Source of the DNA: Saururus chinensis
Lineage: Eukaryota > Streptophyta > Magnoliopsida > Piperales > Saururaceae
Assembly (NCBI GenBank): GCA_035235625.1
Contig: CP141148.1
Span: 3,906,001 to 3,970,000 of the forward strand
Direction of reading: 5' to 3'
DNA: 64,000 nt
Shown here: piece by piece, positions 1 through 64,000 of the stretch
How positions within the stretch are numbered: the first letter of the stretch is position 1
Layout of the letters: each line of letters opens with the position of its first letter
The notes under the pieces: model-generated
The model's input: only the letters and a program-made list of their open reading frames with translations
What the model was told of the DNA's origin: nothing
Database searches by the model: none
Position numbers and translations under genes: made by a program

Positions 1-149
1 GACTGGCATCTTCTTAGTGTTTTCTTTATGATATTTTGTGAAGTTGGAATTGAATTTTTCTAAAAGAAAAAGTCGTACCAATTGTTTCTTCCATGTTTGA
101 TAAATGGGAAGTACAGTTCATACAGAATATTGTTTATATTAATTGGTAA

Positions 150-423
150 GAAGCCATCTTATTGGGACAAGAGATACAACAAGGACTCAACAACATTCGA
201 CCGGTACCAGAAGTACCCTGCATTAGCTCCCTTGCTTCAGCTCTACGTCCAGCCTCACCAACACATTCTTCTCGTGGGTTGTGGAAATTCAGCTCTTGCC
301 GAGGACATGGTCAAGGATGGATACCAAAATGTTGTGAACATAGACATCTCCTCAGTAGTGATTGAAGCCATGCAGAATAAGTACCAGAGCCAGCATCTTG
401 ACAAATGTCAATTTGGAAGCCAA
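150..423 (+). pseudogene. Exon of a SAM-dependent methyltransferase (EEF1A-KMT4/METTL13-like), isolated
   Basis: The translation contains the family's N-terminal SYWDKRY signature, a FDRYQKY stretch and methyltransferase motif I (ILLVGCGNSALAEDM), followed by VVNIDISSVVIEAM, the acidic end of beta-2 that contacts the SAM ribose. These are hallmarks of the seven-beta-strand methyltransferases related to eEF1A lysine methyltransferase 4. An acceptor (ttggtaag) precedes the exon, and a donor-like gtaagag follows near 423. The rest of the catalytic domain (motifs II-IV) is not found in the next 1.4 kb, which instead holds an antisense exon of an unrelated gene, so this is a fragment rather than the start of an intact gene. 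The left window edge hides any upstream exon. Family assignment is firm; status as captured fragment or truncated resident gene is inferred. Confidence 0.7.
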
Positions 424-1135
424 GTAAGAGGCCCCAATCTGACTGTATTTGCCTTTCTTTTGTTTGTGAGTCCCCAATCTGACTGTATTTGCCTGTAATA
501 GGAAAGTTTAGTTGAGAAAGTGGAAAAGAAGATGCTTGACGCGCAGACTGCAGAGAGATAAGAAGAAAAGAGAGAACTGTGTGTTCAAGTGTGGGATCTG
601 AGTAGCATTGCCCTGCTGATGATACTATGTGAGCCGAAAGTTACCAACTGCCCTTTAAGCCTTTTTCTCAATTAGAAGTGGTGCTGAAACTGACAAATTA
701 GAGGTGGTTGGGGTCAGCATACGAGGATACACTTTATCTGTGCCGATTAAACATAACTTTCAGAATTTCCATGGGCATGTACCATTTTTATATGTTCTTA
801 ATATGAAAATAACCTCTTTAATAATATTCAGTGACCTTTTTGCTATATATGGAGAAGTCAGTATTAACCGGGGGGTCTCATTATGCATACAAATCTAAAG
901 CAGCATGCAAAAAAATCATCTTCAGCACATAACTACAGACAATATACATGCATTACAAACCCCTTCGTCTTATAACAATAAGAAGAACACTTGCACATCC
1001 TTGAGAGTTAGAACAGCTATTTGTCAATGGTATATTCACAAAAAATTAAATGCCCAAGGAACCTTAATTTTAAAAAAGAAGGATTTTTCATGCTTGGAAA
1101 ATACAGGGTAAATATACACATAAACGTCTTTAGTA
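424..1135. other. Non-coding stretch with a short direct repeat
   Basis: No credible gene. A 23-bp sequence (cccaatctgactgtatttgc at its core) occurs twice, near 433-455 and 473-495. An open frame just after it (about 511-559, ESLVEKVEKKMLDAQTAER then stop) follows an acceptor-like ctgtaatag and could be a terminal exon of an unidentified gene; I do not recognise it. Confidence 0.4.
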
Positions 1136-1315
1136 TCTCCACAACAAACTTGAATGCACAAGCAACATTGGCATTGCTGCTAACAACAATTACAATGTAC
1201 ACGTTGCTGATTCTCATGTAAAGGAAAGAGCAACCTCCAATCTGCCTCACAGGACAAAGTACCAAGTTCTTTTGTTTGCATTATATGCATCCGAAATGCA
1301 TCAACCATATTACCA
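1136..1315 (-). pseudogene. AP2M: Single exon of AP-2 complex subunit mu, frameshifted
   Basis: Read on the minus strand, an acceptor (tgcag, 1320-1316) is followed by GNMVDAFRMHIMQTKELG, then, after a one-base frame change near the GT codons, CPVRQIGGCSFLYMRISNVY and IVIVVSSNANVACAFKFVVE. This is the near-invariant longin-domain exon of plant AP-2 mu, the cargo-binding medium subunit of the clathrin adaptor used in endocytosis. Only this exon is recognisable; upstream and downstream exons are absent. The extra T at the ELGT/CPVRQ junction breaks the frame, so it cannot encode a functional piece. Its opposite orientation to the methyltransferase exon about 700 bp away suggests a mosaic of captured gene fragments, though no Helitron or MULE ends were identified around them. 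Confidence 0.8.
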
Positions 1316-1818
1316 CTGCATTAGCAATCAAAATCAATTCATTAAGAACGAAGAACAAAGAACATAGCATTAAATGAGTAACAGAGTTAACATTGATATG
1401 CTACCCAGATACCAAGGTAGGATGAAAAGAATTCAAAAGGAAAGAGAACAATGAATATCAATTTCATAGACGTACTCTAAAAGCAGCAAAATGTCAATTT
1501 CTCTGTTTGAACAACAGGTAATTCCATTAAAAAGAATAGTATTGGCATGTTACACACACAACTACACCTTCAGTTATTCTCTGATTGGTTAATTACACCT
1601 ACAAATTGATCATATTTATCTAAGGATGAATCACCACTTGACTTTCAGCGACGGCTACAGCCCGTCGCTGATGACCTACGACTTAACCAAATCAAGTTCC
1701 CCGTCCCCCTGCTCGCACTGACCCGCATTTCCTTTCTTCCCTCCCCTTTTTCCCAGCTCCCGCCCCCAGTTTCCCCCAATCCCACAGTCCTCCTCCCCGA
1801 AATCTCTGGACCGGCACC
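1316..1818. other. Non-coding spacer with a perfect GC-rich hairpin
   Basis: No gene seen. At 1645-1671 a perfect inverted repeat (tcagcgacgg, seven-base loop, ccgtcgctga) forms a strong hairpin. The core resembles the GCGACGG-type subterminal motifs of plant CACTA elements, which also recur near 16.3-16.65 kb. From 1690 the sequence turns GC- and C-rich, the likely 5' flank of the patellin gene. Confidence 0.5.
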
Positions 1819-2181
1819 GTGCCGGAACTGCCGGAGTCGCAGAAGAAGGCGCTGGAGGAGCTCAAGCAGCTGGTCAGGGTGGCTCTCGCGAAGCACGAGT
1901 TCTCCAAGGAGCCGGCGGAGAAGCCGGCCATGCCGGCCGAGGAGCCTCCAAAGTCCGAACCTAAGGAGCTTGCCAAGGCTGAAGCCGCCCGGAGGAAGCC
2001 ACCAAGCCGGAACCTGGGGCGGATGAGCAGCCCAAGCCCGAGGTGGTGACAGAAGAGCCGCCTAAGACAGAGGCTATATCGAAGGAGCCACGGACGCCGG
2101 AGGTGGTGGCAGAAGAGCCGCCTAAGACAGAGGCTACATCAGAGGAGCCACCGACGCCGGAGGTGGTTGTGGTGGAGGATG
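1819..2181 (+). pseudogene. Patellin-like SEC14-GOLD protein, 5' part of exon 1
   Basis: The frame starting here encodes PELPESQKKALEELKQLV and ALAKHEF, the conserved segment before the acidic, proline/glutamate-rich patellin N-terminus, followed by repeated EEPPKTEA-type units. Patellins are membrane-trafficking phosphoinositide-binding proteins with CRAL-TRIO/SEC14 and GOLD domains that act at the cell plate and plasma membrane. Decay is visible: the expected initiator reads GTG in this context and no upstream in-frame ATG is convincing; the reading frame changes by one near 1985-1992 (the EATKPEP stretch lies in frame 3, the upstream part in frame 1). The segment ends where the Ty3/gypsy element enters, inside a run of Val/Glu codons. 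It continues at 7820. Confidence 0.85.
2177..2181. repeat. Target-site duplication GGATG, left copy
   Basis: GGATG precedes the 5' LTR and is repeated exactly at 7815-7819 after the 3' LTR. A 5-bp TSD is what Ty3/gypsy integrases make. Deleting the element plus one copy joins the two halves of the patellin exon in frame (…VVVVED then VVV…). Confidence 0.95.
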
Positions 2182-2711
2182 TGATGCAAGAGCTGCTTTA
2201 ACTCAGAAAACCAGTTGCCTGTGAGACATTCTATCGAGCACTTGTTACAGTTTAAAACATAACACAGGGGTATTATCGGAAATCACTAACGAGATGATAT
2301 CAATTGTCAAGACAAACTGGGTAATTCTGTGACATTGGCGGGGACACTTGAGTCATTACGGTTTAATGAATGAAACCGTTAATTACGTTGTCCGTCTTCT
2401 TCAGCTTCGTGTTTAAAAAATAAATAGAAGTCTTTAAGCGGGATTATCACTAATATTGCTAGCTTCTTTTCTTTAAAAAATTTAGAATATAAATAGAAGT
2501 CTTCATTCTGTAAGAAGGACGCTTAGATATTCATTTGAATTGTATTTCTGGTTGTCCATAGAGGTTAAAACCTCGAGCTCAGTTTTGAGCTGAGAACTGT
2601 AAAATCAACGGGAGGTTGATTCACAGATCTGTTTCTTTGTAATTCTGTTTCTGTTAGTGAAAATTCGAAAAGTGTTTTGCATTTATTTGTTTCATTTGAA
2701 TCCCTACATCA
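2182..2711 (+). repeat. 5' LTR of the Ty3/gypsy element
   Basis: 530 bp, starts TGATGCAAGAGC and ends CCCTACATCA. It pairs with 7286-7814 along its whole length. Confidence 0.95.
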
Positions 2712-2714
2712 GTT

Positions 2715-2726
2715 TGGTATCAAAGC
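2715..2726 (+). promoter_or_regulatory. Primer-binding site, initiator tRNA-Met
   Basis: TGGTATCAAAGC lies three bases after the 5' LTR. It matches the plant iMet-tRNA PBS (TGGTATCAGAGC) with one change. Confidence 0.9.
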
Positions 2727-2741
2727 AGAGGTTAGGCTTCG

Positions 2742-4097
2742 ATGTCTACCCACGATCGAGCAGGAGCAGAAGGAAGTCTGGATCAAACTTTTGTGCTTCA
2801 GCAAATGATGCAGATGCAGATGCAATTTCAGCAACAGATGCAGATTCAGATGCAAGAGATTTCTGTAAACCTGCGTCAATTGAATGAGGGTCGAACAGCT
2901 CCCGTTCGTGAAGAATGAGGCATGAAATTCCAGATCCGAGAAATGCGGAACAATTGCAACCTCATCTGCAGCGAATTCCTGTTCAACAACCTGTCAAAGA
3001 AACATCTTCTAGTGATGAAGATATTCCTCGAATGCTCAATCCACTACCAAATCAAGGTGCAAATCAAAATTTACCTTGGCTCAAACCTAAGATAGAATTT
3101 ACTGTGTTTTTTTGGTCATATGGATATTGAATCATTTCTAGATTGGATAGTGGAAGTAGAGAACTATTTCTACTGCATGGAAGTACCAGATGACATGAAA
3201 TGTAGAGTTGTAGCTTGTAAACTAAAGAGTGGAGCATCTGCATGGTGGACTCAAATTCAACAAGATCAAATTAAAAAGGGAAACCACCAAATTCAGTCCT
3301 GGCCTCGTATGAAGAAAATGTTGAAGAATATGTATCTTCCAGTCGACTTTGAGCAAGCACTTTTTAGGCAATATCAGAATTGCAAACATAATGCTAGAAG
3401 TGTAAATGAATATGTAGAAGAGTATCACAGATTATCTGCTCGAAATGGATTATAGGAAACTGAAGCTCAAAGAATTCAAAGATTCATTGGTGGCCTTAAA
3501 TATGAACTGCAATTACAGCTTGCAACCAGACCTATAAATTTTGAAGCAATCCAAGCAACTTTGCGTAATGAATTTTTGATGAATCAGAACAGAAACAGGC
3601 AAGTCCCTATTCCAAGAATGCAAGAGGAAAGATCTAACTATCAACAAGATAAAGTAAATAAACAAATAGAATTCAGATCTAGCCGAAAAGAAGTCTTGAA
3701 AAATACTAAGCCTACATTTTCTGTACCAGCTGCTAAAAAAAATGTGTATTCTAAGCCAAAGCCTGACCATTGTTGGAAATGCAAGCAACCGGGGCACTAC
3801 TCCTCTAAATGTCCTCTTAGAACTGGTGATCCAAGTTCTAAATCAAAAGCTATGGCCTATAAGACAGTAGAAATTGAAGAAGACAGTGGAAATAGTGAAT
3901 CAGAGGAGGAACAGGAAGAAGTATATGACAATAACAACTATGAAGACTCTAGTCCAAATGAAAGACTGTTAGTAACTCGAAAACTACTGTTAATGCCCAG
4001 ACAGTCAATGATAATCCAGCGACATAATCTATTTACCACTATTGGTACTATTGGAGCTACAAGTTGCAAAGTAAATAGTGGATGGGGGATGTACTGA
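2742..4097 (+). pseudogene. Retrotransposon gag (capsid and zinc knuckle), broken
   Basis: The ATG at 2742 opens a glutamine/methionine-rich N-terminus that stops at 2916. The capsid-like region continues in other frames from 2919 and 3120 (FLDWIVEVENYFYCMEVPDD, SAWWTQIQ, VNEYVEEYHRL), the retrotransposon gag family that binds and packages the RNA. A TAG at 3453 interrupts it. A CCHC zinc knuckle, CX2CX4HX4C (CWKCKQPGHYSSKC), lies at 3771-3812. An acidic region follows. The start is the first ATG after the PBS. At least two frame changes and one stop make this gag non-functional as it stands. Confidence 0.85.
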
Positions 4098-4525
4098 GAA
4101 CCTTATAGCCAAGACAGTCATAGACAAGCTGCAATTACCTACAAAATGTCATCCACAACCCTACACTATTGGATGGGTCAAAGAAGTGGGTGAAATAAAG
4201 GTAAATACACAGTGTTTGGTGCCCTTTTCTATTGGCAAGAATTATAAGGCTGAAATTTTATGTGATGTTCTAGATATGTCAATATGCCATTTACTATTAG
4301 GGAGGCCTTGGCAATATGATACTTGTGCATGATGGTCATGCTAATACTATAAGGTTTGAGTTTAAGGGCAAGGTTATTATATTACATCCACAGTCATTAA
4401 CAGGGAGCTTGAAAGTGGAAGAAGTGTGTCAACAACAGATGAAAGCTACATCTACAACTCCAAAAACAAAACTGAAAGATATCAGAGTTGGTCAAAAACT
4501 CAAAAGAGAAAGAAAACAAAAATAA
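4078..4525 (+). pseudogene. Retropepsin-like aspartic protease relic
   Basis: DGGCTENL at 4081 carries the aspartic protease D-G-G type active-site core seen in plant Ty3/gypsy elements, and HLLLGRPWQYD near 4290-4320 is the conserved C-terminal protease block. A frame change occurs at the GRPWQYD end (about 4316-4332), and a stop at 4523 closes the linker to RT. In a live element this enzyme would cut the Gag-Pol polyprotein. Confidence 0.8.
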
Positions 4526-5402
4526 GTGTTAACAGTTTCTAGCAACATTTATGCAGATCTTAGAAGTGAACAAGTGGCCTTGGCATTTGTGAATCGAAAT
4601 GCATTAGCAGTTACCAAAACAATCAGTTCTCACCAGGATAAAAGAGTACAAGAAATTCTTGATCAATTCTCAGAATTATTAAATGATGAACTTCCACTGA
4701 CTTTACCCCCTATGAGAAACATTCAGCACAGAATTGATTTAGTACCAGGAGCTACTCTTCCTCACCTTCCTCACTATAGATTAAGTCGAGCATGAAGAAC
4801 TACATAGATAGATTCAGGACTTGCTTCAAAGAGGGCTTATTCGTGAGAGCCTCAGTCCAGTAGTTGTACCCACATTATTAGTTCCAAAAAAAGATGGTAC
4901 ATGGCGAATGTGTGTGGACTCAAGGGCTATTAACAAGATAACTGTGAAATACAGGTTTCCCATTCCAAGGTTAGAGGATTTACTTGATTCGTTAGCTGGT
5001 GCTCAAGTGTTTTCTAAAGTAGACCTCAGGTCAGGTTACCATCAAATCAGAATGAGATTAGGGAACGAATGGAAAACAACTTTTAAGACTGAAGATGGAT
5101 TATTTGAGTGGTTAGTTATGCCATTTGGCTTAACCAATGCACCTAGTACCTTTATGAGATTAATGACACAAATATTGAAACCATTAATGGGAAAATTAGT
5201 AGTTGTATACTTCGATGATATCCTTGTTTACAGCTTGGATGAAGAGAAACATTTGATTCATTTGAAAGAGGTCTTTCAGCTCTTACAGGAAAATCAATTA
5301 TTCATTAATCTAAAGAAGAGTACATTCATGGCTGAGCAGTTAGTTTTCCTTGGTTTTGTTGTAAGCAAGGAAGGTTTGAAGGTGGATAAAGATAAAATTT
5401 AA
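4526..5402 (+). pseudogene. Reverse transcriptase relic
   Basis: The segment holds the RT core in order: PLTLPPMRNIQHRIDLVPGA linker, [40 protein letters not shown], then the catalytic YFDD box at 5208-5219 followed by ILVYS, and the LGF(V)VS element. These are the palm and finger motifs of Ty3/gypsy RT. A TGA-type interruption near 4793 separates the linker from the core, and TAA near 5400 ends it before the connection domain. The catalytic aspartates are intact, but the chain is not. Confidence 0.9.
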
Positions 5403-5453
5403 GCCATTCTCAGTTGGCCAGTTCCAAGCAATGTTACTGAGGTTCGAAGTTTC

Positions 5454-6329
5454 TTGGGGTTAGCCACATTTTACAGGAGGTTTATACAGGGTTTCAGCTC
5501 CCTTGCTACTCCTTTAATTGAATGCTTAAAAAAAGGCCAGTTTAAATGGCATTCAGCTCAGCAACACAGTTTTGAACTGCTCAAGACAAAACTAACTACT
5601 GCTCCCACATTGTCACTTCCTGATTTTTCCAAGGTATTTGAGATTGATTATGATGCTTCCCTGCGATGTATTGGAGCCGTCTTATCCCAGGAGGGTCGTC
5701 CAGTGGCTTTTTACAGCAACAAATTAAATGAATCAAAGCAGAAATGGTTTGCATACAAACTAGAACTATATGCTTTAGTGCAGACCTTGAAACATTGGAG
5801 ACACTATTTAGTGTTTAAGGAATTCATTTTGCATACTGACCATGATTCATTGAAGCATTTAAACAGTCAGTCCAAATTGGACAGGTTGCATGCTAGGTGG
5901 GTTGGTGAACTTCAGGATTATACTTTTGTGATAAAGCATAAATCAGGAAAAATGAATAGAGTAGCTGATGCCCTCAGCAAGAGATCTGCTTTAGTTCATG
6001 TTCTCAGTGCTACCTATTTTGGCTTTGAGGAAATTAAATCCCTTTATCAGCATGATGCAACTTTCAAAGATAAATGGCAGCAATGCAATAATTTGACACA
6101 GTCACAGGGTGAGTTTACTATACATGAAGGATATTTGTATAAAGAGCATTTATTGTGTATTCCTACATGTTCTTTAAGATCATTGCTTATTCAAGAATTA
6201 CATAGTAGAAGTTTAGCTGGCCATGTGGGTCGAGATAAAACCTTACACTTGGTCAAGAGTAGATACTATTGGCCGCAATTGAGAAAGGATGTAGTGAACT
6301 ATGTACAACAATTCTTTGTGTGTCAGTAG
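5454..6329 (+). pseudogene. RNase H and integrase zinc-binding region
   Basis: This follows RT in the same polyprotein. LGLATFYRRFIQGFS is the connection segment. FEIDYDAS, AYKLELYALV, TDHDSLKHL and RVADALSKR mark the RNase H fold. The tail (LHSRSLAGHVGRDKT … YYWPQLRKDV … CQ) is the HHCC zinc-binding N-terminus of integrase, cut by a TAG at about 6328 inside the second cysteine pair (CQ-stop-YKGG). Functionally this part would remove the RNA template and prepare integrase. Confidence 0.85.
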
Positions 6330-7240
6330 TATAAAGGTGGTGCAACTAATGCTAGCCTATATTCACCCTTACCTGTTCCTAATAGGCCTTGGGAAGATAT
6401 CAGTATGGACTTTGTTTTAGGTCTGCCCAGAACTTCTAAAGGCTTTGACTCAGTTTTTGTAGTGGTTGATAGATTTTCTAAGCAGACTCATTTTATACCA
6501 TGCAAGAAAAGTGTTGATGCAGTGCATGTAGCTAGACTGTTTTTCAAAGAAGTTATTAGGTTACATGGTGTACCTTATACAATCACGTCAGATAGGGACA
6601 GCAGGTTCTTGGGTAATTTTTGGAAAACACTTTGGACTCCTTCAATTTAGTAGTACTTGTCACCCACAGACTGATGGGCAAACTAAAGTTACCAATCGAA
6701 GTCTTGGTAGCCTATTAAGATGTCTTACTGGTGCTAAACCTAAACAATGGGATTCTGTTATATATCAAGCTGAATTTGCATATAATTCCACTGTTAACAG
6801 GACAACTGGTTTAGCTCCTTTTCAGATAGTTTATGGGTTCATGCCACTTCATTCCTTGGATGTTACTATTGGTTCACGCAAGCCTGGTGAATCTATCTCA
6901 GCTGTTCAAACTATAGAAGCTTTAACTGCCCTGCATGCTACTGTCAAAAACAAAATTTTTGAATCAAATCAGAAATACAAAATTCATGCTAACGCTTCCG
7001 GCAAAGATGTTCAATTTGTAGAGGGAGATTTAGTAATGGTTCATCTTAGTAAGGAAAGGATGCCTATTTGACAATAGGGGAAACTGTAAGCTAAAAGAAT
7101 TGGTCCTTGTCGTGTATTAAGCAGGATTGGTCCTAATGCTTACTCAGTTGCATTACCTCCAGATTTACACATATCCAATGTGTTTAATGTCTGCGATTTG
7201 ACTCTATATCATGCGTCAGATTTGGTCCTTTCAGTTCCTT
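6330..7240 (+). pseudogene. Integrase core and C-terminus, catalytic Glu replaced
   Basis: [20 protein letters not shown] and [18 protein letters not shown] give the first two acidic residues of the DDE triad. A frame change near 6640 leads to CHPQTDGQTKVTNRSL, in which the usual catalytic glutamate (GQTE) reads lysine (AAA, 6685-6687). QAEFAYNSTVNRTTGLAPF and QIVYGF continue the core. The C-terminus includes VEGDLVMVHLSKER, a stop near 7071, then PDLHISNVFNVCDLTLYH in the following frame. No chromodomain follows. The Glu-to-Lys change alone would abolish strand transfer. Confidence 0.85.
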
Positions 7241-7285
7241 AAACATTTACGCTCGAGGTCGAGCTTTCAATTGGACAGGGAAAAA

Positions 7286-7814
7286 TGATGCAAGAGCTGC
7301 TTTAACTCAGAAAACCAGTTGCCTGTGAGACATTCTATGGAGCACTTGTTACATTTTAAAACATAACACAGGGGTATTATCGGAAATCACTAACGAGATG
7401 ATATCAATTGTGAAGACAAACTGTGTAATTCTGTGACATTGGCGGGGACACTAGAGTCATTACGGTTTAATGAATGAAACCGTTAATTACGTTGTCCGTC
7501 TTCTTCAGCTTCGTGTTTAAACAGTAAATGGAATTGTGAAGCAGGATTATCATTAATATTGCTAGCTTCTTTTCTTTAAAAAATTTAGAATATAAATAGA
7601 AGTCTTCATTCTGTAAGAAAGGACGCTTGGATATTCATTTGAATTGTATTTCTGGTTGTCCATAGAGGTTAAAACCTCGAGCTCTGTTTTGAGCTGAGAA
7701 CTGTGAAATCACGGGAGGTTGATTCACAGATTTGTTTTTTTGTAATTCTGTTTCTGTTAGTGAAAATTCGAAAAGTGTTCTGCATTTGTTTGTTTCATTT
7801 GAATCCCTACATCA
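7286..7814 (+). repeat. 3' LTR of the Ty3/gypsy element
   Basis: 529 bp, TGATGCAAG to CTACATCA, preceded by the purine-rich tract GGACAGGGAAAAA. It is followed by the GGATG TSD at 7815-7819. Confidence 0.95.
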
Positions 7815-7819
7815 GGATG

Positions 7820-8494
7820 TCGTGGTGGCTGCCGCTGCCGTGGTCGTTATCGATGACGACAGGGCGAAAACAGTAGAGGCGATCGAGGAGACGGTTGTGG
7901 CGGTGGCCGCCGTCGTAGAGCCTCCCTCCGAGAAAACGGTAGAAACTGCGACTAAAGGGGCAGCAGAGGAGCTCCCGAAACCGATGCCGGAGACGGAGGA
8001 GGTTGAGATACGGGGAATACCATTCCTGGCCGACGAACGGAGCGACGTGGTATTGCTCATGTTTCTCCGGGCGAGGGACTTCAAGGTAAAGGAGGCCTTT
8101 GCCATGATAAAAAACACCGTCAGGTGGAGGAAGGAATTCGGCATCGAGGCCCTCCTTCAGGAGGACCTTGGCCACGACCTCGACTCGGTGGTCTTCATGA
8201 GCGGGTTCGACAAGGAAGGCCACCCGGTCTGTTACAACGTCTATATACGGCGAGTTTTAGAACAAGGCCTTCGGCGACGCCGAGAAGAGGCAGAAGTTCC
8301 TCCGATGGCGGATCCAGTTCCTGGAGAGGACCATCCGGAGCCAGCTCGACTTCAGCCCCACGGGCATCTGCACCTTCATCCACGTGACGGACCTGAAAAA
8401 CTCGCCGGGGCCGGCCAAGAGGGAGCTGCGACAGGCGACAAACCAGGCGCTGAACGTGCTGGAGGACGACTACCCTGAGTTTGTTGCCAAGCAG
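7820..8494 (+). pseudogene. Patellin-like protein, 3' part of exon 1 (CRAL-TRIO/SEC14)
   Basis: The Val/Ala/Glu-rich N-terminus is followed by EEVEIRGIPFLADERSDVV, LLMFLRARDFKVKEAFAMI, TVRWRKEFGIEALLQEDLG and VVFMSGFDKEGHPVCYNVY, the CRAL-TRIO N-terminal and lipid-binding segments of patellins. Near 8240-8265 the frame changes and the expected GEFQNK reads GEF-stop-NK (CAG to TAG). In the new frame KRQKFLRWRIQFLERTIRSQ, LDFSPTGICTFIHV, DLKNSPGPAKRELRQATNQA and EDDYPEFVAKQ are clearly preserved. The splice donor context (gcag-tactg) looks one G short. The N-terminal half lies before the gypsy element. Confidence 0.9.
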
Positions 8495-8559
8495 TACTGT
8501 TTTTTTTACCTTAAAAAAGTAATAAACTATGAAATGGTTTCTGGCTGGTTTTGGCGGAT

Positions 8560-8640
8560 TATGGCGACGTGATTTTTCATACGTCAAAACCTCAGTTCAT
8601 CGTTCCCACACCATTGATTAGGAGCAATGAAGTGAGGAGC
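8560..8640. repeat. Possible relic of the palindromic MITE seen at 25.5 kb
   Basis: Inside patellin intron 1, atacgtcaaaacctcag … cacaccattgattagg resembles one arm of the MITE at 25530-25697 (atacgatcaaaagccca … tcaccattgatgagtagg). Similarity is partial and by eye. Confidence 0.3.
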
Positions 8641-8707
8641 AATGCGTCATGAAAGCATTTTTCTTTTTAATTGGATGGGGTGGGCTTTTTTTGTTGTTGT
8701 TTTTCAG

Positions 8708-8820
8708 GTGTTAATCAATGATCAATGTGCCATGGTAGCACTTGATCAGCCCTTTCCTGACTTAGAGGACCAAGATCAAGTTCGTTTATGCAGACCCTTT
8801 TCAGGTCATTGCCGATTTCC
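8708..8820 (+). pseudogene. Patellin exon 2, decayed
   Basis: After an acceptor (ttttttcag-like, ending 8707) the sequence reads VLIN and then, past a tandem 7-bp duplication (atcaatg at 8713-8719 and 8720-8726) that shifts the frame, INVPW-stop-HLISPF and a VYADPFQVIADFLKY-like end. This corresponds to the INVPWWYLAFxxxISPFLT…FVYAGP block that follows FVAKQ in patellins. The second Trp of the WW pair is a TAG stop. So this exon has both a frameshift and a nonsense mutation. Confidence 0.75.
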
Positions 8821-9418
8821 TTAAGTATTCAAATTTGCCATATTGCATCACTCCTTATTGATGATAATTGTTTTTACTGTTTATCTTCTCTCATATGTGA
8901 ACCTATGGATTAACTCTGCATCTTTTGTTGTTTAATCGGGTGTCTGTCCGTCTCTTTATCTGGCTCTGTATTTAGATATATTCATTCTTTGCATCTTAAT
9001 GGGTTCTTTTTCCATTTTGTATTATAGGGCAGTTTAAAAATGCTTAATGTGACACTAATTTCTATTTTTTGTTGCTGTATTCATTTTTTTATTGGTATAT
9101 TGCTTCAATGATATCTATGCTATTCTCATTGCAAAAGAATCTTCCACGACAAATATCATTTTGTCAATTTGTTCAACGTGGTCCCTCTGTTTGTATCTCA
9201 TCATCTCAAATGTTTCATGTCCTTTCCCTTCGCAGATTCGTCATGGAAAAATTGCTTCATGTGACTAATTTTTTGTTATATCTTATTTTGATCAGAATTA
9301 TTCTTTAATTTTGTTCCCTGCAAAAGAATCTTCTATAGCAACTATCTGCTTCTCTTAGCCATGGTAGAAATTTTTTCTATATAATACATCTGTAATAAGA
9401 AGTCTCTCTGTGTTTCAG
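8821..9418. other. Patellin intron, AT-rich
   Basis: T-rich intron sequence without a gene. Small open frames here match nothing I recognise. Confidence 0.6.
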
Positions 9419-9572
9419 CCACTTACTTCGGTACATTGCTTGTGAGCAAGTTCCAGTTCAGCATGGTGGATTGAAGAAAGATGGTGATGCAGATTTTAAC
9501 ACCTCTGATCCTGTCACAGATATCACTGTTAAGCCAGCCTCCAAACACGTTGTTGAATTACCTGTGACCGAG
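9419..9572 (+). pseudogene. Patellin exon 3 (SEC14 end and GOLD start)
   Basis: An acceptor (tgtttcag) is followed by HLLRYIACEQVPVQHGGLKK, DADFNTSDPVTDITVKPASK and HVVELPVTE, then a donor gtgggt. In patellins this is the RYIAPEQVPVxYGGL hinge and the first strands of the GOLD domain (ITVKPxxKxxVE). The exon itself is open and well preserved, in contrast to exons 1 and 2. Confidence 0.9.
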
Positions 9573-9638
9573 GTGGGTCAGACTTCTTTATAGTTGTTTA
9601 TTTTGCTTGATTGGTTTCTAATTCACCTCAGTCAGCAG

Positions 9639-9794
9639 GCATGTACGCTTGACAAGGAGCTTCGAGTTCCTGGCGTCGCCGAAAGTTATGGGGCTGAATT
9701 CATCCCGAGCTCCGAAGATGGCTACACGATCGTCATTCACAAGCTGAAAAAGTTGAAGCCCAGTGAAAATATAATAATTTTTTTTAAAAAGTGA
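9639..9794 (+). pseudogene. Patellin exon 4 (GOLD domain), truncated
   Basis: After acceptor gtcagcag, ACTLDKELRVPGVAESYGAE and FIPSSEDGYTIVIHKLKKLK correspond to the GOLD segment (CTLVWELRVVGWxVSYGAEFVPSxEDGYTVIVQK). The conserved Trp residues are lost and the frame runs into an A/T-rich tract with a stop at 9792. The last GOLD strands and the KLLYRxKTK terminus are missing, probably removed when the elements to the right inserted. Confidence 0.85.
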
Positions 9795-9862
9795 GCATCA
9801 ACTACGTTTTAATATAAGAAAAAATAATTTTATAAAAAAGGGGCATCAGCAACTGTTGGAAC

Positions 9863-11732
9863 GGTTACGCCCCAACCCGAGCCAGGGCTTATAAATTTTG
9901 AATAAAAATTTTCTTTCTTAAATAAGAAAACATTGTTTGCCAGAGGTATAATGTTCATTTACGCATTACAAAGTTTTAAAGCTTCTTGATAGATAGACTA
10001 AAATAAAGTATATATTTATAATTAATTTAGATTTGGTCTATGTTTCTTGCCGTTTGTTGCCTACGTATGTATTAGATAACATTTATGATATTATTTCAAT
10101 ACGATTGGATCTAAACGTAGTTTTACTCAATGGTTATTATATGTATCAGGCAATACAGAATTACATATGTTAAAATATGTATATCTGAATATTTAATCAG
10201 AATTATACAAAAATTTTATAAAATTATCTAAATTAGACATAACCTCATAAATCATCGGAGTTAGATAGAAAATCTTATAAATTATTGAAATTAAACAGAA
10301 GGTAACAAATCAATAGCATTACACATCTTGTTCTATCACAAAGCGGAGCAGAACACAACAAAGTGGACTGGATCATATTAGATCCCATCCGACCATATTA
10401 GATCATACCAATTCATATTATAGCATATTAGATCATATAGAGTATATTAGAACTTACTATATTATATCATATCAAAGCATATTAGAACACCTCAGATCAT
10501 ATCGGATCAAAAGAAAAGCATAACAAAGCAAATTGAATCATAACATATCAGAATATATCAAATCATGACAAATTATATATCTTAATTAGTATATTAATAT
10601 CACTAATTAAGGTGCACATTCATATAAGTCATTTAACATCCTAAGTTAACTACTTAAGATGCTTACGTATTCTTATATCAAAATACAAGGTCTAAAATAC
10701 TTACTCTTTTAAAAATACCGGAAGTGGTGGCATTCAGAGTTGCTCATTCTATCGAGGTGTCCTCTCCTTTAGGTTAGGAGACGGTAGACAAAACCTCTTC
10801 TTGCTCTGGAACATTTCTTTCGTTGCGCCTAAAGGCTGGAGACACTTTCCTCTTTCCATGCTTGTAAGCTGTGGATAGAACCTCCCCTTAACCTGGGGAT
10901 GCTTCATTCACTGTGTAGCCCTTCGGTGGAGAACATAGCCTCCCCTTCTCTAGGTCAATTATCTTGTTGTGGCTTAACACCCCTTCTTGCTCTGGGCCAC
11001 TTGTCTTTCTTAGGTGCTCGGGGGCAATAGGTAGAGTTTCTTTTTTCCTTGGGATGTTTCTCCCTTATACAATCACTAAATCAAAGAATAGGCAGAGCAC
11101 ACTCAATTTAGTTAAGAACAACTTTAATTTGAACGGACTAAATCGGATTCAGAATAATCAGAAACAGAGAAAATTGAGTTTGGAGTTCAAAAAGTCCCCA
11201 AAAGGCCTATTTATAAGCCTCAGTCGTGCCGAAACAGCGGTGTCGTGCCGCCAACTTCTGAGCTCGAGGACTAAATCAGTCCCAAGTAAAGCGTGCACCG
11301 TAGCGCGTTGGGTTGACCCACGATGCATGGGATTGCGCGTTGTGTTGTCCGACATACATTGCGCAGCCAGGCAGCGCACAAATGTTTTTTTTAATACTCA
11401 TCTTTAAACGTACGTATCTTTCTACTCCGGACTCGGATTCACGCATTCTTGGTACCTTTGAGTTCATATTGACGAGCCCTATGAAATTAGACCACTTAAA
11501 GTGGTTTATCTTGCTCTTTTTAAGTAAGTCCCACCTATATTGCATGCTTCATGAGGCTGTAACTTTTACTCCCGACCTTTGTTTCGCGCGTTCTTCGATT
11601 AGCTACGCTCGTTACTTTGAGCTCTACTTATATACATATATTTCATCTCTTAAAATCCCATAAAAATTATCTAAATTTTCACAATTATTTCTAAACCTTT
11701 GGGTTAGACGTAATCAGAAAATGGGGTGTTAC
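9863..11732 (-). repeat. 3' LTR (minus orientation) of the LARD-type element
   Basis: About 1.87 kb, ends …ggggtgttaca. It shares with 14355-16295 the aataaaaattttctt block, the catatcagatcatatt-type repeats and the segment mentioning gttgctcatt…ctcctctcctttaggtt. Confidence 0.85.
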
Positions 11733-14354
11733 ATTCTTCCCCCTTAAACGAATTGCGTCCTCGCAATTCGCCCAAAAATACTCTTTGAAACACATCAAAA
11801 TTAGAACAAATACATAACAAAATTTGATAAGTAATCATGAACAAAATCCGATAGATTATAACTGGGTAAATCATACATACATAAAATCCAATACTTAAAA
11901 TTGGATAAAACATTTATAAATAAAATTCGATAATTTATGATCGGATAAAACATTTTAAACAAAATCCGACTATCAGTTCAAATCAGATAAATCATATCGT
12001 ACAAAATCCGATACTTAATTTAGAGTCGAATAAATCATTATTCAGAAATCAGATATGTCATTCAAAATCAGGCATATTGTTCTTTCAAAATCTGATAAAT
12101 TAATCATTTATCAAAATCTAATTAATCATTTGTAAACAAAATCCGATAATTACTTCAGAATCGGATAAATCATTATTTAAAAATTTTGATATGTCATTTA
12201 AAATTAGATATTACGTTCTTTCAAAATTCGATAAAGCAATCATTTATTTAGAGAGTCGTGATACCAAACGGCTTACTCCTCCACTTATGGGGCAACGAAA
12301 GTCAAAAGGATAAGAGCTTTCCCATGATGCTCCACACCTATGCATGCCAAAACCGATTATTTCTCTTGATGGATATCATTATTTAAATATGTGATACTGA
12401 ATGGTTTATCCCCGCACTCATGGGGCCACAGAGGCAAGAAAGATAAGAGCTTTCCCTTGATGCTCCACACCTGTGCATGCCAAAATTGATTATATATCTC
12501 GTAGGTATCTAGATTCGATAGCTTTTGGGCTCTATACCAAATAACTATCTAGAGAGTTTGAAGACTCAAATCATCGAAAAATTTCATCTTTAAATCAAAT
12601 TCAGAACACACATTTCTGATTAAACCAGACATGAAATAGAAATTTATTTTAATACACTAGTGGAATCAACCTTAAAGTTATCTAGTAACACCTCATGTTC
12701 TATGCCACGGGCATTTGATGGTTTCTTCTTAGTAATTCCACAGGCGATTGAAACAAATTTACTAAATTTCAAATCCATTTTCAAATTACAGAGGATTTGA
12801 AATTAAATTTCATATCAAATCCACCAATAGATTTAACCTTAGAGCAATCCACTAATGCCTAGTATTTCGTACCACATGTGTTTAGTAATTTATCTTTGGG
12901 AGTTACACTGTTTTTCAAAATATAATCGCTTTAAGTGAAGGAGAACTTTCAAAATGCAAATATTTCAAAATTAAATTTTGTTTCAATATATTGGCATAAT
13001 TTACCGTAGAGCTACCCACTAACATCTCACCTCTTATACCGTTGGTGTTTGGTGGTTACTCTTAGGTAGTTCCAGTACTTTTTAAAACAAATTCAATTCT
13101 TAATCAAATACATTTTCTAAAACGGACAATTTAAAATCGAATTTTATTTCAATACGCTGGTAAGATTAACCATAGAGTTTTTCACTAGTACCTCATACCA
13201 AGAGTGTTTGGTGGTTACTCCTTGGTAATTCCATCATCATTTAAAACATATTTGAAATTGACATCGCCAAAAACATTTTTTTTTAAATCATGTAATGAAT
13301 TCTAAATAATATTTTTGATCGAGCCAAATTCAAAATAGAAATTCGCAAAATCATAGTTCAAATCAAATCATACATGTAAAACAAAATTTTAATTCAATCT
13401 TGATTTAAAAGTGAAATTTGCAAAAAATGGAATTCGTCTTAAATATGATGTAGCACATGCATAAATGAATTTTAAATTAAACCCGATTGAACTTAGAAGA
13501 ATTTTCGAATCACTTTTGCTTAAGAATTCGTGAAATCAGAGTTCATATTAAATCTGATGTCATAAATACAAAATGAAAAGTTCAAAATCAGAGTTCATAT
13601 TAAGTATGATATCTTAGTCAATTCTTTTAAATTAATTCAATTTTTAAAAAAATATCAAACCCAATGCAACATATTCGATATAAATTTTTAATAATTTCTG
13701 ATTGAAAATATAAAAAATCATCAAATTGATCTTCCTATCAAATCCCTTGCAAAAAATGGTGAATAGAAATCTCAAATGATTTTTTTATTAAAATCCGTAT
13801 TAAATCAGATGCAACACATTCAAAGTAAAAATTTTAGATCAATTCTAATTTAAAATTTTCATTTAAAAAATCAGAGTTTGCCTTTAATTTGATATAGCAC
13901 ATGTAGGACAGAAATTTTAAATCACTTCTAAATAAACAAATTAGAATCTATAAAAATTAGAGTTTGAAGCAATTTTGAGGTCACACTAATAGAACGAAAT
14001 TACAAATCAAAATCCGATACAACTAATTCATAATAGAATTTTAAAATCATTTTTAGTTTAAGATTGAAATTTATAAAATTAATGTTCGTATCAAATCCAT
14101 TGCAAAGCACGCAAATAGAAATTTTAAATTAAAATCCGTTTGAGAATCGAAGTTTTTAAAATCAGAGATCCTGTATTAAATCCAATGTCACACATCCACA
14201 AAAGAAAGTTCAAAATTAGAATTGATTTCAAATCAATGACAACACATTGAGAACAAAAAATTTAAATTATTTTAAAATTAAAAATTAGAATTTTTATTAA
14301 ATCAATAAATAAGACATTATTGTCTCACAGACAGGTCAAAGCTCTAATACCATT
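11733..14354 (-). other. Internal region of the LARD-type element: no genes, tandem duplications
   Basis: AT-rich and non-coding in all frames. Two adjacent copies of a roughly 120-bp unit lie at about 12252-12370 and 12390-12495 (both contain gataagagctttccc and tgctccacacct). Four degenerate units of about 170 bp lie at about 12665-13250, each with an RTTAACCNTAGAG … TGGTTACTC … GTAATTCCA pattern. The rest is a mosaic of aaatcagagttc-type repeats. Confidence 0.7.
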
Positions 14355-16295
14355 TGTAACGCTTTGACCCAAGCTAGGGTCCAAAAATCTCGAATAAAAA
14401 TTTTCTTCTTTAAAGAGGGATGCATTGTTTGTATGCAAGAGGTATAATGTTTATCTATGCACTATGGAGCTTCAAAGCTTCCCTGCACGTAGACTAGAAT
14501 AAAGTATATGTTTATAATTAATTTGGATCAGGCCAACGTTGTCTTGCCATTGGTTGCTTACGTACATATTGGATAGCATTTACGATATTATTCCAATACG
14601 ATAAGATCTGAACGTAGTTATGCTTAACAACAATGATATTTATTAAGCAATACAGAATGACATACGTCAAAATACATATATTTGAATATTAAATCGGAGT
14701 GATACAAAAATCACATAAAATCATCTAAATCAGATAGAAATCTCATAAATCATCGAAGTTGGACATAAAATCTCATAAATCATCGAATTCAGTAGAAAAT
14801 CTTATAAATTATCGGAGTTAAATAGAAGCTAACAAATCAACGGAATTATACATCTCGCTCTATCACAGAGCAGAGCATAACACAACAAAGCGGACTGGTT
14901 CATATCAAATCCCATCTGACCATATTCGGTCATATCAGATCATATTGAAGCATATATATTAGATCATAACAGAGTATGTAAGAACTAATCGTATTATATC
15001 ATATCAAAGCATATTAGAACACCTTAGATCAGATCGGATCAAAACAAGAGCATAACAAAGCAAGTCGAATTAGAACATATCAGAATACATCAAATCATGG
15101 AAAATTGTATATCTTAATTAGTATATTAATACCACTAATTAAGATGTGCATGCATATAAGTCATTTAACATCCTAAGTTAATTACATAGGATGCTTATGT
15201 TTTCTTATACTTATATTAAAGGTTAGAAATCCTTACTCCTTTAAAATACCAGAAGTTGTGGTATTCGGAGTTGTTCATTTCATCACGGCATCCTCTCCTT
15301 CATGTTCGGAGACAGTAGATAAAGCCTCCTCTTGCTCTAGAACATTTCTTTCATGGGGCCTAAAGGCTGGAGATGTTATCCTCTTTCTGCATTTATAAGC
15401 TGCGAACAGAACCTCCCCTTAACCTAGGAATGCTTCTTTCACTGTGTGGCCCTTCAGTGGAGGACATAGTCTCCCCTTCTCTGGGTCACTTCTCTCATTG
15501 TGGCTCAAAAATAGAGGACAGAACCCCCATTTGATCTAGGCTACTTCTCTTTCTTCGGTGCTCAAGGCAGAGCCGCTTCTTGCCTTGGGACATTTCTCCC
15601 TTATAAAGTCGCCAAATCAAAGAATGAACCTCTCTATTGCGTAGAGCACGCTCGATTTAGTTAAGAACACCTTTTGAAAGGACTAAATCGGACTCAGAAT
15701 GATTAAAAACATAGAAAACTGAGTTCGGGGTTCAAACATACCCAAAAAGGCCTATTTATAGGCCTCAGCCACGCTGAAACAATTGCACCGTGCTACCAAA
15801 AATGGCGCCGCCGCTGCTTTGGCAGCAGCGCCCGCTGACATGGTACCACGCATGTCACACAATGCCCCCACATGACACCCACACCGTAGCACGCGGGTCC
15901 TACCTGCAACAAGCTAGACCGCATGGAGCGCGTTGCGTGGCCGGCCACATGAGCGAATTTTTTTTTTTTTAATATTTATCTTCAAACACACATATATTTC
16001 TACTTCGGACTCGGATTCGCACATTTTTGGTACCATTGAGCTCGTATCGACAAACCCTACGAAACTAGACAACTTAAAGTAGTTTATCCCACTCTTTTCA
16101 AGTGAGTCTCACCTATATTACATACTTCCCGAGATTGTAACTTTTGCTCCCAACTTCTATTTCGAGCTACTTGTTACTTTGAACTCCACCCATATATAGA
16201 GATTTTATCTCTTAAAATCCCATTAAAATTATCTAGAATTTTATAATTATCTCTATCCCTTTGGGCTAGACATAATCGAAAAACGGGGTGTTACA
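14355..16295 (-). repeat. 5' LTR (minus orientation) of the LARD-type element
   Basis: 1941 bp, inner end tgtaacgc, outer end gttaca. It pairs with 9863-11732. Confidence 0.85.
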
Positions 16296-16655
16296 GGGGC
16301 CATCGCTAAAAATTTAACCAATTTTTTTTAAAAAAAATCAGCATTAGCAACGGCTGAGGCCAATGATGAATGTACATTTTTAGTGACAGTCCCAGGAGTC
16401 ATCACCGAAAGTAGCTTTATCGATGGCCATAGTTGTAGGTAAAAGTCCTACAACTATCATTGAAAGTGCTTAGATGACAGTAAGGTCATTTTTTCAATGG
16501 CAGATGTATCCATTGTTGAAGGCCATTCTGACCATCGCTGATAGTTATAGCAAAGGCCTGCTAGCCATCACAATTATCTTTAGTGACGGCTACAACTATG
16601 GCTAGCATTAGCAACGGTTTGTGGCCGTAACTGTAGCCCAATTTTTTTGTAATGT
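16296..16655. mobile_element. CACTA-like terminal region, remnant
   Basis: The sequence carries many short forward and inverted motifs of the type agcaacggc / gccatcgct / agtgacggct and closes with tttttttgtaatg, close to the reverse complement of the CACTACAAAAAAA terminus of plant CACTA transposons. No transposase is present. The matching left end was not located; a short gcatcagcaactg just left of the LARD element (9841-9856) may be the other flank of the same element. Confidence 0.4.
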
Positions 16656-16681
16656 TAGTGGCCCTAAATATGCATGATATA

Positions 16682-16874
16682 CTCCTTCCATCCTAAAATG
16701 ATAGCTCCATTTGGCAAAATTATTTCATATAGCTTCATTTTGTTAAATTGAAGTGGTTGGGTACTTAAAAAATAGTATTATAAGCTAATTTTTCCTTCTC
16801 TTAGGTGTGGGTTTCACCGTTCAATAAAATTTACTATTTTATCAATTGCAGCTATTAATATAGGACGGAAGGAG
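16682..16874. mobile_element. Stowaway MITE (Tc1/mariner type)
   Basis: 193 bp bounded by inverted repeats ctccttccatcctaaaatg and tataggacggaaggag, with TA on both sides (16680-16681 and 16875-16876). The CTCCxTCC terminus and TA target site are diagnostic of Stowaway MITEs. Confidence 0.9.
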
Positions 16875-16997
16875 TATTTGATTTATGATAAAATTGGTTT
16901 TGGCTCTTAAGACTGACAAGTAGGAACTTGAAGAAGGTGTTTGCGAAGACATTGGTTGTGAAGTCTACATTATCTAATTAAAATAGAGAAAGTCATC

Positions 16998-17267
16998 ATG
17001 TTAGAATCCAAGAAAAAGCACATTTCAGCCTCTGATCAAAGTTGTCAACCAGGACCAATTAAAAGAGAAAGGGACGCCGAGGGGGCAATCAGAGCCATCA
17101 ACCATGACCAGTTAAAAGAGAAAGAAAGCCAGGGGGACCAGAGTTGTCAACCACTACCCATTAAAATCGAAAGGGACGCTAGGGGAGACCGGACCCGGAA
17201 GAGAAAGAATAGTCAAATTGAAGCTCTAATGCACAAATATGAAATTTGTCATTCAAGATTAAATTAA
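16998..17267 (+). CDS. Hypothetical 89-residue repetitive ORF
   Basis: Lys/Arg/Glu-rich ORF made of three imperfect copies of a unit of about 54 bp (17036-17190), each reading roughly SCQPGPIKRERDAEG. I recognise no family. The protein periodicity simply follows the DNA repeat, and no promoter or splice context is visible. Most likely a chance ORF over a tandem repeat, listed because it fills the gap between the Stowaway MITE and the MULE. Confidence 0.2.
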   Translation: MLESKKKHISASDQSCQPGPIKRERDAEGAIRAINHDQLKEKESQGDQSCQPLPIKIERDARGDRTRKRKNSQIEALMHKYEICHSRLN

Positions 17268-17341
17268 AAGCTTAGAATATGTTATTTTGTAGTATTAGTT
17301 TTTTTTATATGCAGCAATGAAGGCTTATTTAAATAAATAAA

Positions 17342-19528
17342 GAGTTTTTTTTGTATTACTTGGCCAAAGAAGTTAATATTCTATATTCCCTGGTTTTTAA
17401 ACAAAAATACTACTGAACCCGGACTTAAATGATATTATAAAAAAATTAGACTAAAATACCCCTATCATAGGGTTTAGGGTTTTATATAGTGTAAACCCGT
17501 TACACCGTCGCATTTACCCACAAACGACCCATCCAACCAGTGATTTCCAAAGTCCAATAAGTGAGAAGCAAATATGTAGTGGGAGGTTTGATTTCTGACC
17601 CATCCAACCGGCGATTCCTAAAAATTGATAAGTGAAACACAAAAATGCCATGGGAGGTCCAGTTTTTTGTGGTTTCCAATAGGAGATTTTCTAAGTTTCC
17701 GCCACAAAGCGAGTTCTGGTCATGAAATGAGGTTCAATCCGAGTGTATACTCATGTGCTCTCGATAAAGAAATGATCTTTGGTGAAGATCAGCGGCCCAT
17801 TGAGGGTTAATCTGGCTCGGATCATTGGCATCAACCAATCAATGACTTACATGGTAATGGCCTTGTCTAGCTCTAAATCGTATGTTCGTATACACGATTA
17901 TTCATATATCATATTACGGAACACACAATACTTAGTACTTTCATTCACTCAATATGTTATTTTTGTTATCAATTATATGATATTGACTATATTATTATTG
18001 ATAATACAATATACGATATTGAGATGCCATCTTATCGTGTATGCGTAGCAGACATAATGTGTTATTAATAATACGATATGCGGAAGACAACATTCAATTG
18101 TTATGCTATCGTGTATGAGAATGCATCATATCGTGTAACCAATAACACGATATATAAACTTTGTGTGTATTTGTAAATTTGTTACATAATGTGAATCAAC
18201 ACGACTCTTTGATTTTGGTCATGACCTATTGTTGATATACATATGTATAACATCTTTTTTATACGAAGGCTATAAGAATACAACCAAAAAACAGAATTAG
18301 TGAAGGCATCAGAAGAGAAGAAGAAGAGAATTTATGGGACGAAACCGTGTCTGGGAACTAACAGTTTCCTTGCTGGAGTTTGGCTATCAAAAGACTTTGT
18401 TGAATCGAGGTCAGGATGCAAGGTAATTATGTAGGCATTGGATTGTTGTACAAAGTGTGACATGGATTTATTGAGTTCAAATTTCTCGGTTCTCCCAATC
18501 TGCAATGGATATTAACATGTTATTCAATATGTGATATAACTCGACATCATGTATTAGGTTACACGCTTACATACTAAGTCATGTTATCGATGACACAATG
18601 TTTATAAAAGTCGTGTTATTCAATCTACGCTAACAATAATTATTGTTATATCGCTTTTGTATTTCGCATCATTCATTATGTGATATTATAAATATCGTGT
18701 ACTCGAGTACACAATAAAGTACACTATCATGTAATCTAAAATCATTGTTACCTAATAGTTTCAAAAGTGAATTTTGTATTAATTACTCCTGTTTGCAATC
18801 CGAAGTTCGAGTTGGGGTGAGCCGATACCACCAGTGATTTAGCTCTATTGAATTTCTAGTTCCTTTCTATTGATGGTGATTTGTCACCGTTGTCGGGCTC
18901 TTTCATCTTCGTATACAATGATAACACATCTTTATTTATCTTCTTATGAATAAAAAATATTAATTGCATGCCTTCATTGTTTTTTAATTCATATATAATA
19001 GATGATTGTGAAGATGAAATTAAATACTTCAAAGTCACATTACCATTGACGGCAAGTCTTTCTTTGATGTAAAGCAGTAGCTCGCCAAACCTCACTGATG
19101 AATCAATGTTTATCAACTGCGCCTTTTCACCTATATACACGTTATTATTATCTACCTTTACATTGTAATGTATACAAATATCAATTATATTTATTATGGG
19201 GGTTAAAAGGTGATCGAATCCGCTGAAATAAAATCTTTTTCACCCTAAACAACTTCTATCATGTAAAAAAATGGGTTTTTACTATCTCCAACAACTCGTT
19301 GGTGAGTCACTGCTGATCACCTCCCGCCGGCAAATTTTGACCACCGCCGATCAATCCTCCTCACTAGAACGATGCCACATTGTTCCGGTATTCATTTATG
19401 AGGATATGTATGAGGATTGGGTTTATTTAAAACTTAACAATAATTTTGTCCTAAAATAAATAATATAATTTAAAAACCAAAGAATATAAAATATTGAATT
19501 TTTTGGCCTAGTAATATAGAAAAAACTC
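17342..19528 (-). mobile_element. Mutator-like element (MULE) 1, 2.2 kb, with exact 9-bp TSD
   Basis: Terminal inverted repeats of about 75 bp start GAGTTTTTTTTGTATTACTTGG at the left and read GAGTTTTTTCTATATTACTAGG from the right on the minus strand. The 9-bp TSD ataaataaa is identical at 17333-17341 and 19529-19537, the signature of Mutator-type transposases. Inside are a field of cacgatat/gttattaata-type repeats (about 17880-18760) and a transposase N-terminal relic on the minus strand. A related copy (MULE 2) lies at 34511-36550 in the opposite orientation. Confidence 0.9.
18856..19140 (-). pseudogene. MuDR-type transposase N-terminal domain relic
   Basis: The 94-residue frame YIGEKAQLINIDSSVRFGEL … NGNVTLKYLI … GMQLIFFIHKKINKDVLSLY resembles the PB1-like N-terminal domain found before the zinc finger in plant MuDR transposases (glycine-rich start, FxxL, xVTLKY, then a D/E-rich strand). 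The DDE core, the MULE zinc knuckle and the rest of the protein are absent. It lies inside MULE 1 and points from the right end inward, where a transposase is expected. Confidence 0.55.
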
Positions 19529-19537
19529 ATAAATAAA

Positions 19538-20366
19538 TTTACTCGATAATGTTGGTGATGAAATTTTCTATTCTTTGATGTTTTGGTCGTACTGTTTAAG
19601 TAAATGTTCTTTTGCAAGGGACGTCCCACTTTTTTAAATACGGAGCACTATTTTTGCGGAAACATGCATTTATTTCTTTAAGAAGACGGAATGGCTTCAG
19701 CCACAACTTTGTCGTTGAAGATTGAGTAAAAATATCTGAAAAGGGTACTGATAACCTAGACCAAATAACAAAATCATTAATCTATACCAGAAAGTTTTTT
19801 TTGGCTGCGAAGTAGAAAGCCTACTAAGTCAAAGTGGCCACAACTAGTCACTCTAATCACAAGGTTGCAAACATTATTAAAGATTATCCATGCAATACAA
19901 CGCATCTCGTTCAAAAACGAGCCTCGTGAATTGACTATTTTTAGAATGGTGGCCCCCGCAGCCTCAATGTCCGACAACGACAGCAACTACAACGGCAGAG
20001 TGGCGAGGAGGCAGACAGCCATAGCCACAAGCCCTGGCGCCAGCTACTAAGAAAGAGTAGAGAAGAGGAGAGGAGAGGAGAGGAGAGGAGTGGAGTGGAG
20101 AGGAGAGGGGAAGTGTGGAGGGGCTATTGAGGAGAGTATATTTTTTAAAATATAAAAATATAAAAATGATCAAAACTACTTTTATATTAAGTAAGGGTTG
20201 TACAGCTCTCAGGATATTTTTTTTTTTTGGTTTAAAACTCAGGATCAAAATTTTATTTGTCAAAGTCTTCTCATATTAGAACTTGTCAAGTCTTCTCAAA
20301 CTCAGGATAAGGGCCATGTTCACAACAATCGCTTTAGAACTTGTCCGGTGTTTCACACCTTGTGAC
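19538..20366. other. Spacer upstream of RLP unit A, with a GA-rich microsatellite
   Basis: No credible gene. A (GAGAG)n purine tract lies at about 20050-20115. From about 20185 the sequence is co-linear with 52485-52640 upstream of RLP B (ttgtacagct … atcaaaattttatttgtcaaag … cgctttagaacttgtcc), marking the start of the recognisable tandem duplication. Confidence 0.65.
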
Positions 20367-20375
20367 ATCAATGAA

Positions 20376-22259
20376 TCTCGATCACTCGCATTAAAGCTTT
20401 CGCTCTCTTCTTTTTTTGTGGTCCCTTATCCATGAAGAACTATGCAGAAGACCTATGACAGGGTGAAGAGGAACTTGCCAAAATGCTCTAAGGATACAAT
20501 ATGTTATACAAAATATCTTTCTTTTATATAATACCCTAAATGACCCTATATACATATAAACTTCTACGTATATGACATAAATTGTCTAAATATTTTTTTT
20601 TCCTTTAATTTTACCAATTCACTATTTCTCATTTTTAATAGCTCTGGCTGCGACTACACCACCTCTGCCATGGACTTTGCTGCCTTCACTGCTAATTTCG
20701 TCGTCTTTGCCATCAACTCCCCCTTCATCCGACTTCTTCTTCGCCTCCTTCTCTACTACCACTTTCCCTTCCTCCCCTCTTCTTCCACATAATCTCCTCT
20801 CCTCCTCCTTTTCTTCGTATTCCCTTCCTACTTCTCCTCCTCTTCCTTCTTCCTCCCTCCTCTCATCCTTTTTTCTCCTCCTCCTCCTCCTCCTCTCTCT
20901 CTCTCCTCCTCTTCATTTTCCTCCTCTCCCCTCTCCTCATTCTACTTTTCCTTCTCTTCCTCCCTCCCTCCTCTCTCTCTCCTCCTCCCCTTTTCCTCTA
21001 CGATCACCTTTTCTTCCTCCCTTCCTAATCTGACAAAACCGGTCACAAACTAGCTGACGAAGTTATTAAGAATTTTTTTCTCTACAAGCTCAAATCTTAA
21101 AAAGTGAACTCATAAACATGTTAAACTACTCAAAACTAAGAGTGGGCTTCATTTTTACTTGATTCTGAGTTTTTTATAATGCTATCCCAAACCTCATGCT
21201 GACAATTGATAGTCGACAATCAGATTTATTGCAATAAAGAGGATATAAGACAACACTATGAGTAATAATGTTTCCTTAAGTATCTATAATAAACTAGATA
21301 GATAAAATGAAAAATATAGTAAATTTTAAACATGTGACCGTCGAGTATCTTGAATGTCCTAACTCTTAACTGTCAGAACGTTCGACATTGTAGACTACTT
21401 TATTCTCCAGTGTCAGTAGTAAGAATCTTCTTCTCTGGCACTGACAACCTTTTACTAATGTTTGAGTCGACAATCGGGACATTTGATTGACATTTGACAG
21501 TTGACAATTACATTTTTAAATTTTATTTTATTTTAATTTTATCTATTTATTTTGTTAATATAATTTATTGTAAATACTTAGAAAGACATTGTCACTCATA
21601 ATATTGTCTTATATCTCCTTTATTATAATAAATTTAATTGTCTACTATTTGTACGAAGTTTTGATTAGTATTAGAGAAAATTTAGAATCAAGTAAAAATG
21701 AAACCCACTATTGGTTTTGAGTAGTTTAACATGTTTATGAATTTATTTTTTAAGATTTGAGCTTATAGAATAAAAACATAAATTCTTAATAGCTCTGTTA
21801 ACTAGTTTTTGACCAATCTTGTCAAGAGAGGAAGATGAGGCAACTGAGGAGAAAAAGGGGAGACAGAGAGAGAAGAAGAGAGGAGGAGGAGAAGGTGGCA
21901 AAATAGGGGAAGAAGAGAAGGCGACAGTAGAAGACGTGAAGACAAAGTTGGATGAAACATAGTCGATGGCAAAGATGACAAAGTTGGCAGTAGATGTAGT
22001 AGAGGTGGTGGAGCCGGGACGGAGGTGGAAGAGTCAAAGCCAAAGATACTGAAAATGAGAAACAGTTGGTAAAGTTTAGAAATAAATAAATAAATAAATA
22101 TTTTAGACAATTTATGCCACATGTGCATAGGTTTACATGTGCAAAGGGTCATTTTATGTATTACGTGAAATTAAGACATTTTGTGTAATACATTCTATCC
22201 AAGGGCTATTTTGGCAAATTCATCAAGGTTGAGTCTCATTACCCATTAGTGGAAACATG
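20376..22259. mobile_element. 1.9-kb fold-back insertion in the RLP A promoter region
   Basis: Absent from the same place in unit B, where sequence runs directly from 52590 to the gene. The two halves are long inverted repeats: about 20468-21250 against 21590-22228, sharing e.g. cataaattgtctaaatatt and aacatgttaaactactcaaaac in opposite orientation. The arms include a polypyrimidine block (20760-21020, T/C-rich) and its purine complement (21820-22050). The flanks atcaatgaa (20367-20375) and attaatgaa (22260-22268) match at 8 of 9 bases and may be the TSD, but the extreme ends do not form clear inverted repeats, so class (MULE-like fold-back) is tentative. Confidence 0.65.
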
Positions 22260-22411
22260 ATTAATGAAAATCTCTATTCCGGTTTGAAGTACAAGTTTTC
22301 TCCACCACACGCTTTGGCATTCACGACAATTGTCATCAATACTCCTTTAAAAAATTGAATCTGACTCATCTTAAACCTTCTCCTTTTCTTTTGGATTTTA
22401 GATTTTGTTTG

Positions 22412-22418
22412 TATAAAA
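22412..22418 (+). promoter_or_regulatory. TATA box of RLP A
   Basis: TATAAAA in tttgtataaaaaggcatgg, 61 bp before the chosen ATG. The same motif sits at 52796-52803 before RLP B, so it predates the duplication. Confidence 0.65.
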
Positions 22419-22478
22419 AGGCATGGTTAGAAGACAACTTTCATACCATACACTTCATGCATGTGTAGTAGAAGTGAA

Positions 22479-25400
22479 ATGGGTGCATTTAGTTCCAGCA
22501 TCATCTTTCCGATTCTCATTTTTATTTGTGCGCTTTGCACAAATGCAATCCAGTGCATGGGAGAGTCATTATGTATTGATTCAGAGCGTGATGCCCTCAT
22601 CAAGTTTAAAGACGGTCTGGAAGATCCCTTTGGACGTTTAAAATCATGGAACAACAGTCCGGATTGCTGCAAATGGAGTGGAGTCACTTGTGATAGCCAC
22701 ACTGGGTATGTTTTTAAATTAGACCTTCACAGTCCATGCATAATCGATGATTGGGATGTAATCACTGACCCCGGTTGTTATATACTGGGTGGACGATTAG
22801 ATTCAGCTTTACAGCATTTAAAACATCTTGAATATTTGGATCTCAGTATGAATTTTTTCAACGGAATTCCAATTCCAGACTTCATAGGTTCTATACAGGG
22901 TTTGAAGTATCTTAACTTCTCCTACTCGCGGTTTTGCGGCCAAATACCTTATCACATCGGTAATCTTTCTAAGCTTCAGATTTTAGATGTTTCTTCATTG
23001 GATGCAGATGGGCCTTGTAATCTGGATGCTAAAAACTTGGATTGGTTGCAAGGGTTGTCATCTCTCAGGCACCTTGAGTTGAACCATTTGGACCTGTCCA
23101 AGGTGAGTTCAAACTGGATGAACATGATGAATTCACTCCCTTTGTTAGAAGAGTTGCATTTGCAATGGTGTGGTCTCTCTAGTATTCCCCAATCATTGCC
23201 TTTTATTAATTTCACATCTCTTCGAGTCTTTGATGTTGGGAGCAACAACTTTTCTACAACTATCCCTGGATGGGTTTCTAACATCACTTCTCTTCATTCA
23301 ATTGACCTCTCCTGGAATGGGTTTCATGGAGGTGTCCCTGCTACTTTTTCTTTGCTTCATAACTTGAGAGAGCTACGTTTGGGTGACAACAACATCAAAG
23401 AGAATGTTTCAAAGCTACTTTCAGGTGGATGGACTCACATTACCTCAGTGGACTTGTCTCATAATGAATTGTTTGGTGAACTCCCCATTTCTCTTGGGAA
23501 TATAACCTCAATTATCACACTTGATTCGTCATATAATGGGATTTCAGGCAGAATCCCCGATCAGATTGGGAGTTTAAGAAATCTGGAATATTTTGATCTA
23601 TCTGACAATCAAATTGAAGGTGAAATCCCCAAACAGATAGGAGACCTAAAAATGTTGCAAACGCTTTCTTTGTCTCGTAATAGATTTCATGGTGAAATAC
23701 CAGATTTGAGTGAACTGATTTCATTGAAAAAATTACTCCTTGACGACAATCATTTGAATGGGACTCTTTTGTCAACAATTGGACATCTCTCTCAATTGTT
23801 TTATCTCCAGCTATCCAATAACTCTTTGCAAGGTCCTATCTATCAAGCTCATTTTCAAAATTTAAGCCATTTGGTATATTTGGACACGTCATTGAACTCC
23901 TTCACTTTTCAGCTTCCACCAGATTGGATTCCTCCATTTCAACTTGAGAGCTTCTATATAAGGTCCTGTCGTATCGGGCCTCATTTCCCTTCATGGCTAA
24001 AAATGCAGAAAAATATCAAGCGGTTAGATTTTTCAAATACATCGCTTGTTGGCAAAATACCTATATGGTTTTGGAACATCAGCCACAATCTCAACTATTT
24101 AAACCTTTCCAACAACATAATCAGAGATAAACTCCCAAATCCATTTTTGATTGGTGGCCAGTCCGCACATGATAACATATATGTTGATCTCAGTCATAAT
24201 CAATTTTGGGGTCTAATGCCTAATATTTCGGATGGACTTTTCCTACTTGATTTATCCCATAACAATTTTTCTGGAGAAATTTTACCTTCTATATATAATG
24301 TTGGCACCTTTCTTGCTTCAAATAATAGTCTGAGTGGTTCAATTCCATCAATGCCTGGACATATGAGTACTCAATACATTCTTGATCTTTCTCACAATAA
24401 TTTAACGGGTCCAATTCCATTAAAGTTGGGAGAAAGTACGGATCTTCTTGTACTTGACTTGAGTTGGAATCATTTGTCTGGGCACATACCATGGGAGAGA
24501 GTTATGTTTTCCGGTCTGTATTCATTGCACCTCGACCACAATAATCTATCGGGCGAACTACCATCATCATTGAAGAATTGCAGCAATTTGGAAATTTTGG
24601 ACCTTGGAGAGAACAAATTTTATGGACGCATACCCATTTGGATTGGTAAAAATCTCTCCTTTCTAAAAGTACTTCGATTGAGGGCAAACATGTTCACTGG
24701 AGCCGTTCCTTCACAACTTTCTTACCTAATATATTTGCAAGTACTTGATCTAGCGCAAAACCACTTAAGAGGTTCAATTCCGCAAAGTTTTGGGAACTTT
24801 ACAGCTATGAGGGAAGAACATCTGGTTCATGATTCTCTTGCTTATGAAGAACGTTACACTGAAAATATTGGTATATTGTTGAAAGGCCGAATCCTTGAAT
24901 ATACACGTACTCTTTTTATGGTAGTAAGTATGGATCTCTCACAAAACAGTTTGTCAGGGAAGATTCCCAATGAGCTGACAAGTTTGCGTGGATTAATCTC
25001 CCTTAACCTACATGGTAACAGATTATCTGGAAACATCCCAGAGAACATTGGCTATATGAACCAACTCCAATCCCTTGATCTATCAAGGAACAGACTTTCA
25101 GGGCTAATTCCTCCCAGCATTTCTAAGTTGAACTTTCTCGGTCACTTGAATTTGTCATACAATAACTTGTCTGGACATATTCCTTCTGGATGGCAACTTC
25201 AAACCTTATTGGATCCGTCAGCATATATAGGCAACCAACTTTGTGGGCCGCCACTAGAAAATTGCATTGATGTTGATCCTTCAAAAGTTCCAACCTCTAA
25301 TGCCAATGGGGAAAACGATGAGGCCACCTTTGAAATGGAATGGATTTACTATGGAGCGGCACCTGGCTTTATTGTTGGTTTTTGGGGAATATGCGGAGTA

Positions 25401-25493
25401 TTGTTTTTGAAGAAGACTTGGAGAATTGCTTATTTTAAATTCTTTGATAGCTTAAAAGACTGGATTGCAGTGAAGTTGACAATGTCTACTTAA
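22479..25493 (+). CDS. LRR receptor-like protein, EIX2/Cf type (RLP A), intact
   Basis: A single-exon ORF of about 1004 residues. In order: signal peptide (1 to about 28, IIFPILIFICALC), LRRNT with CIDSERDALIKFKDGL and the paired-Cys DCCKWSGVTC, about 30 extracellular LRRs of the LxxLxxLxLSxNxxxGxIP type, an island domain at about 775-815 (YTENIGILLKGRILEYTRTL), four C-terminal LRRs, the LRRCT CGPPLENC, an acidic juxtamembrane, one transmembrane helix (about 953-976, GFIVGFWG with a GxxxG) and a 28-residue cytosolic tail without kinase. Such proteins sense apoplastic microbial or self ligands at the plasma membrane and, from EIX2/Cf knowledge, signal through SOBIR1 and BAK1-type kinases. I chose 22479 rather than the ATG at 22461 because RLP B starts at the equivalent codon and lacks the upstream one. 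Confidence 0.93.
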   Translation: MGAFSSSIIFPILIFICALCTNAIQCMGESLCIDSERDALIKFKDGLEDPFGRLKSWNNSPDCCKWSGVTCDSHTGYVFKLDLHSPCIIDDWDVITDPGCYILGGRLDSALQHLKHLEYLDLSMNFFNGIPIPDFIGSIQGLKYLNFSYSRFCGQIPYHIGNLSKLQILDVSSLDADGPCNLDAKNLDWLQGLSSLRHLELNHLDLSKVSSNWMNMMNSLPLLEELHLQWCGLSSIPQSLPFINFTSLRVFDVGSNNFSTTIPGWVSNITSLHSIDLSWNGFHGGVPATFSLLHNLRELRLGDNNIKENVSKLLSGGWTHITSVDLSHNELFGELPISLGNITSIITLDSSYNGISGRIPDQIGSLRNLEYFDLSDNQIEGEIPKQIGDLKMLQTLSLSRNRFHGEIPDLSELISLKKLLLDDNHLNGTLLSTIGHLSQLFYLQLSNNSLQGPIYQAHFQNLSHLVYLDTSLNSFTFQLPPDWIPPFQLESFYIRSCRIGPHFPSWLKMQKNIKRLDFSNTSLVGKIPIWFWNISHNLNYLNLSNNIIRDKLPNPFLIGGQSAHDNIYVDLSHNQFWGLMPNISDGLFLLDLSHNNFSGEILPSIYNVGTFLASNNSLSGSIPSMPGHMSTQYILDLSHNNLTGPIPLKLGESTDLLVLDLSWNHLSGHIPWERVMFSGLYSLHLDHNNLSGELPSSLKNCSNLEILDLGENKFYGRIPIWIGKNLSFLKVLRLRANMFTGAVPSQLSYLIYLQVLDLAQNHLRGSIPQSFGNFTAMREEHLVHDSLAYEERYTENIGILLKGRILEYTRTLFMVVSMDLSQNSLSGKIPNELTSLRGLISLNLHGNRLSGNIPENIGYMNQLQSLDLSRNRLSGLIPPSISKLNFLGHLNLSYNNLSGHIPSGWQLQTLLDPSAYIGNQLCGPPLENCIDVDPSKVPTSNANGENDEATFEMEWIYYGAAPGFIVGFWGICGVLFLKKTWRIAYFKFFDSLKDWIAVKLTMST

Positions 25494-25502
25494 TGCTAGA
25501 AG

Positions 25503-25928
25503 GTACTCACCCAATCCAACGTTGTTTTAATGAAAAATGCTTCCTTTACGTTAAAAAACATACGATCAAAAGCCCACTTTATCATCCCATCACCATTGAT
25601 GAGTAGGACCCACAAAAATAGGTCTCACTCATCAATGGTGATAGGATGATGAAGTATACTTTTGACGTATGTTTTTGACGTAAAGGAAGCATTGCTCTTG
25701 TTTTATTTGTATCATTGTACACCGTATATTTCTCATCATGTTCTATGTTCATTATATTGTACTTTTTTTTCATTTTTTGAAAGGCATTTAAGATGTTTGA
25801 TCTATGAAGTATATGTTGCAGTTTTCATCATGTAAGTTGTTGAGGTGAGGTTAATGTAGTGCTTTATATGAATATTTTATATCAGGTAGCTAAATTTTTT
25901 AATTAGCATGTTTGATTGTATTTTGCAG
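25503..25928 (+). other. Probable 3'UTR intron of RLP A
   Basis: Ten bases after the stop, AG|GTACTC is followed, after the MITE and a T-rich stretch, by TTGATTGTATTTTGCAG (ending 25928). The same donor and acceptor are kept in unit B (55909-56160). Introns in the 3'UTR of intronless-coding RLPs are plausible; there is no transcript evidence here. Confidence 0.45.
25530..25697. mobile_element. 168-bp palindromic MITE in RLP A 3' region
   Basis: Almost the whole element folds back: aatgcttcctttacgttaaa … and its complement …gacgtaaaggaagcatt, with cccatcaccattgatgagta facing actcatcaatggtgatagga. The 8-bp TSD ttgtttta is exact at 25522-25529 and 25698-25705. Unit B has one copy of that octamer and no element. 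An 8-bp (or 9-bp with one mismatch) TSD points to a hAT- or MULE-type MITE. Confidence 0.85.
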
Positions 25929-26254
25929 GTAAAAAATAAGTGGAAGCACAGTGGGATGATCTTTGGACTTATGATTGATTTTGTTTTAGTTTGAATCAGC
26001 GTATATATGTAGAAGTATTATGGCAAAAGACTGGTCAAGTTATGTGCTGTTTATTAAAAAAGTTATTAGCCAACCGGTGAAAAGTAACTAAACATTGCAC
26101 TCGTATTTATGATTTTAACTTGAAAGTAAAATGAAAATTTAGTTTGGTGGTTTTTGCACCAGATTTATCATGAATGCTATTTTGGGTTTTATTTTCATCA
26201 TTTACCGTAAATAAATTATTTCTCAGTAAATGGAGTCCTTATGGAGTAAAAAAA

Positions 26255-26780
26255 GTTCTCTTCCACACCACCGAGCTCAACGTCGTCTCCCTTGCTGACA
26301 ACGAGCTCTCCGGGGAGTTCCCTAGCCACTTCGCCCAGCTCCCCGCCCTCCGGGCTCTTAACCTCTTCGACAATGTTGTCGCCAGCCCGTCCCTTCCAAG
26401 CCCCGCCGGGAGGTAACAGACCAGGATGAAGCCGGGTGTCATCGCCAGCATCATCGTCAACGATCTGGCCAAGGTTGGAATCCTTGTCATGGTCTTTTTT
26501 CTACATCTACCGGAAGAAGAAAAAGGAGAGAGCGGGAATGTTGGCCATGAAGAATGCGGAGCTGGGTGGCAACGGGGTCGGAGCAGTTACTAAGACGAGG
26601 GAACGGTCTTCGCCGGAGATTGGACGTGCAAGGTGGTCGTCTATTGGGACGATAGTCGGAGGGAGAGGGGCGGAGGAGGAGACATCAAACCCGGCCATGT
26701 CCGGGTCAGACTCCGATAAGGAGGATATGAATCGGGGGTGGAGGGGTCCCACCGGTTCGCTGGTATGCACAACAGTGTAT
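26255..26780 (+). pseudogene. Fragment of an LRR receptor kinase (unit A copy)
   Basis: GC-rich island in AT-rich DNA. Translation in shifting frames gives TTELNVVSLADNELSGEFPSHFAQLPALRALNLFDN (LRR), then MKPGVIASIIV, VFFYIYRKKKKERAGML (transmembrane exit and basic stop), and a Ser/Glu-rich cytosolic juxtamembrane ending GPTGSLVCTT. This order matches the At4g37250/At2g23300 type of LRR receptor kinases, up to just before the kinase domain. The kinase is absent and several frame changes occur. About 180 bp of LRR coding present in the unit B copy (56540-56780) is deleted here. Confidence 0.7.
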
Positions 26781-27689
26781 CAAAACTTGCTTGCCTCTTG
26801 TTTAACGCTTATCGTGGCGAGCACTTGGCGTACACACTTCATGATGTGCCAAGCATATAAACGGATTCATACATTTGAAAAAAAAAATTAACCTATTCCC
26901 CAACATCGCCCGCTTGCTTAAGCCTGTGATTGGGTTCCCTCCTATTTGTTTGATAGTATTAATTGATAACTCAGGGCTAGGGGTGTTAACAAGCTCAGCC
27001 AAATTGAATTTTGGGTTAGCTCGGTTTGAACTCTTAATTTTAGGTATTGGCATGAGCTTATTTACAACTCGATTGAACTACTAAGCATCTAACTCGAGCT
27101 TGGTTCAAGAAAAAAATCAGCTGGCAAATTTAACATGGAGTGACCATGTAACTTAGCTAGAATTTAGCTCAGCTGCAAATTCGGCTATGTGCAATCTTGG
27201 ATCAAATCAAATTAAATCCAACTAAGTAAGCTAGTAAAAATTCTAAAAGGTTCTGTTGTTGCAAATATTGAACTCCTTTCTACTTTGCCTATAACACTTT
27301 TTGTGTCATGCATTCCATCAAATAAATATAACATTCTTATTATTTAAATATTTTTTTATTAAATGTAATTTTATCACTCTGTCATTAAAGTTGTATGCTT
27401 GGCCATATTATTTTAAATAATATTTATACTGTTTTTACATTGATTCATATATTTTAATATATAAAATTAAGTACAACAACTTAATTAATATTACCTCATT
27501 ATATCAATATATACTAATTGTTTAATAAAAAATAATATTATTAAATACTCCCTTTATATTAAATCAATAGTTTCATTTAGTAGGGTGTGCTCGAGTGGTG
27601 GGCAATCAAGTTCGGGCTAAGATAGTGTCTGGATGGTGCTTGCGAATGGCTTAGCAGTTAGTAGTTAGCCGTCAACCATCTCTTGGTGG
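26781..27689. other. AT-rich spacer duplicated in unit B
   Basis: No gene. Co-linear with 57455-58188 and 59180-59290 (shared: cctattccccaacatcgccc, aactcgagcttggctcaag-like, atatcaatatatactaatt). A half-Stowaway-like end, tactccctttatattaaatc, at about 27546 recurs at about 59198, so it predates the duplication. Confidence 0.7.
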
Positions 27690-28805
27690 CCAGTGAGTAG
27701 GGCTGGTAATCGGGCTAGGCTCGGGCGCCCAAGCCCTTTTAATTAGAGTCCAAGCCCGTTAAGCCCGACTACTCACAGCCTATTTAAAGACAAACGGTCA
27801 TGAACCGGTCATGGGATCTTAATGGGCTATAACTATATTTAACTAAAAAAAAGTTATTTTTGACCTCATTATTAGATGTAACTTGAACATACCGTAAAAT
27901 TTGATTATTAGAGTCAAATATTTATTAAAAAATTTTATTTTATTATTTTTAAATAAAAGATAAATATAAATTCTTAAATCCTATTTAGATATGAAACCAT
28001 CTCAACGAATTAGGCATACTTAATACATTTTTTAAAAGGGTTTTAATTTCCCTTGCCTTATGTAGTTATTGTTTCATATTTTTAGATTGTTACGAGGTTA
28101 AAGGTGGTTTAGATGCTATGTAATACTTAAAACGCACTTAAAGACATGAAAAATAGTATCGGTCAATACAGGGCCATATTAACCGATACATACCCGTATC
28201 AATTGAGACCGATACAAATATAGGGGTAGTACGCCCCCACACCAAAAGTCGATACGTATTGGTCATACCATATCGATACAACCGATACATATCAATATGA
28301 TATTAAAAGAGCCGTTGATGATTTAGATGCTATTTTTTTCCATACCCATGCTAAACGTATAACTTTTTTTCATGTATACTAATTGATTGAGATTATTAGC
28401 ATATTTTCCACGGAACAATTATTGTCCAGTATTCACTAACCAATTCCTCCAAAGCTGCAAATCAGTTTCTATTTGAATAGGAGCCACGAGTTTAGAAAGC
28501 CATATATAACAAAAATATATAAACTAATAAAAAAAATCTCCATATTGTTAAGTACGATTTACTTTTTCAATCCAATTAGAGCTTGAAGTAGACTTTTGGT
28601 ATAGAAAAATTAGAGTATAAATATTAACTTCCCCTATAGATTGAGTGAATAATGAGATAATGCAACAAGCAAAATGCGGAGTGGGGATTACGAAGAAAAT
28701 CATCACATGAGCCTATCTCATGCTTGCGAGTTACAACACAGCTACTAGTGACTACTAAGGTCATGTGTGCAGTGTGCCCCATCTGCATCTAATTGGAGCA
28801 CATGA

Positions 28806-28995
28806 AGAAGAGTTTTTCATATTTCTCTCTAACAAAGAGCCCAACGTAAGCCATATATGAAGAAACACACGTTAGTGTGAGTGATACTAATACTAATGTA
28901 CACTAGTGTGTGCGCCGTCAATCTCATGGATGAATGGCTCCCATGCATTGCTTACACTAAACTTATTGTCAGTAAGGAGTATAAAAAACTCTTCC
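28806..28995. repeat. Small inverted repeat inside the hAT element
   Basis: gaagagtttttcatatttct at about 28807 faces its near-complement agtataaaaaactcttcc ending about 28997. It could be a nested MITE of about 190 bp; no convincing TSD. Confidence 0.35.
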
Positions 28996-29991
28996 CATGC
29001 ATGAATGGGTAGGTATGGTAGCATAATTGCAATCAACCAATCAGGAAAAAAAATGCCTGCAATATAGCAATACCTGTCATTGTAGGTTGTGATGACTAAA
29101 TAAAGAACACTTCTTGATTGATTTCACCTTGGCAAAGTTTGCAGTGGAAGGGGGATGATTCAAGATTTGAAGGTCTAAAAAAACATCAATTTTATCCTGT
29201 GGCCACCAAGCCAGAAACGAAATTTTATGCTGTGGCCACCAAGCCAAAAAGAAAGGAAAGAGAATATTGTCTAAATACTATTTCAGTAACTAACAGCATA
29301 TTGATAGCAGACTGCTTGCTGTTGATGTGTTAAAAAGGTAAAACATTTGTCTTAATCATACGTACTGTAAAAAAAAACAAAAAACAAACGCTAGTATGTA
29401 TATTCATCAAACATGGTACTACCTCAAGCTCAATTCTCCCCATAACCAACAAATCAGCTATCACCATTAGACCATAATCCCAATCAACACAGATATACGT
29501 CAACTAACACCCAAGTTGTGACTCGGGTCACTGCCCCCACAGAAGCTGCATTTAGAAACGTTTCTACACCTCCTGAAGCCAGCTCAGAATTTCCGTCATT
29601 GAGGCATTGATGGTGATCAAAATGGTAATGAGTGCATCATTATCAATATATCAGTGTACAGCTTTTCCATTTTCAAATTAATTTGTATAATTGATCAGAT
29701 AAACCCCATTCAACATTTCCATCATGAACAACAAATAAAATGTATACAAAATAATTTCCAAGAAAAAAAAATATCATTAAATGGGATGAGAATCCCCTCA
29801 TTGCAATCGATATGTACATTCAGTGACTAGCTACTATCCTGTTTCTTCCTCTAGCTAATTGTTGGGTACCTGCCCATCTTCTCAAAAATGAAACCAACAA
29901 AGACCAAAAAAAAAAAGATACGGCTCCTTTGCCAGTAGACAAGTCAAAATTTTGTGCAAAAAAAGGCCAAGACAAAAAATTAAAGAATCCA

Positions 29992-32746
29992 TCAAAACAA
30001 TTCCACTGATTCACCGGCAAACACCATACCAAGACATAGCTGCCAATAATCTCGTAAACTAATAGATATCCAAGGCATTATAGGAGGTAACTGGTATTCA
30101 GAGATGTTGGAATACTGCACATAGACATCAAACAATTTACAACCAAAAGACTTTTACAGCTGAAAATGATCTTGGGCAGGCTTCAAGAGTTTACCTTCTT
30201 CCGCTAAAAAGCCCATGAGCAGATGAACTGCCGGAAAATAAAGAAACTCCATCGAAAACTTTCCTCAAGTGAGGTAAGACAATTTCTCCTGCAGTGAATC
30301 CATTAGATCTTTAATGCGAATATTCCATAACATAAAAGAATTCGAATGCTAGTGTTCAATAACATAATGAAATTGCATTTCATAACTGAATGGTTCATAC
30401 AAACAACATTGACAAAGAAATAAGCAAGAGCCGTTTTCAAAGGCTTACACATCCATGCCAGCTAAACAAAACTCAAGCGCCAATAAGCACACCAGTTGTT
30501 ACTGGTCATGGTCATGAAATTTTTGTTCCATTTTCTGGAAGTATTGTAATTTCTTTTCAATGTTTGTAAGAAAACACTGCAAAGCTACGTAGAACTTTCA
30601 AAAAACTGTGGAAGTTCCATATTAGTCTAAACAACCATGAACTTTAAAGGTTAGAGTTAATCTAAAGTAAGAATAAGCAATTAATGCATATGTTGCTAGT
30701 GATAAATACTCGGTGCAGTGGGATGAAAATTTTTATAATAAAAGATAAAAGTTAGTTTGTGCATTTTCAGTGTGTATGCTTGTGTGTGAGTGTGCATGCG
30801 CACACACAACAGAGAGTATATAGTATCTGCACTAAGCACAATATATAGTTACTGCCATGCTCTCCATATCCATATCCATGTTGAAATAAAGTAACAAATT
30901 GGTTTCCTTATACTGTGTGGATGACATAGATTGGAAAAACAAGATGCAAATGGGAGCTCACCAAAGTTTCATTAATATCCCAAGTCTTAGGTTGTGGTTG
31001 AAACCAGATTCAGGTTTCAAGTGTTCGGATAACAAGGGTGATCCAATAAGGCTTCTGTAAACCAGAAGCTGCTGGAATGGTTGCCCCCAAAATCATTGCA
31101 GATAAGGCGTCTAATGAAATTGAAGTGGAGTAAATCCAAAAGAAACCAAAGAGAGGACCAGATCTGAATCACATTAAGAGAGATGAGACCAAAGACTGCT
31201 GCCAATTCATTATTCAGTTTAAAGCCAGCAGGGACCCCCATTAACCATACACAACCAGAGCGTAAAATGTTATTTGTAATCTCATGAGCCAACTGTGAAA
31301 TCCAAACGTATATAGATTTCTTATAATATAAGAAGAAGCCAACAATATTGCCAAGAAGAACATCAAGAATGATACTTGACCATATAGAATGCTTCCGCAG
31401 TTCAACTTTATGGGCGTACTCCACATTTGAACTAGACCTGCAAACTAGACATCATCACAAGCACGCAAAGGCACTACATGCATGATACAACATAGGTGAA
31501 ACATGTATATATACCCAATAAACAATAAAAGTTTACTAAGAAATAGAAAAAATGTTGAAATTGTTCTATGTTACCAAATGATTTGTTCTTGAAGTGAAAT
31601 TGGACAGTAGAGAATCTGGCAACAACGTATGTGCAAAATCTTCCATGTGAAGTTAAACATTTTGGCTAACGCCGAATAAACCAGTGTCTGTGAACCATAG
31701 CTCAGAAGACCATGACAGAGATGAAGAATCATGTAGTATAGACAAACAGCAGGAGCCACAAACAGAGCTACCAATCTCCATGACAACCTGACTAATCAGA
31801 ACAGATAATTTTTACAGTTATTAATATGAACCATAAACAAGAGAAACAGAATTCTGAATTTAAAAATACACTGGAATGATGCTATACATTCAAATGTATG
31901 AACATTTTGAGGGAGAAGAGCTCTCAAAGGTCGCCTTTGCAGCAGCTGCACAGTTGAGTGCCAACAAGACTATACCCTGTTTCAGACGCTTGAAACAACA
32001 GAAATCAGCAATCGAAGTAAAAAATCAGACCATTGTCAAACTCACATAGTATGTTACCATAACAGTAGAAGCCAAACAAACTGACAGTAGAAGCCAAATT
32101 AATTCAAGCACCAAGCAGATGTTTGCCTCTTTTGGCCTTTGAAGGTAATGGATCTGAGTCCAGTATCAGTTTGAATACAACTCTCAGCCAATGAGTGCAA
32201 AAATTAGCCAAAGAAGACTGTTTTTCGCAGGCAAGCATCTCAACATTAGAAGTTTCACAGAGAGATAATTTTACAGCACGCCAACAGTAAAGTTCAAACA
32301 TGTAAGAGCAATCAGCTAAGTCCCAGATAAACAGATCATCATACAAAAATCCATACCACTCTTAATAGGACTGAGGAAGTAAAATATATTTACTTGCATA
32401 ACGGATGATAAAGAGCATATTTTAGAATCACTTCAATTTAGAGTTGGCTAGCAATTTTAATTAATGCCATTGTGACAGTCCAAATATGTTCTTAATGTCA
32501 TAGTCAACCTTGCAATTACCTGATCATGACAAGCAAATTGAAGGCAAAACTTGTTCAAACCAGCCGAGTTGAACTCCTAAAGAGTCAAAAAATATCCCCG
32601 AAATTTTACGTTCATGACTTCTTCAATCAGGATCAACAACAGCAGTAAATAGCACTAATTTAACTCACAGTAAAATGGGGAGAATGCACCTTATATCTGG
32701 ACTCCACCAGCAGCCACCTTACGGTAAAAAGTGGAACTTTGACCCT
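29992..32746 (-). pseudogene. PIGQ: PIG-Q/GPI1-like gene (GPI-anchor GlcNAc transferase subunit), broken
   Basis: Exons on the minus strand, 5' to 3': about 32746-32690 (RVKVPLFTVRWLLVESRYK, tentative), 32346-32104 (unassigned), about 31995-31900 (CFKRLKQGIVLLALNCAAAA), 31789-31575 (LSWRLVALFVAPAV … FNFTWKILHIRCCQILY), 31437-31037 (NVEYAHKVELRKHSIWSSII, GCVWLMGVPAGFKLNNELAA, GLISLNVIQIWSSLWF), 30288-30195 (GEIVLPHLRKVFDGVS) and 30114-29992 (LPPIMPWISISLRDYWQLC, natural stop). The WLMGVPAGFKLN and ISLNVIQIWS blocks are hallmarks of the Gpi1 family, the ER-membrane subunit of the complex that starts GPI-anchor synthesis. Splice sites are well kept, but near 31090 the frame shifts (FIRRL to SAMILGATIPAA) and the following conserved exons (SLWRLFRGKKWN) were not found, so the copy is defective. 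Confidence 0.75.
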
Positions 32747-33999
32747 GCAGACGGAACAAAAGAAACCCAAAATGAGAACAAAAATCAATTTTAATCCACC
32801 AATTCGGCTAACATTACCAAGAATACATTACTTATTATGTTGGAACACCTCTAGAACATATCAACAGAGAGAAGGTAACAAGGGATTAGAATAAGTTGAG
32901 CATAATCTTCACGTTTGGTTAAGTGGGCGGCATGTTAAACAATTCGAGGGAGGGCGGCGGAAATGGATTGTTTAGGAGGTGGAATATCTGAGAGATACAG
33001 AATGGAGGTGGCCTCGGAGGAAACTCCAGCTCCATTCTCCACTACCACAAGCTTTTGTCAGTATCACCGTTATTGTGGTCACCACCAATAGACATTTAGA
33101 CACTTTTAATCCCAAGTTTAAACAATAGACAACTAAAAGTAAAGTAGTTCAGCAAATAAAAAAATTGAATTCTAGTAAAATGCACAACTAGTGGCATTTG
33201 AGATCATCAGAAATTAAGGACCTAGTATTGGAACAAAAAAATAAATGTTTTAGAGAAAATTTTGGACATCAAAAATCATAGGTGCAATGAGGGGTGAAGA
33301 AAAACAAAATCTGAGGATTAAATAACCACGTGCACACTACCACTCAAAATGAAGTATTTCATCAATTGAAAATTTCAATTCAGTAAAATGAACAAGTAAA
33401 AGTATTCCAGAACAATTGAACCCAAAAGCAAGCAAGTCAAGGAAAAAGAAGAAGGGAAAGTTTTGGCCTTACAAAACCAAAGTAGCAATTAGGCGTGAAA
33501 GAGGGGACCAACACAAATAGCCTCCGAAAAAGGGGTTCATAGGAGAAGAAGGTGGCACTGCGTTGCCACAAGGCTAGGCATCAGGCTAGGAAGGGCTTGG
33601 CATCGTTCCGGCAGTAACCGCTGCCAACAGTGAGAATGCTGGGAAGAGGTGGAAAGTTTTTAGCAGAAAAGAGGGAAAATGGTGGGGGGCAAAAGTACGG
33701 TAGTGGGGAAGAGGGGAGTATCCAGAAGCCAGATAGAAGACCTGGACTGTTTTACCCGGGAACTCTTCCCTTTCTGCACCTTTACGGGCGGCGGAGCTAT
33801 ACCTCTGCGCACGTTTTGAGATTTGACAGCAACCGTGCAGGAAGTTGAAGCGCGTCTCGGTGTCGGAGGAGAGGCGGGAGAAGCCGCTCTTCCCTCACAA
33901 GCCGGCAGCCCGATAATAGCCCGTCAGTTAATACTCAAACGGGCTCGGGCTGGGCTGGTTAAACGGGCTCAAGGCCCGATTACCACCCCTACCAGCGAG

Positions 34000-34501
34000 T
34001 GATGGCTGGAGAGCAAACGTGAGAAGAGCTAGGATAAAGCCGTGGGTTAGGGTCATTGATCGTGAATTGTCTCTCAGTAATTAATGTTAGCCACCAGATA
34101 AGTACGCCAGCATGGTAAGATTACTCCTACCTAATAATTTCTCCAATTGTACGTTGTCCCTTAGTTTCATTAATGGCTGTAAAATGACTGTCAGATCTGC
34201 TCAGTGAACAAATTGTCTATGCCTTGAATACTCATTTCATTCAATCCAAAGTAAACTTTCTCTCAACAAGAATGCGCTGCCAAATATTGACGCAGATTAG
34301 GGTCGCATATCTCACAACATGAAAACATTATTCGTCAAACACTCGCGTCAAGTCTGATATCAAGTTCTACCATATTAATGGAACACGGACGTTTCCACAA
34401 TACCCATTATTCGTCAACACTCACGTCAAGTCTGATATCAAGTTCTACCATATTAATGGAACACGGGGACGTTTCCACAACACCCTATGGACATGTGTGA
34501 A
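34000..34501. other. Spacer with a 79-bp tandem duplication
   Basis: No gene. 34326-34404 and 34405-34483 are tandem copies (cattattcgtcaaacactcgc … ggacgtttccacaa) differing at a few bases. The stretch 34206-34270 resembles 52036-52100 upstream of RLP B. Confidence 0.75.
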
Positions 34502-34587
34502 TTATTTGATGAGTTTTTTCTATATTACTTTGGCTTGATATATAAATATTTTATATATTTTATATTTTAATATTTAATTTTATATAA

Positions 34588-34802
34588 GGAAAAAGTTTAT
34601 ATGAGCCCAGGCTCATATAAACCTATGTAAGCCCGGGCTCTATGGGCCGTCGGATTTACATCTGGTGGCTCATAATATTCATGGGTTTAAATACTCATAA
34701 GTAACCATGAGTATTATAGGCCGCCGGATGTAAATCCGATGGCCCATAGAGCCCGGGCTCACATAGGCATATATGAGCCGGGGCTTATATAAACGAGACT
34801 CT
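34588..34802. mobile_element. Fold-back MITE nested in MULE 2
   Basis: About 215 bp, nearly a full palindrome: agcccgggctctatgggcc and cggatttacatc on the left face gatgtaaatccg and ggcccatagagcccgggct on the right. Flanked by ttatataa/tttatataa, probably the TSD. Not present in MULE 1. Confidence 0.75.
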
Positions 34803-35339
34803 TTATATAATTCGGTTTAGGACAAATATACCTTTAAGTCATAAATAAACCCATACAACATATAGAAAATAAAGTACCCACTTAAATATGATCGATAAAA
34901 AGTAAAAAATTTCTTGTTCTCAATCCTGTGTTCCAAAGAATGAATCAGAACAGAGCCACCTCCCGGTTTCAATTCAAAAACCGGTTCCTAGTTAAAAAAA
35001 TACAAAAATAACAAAATTCAAAATAAAGAATCAAAAGAAGCCACTTTAGTCCTTGTTGAATTGCAACAAACAGATAGTTCCAACAATCTAGAAAACTAGG
35101 TTGCGTTTAGAATGAATTGAAGGACTCCATAGGCTTACTGCAAATGGGCATTGGACGCAGCAAAAAGAAAGGAATTTTGGGAGTACAACAAATCTGAAGG
35201 AAATCGAGTAGAGCATATCCACTCTGCATGACTTGCGAGACTTTCAAGAATGCGAGAACGAGAGGATGACTCCCACTAAACAGACCAAAGATCTGACGCT
35301 CCGCATGATCTGTGTCCAACACTTAATCCATATCGCATA

Positions 35340-35950
35340 TACGATAACACGATATGTCAATAAAATGTATTATTGATAACATGATATGTATTCTTTGAGC
35401 CGACAACCAATAATATGATATCCTCTATATCGCATAAACGATAACTCAATATTCTTCATAGCGTGTTATCGATCACATGATACCCTAACAATGCGTGTTA
35501 TTGATAATACAATATACCACTATATCCTCTATATCGCATATACGATAGTACGATATTTGCCAAAGCGTGTTATCGATAATACGATATTTACCAAAGCGTG
35601 TTATCTATAATACGATATTCGCCAAAGCGTATTATCGATAATAGGATATTCGCCAAAGCGTGTTATCGATAATACAATATTCGTCAAAGCATGTTATCAA
35701 TAACATGATATTTATTGTAACATATAATAAATAACATGATATTTGTCATAGCATGTTATCGATTACAGTATATGCGATATAGTATGTGTTTTATTGATAA
35801 TACGATATGCCAATAATATGTGTTAATGATAATACAATATATCGCATATACTATAATACGATATTCGTCATAGTGTGTTATCGATAACACGATATTCGTC
35901 ATAGCATATTATTGACAACACAATATTTGCTAGTATTTGTTATTGATACA
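35340..35950. repeat. Degenerate tandem repeat, 31-bp core unit
   Basis: The clearest part (about 35553-35690) is a head-to-tail array of gccaaagcgtgttatcgata + atacgatattc (31 bp) with 5-15% variation. It decays on both sides into cgtgttatcgataacacgat-type sequence. The same motif family fills the middle of MULE 1 (about 17880-18760), so it belongs to the element family. Confidence 0.8.
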
Positions 35951-36559
35951 ATTGTTCATCAAGTCAATGATGAAAACCTCTAAGATCGTGTACATGCTCA
36001 CATAAGATGATTTACATAATAAAACTTGCATATAAAAAACCATACTAGAGTCCCTCTTTGCACAATAGGGTAGGAAGCTATCATGGCTATTCTACAGTGT
36101 CCTTCCTTAGCATCTACATCTTTCTTCATTCTTATATAACCTTATTTTCCCTGGATAGTCCCTCAAGATTCATTTTTGGAGTTACAGTGTCATCTTGATC
36201 TCCTTTGTAGGGATAAATAGTTTGTGGTTAGAAATTTTTGGACAAAAATCGGAGAAGAGCGATCGCCGATTAAGTGAGGGAGGCCGACAATCACCGAATA
36301 GAAATCAAAATTTGTTGTTGATGAAAATCACTGGGCAAAAATCATAAATTATCACTGAACTCCAATTTCCTCTTCGTTTATGCCCGTCACAACTTGTTTA
36401 CACGATTTTATACTCTAACCCTTGTTGCAGGGGTAATTTGGTCTAATATTTTTTAAATATCGTGTAAGCCTAGGTTCTATGAAATATTTTTTTACAAAAC
36501 TAGGGAATATGAAATATTTGTATCTTAGGCCAGGTAATATGGAAAAACTCTTATTTGAC

Positions 36560-36671
36560 TATTGCTTTAGGGCTTGTCCCATAGAGGCATGTTGCCACAA
36601 ATGACACCAAAGAATCTAACTCAATTAAAAGCATTTTTGTCAAGTCTCTATTTTGGCTTGATCTGAAGTCT
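36560..36671. other. Unit A spacer, co-linear with 59338-59450
   Basis: Non-coding. ttgacaccaaaggatctaac-type sequence, aaaagcatttttgtcaagtc and tattttggcttgatctgaag are shared almost base for base with unit B. Confidence 0.85.
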
Positions 36672-37324
36672 CCTCGTGTAATGCTCGAGATTTTTCATAC
36701 ATTTTTCTTAAAATTTACGAAAAAATTTTGTAATATAACGTCTGTAAATCGAAAGAAAAATGACAAAATCAAAACCTGATAAAACAGTTTATAATTTAAA
36801 ACACTAAACATCAATTTTCTATCTAAATATTTTCATCATAGAGTCAAACATCGTACGGCCAAAGCAAATATCCTCAGGCACTACTCGAAAATACACATAC
36901 GACTAAATTGCTATGATCATAGACTTTAAATACAAATCTCTCTCAGGCATCCCTGAGTGCAAGTCCCATAAAAGTCCACAGTCTAATCTAAACGAAAGTC
37001 CAGAATATATAAACATCTTAACGTCTCATCTCATCCAATACATTGGATCGTGGCACAAATAAACTCACAATGAGTCAAGCATATACCTGAGTCAACAGGA
37101 ATCAATCCACTGCTGAAATGAGCATCCATCTCTAGGAGCTCTCCGCACAAACCTGCAAAACCTCCCGTATAACGGGTAGGGTAATGAGTATTTTCATACT
37201 CAGTATGAAAATACCCAGTAGGGGAATCCAAACAATGAACTCATAAGTTCATAAATATATGCGTTCATGCAACTCAAACATGAAGTAGATAGGCATATCA
37301 ATATCATGCTCATATGCATACAGT

Positions 37325-37440
37325 CATACCAAATGCACCATCGTGCCAAAGTCATACCAAATGCACCATCGTGCCAAAATCATACCAAATGCACCATCAT
37401 GCCCAAAATCATACCAAATGCACCATCGTGCCAAAATCAT
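37325..37440. repeat. 28-bp tandem repeat, four units
   Basis: cataccaaatgcaccatcgt + gccaaaat repeated four times with few changes, within the outer solo LTR. Confidence 0.85.
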
Positions 37441-38059
37441 ACTATCAAATTAAACTTACACAAACGCCCTTATTCAGGGTCTTACAAACTTACTCGTACC
37501 ACTGTACGCTTACTCATACAACATACGCATACTTGTACGACCTTACTCGTACAGCTTACACAAAATCACACTTACTGTCTTACTCAAAAACATACTCTCA
37601 CAATCGTACTCATACACATACTCTTACAGTCGTGCTCATACTCATACTCTTACAGTCGTGCTCATACTCATACGCTTACACATATTATCGACCACTGAAG
37701 CTCATTACAACTAATAAGCTCCAACGTCGAATGGAAAAGAATGTCACTCGGGCAACACCTTAACCTCCGGGGAGTGACTATACGCCATAAAATTTTTCGA
37801 AGGTAAGGCACACCAATGCTCATGGGGCACTAGATCAAACAGGTAAGAGTAGATCCATGATACTACTTACTTGAGCGCGTAAACATAAACACCCACACAT
37901 TAGGGGTCATACAGTTGCCCACCATAATAGGTCTTATAGTGCCAGAGAATTGCCCACCATAATGGGTCTTATAGTGCTAGTGCCACTCTAGGTCAGAAAA
38001 CATACTGTGCCACTTGGGTAGAAACATACAGTGCCACTCTTGGGTGGAATCATACAACG

Positions 38060-38310
38060 CTCTTAATAGAGTATCAAAAGTCTGGGCTTATACAACATAC
38101 AGACCAAATCAAAAAGATACTTCGCTCTCAACAGAGCATCAGACGTCTGGGCTTCATACAGCACACAGACAAAGTCAGAAACGTACATCGCTCTCAACAG
38201 AGCATCAAACGTCTAGGCTTATACAGCACGCAGACCAAATCAGAAACATACGCTGCTCTCAGCAGAGCATCAGACGTCTAGTGCTCTATACAGCACACAG
38301 ACAACATCCC
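38060..38310. repeat. About 65-bp tandem repeat, four units
   Basis: Each unit contains agagcatcagacgtctgggc, tacagcacacagac and cgctctcaac. Two to three inverted counterparts lie at about 46985-47185 in the minus-strand LTR, showing that both LTRs share the array but with different copy numbers. Confidence 0.8.
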
Positions 38311-38989
38311 GCAGGATAAACACCATGGCAAGACATGAGAAATGCTCAGTCGATTCATTATCGGCTAGCTCAAACATGGAACTTAATCCGTCAAACGCTC
38401 AGGTCTTAAACTCACAACGCTAACATTAACTATGCTTATAATTCAAGTTTGAATTAAGTACATTATGCGGTATAATTATGCCAAACAACTCACAGTCCTC
38501 GACTGATCAAACCGAAGTTGAGCCCGATCCGAAACCCAAGTTCGTCAGGGCAACAGACTTCATTTAATCTGTCCACATCATGATCATAACACATTGTACA
38601 TCAGACCCTTACAGTCTTACATACTTCGCCATCCATCTTATGGCCAAATCATCTTACACTGACATCATCAAATGAAGCTCCTCAGAGCCAACCCAGTTGT
38701 CGCCCTCTTACTTATATCTCACTTATTATGCTTACTTTTCACTTCATAATCTGTACGTTATGCTTGTATAACTATGCACACTCTTACTATCTGACAAACC
38801 TCACCTGTCATACCCATATCCTCTGTCATCCGTCATACGCTTACATATCCATATCCAATCCATACCAAATGCTGACACTGCCCACATGCACATACGCATA
38901 TCCATAGCATAGGCAAATAGTCACCATACATACGTATGTCTATCACACATATGTATAACACACATACCTTCACACATACGTAGCTTACC

Positions 38990-39365
38990 AACACACTCGC
39001 TAGCCATCACTAGCGCATGCATACATACGTCTTCAAACATGCACGCTAGTCATCACTAGCACATGCATAATCCATACATACTCCAAACATGCACGCTAAC
39101 CATCACTAGCACATGCATACATACGTCAAGCATACACGCTAGCCATCACTAGCACATACATACACATACATACATATTTTAAACATGCACGCTAGCCATC
39201 ACTAGCACATGCATACATATTCATACATACTTTAAACATGCACGCTAGCCATCACTAGCACATGCATACATACTTTAAACATGCACGCTAGCCATCACTA
39301 GCATATGCATACACATACGAAGCTTACCAACAAACACGCTAGCCATCACTAGCACATACATACAC
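38990..39365. repeat. Tandem repeat built on cgctagccatcactagcac
   Basis: About seven units of 40-60 bp, each with acgctagccatcactagcac followed by atgcatacata-type sequence. Only traces are visible in the inverted LTR (about 46200-46280, gctagtgatgactagc), so the array expanded in one copy or shrank in the other. Confidence 0.8.
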
Positions 39366-40768
39366 CCAACATGCTTACAGCCAACATGCATGTTATATGC
39401 ATTTCAACATACCATATAATCATGCTTACATGCACATCATGCAATCTGATCGTTACTTAACATCCAAAGCATGAAATCATACAATCCTAGCATGCTGCTA
39501 CTCATTCAAAGCATGCTATAATGAAATTATGAGTTCAAAGCTCCCCTACCTCGTAATCATGACGTTTAATGGCGAGCACACGATGGTGGCAGTGGCGGTA
39601 GTGGAGTTGGCAGCCAAAACCGTTGCTTGGCTGAGAGAGCTGCTGTCCTGAGGATTTTAGGAAGTGCCAGAAACAATCACGGTTAAACAGGGTGTCAGAA
39701 GTCAATGCAGCAAAACCCGCGATCCACGGCGGCACCCTAGGGCGGCCGGGAGAAATGTCGTGCCAACATATGTGGCGGTGCGACCAGAAGTCGATGGTGT
39801 ACTCATTGAAGATCGGCCGGTGGCTAAGACGTACTTGGCTGGTCATAAGACGTCGAAATCGGCCGTGGACAACACCCAACGACGACGATTTTTGCGTCAA
39901 CAAGGGCCCACATAAGGGCGGAGAGAGTGGGGCAACGCTCGAGGACAAAGGAGAGGTGGAGGATGGCTCTGTGTCAACTCCATTCGGTGGCAAAGCCAAC
40001 CGATGGTTAGGCAACGCGAATGTAGCGCCTAAACCCAAAAGCACACGTGTGGTCACGTGCACACGCGGGAAAAAAATGTCACTCTAGGGGGAGATGGGTC
40101 AGACGGTAGCGGCCCAAGGCCAACAGGGCTAAGGTGTCATGCCCCGGCGATGCCCGACCCGAGCCGAACCCGGTACAGGGGCCGGTCAAGCGCGCGGGGG
40201 CGACGAAGTGAAAATTGAGAAACGATCTAGCGGAAGACTTAACCCTAACCACGAGCGATTAACAGAAATACGGAGTACGTACAATCCTTTGAGCAAGAGT
40301 AAATAAAAGGGAATAAAGAGTATTGCTTATCACAAATTAAACAACAATTCTCAAACCTACAAGCTTAGTTAACTAAAGCCCACACCGGCTCAAAATAAGT
40401 CATAAGCATCACAACTGTAAAATGTGACATAAATCCAAAACAAAGAACTCTACACAAATGTTCTAATCATAAAACATAAAACCAAAGAAGATAAGTCACA
40501 CAACGATCTCCATCATCACACCGAAGCCATCTTCGACCTTTCCTCAAAGAGGAGATCCTGTCCGTCTACGTGTCGCACCACGCAGCCCCAAATCAAAACA
40601 CAAGAAAGAGGGGTGAGTTTAACAAACTCAGCAATGGTTTTAATATCACTGTCAACATCAAAAATACGATAGCATAGTAATAAGATCATTTAGATCAAAG
40701 ATTTACATGATGCATTATTTTCTAATCACACATACATATCACCTAACACTGCATCATGGTGCATAATC

Positions 40769-40990
40769 AACCTGCATTGATGTATCTCTAACATACATAT
40801 TCCCACATGCATTATATCATAACAATCTGCATTGTTGTATCTCTAACATACATATTCCTACATGCATTATATCAAAATTAAACTGCATGGATGTATCTCT
40901 AACATACATCTTCCCACATGCATTATATCATAACCAACCTGCATGAATGTATCTCTAACATACATATTTAATCATGCATTATATCATCAC
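40769..40990. repeat. 55-bp tandem repeat, four units, in the 3.35-kb solo LTR
   Basis: Unit: ctgcattgatgtatctctaa + catacatattcccacatgca + ttatatcataacaa. Confidence 0.85.
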
Positions 40991-42219
40991 AACCTCCATC
41001 AAGGAGTAATCACAATTTTGGTGTCACACAAACGGGAACATAGACAAGGCCACGAAGACGTGTCATGATCCAAAATTCTACACAAGAATTAAAGAAAGAT
41101 CGGGGTTGTCAATCCCTAATGCTGCTCGCCCTAGACGATCCTGGCCAAGGATGTCCCACTCTCACACAGAGAATCTAGAGCAGGGGTGTTCGCCCAGGGA
41201 CATCTCCTACAGAGGGAAGAGCCCGAGTTCTCACACAGAGAACCCTAGAACACGTGGTAGCGAGGTGCATACGGCATACCACACTGGATTCTCAGGGTCC
41301 AGATGACACTCATAATAACATTCTCACAATCCGCAAGACAAGTACACAACTCGTCCCCACATAATTCCATCTAACTAGACTCAACCTAGGGAGTGCACTC
41401 GTTCCACACAGGAACTCAAATCAAAATATGTCCTTTTGGACCAATCAACTTGCAATTAATCCACGACCGATCAATCTGGCACACAATTTCATCACATTGC
41501 TTCCAATCGGTTAAATTCGATTAACCACGATGAAGCCTCAATTGGAAATCCATTTTTATGATGCATGCAGCATGATACATACGTGGGCAAGGTATACATG
41601 AATCCAAATCAATGATAAGTGCTCTCATCAGCCCCTAATGCATCATTCATAATCACAATATCAAGCTTCAACATCATCATTTAACCCCCACATGTGTGTG
41701 TAACTAGTAGAAGCATTTCATATAATGCATGTCAACATGTTTGAAATTAAACTCACTACCACACTATACATGTGAATTTCTATCTGAACATAAATTCTAG
41801 CGAAAATCATAGAAGAAGAATCGTTGAAATCATATCTCAATTCAAAACTCAACCACAAAGGCTAAACACATATAACATCACTCCTTTCATCATTGAGTCA
41901 TTGCATTCACCAACATCCACACACAACTAACCACAATCTATCATGACAAATCAGTCCAATAATAGGTTGTAATCTTAATGAAAATATGTTTAACTAAAGG
42001 GAATCAACCATTCATAATTTCAAGATAACGATTCCAACATCATGCCACAAAACATAAGTCATTCCACAAATTTCTAAGCATATATCTCAATTCCATAACC
42101 TCAATAGCATGCCTTTCCAGTATCATAATATAGCTTAAAACGCACCACATCATATAAAATTGGCAAGCTAAAGTGGAATCATCAAAATAAACATCATGCA
42201 TTAGAAACCAATCTGCTGT

Positions 42220-42390
42220 GTAGCCGTTCGAACGCCCTTCAGGCCGTTCGATCGGTTAAAAGCAAAATTTTAAAATTCACAGTTTTGCCATTCGAACGCC
42301 TAGCAAGCCGTTCGATCGGCTAAACTGGAAAAGTGTCATTCTGGCAGTGTTGCCATTCGAACGCCCAGAAGGGCCGTTCGAACGCCAACA
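42220..42390. repeat. Clustered ccgttcgaacgcc motifs
   Basis: At least seven copies of gccgttcgaacgcc or gccgttcgatcgg within 170 bp, each centred on the palindrome ttcgaa or gatc. Non-coding; inside the solo LTR. Confidence 0.7.
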
Positions 42391-43688
42391 AGGCAGAATA
42401 GTCCATCTTCTTCCTTTCGTAAATTCAAACCAAAACACCATTGATAACACTTCAAATCCACATCTAACACCCTAATCATCATCAAAAGTCCTTCTTAACT
42501 TCCAGAACATCAAACCATACCATAATAATGCAAAACCCTAAAAAAATCGGGATTAAATAATTTTATTTTTTAATCTTACCATTAACACACCAAATCAAGA
42601 AACTCCATTTCAAAATAAGCCAAAAATGAAGAATTTTACCATGGATAAACAAAGATTTTGAAGACCCATTACCTCAGCACTTGATTAAGCTCGGATTGAA
42701 GAGTCACCCTTCTTGAAATCCTTCAAAACACAATGAGTTGGAATTAAACTCTAATAGAAATCGATTTACCCAAGAAATCCTTAATTAAATCTTAGATCTA
42801 GGGCTTGTTGGTAGTAAAAATCGAATTTTGAATGTTAGAGTTTGTAGTAAAACACAAATCAGTAGTTTTTGATGCCCAAAAAAGAATTGAATCAAGGGGG
42901 AAATAGTAGATTTGGAAGAGATTAAGAAGAAAGTCATGGATTAGTGTTTAATTAGAGTAAACTTACCTTAATCGGCTTCTAATTCGGGCCTAAATGGGGA
43001 TTAGGCCAGCCCTCCCTCCTTAGCCTATTCCCAAAAATGGAAATGGCTTAGGTCTGCCCTTTTATAGTAAGGGTTGGGGTATGCATGGGTAAGTTTTGGG
43101 GTGTAAATTGGAAAAGTAGACTAAAAATTGATATTTTATAAATTAAAGGACTAATTAAGCCTACGAAAATTCTGAAAATTTTTGTATAACCTTAGGTAAA
43201 TGTCTAAGTTCATTTGACCCAAAAATAAAATTTTCGACGGTGGGGCCCACAGGGGTCTTGCCAAAACCCTAACTTTTAGGAAAATAGTGAAAATTCCAAA
43301 AAATCTCAAAAATTCACATTTGGTTTAAAATCACTTAAAACCACAAATACTAAAGTTGATTTTGGTTAAAAACCATCACAAATCCTATTTATTCACGAAA
43401 TCACCGAATAAGATCAGAAAACACGTTAATCTCACGATAACCAATAATTAAAGAAAACCAAAACCGGTTTAGAGATGAGGGTCCTTACATAAGGCCCTTA
43501 GCAGTGGCCAATCAAAGTGGCGACATCGCCGATCGCCACCCACAACCAATACCCAAGGTGCGGGCGGCTGTGCATCTCGCACGATATAGGGTAATGACAA
43601 GCGGCTCATTCCTAGCGGAAGTATAATTGGGCCAAGTGGGGCTGACCCTCACTGTTGCCAAGCCGGGGCAAAGCGTCTAATCTAGCAT

Positions 43689-46600
43689 TGTAAGGTCCCA
43701 TATTTTTCTACGATTTTTTGTGATTTTCCTGCTATTTTTCTGGTTATTTTTGGCGGGAAAATGTGACACTTCGGCGTATTTGGTCACGACCCATATGGTC
43801 GGGTGTGAGTCCAGTCGTAGGCGACGGGCTTGAACGCGTGTTTCGGTGCGAAAAATCATTAAGGAATGGAAGTGCAGAAAGGGATAAGAAAAAGGAAAAA
43901 TATAATAAAGGAAAGGAAGATCGGGATCGGCCCAATCGGGAAATTTTTGGAACAGTGCTCACTTCCCCCTCTTCGGCTTCTCTCTGTCCCAGCCGCCGCT
44001 GGGCCAAAGGGCCGCCGCCACTGGCTCCGCCCCGGCTGTCCGACGGCAAGGGGACCTCCGTCCTGGCCGCCCGGCCTCCGCTCTGCCTCTCCCCTGTTTC
44101 CGCCGGTCTCTCTCTGCTCTCGCTGATTTTGTGAGTGGACGGCCCGGCGATGGCCGATGGGCTCCGCCTGGCCTCCATCCGGCCAGCCTCAGGCTGGCGA
44201 CAGCAGGGCCACCGCCTTGGCCAGTTTCGCCGACTCCCCCACCTGGATCATCCCGGTAAGCCCTCTCTCCCTCTCTCACTATATTTTATGCTGAGCCGCC
44301 GCCGTGGGCCGCTAAGGGTCGGCCGGCCGGCCACGGCTCCGCCCTGGGCCGGTGATGGCAGGAGGCCACCCCTCCCGGCCCAAGGGCCTCCACTCTACCG
44401 CCCCGTCCCCATTTCCACCTCTGCTCTATTTTTCGCCGAACGAACTGCGCCCCCTGTTCTTGGCCTGGTAGCCGCCGGTGATGGCCGACAGTGGCCAGCC
44501 GGCCACTGTGGGTTCCGCCCCGGCCTGACGACGGCCAGGGAAGGTCCCCAACCAGTCGGCTCCACCTCCACCTCTTCCCTTGTGCATTTCTCCTCCGGCC
44601 AGATGCCTCCACCTCCACTGTTCCGCCGATGTTTGGTTTTGGTGGAACAGAGGCCGGCAGTTGCGAGCCATGGACGATAGACCTCTGTCTGGCTCCACCC
44701 CAGCCTGGTGATGACTGAGCCACTGTCCCAGCTCAGGTTCACCGACCTTAGCACTATTCTGCCTCAGCTCTCCCTAGCCCCTATTTTTGGGTTACGTCCG
44801 TTTTGGACGTTGTGATTGCCACTGCCAGCCGGACGTCGGACATGGCCGTGTAGACCTTTGTCCGGCTTTGCCTCGGCCCAGTGATGCTAGTGGGCCACCC
44901 CTCCGGGCCCTGTTGAGCGTCCCTTCCCTCCACTTTGTAGGAACCCGATCCGCATCCCTTGCTCGGGTGCTCTCACTCGGAAAAACCGAGCCTTTGCTCC
45001 TCACTGTGCTATATGTCTGTCATGTGGCCGCTGACTTTGGCCATCACCTCTGGCAGAAGATAGCTCCTCCTGGCCGCTAGGGCCACGATGGAGTCGGCCA
45101 GAGCCGCCAATAAACCCTGCTCCTTTGTACCCATGGTTTTCCACCCGTTTTGGGCCATCGAGCATCGTTGGCCGCCAAACACCTTTTGGACCACCTTAGT
45201 GTGGCAGGTCTCAGCCTAGAGATGGCTGGCCGCCCTAGTGCGGCACCGCCCCTCTTCTTCGGCATGAGGTAGGTTCCCCCTCTGCCGATGATATGTGTTT
45301 GACCGCGCTATAGAGAGCACCATGTTTTGCCCTCTTATCGTCCTACCTCCACCGGACACCGTATGGCCTCTAGTCAGCCTACCTCGACACGACAATGGCA
45401 AAGGCCATCTTTGTCGGTCACCACCCTTGGTATGGCCCTACCGCCCTTCCGAGTTTTGGGCCGACACCGTCTAGCCCTCTCTCCCCTCCCTTTGGCCATG
45501 TGTGCAAGTAGCCGCGCGTGCGGGTTAGGGTATTGGTGCCGCTTTGGTGCCGCCTGACCGTCAGATGGCTTTGCCATCATCTAGAGTTGACATCTGAGTC
45601 CTCCACCACCTATCCTTCGTCCTCAAGTGTCACCCCACGCCCTCCGCCCATATGTGGGCCCTTGTAAATGCGAAATCTATGTCGTTGGGTGTTGTCCACA
45701 GCAGATTTTGACGTTTTGTGACAAGTTGGGTATTGTTCAACCACCGATCGAATTTTAGTGAGTACACCCTGTCTTTCGGTCGCACCTGCCACTCGTTGGC
45801 ACGATCTTTCTCCCGACTACCTCTAGTGTGCTGCCGTGGATCGCAAATTTTATCGCTTTGACTTTGACACCCTTTTGGTCGTGTGTAGTTCCGGCGTTTC
45901 CTAAAACCTCGGGACAACAACTCTCAGCTAGGCAATGGTTTTGACCGCTGACTCCACCACCGATGCCGCCACTGTCGAGTGCTTGCCATCAAACGTCATG
46001 ATTACGAGGTAGGGGAACTTTGAACTCGTAAATTCATGATAGCATGCTTGAATGAATAGTAGCATGCTAGGAATTCCATGATGTGCATATAAGCATGATT
46101 ATATGGTATCTTTAGATGCATATGGCATGCATATGTAATATGTGTGCTAAGTATGATTAATATGTATGAGTTGTATGCACGTTCTATGGATGTGTAATAC
46201 GTATGCGCTAGAGATGGCTAGCAAATCTGTAAGTATGATACGTATGTGTTTTATGGACTTGCTAGTGATGACTAGCGATCGTGAGTTAGTTTTGTGTGTG
46301 GACTGTGTGAGGGCAGAGGTATGGGCGATGGATGGTAAGAAGTGGTAAGGGTTTGGTACGAAGTTAGATGTAAATTTGGACGTGTAAGCGCTTGACGGAA
46401 GACAAAGAAGGTAAGTTTGAAGAGCGAGGATTTGAAATGGGTCAGTTTGGTTTAGAGTATACGTCAGGAGTTCGGTAAGTAAGAGGACCCAGGCTTAGAG
46501 CCTTATGAGGGTTTATTAGACAATAAGAACGTGCATAATTGTACAAGCATAACGTGCAAATTATGAAGTGAAAGGTAAGTATAATAAGTGAGGAATTAAG

Positions 46601-48441
46601 TAAGAGGATGATAACAGGGATCTGCTGTGAGGAGCTCAGTTTGACGATGTAAGTAAGATGTTTTGATCGTAAGGTGGATGTCAGGGGTTGTATGATTATG
46701 TAAGTATCTGTGTACGGTGAGCCATGGTGTGATTTGGACAAGTAAGTGAAGTCTGCTGCCCCGACGAACTAGGGTTTTGATCCGGCTCAGCTTCGGTTCG
46801 ATCAGTCAAGGACTGTGAGTCAGTTTGGCATAATTGTACCGCATAATATACTTAATTCAAACTTGAATTATGAGAAAACTAATAATAGCGTTGTGAGTTT
46901 GAGACCTAAGGGTTCGACGGATTAATTTCCGTGTTTGGGCTAGCCGATAATGAATCAGCTGAGCACTTCTTGTGTCTTGCCATGGTGTTATCCTGCGGGA
47001 TGTTGTCTGTGTGCTGTATAGAGCACCGGACGTCTGATGCTTTGTTAAGAGCTATATATGTTTTTGATTTGGTCTGTGTTATATGAAGCCCAGACGTCTG
47101 ATGCTCTGTTGAGAGCGATGTATGCTTTGTTTTGGTCTGTGTGCTGTTTTAAGCCCAAACGTTTAATGCTTTGTTTAGAGCACTGTAACTTTCCACCCTT
47201 CGTAGGCTCTGTATGTTTCTGCCCAAGAGTGGCACTAGCACTATAAGACCCATAATGGTGGGCAATCGTATGGCACTATAAGACCCCTTATGTGTGGGCA
47301 ATTGTATGACCCTTTATGTGGGTGTATGTTTACACGCTTAGGTAAGTAGTATCATGGATCTACTCTTACCTGTTTGATCCTGTGCCCCATAAGCATAGGT
47401 GTGCCTTACCTTCAGAAAAGTCAATGGTGTCTAGTCACTCCCTGGAGGTTAAGGTGATGCCCCAGTGACATTCTTTTCCTTTTCGACGCTGGAACTTATT
47501 AGCTATAATGAGTTTCAGTGGTCGATAATATGTATACGACTATATGACTGAGTTTGTGCGTTTCTGAGTAAGCGTATGATGATGAGTATGTGCACAAATG
47601 TAAGATTGAGGATGAGTACGACTGTAAGAGTGTGAGTTTGAGCACGACTATAAGAGTTTGAATATGAGTTCGACAGTAAGTGTAAGACTGTCCGAGTAAG
47701 TGTAAGATTGTACGAGTAAAGTCGTACAAGTATGTATAAGTTGTACGAGTATGCCTTCGATGGTACGAGTAAGTTGTAAGACCCTGATTAAGGGTGTTTG
47801 TGTAAGTTTGGTTTGATAGTGTGCTATGCGTATTTTTATGCCTATGTATACGATTGTTATATGTTGACTGCTTCATGTTTGGGTTGCATGATGCATGTAA
47901 TTATGAACTTATTGATTCTCTTTGGATTCCCCTACTGGGTATTTTCTTACTGAGTATGAAAATATTCACCCTACTTTTTTAGCCCCGTTGTTGAGGAGGC
48001 TTTTGCATGTTGTGTTGGAGAGCTCCTGGAGATGGACGCTCGTTTCTGCGGTGGATTGTTTCCCTCTCGACTCAAGTATTTTTTACTCAATGAAAGTATA
48101 GTTGGTGCCACAATCTGATGTATTTGGTGAGATTTAAGTGTTTATATCTTCTGGACCTTTAATTTGGATCAAATAGTAGACTGTTTATGGGACTTGTACT
48201 CGGGGACGCCTGGAAGTTATTTGTATTTAAAAATCCATGATCATGGCAATTTAGTCGTACGTTTGTTTTCGAGTAATGCATGAGGATATTTGATTTGGCG
48301 GTACGATGTTTAACCGTATGATGTTTTAAATTATAAAATGTTTATACAGGCTTTGATTTCGTCATTTTTACTCTGATTTATTGGATAAAAAAAATTTCTA
48401 TGAGTTCTAAAAAAAAGTGATAAAAAATCTCGGGCGTTACA
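43689..48441 (-). mobile_element. Second giant solo LTR (4.75 kb), inverted, nested in the first
   Basis: On the minus strand it starts TGTAACGCCCGAGATTTTTT (48441) and ends …ATGGGACCTTACA (43689), the same termini as the outer LTR (36677, 49284). Its minus strand matches 36677-40134 plus 43495-43688 over most of its length (shared, inverted: gagctctcc…, accatcattatgggtctta-like, acctcgtaatcatgacgttt). No TSD is evident (agcat on the left, ggagg on the right). The GC-rich part 43960-45560 is poorly matched to the short outer-LTR end 48442-49284, so the two are subfamilies. Confidence 0.75.
43960..45560. repeat. GC-rich block of degenerate repeats within the inverted LTR
   Basis: Overlapping open frames occur in all six frames, as expected for stop-poor GC-rich DNA. 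The sequence repeats ggctccgccccggcc / ggtgatggccg / cctccacctc themes at about 130-230-bp spacing. No protein family is recognisable. Interpreted as LTR sequence (possibly leader-like), not genes. Confidence 0.6.
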
Positions 48442-49442
48442 GGAGGAGCAAGGCAATAAGGTGGAGCGGGGTCGGAAACAATAACCCCCTACTAATACTA
48501 GGTCGAGGTAGGTTGGATAGAGTCCTACCGGTGGCCGGACAATGACCGGAAACACACCGGCGTCCAAAAAAATCCGCGGACAGTGAGATGGAAAACATAA
48601 CTAAAACCTGACCAAAAGTGCCGATAGCACACTGCAGAGCGAACAAAGCATGGTGGCGGCTCTAGCCAACGCCTATGGGTTCCTAGCGACCAACTAAACA
48701 TAAGTCTGGTTGAGAGCGGCCGCAAACGACATCAAAATCGTACACCCACAGTTCAAAAACGGGATTAAAGGAGAGAAAAACCCGAAAAAAAGTTTGGTAC
48801 CTCATAGAGGAGCAAAGAGGCCATAACAACGGTCATAGCCGGTGTCTACGGACTCGTGGCGGTGAGGCAAAGCAGATTCTAACAAGAACTGCCGGAATCC
48901 GATGACGGAAGAGGGAGAACAGAGCGACCAGAATCAAGCTCGGGTTCTCACAAAATGTTACTGGACGTGAAAAACTTCTGAAAGTCGAGTTCTGGAATCC
49001 GTGAAATGGATTTCATATATATAGTTAATCTTTTAAATTTTTACATCGATATCCCCAATACACGTTCACCTCTCGATTACGCGTTGTAGCTCCAAAATTT
49101 GCACAGTAAGCACGCAGTGAGCCCCACAGCTCATGACTAAGCCCCACACCCGACTCTATAGGTATAAATACTATGTATGTATACATAAATATGAATACGC
49201 CATAACATCACATTTCCCCGCCAAAAATGACCAAAAAAATAGCAGAAAAATCACAAAAATCGTAGAAAAATTAGGGACCTTACACCTCGAGTCTAGGCAA
49301 GCGGGCTTTTCCACAAAACCAATGTACAAACCTATTATTGAGCTCAGAAGGTAACTAACCATTACTTCTAAAGCAAACAACCAAACGACCTCACCGAGTA
49401 AGCTGAATATTCATAGTGTAGAGAGTATTACAGTTGATAGTA

Positions 49443-51140
49443 TTGTTACACCGTTAGAATAACTCAAACCCAGCCTATGGAGATACGATGATACACAATG
49501 AAGTAGAAGACTAACCCAAGTAGGTTAATCGAAGTATACAATATGTACCCTATTCAAAAATAAATAATAAAAGGTAAATTTTTTTAATAAAAATAGTCTA
49601 ATACATCACTTACATTGTCTCATAACAAAATAGTCACAAGTATGAAATAACATAGTTCTAACATCAAATATAGCATGCATCTATAATATCCCAAAGTAAC
49701 TAGCCATTTCTTATCATGTGCCTACTCATCCTTATGCTTGTAGAATAATCTATCTTGAGCACTTATATGACACAAACATGCAACCTTAAAAATAAAGCTA
49801 CAAACAAATGAAGGATGAGCTTAGTTTTGTAAGAGTTTTAATAAAAAAATATAAGTTCACGTTAATATCAAAGGCATTCATTATATGAAAATCATCTTAT
49901 TTATGCAAAACACATCCTTAGTCTACATTTATGCATCGTAGTCTCCATCATAATTCATAAACACACATCCAAAACTTGTACATTCATTCAAAACTCATAG
50001 ATCATTTAGATCATGCATGAATCAATTATAATCATTCACATTCACCCTACATAATCAAGTGTAACAATCCACATTCATCTTACATGTTCAAGTATAACGA
50101 TCCACATTCATCATGCACATTCAAATTTCATCATTCCATATACACTCACATACATATAAACATTATTGTTCTTATACAACAACTTGTGTTAATGAGCATT
50201 ATAATTCATACACAACATGTATAAAAATCATAATAAATGTCTCACAATAGAGAAAATCCTAAGCAGACATGTTCACCGAGAAAAACCTAAAGAAAAATTT
50301 GAATTCCTAAAAAAGAAAACTGAAGCAGTTTGGGTAAATCTTGTAAACCAAAAGAGCCCCCTAGTAAGCAGGCACACACAAACATAACAGTCTGGATTCT
50401 ATAGTCTAGGAAGTCACATTAGTTATCTAATTAAAGCAAATATGTTCTTCTCACCCGGGGAGGAAACCTGTCCTCAAATAGACGTAAAACCTCGTCTAAT
50501 GGACAAAAAACCATGTTATTTCAAACATAAAATCGATTCAATAAACCTCTAATACGATTGATCTAAAAAACTATGGCATCTATTTGACTAATCACTGTTA
50601 AATATGAGTAATATTAGCTTAATAAGGCATTCTTATGATGTAATAAACATAATACATACATGAACAAAGCTAAGTATATACAAGCATAAGTAAACATATA
50701 CTAATAAGTCTTATTATGCATGAACATAGTCCATTTGTGACAAAAAATTTCATGTAAGCATAGATAAGATATACATACATAGTTATATTCATAAATGAGC
50801 TAAAACATAGTTCATCTGACATTAATATGACATGTGAAAATATTTACACTCTCTCATGGCTATAAGCTACTGAAGTCATAGAGTAAATATTAAGAATAAT
50901 CGAAAATAAAGCTTCAAGACAAGTAGGACATTATACTAAGCTTAAACATACATAATTTTATTCATAATTAAGCTAAAATATATGCGACATGGATCATACA
51001 TAATTAATTAAGTATGTGTGTAGCCATTTATACTTCAACATGATCATATTATATTAGTAAAATAAATTAAGTACGAAAAAATAATCAAAATCTAACTTAA
51101 AATTAAACATATACTCATTTATCCCTATACTAACTTAAGT
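49443..51140 (-). mobile_element. Gypsy LTR remnant, unit A copy (truncated)
   Basis: Matches 59608-61140 closely (aagcaggcacacaca, ttcttctcacc-gggaggaaac, cttaataaggcattct). It is cut off at about 51140, where the unit A and unit B sequences stop aligning. No coding sequence. The 150 bp before it (49290-49442) are host sequence shared with 59455-59607. Confidence 0.7.
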
Positions 51141-52480
51141 AGATGTTTTAATACAACCAACTTAACAGATCTAAAAGCAAAAGAATAGATGTTAATGCCA
51201 TCAACTATCAATATCATCAAAACAACCTTAAAATAGCCATTCCCCGAGCTTCAAGTTGCTGCATCATTTCGGATGTCAGATCAAAGGTGGACGGTCGGGA
51301 AGTAGACGACGGACTCATGGGAACAATGTTTCGGACGGCACATCCAGGGAGGATTGATGGATGTCGAACTAATGAAAAAAGCGACAGTAGATAGATGGCT
51401 AATCTTAGACTAGAACGTCAGGAAATGGTTTGAAGAGGACATATTGACTATAAGATGGCAGTCAGATTGCTGATGGATGGGAAGGCAATCAGCCGGTGGA
51501 TCAACGGGTAGCCAACCGTCGTTGGACGGCAATTCCACAAGATGGGTGCCAAAAATTGCTTTCGGATGGTTAGATCGGCTAGGGTTTTGGAGGATTTGGA
51601 AATGGCACGTGTTGCTACATATAAACAATAAGGGTTATTTTGGTCTTTTCCTAATTATTTCTTCTAACCACTCTTAAGTTTAATAGACAGATTCTTCTAA
51701 TAATTTGCAGTTAACGTCCGAAGTCCCATTAAATCAAAAACACACAAGCCTCAGACTGCTCCATTTATGAGCTGTATGCGCACAAAACTTGCAATTAATC
51801 TTGTTTTAAAACCAACGCAGAAGTCATGAAGTTAGAATTCTTTATACTTGGAAGATTTACGAGGAAGAGGAAAATATACGAAAAAAAATAAAAATTTTAG
51901 ACAAGTTACATATCTGATTTTTACTTTCATGACTATCATGGCACAACATTATTGGCTACTATATGTACTTTAGTGGAGCTGATCCATTCTTCAACCATAG
52001 TGCTTAATAGAAATACAACGTTTCTAACTCGTTCTTAAACAAGTTGTTTATGCCTTCAGTACTCATCTTTCTACCAGTCCAAAGCAAATCTTCTATCAGC
52101 AGCAATATATGTCTTATATCACTAATTTTTGTTAAAATTAGCAAAACTAGTTTTATATTAAGTTTGGGTTTTATATTTGGCGTTATGACCCGCCTTAAGG
52201 GCGGGTTCTACCTTTTGTCTATTCCAATTATAAATTAATTATAATTTTTAAAAATAATTAAAAATTTGTTCCTATTAAACTTAGGATAATATTAAATACC
52301 CATAAAGTTATATTAAAATTAGAACTTTTAATTATCTATAAATATGTAGCTAGGGAGTATGCCCTATTTTAATAATTTAAAAATTAGATTTAAAAGATAT
52401 TTTTATTTTTTTTATCTTTTAATTATTATTATTTAATATTTTTCTTTATAATTTAACTTATGTAAATATCGGTCTACATC
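51141..52480. other. Spacer between units A and B
   Basis: No gene. 51240-51620 has moderately GC-balanced sequence with no recognisable product. A near-perfect GC hairpin, acccgccttaagggcgggt, sits at 52188-52206 in AT-rich surroundings; it resembles a Helitron 3' hairpin but no CTRRT end follows. 52036-52100 resembles 34206-34270. Confidence 0.5.
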
Positions 52481-52795
52481 ATGTTGTACAGCTGTTAGGA
52501 TGGAAACCTTTTTTTTATGCTTAAACTCGGTATCAAAATATTATTTGTCAAAGTCTGAAGTCAAGTCTTTTCGTATTAACGCAGCACATGGCCACGTTCG
52601 TAACAGTCGCTTTAGAACTTGTCCCGCGGTGCACGCTCTGCTACAGCAATGGAAGTCTCTTCCGGTTTGAAGGCCAAGTCTTCTCCACAACACGCATTGG
52701 CACTCACGTCAGTGGTCATCTTCACTCCCTCAGAAAATTCAATCTGACTCATCTCAAACCTTCCTCTTTTCTTTTGGATATTATATTTTTGTTTG

Positions 52796-52803
52796 TATAA
52801 AAA
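52796..52803 (+). promoter_or_regulatory. TATA box of RLP B
   Basis: TATAAAAA in gtttgtataaaaaggcatgg, 60-67 bp before the ATG at 52863, as in RLP A. Confidence 0.6.
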
Positions 52804-52862
52804 GGCATGGTTAGAAGGCAATTTTCATACCATACACCTCATGCATTTGTACTGGAAGTGAA

Positions 52863-55800
52863 ATGGGTGCATTTAGTTCCAGTGTCATCTTTCCGGCTCT
52901 CATTTTTATTTGTGCGCTTTGCACGAATACAATCCTGTGCATGGGAGAGTCATTATGTATTGATTCGGAGCGTGAAGCCCTCATCAAGTTCAAAGAGGGT
53001 CTGGAAGATCCCTTTGGCCGTTTAAATTCATGGAACAAAAGTTTGGATTGCTGCAAATGGAGTGGAATCACTTGCGACAGCCACACCGGGTATGTTGTTA
53101 AATTAGACCTTCGCAATCCATGCGTATCAGCTGGATCGGCGCCCTGGTTAATGGCTGGAACTCAACCTTACCATGGTCGTTGGATATTGGGTAGACGATT
53201 AGATTCAGCTTTACTGCATTTAAAACATCTTGAATATTTGGATCTCAGTATGAATTACTTCAACGGAATTCCAATTCCAGACTTCATAGGTTCTCTACAG
53301 ATTTTGAAGTATCTTAACTTCTCCTACTCGGGATTTCGCGGCCAAATACCTTATCAAATCGGTAATCTTTCTGAGCTTGAAATCTTGGATGTTTCTTCAC
53401 TAATGGACATCCATGCAGGAGGTTGGACTTCTTATCTGGACGCTAGAAACTTGGATTGGTTGGGTGGGTTGTCATCTCTCAGGCACCTTACGATGAACTA
53501 TTTGGACCTGTCCAAGGTGAGTTCAAACTGGATGAACATGATGAACTTTCTTCCTTTGTTAGAAGAGTTGCATTTGAATATGTGTGGTCTCTCAAGTATT
53601 CCTCAATCATTGCCTTTTGTTAATTTCACATCTCTTCGCATCTTTGATGTCGGGAGAAACAAGTTGATTACAACTATCCCTGGATGGGTTTTTAACATCA
53701 CTTCTCTTCATTCAATTGACCTCTCCTACAACGGGTTTCATGGAGGTGTCGCTGCTACGTTTTCTTTGCTTCCTAACTTGAGAGCTACTTTTGGGTACAA
53801 ACAGCATCAAAGATAATGTTTCAAAGCTACTTTCAGGTGGATGGACTCACATTACCTCAGTGGACTTGTCTCATAATGAATTGTTTGGTGAACTCCCCAT
53901 TTCTCTTGGGAATATAACCTCAATTATCACACTTGATTTGTCAGATAATGGGATTTCAGGCAATATCCCCGAACAGATTGGGAGTTTACAAAATCTGGAA
54001 TATTTTGGTCTATCTGACAATCAAGTTGAAGGTGAAATCCCCAAGCAGATAGGAGATCTGAAAATGTTGCAAGGACTTTATTTCTCTCGTAATAGATTTC
54101 ACGGTGCAATACCAGATTTGAGTAAAATGATTTCATTGGCTCAATTGCACCTTGACCAGAATCATCTGAATGGGACTCTTTTGTCAACAATTGGACATCT
54201 CTCTCAATTGCTTTTTCTCGATCTCTCTAATAACTCTATGCAAGGTCCTATCTATCAAGCTCATTTTCAAAATTTAAGTCATTTGGTATACTTGGACTTG
54301 TCATTGAACTCCTTCACTTTTCTGCTTCCACCTGATTGGATTCCTCCATTTCAACTTCAGCACTTATATATAAGGTCATGTCATCTCGGGCATCATTTCC
54401 CTTCTTGGCTAAAAATGCAGAAAAGTATCCAGGAATTAGATATTTCAAATACATCTCTTACTGGCAAAATACCTACCTGGTTTTGGAACTTCAGCAGCAA
54501 TCTCGAACGTTTGGACCTTTCCAACAACATAATTAGAGATCAATTCCCAAATCCATTCCATTTTGATGGTTATTCCTTATCATCAATTGATCTTAGTCAT
54601 AATCAATTTTGGGGTCCAATGCCTAATATTTCTTATGGCCTTCAACTACTTGATTTATCCCATAACAATTTTTCTGGAGAAATTTTACCTTGTATATATA
54701 GTGTTGTCAACTTTTTAGCTTCAAATAATAGTTTGAGTGGTTCAATTCCATCAATGCCTGGAAATAGGAGTACACTATACATTCTTGATCTTTCTCATAA
54801 TAAATTAACAGGTCCGATTCCATTAAAGCTGGGAGAATGTATAGATCTTGTTGTACTTGACTTGAGTTGGAATCATTTGTCTGGGCACATATCATGGGAG
54901 AGAGTTATGTTTTCTGGTCTATATTCATTGCACCTCAACCACAATAATCTATCAGGCGAACCACCATCATCATTGAAGAATTGCAGCAATTTGGAAATTT
55001 TGGACCTTGGAGAGAACAAATTTTATGGACGAGTACCCATTTGGATTGGTAAAAATCTCACCTCTCTAAAAGTGCTTCGATTGAGAGCAAACATGTTCAC
55101 TGGAGCCGTTCCTTCACAACTTTCTTACCTTATAGCTTTGCAAGTGCTTGATATAGCGCAAAACCACTTAAGAGGTTCAATTCCGCAAGGTTTTGGGAAC
55201 TTTCCAGCTATGAAGAAGGAGCATTATAAGGTTAATATTTCTCATGATTATCAACGTCGTTACACTGAAAAGATTGTTATATGGATGAAAGGCGGAAAAC
55301 CTGAATATACACGGACTCTTTCAATAGTAGTAAGTATGGATCTCTCACAAAACAATTTGTCAGGGGAGATTCCTGATGAGCTGACAAGTTTGCGAGGATT
55401 AATCTCCCTTAACCTGTATGGAAACAGATTATCTGGAAACATCCCAGAGAACATTGGCTATTTGAACCAACTCCAGTCCCTTGATCTATCAAGGAACAAA
55501 CTTTCAGGGCCAATTCCTTCCAGCATTTCTATGTTGAACTTTCTTAGTCAATTGAACTTGTCATACAATAACTTATCTGGACATATTCCTTCTGGATGGC
55601 AACTTCAAACCTTATTGGATCCGTCAGCATATATAGGCAACCAACTTTGTGGGCCGCCACTAGACAATTGCATTGATGTTGATCCTTCAAAAGTTCCACC
55701 CTCTGATGCCAATGGGGAAAATGGCGATGCAACCTTTGAAATGAAATGGATTTACTTGGGAGTGGCACCTGGCTTTATTGTTGGTTTTTGGGGAGTATGG

Positions 55801-55899
55801 GGAGTATTGCTTTGGAAGAGGACTTGGAGAATTGCTTATTTTAAATTCTTTGATAGCTTAAAAGACTGCATTGTGGTGAAGTTGACAATGTCTACTTAA
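52863..55899 (+). pseudogene. LRR receptor-like protein, EIX2/Cf type (RLP B), frameshifted
   Basis: The paralogue of RLP A: same signal peptide, LRRNT (CIDSEREALIKFKEGL, DCCKWSGITC), LRR series, island domain, LRRCT (CGPPLDNC), transmembrane helix and tail. At 53781-53785 RLP A reads TTGAGAGAGCTACG while B reads TTGAGAGCTACTT: a 2-bp loss that ends the first frame at 53816; the second frame runs open from 53791 to 55899. So B has one lesion in about 3 kb and could be a young pseudogene, or an assembly error could be involved. It could encode a secreted fragment of about 317 residues. The island domain differs from A more than the surrounding LRRs (KVNISHDYQRRYTEKIVIWM against LVHDSLAYEERYTENIGILL). 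Confidence 0.9.
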
Positions 55900-55908
55900 T
55901 GCTAGAAG

Positions 55909-56160
55909 GTACTCACCCAATCCAACGTTGTTTTATTTGTGTATCATTGTACACCGTATATGTCTCATCATGTTCTATGTTCATTATATTATACTTTTTT
56001 TCCATTTTTTGAAGGGCATTTAAGATGCTTGATCTATGAAGTATATGTTGCAGTTTTCATCATGTAAGTTGTTAAGGTGAGGTTAATGTAGTGCTTTATA
56101 TGAATATTTTATATCAGGTAGCTAAATTTTTTAATTAGCATGTTTGATTGTATTTTGCAG
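55909..56160 (+). other. Probable 3'UTR intron of RLP B
   Basis: Same donor (AG|GTACTC) and acceptor (TATTTTGCAG) as in unit A, without the MITE. Confidence 0.45.
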
Positions 56161-56435
56161 GTAAAAAATAAATGGAAGCACAGTTGGATGATCTTTGGAC
56201 TTATGATTGATTTTGTTTTAGTTTGAATCAGTGTATGTAGCAGTATTATGGCAAAAGATTAGTCAAGTTATGTGCTATTTATTAATAAAGTTATTAGCCA
56301 ACTGGTGAAAAGTAACTAAACATTGCACTCGTATTTATGATTTTAACTTGAAAGTAAAATAAAAATTTGGTTTTTGCAACAGAATTATTATGAATGCTAT
56401 TTTGGGTTTTATTTTCATCATTTACCGTAAATGAA

Positions 56436-57165
56436 AAAAAGTTCTCTTCAACACCACCGAGCTCAACGTCGTCTCCTCTCCAGGGAGCTCCCCAGCTACT
56501 TCGCCCGGCTCCCCGCCCTCCAGGCTCTTAACCCTCTTCGACAATGTTGTCGCCGGCCGTGTCCCGCCCACCCTCACAGCCCTGCCCAATCTCACCGTCC
56601 TCTCCCTCAGCAACAATTACTTCTCTGGCGAGCTCCCGTCCGTGTTCGGCCAAGCCCAAGTCCTCAATTTCTCATCCAATATTCTCATAAACGTCTCCAA
56701 CACTCTCCCCCCTCCATGCCCAAGACCCCCGACGGCCCCTCCACCAGCTCCTCGAAAGGAAACAATTCCTCTATTCCAGGCCCTGTCGGGAGGTAACAAA
56801 GTGAAATGAAGCCGGGTGTCATTGCCAGCATCATCGTCGGCGATCTGGCCAGGGTCGGAATCCTTGTCATGGTCTTTTCTCTACATCTACTAGAAGAAGA
56901 AAAAGGAGAGTGCGGGAATGTCGGCCTTGAAGAATGCGGAGCTGGGTGGTAGCGGGGTCGGAGCAGTCACTAAGACGAGGGAGCGGTCTTCGCCGGAGAT
57001 TGGCCGTGCAGGGTGGTCGTGCATTGGGACGATAGTCGGAGGGGGAGGGGCGGAGGAGGAGACATCAGACACAACCGTGTCCGGGCTAGACTCCGATAAG
57101 GAGGATATGAATCGGGGGCGGATGGGTCCCACCGGTTCGCTAGTATGCACAACAGTGTATCGAAC
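56436..57165 (+). pseudogene. Fragment of an LRR receptor kinase (unit B copy, longer)
   Basis: Like 26255-26780 but with more LRR sequence: LPNLTVLSLSNNYFSGELPS and VFGQAQVLNFSSN (about 56580-56690), a Pro/Ser-rich stalk, then the transmembrane start MKPGVIASIIVGDLARVGIL and a cytosolic Ser/Gly/Glu-rich juxtamembrane ending GPTGSLVCTT. Frames change at least three times and the kinase domain is missing. In both units the fragment lies about 500 bp after the RLP 3' end, so it was part of the ancestral unit before duplication. Confidence 0.7.
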
Positions 57166-58188
57166 AACTCACGTGTTTTAGGGATGCCCCACGATCAAAA
57201 TTGTGAGGCCTCGAGGCACTCGACACACACATGGACGTGTGTGGGCATATGTAAATGAAACAAGAAAAAAGGCATAATTGTATAAAAACTTTAATTTTTA
57301 TGGTACCCATATAAAAATCTTAAGTTTATGAGAGCATATTGTTTATACATATTTTTTGATAAAATACAACTTGCACTATATATATGCACTGGGTAACATT
57401 TGGATGTACGTGCACTCTACACATTGTCACTGGTTAAATAGGTGGCAGGCAGGTGATTCAAAACTTGATTGCCTCTTGTTTAACGGTTGGCATACACACT
57501 TTATGATGTGCCTAGCATATAAACGGATTCATATATTTGAAAAAAAAAATAACCTATTCCCCAACATCGCCCACTTGCATAAGCTTGTGATTGGTTCCCC
57601 CCCTATTCGTTTGACAATGTTAATGGATAACTCGGGGGTGTTAACAAGCTGAGCCGAATCGAGTTTTGGGTTAGCTCGATTTAAACTCTTAATTTTAGAT
57701 ATTTGTTCGAGTTTATCTCGAACTCGATCAAACTACCAAGCATCCAACTCGAGCTTGGCTCAAGAAAAAAACCGGAAACTAAACTGGCACTTGAGCTCGA
57801 ATTCAACATGTAGTGGCCATGTAACTTAGCTAGAGTTTTGTTCGATTGCAAATTCGGCTATGTGCAAGCTTGGATCAAATCAAATCCAACCAAGTAAGCT
57901 AGTAAAAATTCTAAATGGTTCCATTGTTGCAAAGAACAAAGTCCTTTCTACTTCACTTACAACATTTTTTGTATCATGCTTTCCATCAAATGAATATAAG
58001 ATTTTTATCATTTAAATATTTTTTTACCAAATGTAATTTTATCACTCAATCATTAAAGTTGTACATTTGGCCATATTATTTAGATTTTTTTATATTAATT
58101 TATACATTTTAATGTATAAAACTAAGTATAAAAACTTAATTAATATTTGCCTTGTCATATCAATATATACTAATTAGTTAATAAAAAT
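57166..58188. other. AT-rich spacer, co-linear with unit A
   Basis: No gene. About 57170-57455 has no counterpart in unit A (deleted there or inserted here); the rest aligns with 26790-27530. Confidence 0.7.
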
Positions 58189-59176
58189 TTGTAGAGTGGC
58201 TGGACCAGCAGAAACACAGTGGGAGGGGGTTGGCACACCAATCAAAAACTAAACTTTAAATCAATCCACAAAGAACACATGCATAGATCTCTAATCAATT
58301 AGCAATAATCATATTCTAATCATGAATCAAACAAAGAGGATAATCAAAGAGGAACAAATACCAACTGACTTGGGCATTCCAGCCCTTGCACGCCCTCCAA
58401 AAATTAATCCTTGCACGCCAATCACAAGAACAACAAGTCAATAGAATAGGAGAATACTTTATGTGTTGATCCCTCACAAACCCACGCTTGGCTTGAAGAA
58501 ATCATAGCAATGATGCAGCCCAACCAAGCTCCAAATCGACCCAGCAATGGAGGAGAGTCATCTCCTTCCTTTCAGCCCACCTAGGAGACCTTAAAGAGGG
58601 GAGAAGAGGGGCGGCCAGCAGCTTTTCCCAAAGCTAGGGCTGGCCGCACCAAAGAGAGAGAGGGGAGCAGCTCCAATTGGGAGAGAGGAGACAAGAGGGG
58701 GGGCGGCCAACACTTAGGGTTGTCTCCTCTCTTTCTCTCCCTTAAATACCCTCCCACTTACCTCCTTTAGCGGGCCTTAAGTGGGCTGAGTTTAATTGGG
58801 CTTCTTTGCTCATTTATTTCGATTTCTTTTGAGGTTCAAACACAACGAGAAAGGGCTCTGTCTCTCAAAGCCCGCGGAAGCCTGGACCCCCTGCACACGG
58901 CCAAATCTACTATAAGGTCAACCCCTCGCTAACCACAGGTCCCACCCTTGACACATAATTCTCGCGTCTAAGCCCCACAACGTATTAATGTACAATCTAG
59001 CCGAATGACTAGTGTGCATGTGTAACATCGGCAAATCCCAATCAAATTAGTGTAACAATGACCCGTATAGGGTCAGTGCATCCGCCCCCACTACCCTTGG
59101 ACCTTATGGCCCATACCGGTTTACCCAGACCGCGATATCGATGGACCAAACTAGGCCCGAGCTCATACCATAATCC
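58189..59176. mobile_element. 1-kb insertion specific to unit B (LTR-like)
   Basis: Unit A reads continuously ttaataaaaaataatatt (about 27525-27542); unit B reads ttaataaaaat, then about 990 bp, then aataaaaataatatt. The insert begins near tgtagagtggctgg and ends near accataatcca, has a GC-rich second half and a TATA-like cccttaaataccc near 58740, and no coding motif. Probably a solo LTR; the exact ends and TSD are uncertain because of the A-rich target. Confidence 0.6.
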
Positions 59177-59607
59177 AATAAAAATAATATTATCAAATAC
59201 TCCCTCTATGTTAAATTAATAGTTCTATTTGGCTTGGGGCTAAGATAGTGGCTAGATGGTGCTTGAGAATGGCTCAGCAATTAGCAACTAGTTAGCCGTC
59301 AACACCCTTTGGACAAGTGTGAATTATTTGACTGTTGCTTCAGGACTTGTCCTAGGGACGCACGTTCTCACAATTGACACCAAAGGATCTAACTCAATTA
59401 AAAGCATTTTTGTCAAGTCTCTATTTTGGCTTGATCTGAAGTTTTGTAGAGTCTAGGTGAGCGGCTTTTCCACAAGACCAGTGTACGAACCTAATATTGA
59501 GCTCAGAAGGGAACTAACCGTCACTAGCAACATTTCTAAAGCAAACAACCAAACGACCTCACCGAGTAAGCAGAATATTCATAATGTAGAGAGTATTACG
59601 GCTGATA
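59177..59607. other. Unit B flank holding empty sites for unit A insertions
   Basis: Aligns with four separated unit A pieces: 27545-27675, 34485-34510, 36551-36676 and 49290-49442. Non-coding. The hAT element and about 500 bp of 34-kb sequence have no counterpart here, apparently a deletion in B (gccgtcaac joined to accctttgg). Confidence 0.8.
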
Positions 59608-62575
59608 GTACAAATTGTTACGCCCTGTTACACCGTTAGAATAACTCGAACCCAGACCCAACCTATGAAGATATGATGATGCATAAGACTAACCAAGTAG
59701 GTTAATCGAAGCATACAATATTGACCATATGTAAAAGTAAATAATAAAAGGTAAAAAAATAATAAAAATAGTCCATCATATCATTTACAGCATTTCATAA
59801 CAAAATAGTCACAAGTCTGAAATAACAAAGTTCTAACATCAAATATAGCATGTGTATATAATATCCTAAAGTAACTAGCCCCTTCTTATCATGTGCCTAC
59901 TTGTTCTTATGCTCGTAGATCAATATATCTTGAGTACTTATAGGACACAAATATATAACTATAAACTAAAACTACAAACAAAAAACAGGTGAGCTTAGTT
60001 CAGTAAGAGTTTTAATAAAAAAAATAGTTCATGTTAACAACAAAAGCATTCATCATATGGAAATCATCTCATTCATGTAAAACACATCTTTAGTCTACAT
60101 CTGTGCATCATAGTCTCTATCATAATTCATAAACACACCCAAAACTTATACATGAGCATTATAATCCATACACAACATGTATAAAAACAACAATGAATAT
60201 CTCACAATAGAGAAAATTATCCTGCTTAATTTAGTTGAAGCTTAAGCAGGCATGTTCACCTAAAAAATCCTAAAGAAAAATCTAAATTCCTAAAAAGGAA
60301 GACTGGTGCAGTTTAGGTAAATCATGTAAGCCGAAAGAACCCCCTAGTAAGCAGGCACACACAGAAATAACAACCTAGATTTTCAAGTCTAGGAAGTCAC
60401 ATAGTTATCTAATTAAAGCAAATGCATTCTTCTCACCTGGGGAGGAAACTCGTCCTCAAATAGATATAAAACCTCATCTAATGGACATAAACCTTGTTAT
60501 TTTAAACGTAAAATCGATTTGATAAACCTTCGATACAGTTGATCCAAACAACTATGACATCTATTTGACTCATCACTGTTAAACATAAGTAATCTTAGCT
60601 TAATAAGGCATTCTCATGATGTAATGAGCATAATACATAAATGAGCAAAGCTAAGTATATGCAAGCGTAAGTAAACATATACTAATAAGTTATATTATAC
60701 ATGAACATGGTCCATTTTGTGACAAAGAATTTGATGTAAGCATAGATAAGATATACATACATGATTATATTCATAAATGAGTTAAAACATGTAAAACATA
60801 GTTCATTTGGCATTAATATGACATGTAAAAATATTTATACTCTCTCATAGTTATAAGTTACTGGAGTCATAGAGTAAATATGAAAAATAATAAAAAATAC
60901 GGCTTCAAGACAAGTAAGGCATCATACTAAGCTTAAATATATATAGTCTTGTTCATAATTAAGTTAAAATATATGCCACATGGATCATATATAATTAATT
61001 AAGCATGTGTGTAGGTATTTATACTTCAGCATAATCATATTCTACCGGTAACATAAATTAAGTATGAAGAAATAATCAAAATCCAATTTAAAATTAAGCA
61101 TATACTCATTTATCCCTATATTAGCTTAAGTGGATGTTTTAATACAACGCAACACGTAACTTATACATTTTAGAAAAATTAGCACATAAACTCTAATCAA
61201 CGTAAAAATTTATAGAAACCTACATCATAGACTTAATTACAATATAAATAAATATTATATTAAAATAAATACAAAAAATAATTTTTATGATTTAATTAAT
61301 GATACTATGCAGCTTTGCTAGAATTGTTGACCTTCAAAATTATGACTATGTCATTGACTTATCGTACTCCAAATAACTACATTTTTTCAACACACTCATA
61401 ACACATATATCAATTCATCATAAGAATGAGCCAAAAATCATATATTTTTATCCTTAAATAAACTTCTAAACATGAAAATAGAGAACTATTTTATTGTATA
61501 GCATGTATTCTAAAAAATATAAAAATATATATTATTCTAAAAAAAATAAAAATAATAAAAATACAATCTAGACATGTTAATCTACTCTCCAAAATAATTT
61601 GAAAGCAAAACTCAAAGTAAAAGTATCTAAAACATAGTCTTTAATCAAAAGAGAGACTAAAAATAATTAAAGTCATTCAATCTTTAAAAACATAATTTTA
61701 CTCACAAACATGGTGTTAAATGTAAGAAAACCTCTTTAAATGAAAATCTTTTACCTTAAATAAGATTGTAGAGACTTGGTTTTCCTTTGAAGTTCAAAGA
61801 ATCCATACCCAACAAATTAGGAGTTTATTAACCCTAAATAAAAATTCAACTTTTCCACAAAAAATAAACTCAAAACTATAAATAAATAGTAGATCTAAGA
61901 CCCGCTTATGTTAAAAACAAAAATAATAAGATCTAAAGTTTCAAATCAAGATAAGGAAATGAGCATGATAGGAAATAAACTCATAATCCTAATAGAAAAT
62001 GTGAAACATAAGATTATTAAGGCAAAAACTCAAATAATAGAAGAATGACTTAAGGAAAATTTACCTTAAGATAATATTTCTTCTTTAAGAATAGGGGTAG
62101 AGCCCTAGCCTCCTCCAAATCTCAGCTATTCCCCAAATAAAAATGGGCTAGAGTTTCTTATTTATAGTTAGTGACTTATGGGTTGGAAAAATTAATTATT
62201 AAGCTAAAAATTAGGCTAATAAACCATAAGTGACCTCATAAGTATGCCTTGACCTAAAAAATGAAATTAACAAAACCTAAACCCATTTAGAAAAATTCAA
62301 GAGAAGGTTGACGACCGAAGGGGTTAGTACGCTATCTGATATTGACGTGGGTCTCACGATGGGGGCTTCCTTTATTAAGGAATTTTGATGGAAAAAATAA
62401 CATCAAATTGTAGGAATTTGGTGAATTAAGCTAGACACTAATATTTTTAAATTAAAAATAAAATTAAACTCAAGGACTTCATAATTAAACTAACCTACTA
62501 CCCAAAGAAAATCAAATCAAACCGAAACATACAACTTTTACAATAATTAAAAAGTAATAAAATTAAAAGATCTTT
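59608..62575 (-). mobile_element. 3' LTR of a minus-strand Ty3/gypsy element
   Basis: The left end tgttacgccctgttacaccg suggests an LTR end (CA on the minus strand). On the minus strand an actataaataagaaac TATA-like site (about 62160) and the integrase end immediately to the right fix the orientation. Length, near 3 kb, is similar to the 3.35-kb solo LTR at 40135-43489. The right edge is inferred from the degraded polypurine-like gtgggtagga (minus strand, about 62578-62590). The left 1.53 kb is also in unit A (49443-51140). Confidence 0.6.
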
Positions 62576-62589
62576 TATCCTACCCACAT

Positions 62590-63300
62590 TATAGAAACTC
62601 TATCATCAAAATTCGCTATTGTCTAGCAGTAAATAGGTGATGACACTTCTCCTTGACTTCGTCCTTGCATTGCCACATTACCTCATCTACATCGTGATTC
62701 TACCAAAGGACTTTGATCACCAACAGAATTGCCTTATTTTTGAGTGTCTTCTCCTTCTTGTCTAAGATTTTCACTAACGTCTTGATATAAGTAAGGTCAC
62801 TTCTTAGCTCCAACGGCTTGAGTCAAGAACATGGGACAAATCCAACTCATAATTTTATAAAAGTGAAACATGGAACACATTGTGGATATTAGTAAACTAT
62901 AGAGGTAGAGTCACTCGACATATCACCGCTCCAATATGCTCAAGAACCTCGAAAGGTTCGATGAACCTTGAAGATAACTTCCCTCTTTTGCCAAATCGCA
63001 CAACACCTCACGAAGTTAAGATCTTCAAGGAAATATGGTCACCAACTTTGAATTCTAGATCTCTCCAACGCTTATCTTATAGCTATTTTATCAATTTTGA
63101 GTTGTCTACAATTGATCTCGAATGAGTCGAACCTTCTCCACCAATCGCTACATAATCTCTAGCCTAGTTAGGAAATGCTCTCCAACCTCGCTTCAACAAA
63201 AAAAAGATCGATAAAGATGCCCAGACGCCTCAAAAGGAGTCATCTTGATGGTAACTTGGTAACTGTTATTGCTCAAAAGGAGCCATATTGAGTATAAATG
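62590..63300 (-). pseudogene. Ty3/gypsy integrase C-terminal region, decayed
   Basis: Minus-strand translation in shifting frames gives RWRDLEFKVGDHISLKI, VVRFGKRGKLSSRFIEPFEV, LEHIGAV, TNIHNVFHVSLL, DLSHVLDSS, DLTYIKTLVKILDKKEKTLK, NHDVDEVMWQCKDEV and EKCHHLF. This is the standard sequence order after the integrase core in plant Ty3/gypsy elements (GDxVxLKxSP … RFGKRGKLSPRFIGPFEIL … VHNVFHVSML … ATWExED…YPHLF). Several stops and frame changes are present. The core, RNase H and RT would lie to the right but are replaced by unrelated LTR sequence at about 63300. Confidence 0.8.
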
Positions 63301-63304
63301 ATTA

Positions 63305-63690
63305 TACTCATGCATCACCATGATGCAAGTACCTCAAAGGAGGAGTAATAGAATAGCTAGATTTGTAAAGTGGGGACTCACTGCTTCGGAGTAGGATTTG
63401 CTTTATTTTCATTAAATTATAATAAGATATGAGTTGTTATTTTATACTTTATTTGTTACTCTTATATGGTCATTAGATTTGCACATGAAAGAGACTTGAC
63501 TCATTATTTGATGGATTTGAATGACTATTATGGATAATCGTGGTTTGATATTATCATTATGTTGGAAAACGGCAGTCACATATAAGGATTTATTTTAGTC
63601 GTTTTGCATTATTTGATTTTAAAAAAAATTATTCAAGATTTTCTCTGTATTTATTCCAAAAATATCATTTAGAAAACCCCGGGCGTGACA
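63305..63690 (-). mobile_element. LTR end fragment
   Basis: Read on the minus strand it begins TGTCACGCCCGGGGTTTTC (63690), a typical gypsy LTR start, followed by AT-rich sequence that breaks off at the integrase relic. No TSD or partner LTR within the window. Confidence 0.5.
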
Positions 63691-64000
63691 ACTGTATCAT
63701 GAGCGATGTAGGAGTTTGGTGCAATGTCGATTACACGAAGCTTGTGCAAAAGTTACTGCTTATACGGTGGAGTAGACCTTTGGAGGGGATTGTGAGAAGA
63801 AACCTAATAGCATTACTGCATCATAAGCGGTGTAGAAGTTTGGTGACCATATCAGTTATGTGAAGCTTGAGCAAAGTTACTGCTCCTAGGGTAGAGTAGA
63901 CCTCTGGAGGGGGTCATGAGAGGAAACCAGATGATATGCTACATCAAGAATGGTGTAATAGTTAAGTAACCATACCGATCACGCGAAGCTTGAGCAAAGT
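63691..64000. repeat. 124-bp tandem repeat, at least 2.5 units, open at the window edge
   Basis: Units start at 63691, 63815 and about 63939. Each carries catcatgagcggtgtagaag, gcgaagcttgagcaaagtta and gagtagacctctggaggggg-type segments. The array abuts an LTR terminus. Confidence 0.8.

Follow-up and report, generated by a model that had tools for sequence, protein, structure and literature searches.

A hAT element holding an intron-containing fragment of a PIG-Q/GPI1 gene in Saururus chinensis

Structure of the element and its interior

The window, i.e., the whole 64,000-nucleotide stretch of DNA that was analysed, belongs to contig C9 of Saururus chinensis. A hAT element of 6294 bp spans window positions 27698-33991, and these coordinates reproduce exactly those of the first-pass annotation. 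Its features are given below in window positions; L numbers denote stretches around other genomic places of its terminal inverted repeat (TIR), and TSD is the target site duplication.

27690..27697, unstranded: left TSD, CCAGTGAG (sequence comparison of the ends)
27698..27715, plus strand: left TIR, TAGGGCTGGTAATCGGGC (exact genome matches and end comparison)
27698..28525, plus strand: the transposon's own left end (about 828 bp), matching that of L027 at 89.1%, with its inner half present in L055 as well
28533..32060, minus strand: 3' half of PIG-Q/GPI1 with its 3' flank, captured (alignment to the donor on contig C3)
29992..30114, minus strand: PIG-Q exon 9 with the natural stop and a 1-bp deletion (donor exon comparison)
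30195..30288, minus strand: PIG-Q exon 8 (donor exon comparison)
31035..31062, unstranded: 28-bp filler at the junction of the internal loss (alignment to the donor)
31063..31437, minus strand: PIG-Q exon 6, truncated, with frameshifting losses of 5 bp and 1 bp (donor exon comparison)
31575..31787, minus strand: PIG-Q exon 5 (donor exon comparison)
31888..31976, minus strand: PIG-Q exon 4 with a premature stop, CGA to TGA (donor exon comparison)
32058..32060, minus strand: final 3 bases of exon 3 of PIG-Q, the capture breakpoint (alignment to the donor)
32061..33905, unstranded: second interior segment (similarity to the donor ends at 32060)
32343..32402, unstranded: 60 bp common to the transposase-bearing L050 and L051, 95-97%
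32593..32791, unstranded: 199 columns common to L049, 86%; part also in L059, 93.5% over 77
33906..33991, minus strand: the transposon's own right end (about 86 bp), matching those of L027, L048, L049, L050 and L051 at 89-93% and that of L026 at 85%
33974..33991, minus strand: right TIR, TAGGGGTGGTAATCGGGC, given as the reverse strand (exact genome matches and end comparison)
33992..33999, unstranded: right TSD, CCAGCGAG (sequence comparison of the ends)

The two TIRs are identical at 17 of their 18 positions, with little inverted similarity past base 18, and the TSDs, CCAGTGAG and CCAGCGAG, abut both TIRs and agree at seven of eight bases; both had been described in this way before. The subterminal repeats of the earlier description stand only in a shorter form: the exact motif GGGCTCGGGC has a single occurrence, at 33941, whereas the short motif is enriched near the ends: of the window's 27 CGGGC and 22 GCCCG, five each fall no more than 150 bp from the element ends. 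In a chance test over the whole window (inverted 18-mers agreeing at 17 positions or more, flanking 8-mers agreeing at 7 or more, and a spacing of 0.2-15 kb), two pairs qualified, namely, the ends of the hAT element and a pair at 38280/47027, which sits in the arms of a long-inverted-repeat element. Because a second pair qualifies, the hAT ends taken alone are suggestive and not conclusive.

The cargo consists of exons 4, 5, 8, and 9 and a part of exon 6 of PIG-Q, together with introns and the 3' flank, and a PF05024 match was obtained at 31113-31394 (E 1.3e-17). The own left end stops at 28525 and the PIG-Q sequence starts at 28533; i.e., the two boundaries nearly coincide. All nine splice dinucleotides expected in the copied stretches are intact, and the natural stop codon is present in exon 9, which agrees with the earlier account of at least five recognisable exons with intact splice sites. 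That account also spoke of near-gene-length cargo, which is not the case: only 907 of the 2091 coding bases are included, the copy lacks exon 7, 111 bp of exon 6, and all but 3 bp of exons 1-3, and the reading frame is broken by one stop and three frameshifts. The C9 copy is a decaying pseudogene fragment, and the intact gene remains on C3.

The cargo matches the donor in two long alignments (2188 columns at 94.1% and 1017 columns at 96.7%) and in two further blocks of 90% (92 columns) and 87% (232 columns). Over 296 codons, nine nonsynonymous, five synonymous, and one stop difference were counted. The K2P distance is 0.031 in the introns and near 3' flank, 0.020 in the coding sequence, and 0.119 in the far 3' flank, and a single copying event does not by itself account for this uneven pattern. 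The internal loss corresponds to donor positions 7258-9476, which comprise the end of exon 6, intron 6, exon 7, and most of intron 7. An insertion in the donor as the source of this 2.2-kb difference was ruled out, since part of an intact open reading frame (ORF), namely, exon 7 and the last portion of exon 6, lies in this segment. A template for the 28-bp filler beside the break was also sought and rejected (longest match, 7; shuffled mean, 6.8; shuffled maximum, 11).

A comparison with 20 kb of sequence surrounding the donor gene did not reveal the second interior segment, 32061-33905. Six peptides from this segment were compared with Pfam, and the two matches obtained fell short of the cut-off (E 0.24 and 0.15). 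A tblastn search of the window element with three transposase peptides of L050 and L051 gave no match at E <= 1e-4, and an Rfam scan of the window gave no match.

The donor gene and the insertion site

The donor PIG-Q/GPI1 gene on contig C3 is intact, with 9 exons, 2091 coding bases, and a product of 696 amino acids that matches plant GPI1 proteins along its length. The source region of the cargo is G000:C3, approximately 48540734-48546493, minus the internal 2.2-kb piece. No pair of family ends flanks the gene, as expected if the C3 locus served as donor in the manner that the first-pass annotation had proposed to check. A lone TIR-like 18-mer with three mismatches lies near the donor at donor position 13088, and short matches of 72-75% to the inner part of the left end occur at donor positions 12273-12379.

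A tandem copy of the C9 locus is present within the window and, at 59300-59331, lacks the whole stretch 27677..34477. The hAT element is nested in a further insert of approximately 0.5 kb (27677-27697 and 33992-34477), and the tandem copy therefore shows no empty site of the hAT itself, only the locus without the whole insertion. A resident gene flanked by chance ends was ruled out by the family ends, the C3 donor, and the tandem copy without the insertion. Both outcomes that had been named as fatal to a capture, i.e., a gene resident at this place and a sole PIG-Q locus in the genome, are thus contradicted within this genome, the latter by the complete PIG-Q gene on C3.

Elements with the same ends

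The TIR TAGGGSTGGTAATCGGGC occurs at 61 exact places in the genome, including the two of the window, and the control, the same pattern read backwards, gave no genome match; the genome thereby settles the reality of the ends. Twenty TIR places were sampled, of which 14 carry the left family end, 5 the right family end, and 1 neither, so that the short 18-bp TIR is joined to family-specific subterminal sequence at 19 of 20 places. Further TIRs with up to two mismatches were not found in a 200-kb genome sample, as would be expected if the 516-Mb genome held some tens to hundreds of such ends.

Fourteen longer stretches around other TIR places were inspected, and seven of them contain closed elements with the same ends and other interiors, such as the earlier reading had called for in support of capture. 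Perfect 8/8 TSDs were observed in L026, L027, L048, L052, L056, and L057, and L049 has 7/8; with the window element included, 8-bp TSDs are present in all eight closed elements (six perfect, two at 7/8). The hallmarks of hAT transposases are a BED finger, an RNase-H fold, and a hATC domain. Two unclosed copies, L050 and L051, encode BED/hAT transposase pieces behind the same right end, with zf-BED matches above the cut-off (E 2.4e-8 and 7.8e-11, respectively) and, in L050, a hAT RNase-H match (PF14372, E 9.7e-4) below the curated cut-off. Three other transposase peptides were searched, two without a Pfam match and one without a PDB match, and the hATC domain was not seen in the sequence of L050 and L051, which was read to a point short of their left ends.

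The interiors of several same-ended elements resemble host genes. L049 holds heme oxygenase sequence (PDB 7eqh, E 7.8e-16) and L048 SRPK kinase sequence (PDB 2x7g, E 3.8e-19); unlike the PDB sequences, Pfam gave no match to these peptides at E <= 0.01. In L026 and L056, the cargo is the beginning of an acid phosphatase (PF12689; E 1.4e-5 and 1.1e-5, both just below the cut-off), and a second L056 peptide had no Pfam match. L052 and L057 have approximately 2 kb in common at 95% and are bounded by different perfect TSDs, so the cargo was mobile as a unit in those sister elements.

An ORF of 211-254 amino acids is common to L052 and L057, and further ORFs are common to L054 and L058; these may resemble ABC1-type and MAP65 proteins. 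In Pfam, two L052/L057 peptides had no match, and an L054 peptide had one unrelated match below the cut-off. The PDB matches of an L057 peptide (10 chains, mostly designed proteins, short where shown) were taken as chance.

Genes in the host cargo run leftward from the right end in all five elements whose cargo is supported by searches (the window element, L026, L048, L049, and L056), as do the L050 and L051 transposase peptides. An unconfirmed ORF common to L054 and L058 runs the opposite way.

Origin of the element and comparison with known systems

The element is very probably a non-autonomous hAT, a Pack-hAT, that was filled with copied PIG-Q DNA and inserted on C9. It contains host gene sequence whose donor lies elsewhere, its ends are those of elements with differing interiors, and, as expected for a Pack-hAT, it has no recognised transposase of its own. 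The central claim of the first-pass annotation, that a hAT captured part of PIG-Q as genomic DNA with introns, is borne out by the C3 donor, the same-ended elements, and the introns.

Its two own ends belong to a family dispersed across the genome, and its interior was filled by copying genomic DNA, namely, the 3' part of the C3 PIG-Q gene with introns and 3' flank, plus the second segment. The filling step is likely to have been either copying during break repair or a fusion of two neighbouring elements around host DNA, with the inner ends then lost. A piece of approximately 2.2 kb was lost from the cargo, leaving the 28-bp filler, and the ends and TSD show that the filled element inserted on C9 with duplication of 8 bp. 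Mobilisation probably occurred in trans, by a transposase like the one of which L050 and L051, alike in their right end, encode pieces.

That a segmental or retrocopied PIG-Q duplicate arrived otherwise, and is flanked by hAT-like ends of unrelated insertions, would fit the other qualifying pair (38280/47027) and the non-PIG-Q DNA also inside the cargo (32061-33905), but is very improbable: the PIG-Q cargo starts 8 bp past the last base common to another element's left end, the TSD abuts both TIRs, the same two-ended build recurs in seven other closed elements, and donor similarity ends at 32060, within the element. The retained introns indicate that the copy derived from DNA and rule out a retrocopy. 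For an assignment to the MULEs, PIFs, or CACTAs speaks that, according to PMC3260210, gene capture is better known in MULEs, CACTAs, and Helitrons; the 8-bp TSDs in every closed element, the short 18-bp TIRs, and the zf-BED and weak hAT RNase-H matches in same-ended copies make such an assignment extremely improbable.

It is improbable, judging from the sequence, that the carried exons constitute a working chimeric gene or a regulatory transcript driven from the right end. The nine intact splice dinucleotides and the reading direction away from the right end, common to the five cargoes and the transposase peptides, would suit such a function, whereas the premature stop in exon 4, the frameshifts in exons 6 and 9, the loss of exon 7, the nine nonsynonymous against five synonymous differences, and the opposite direction of the unconfirmed L054/L058 ORF argue against it. 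A broader proposal is possible but doubtful: the family might be a specialised gene shuffler, with the right end acting as a promoter for cargo transcripts or small RNAs and with most non-autonomous members carrying multi-exon host gene fragments, usually along the direction of transposase transcription.

The capture event is well resolved: its donor and breakpoints are known, as are the internal loss, the introns, and the ends of the family. Three other host-gene cargoes (one kind just below the Pfam cut-off) lie behind the same ends. A hAT family is thereby shown to move multi-exon gene pieces in an early-branching flowering-plant lineage, for which a non-exhaustive literature search by titles and the starts of abstracts found no report of hAT gene capture. 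For annotation, the C9 "PIG-Q" is not to be taken as a gene.

The earlier description of intron-containing hAT cargo as uncommon holds only in a relative sense: according to PMC3260210, hATs rarely capture genes, but such cargo has already been described in maize and grapevine, and Pack-hATs in maize and rice. In PMC3260210, 2 Ds2 and 9 Ds-l4 maize elements are reported to contain gene fragments, and Ds2-22 is described with exons 5-6 and their intron. Like Ds2-22 and Ds-l4-354 (Ac/Ds, hAT), the window element has an 8-bp TSD and intron-containing fragments of a gene from another chromosome; unlike them, it has five exons or exon parts over approximately 3.5 kb, an internal loss, a different hAT family, and a magnoliid host. 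Grapevine Hatvine-6, also a hAT, likewise has common ends and variable interiors matching host introns and exons, but its copies, as described in PMC2528002, have common transposase coding sequence, whereas no such sequence could be recognised in the window element. Exon-plus-intron cargo in hATs is thus already published, and the window element adds one clear example. The Pack-hATs of maize and rice, as presented in PMC8903248, resemble it in TIRs with 8-bp TSDs, internal coding DNA, and clusters with common ends; they belong to other species and have other TIRs (sought from Bg and Ac), and, unlike for them, the donor locus and exon structure of the window element have been worked out.

Captured PIG-Q sequence and its donor

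The hAT element spans 6294 bp (27698-33991) of the window, which is C9:3906001-3970000. Its two terminal inverted repeats (TIRs) are identical at 17 of 18 positions, and its target site duplications (TSDs) are CCAGTGAG and CCAGCGAG. Because a second pair in the window, 38280/47027, passes the same end thresholds, these ends by themselves are no proof. The element encloses an intron-retaining copy, made at the DNA level, of part of the PIG-Q gene on contig C3.

Segments of the hAT element
27698-28525: own left end by longest family match, 89.1% to L027, a family copy elsewhere in the genome
28533-32060, minus strand: captured PIG-Q piece, with these matches to the C3 gene:
28533-28624: 90%
28646-28864: 87%
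28866-31034: 94.1%
31063-32060: 96.7%
32061-33905: second interior segment
33906-33991: own right end by longest family match, 89-93% to five copies

The PIG-Q similarity begins 8 bp past the stop of the own left end. The second interior segment has no match in the sequence around the donor gene; 60 bp of it match transposase-bearing copies of the family, and 199 columns match copy L049.

The first-pass annotation had named a donor PIG-Q locus without hAT termini as support for capture; a donor locus with no pair of such termini is present on C3. A genome search with PF05024 gave three places, namely the window element and two on C3 that are parts of one gene. This gene reads as nine exons, every junction being GT-AG, and its 696-aa ORF is intact; its protein matches plant GPI1, with Aristolochia fimbriata (50%) and then Macleaya cordata (48%) leading the best 120 of 267 matches. 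The 20 kb read around this gene contains no flanking pair of family ends; at donor position 13088 there is a single 18-mer that resembles the TIR but has three mismatches, and donor 12273-12379 contains short stretches 72-75% similar to an inner part of the element's own left end.

The cargo holds exons 4, 5, 6 (384 of 495 bp), 8, and 9, introns 3, 4, 5, and 8, part of intron 7, the PIG-Q stop codon, and approximately 1.4 kb of 3' flank. Exons 1-3 (3 bp excepted) are absent, as is the stretch that runs from the last part of exon 6 through intron 6 and exon 7 into intron 7, most of which is gone; a 28-bp filler occupies the junction where this stretch is absent. In total, 907 of the 2091 coding bases are retained, and the nine splice dinucleotides that remain are each intact. 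A stop in exon 4 disrupts the reading frame, as do a 5-bp and a 1-bp loss in exon 6 (the 1-bp loss next to the junction) and a 1-bp loss in exon 9; a further 3-bp loss keeps the frame. Over 296 comparable codons, 9 differences between cargo and donor are nonsynonymous, 5 are synonymous, and 1 is a stop. As a protein gene, the copy is a dead fragment. The K2P distance to the donor is lowest in the CDS (0.020), is 0.031 in both the introns and the near 3' flank, and is highest in the far 3' flank (0.119). The far flank (28866-29276, against donor 5084-5500) is approximately four times as divergent as the introns; sequence within it that also matches in inverted orientation may be another transposon with a history of its own.

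The hAT family and its cargoes

Across the genome of 516,460,831 bp on 11 contigs, the TIR pattern TAGGGSTGGTAATCGGGC is present at 61 places (34 forward and 27 reverse, the window's two counted in), and the pattern read backwards, as a control, at none. At 20 of the 61 places, 240 bp were read: 14 carry the window's left-end sequence, 5 carry its right-end sequence, and 1 (L042) matches neither. Fourteen longer stretches were also read. L026 and L027 were picked for exact TIRs facing each other, L048-L051 represent four of the five right ends, and L052-L059 represent eight of the 14 left ends. Seven hold elements closed within the sequence read; L050, L051, L053, L054, L055, L058, and L059 are unclosed there.

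Closed family elements in the longer stretches
L026: 3050 bp, TSD 8/8
L027: 3809 bp, TSD 8/8
L048: 4049 bp, TSD 8/8, one TIR with mismatch to pattern
L049: 3461 bp, TSD 7/8, one TIR with mismatch to pattern
L052: 3430 bp, TSD 8/8, one TIR with mismatch to pattern
L056: 4446 bp, TSD 8/8, one TIR with mismatch to pattern
L057: 4028 bp, TSD 8/8, one TIR with mismatch to pattern

The right end of L027 and the same 8 flanking bases recur 1.16 kb downstream (L038, C5:6208007-6208024), which suggests that the right part of L027 was duplicated locally.

Host-gene cargo has tool support in five of the eight closed elements, the window's included. The cargo of L049 is a fragment of a heme oxygenase (PDB 7eqh, E 7.8e-16), and that of L048 is the C-terminal portion of an SRPK-type kinase (2x7g, E 3.8e-19), with no Pfam match for either peptide at E <= 0.01; in L026 and L056 the cargo is the beginning of an acid-phosphatase-family protein, with E-values (1.4e-5 and 1.1e-5) that both narrowly miss the Pfam cut-off. 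L027, L052, and L057 have no tool-supported host-gene cargo. L052 and L057 are 95% alike over approximately 2 kb and 91% alike over approximately 1 kb, and their perfect TSDs differ; thus, a filled element of this family has moved as a unit.

L050 and L051 both encode zf-BED peptides, and L050 has a weak hAT RNase-H match. Two more transposase-like peptides gave no Pfam match, one of them no PDB match either, and three L050/L051 peptides have no match in the other stretches read or in the window element. In all five cargo elements the gene runs from the right end to the left, as do the L050/L051 transposase peptides; n = 5 is too small for a claim of bias, and an unconfirmed ORF common to L054 and L058 runs in the opposite direction. 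L054 and L058, located on C2 and C7, are 97% alike over an interior of approximately 2.4 kb, and of the 20 bases read in their left flanks 18 are identical, so the two may sit in chromosome segments that were duplicated and may not be independent insertions.

The insertion site

An LRR receptor-like gene region is tandemly duplicated in the window: blocks of 22263-27676 match 52648-59303 and, past the insertions, 34478-34509, 36551-36669, and 49289-51161 match 59300-61153. In the tandem copy (59300-59331), the left flank joins 34478 directly, without 27677-34477, which places PIG-Q outside the duplicated locus. The hAT sits within a further insert of approximately 0.5 kb; therefore, its exact empty site is not seen in the tandem copy. 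When its two parts are joined, this insert has no further full-length match in the window, the donor locus, or the sample loci.

The duplicated genes (22461-25493 and 52863-55899; 88.9% alike over 3.3 kb) resemble LRR receptor-like proteins by eye, the former being one 1010-aa ORF and the latter two ORFs in different frames. A large nested insertion, 36670-49288, has no counterpart in the tandem copy (59442-59449). In its core, inverted arms (36834-38803 and 46506-48323) whose ends resemble GTAAYGCYCGAGATTTTT flank a GC-rich middle, with 60% GC at 44-46 kb. The sequence 43689-43766 recurs inverted at 49208-49284. At 2182-7815, end repeats (2182-2712 and 7286-7815) 95.7% similar enclose ORFs that resemble reverse transcriptase and integrase by eye, probably an LTR retrotransposon.

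Filling of the element and known hAT captures

Donor DNA may have been copied into the element during break repair, a model mentioned in PMC3260210; alternatively, two neighboring insertions may have fused around host DNA, as in the model of PMC8903248. The 28-bp filler is compatible with end-joining repair, and its templating from nearby sequence was not significant. The element was presumably mobilized in trans by a transposase of the L050/L051 type.

Gene capture is termed rare for hATs in PMC3260210, which describes gene fragments in two Ds2 and nine Ds-l4 elements, and the term "hAT" is absent from the available part of a 2026 review of capture mechanisms (PMC13317346). Intron-containing capture by hATs is nevertheless already known in print, and the C9 element adds a new example. 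Ds2-22, with exons 5-6 and the intron between them (PMC3260210), and Hatvine-6, with introns and exons (PMC2528002), carry the same type of cargo, and the Pack-hATs of maize and rice (PMC8903248) are the known kind to which the C9 element belongs.
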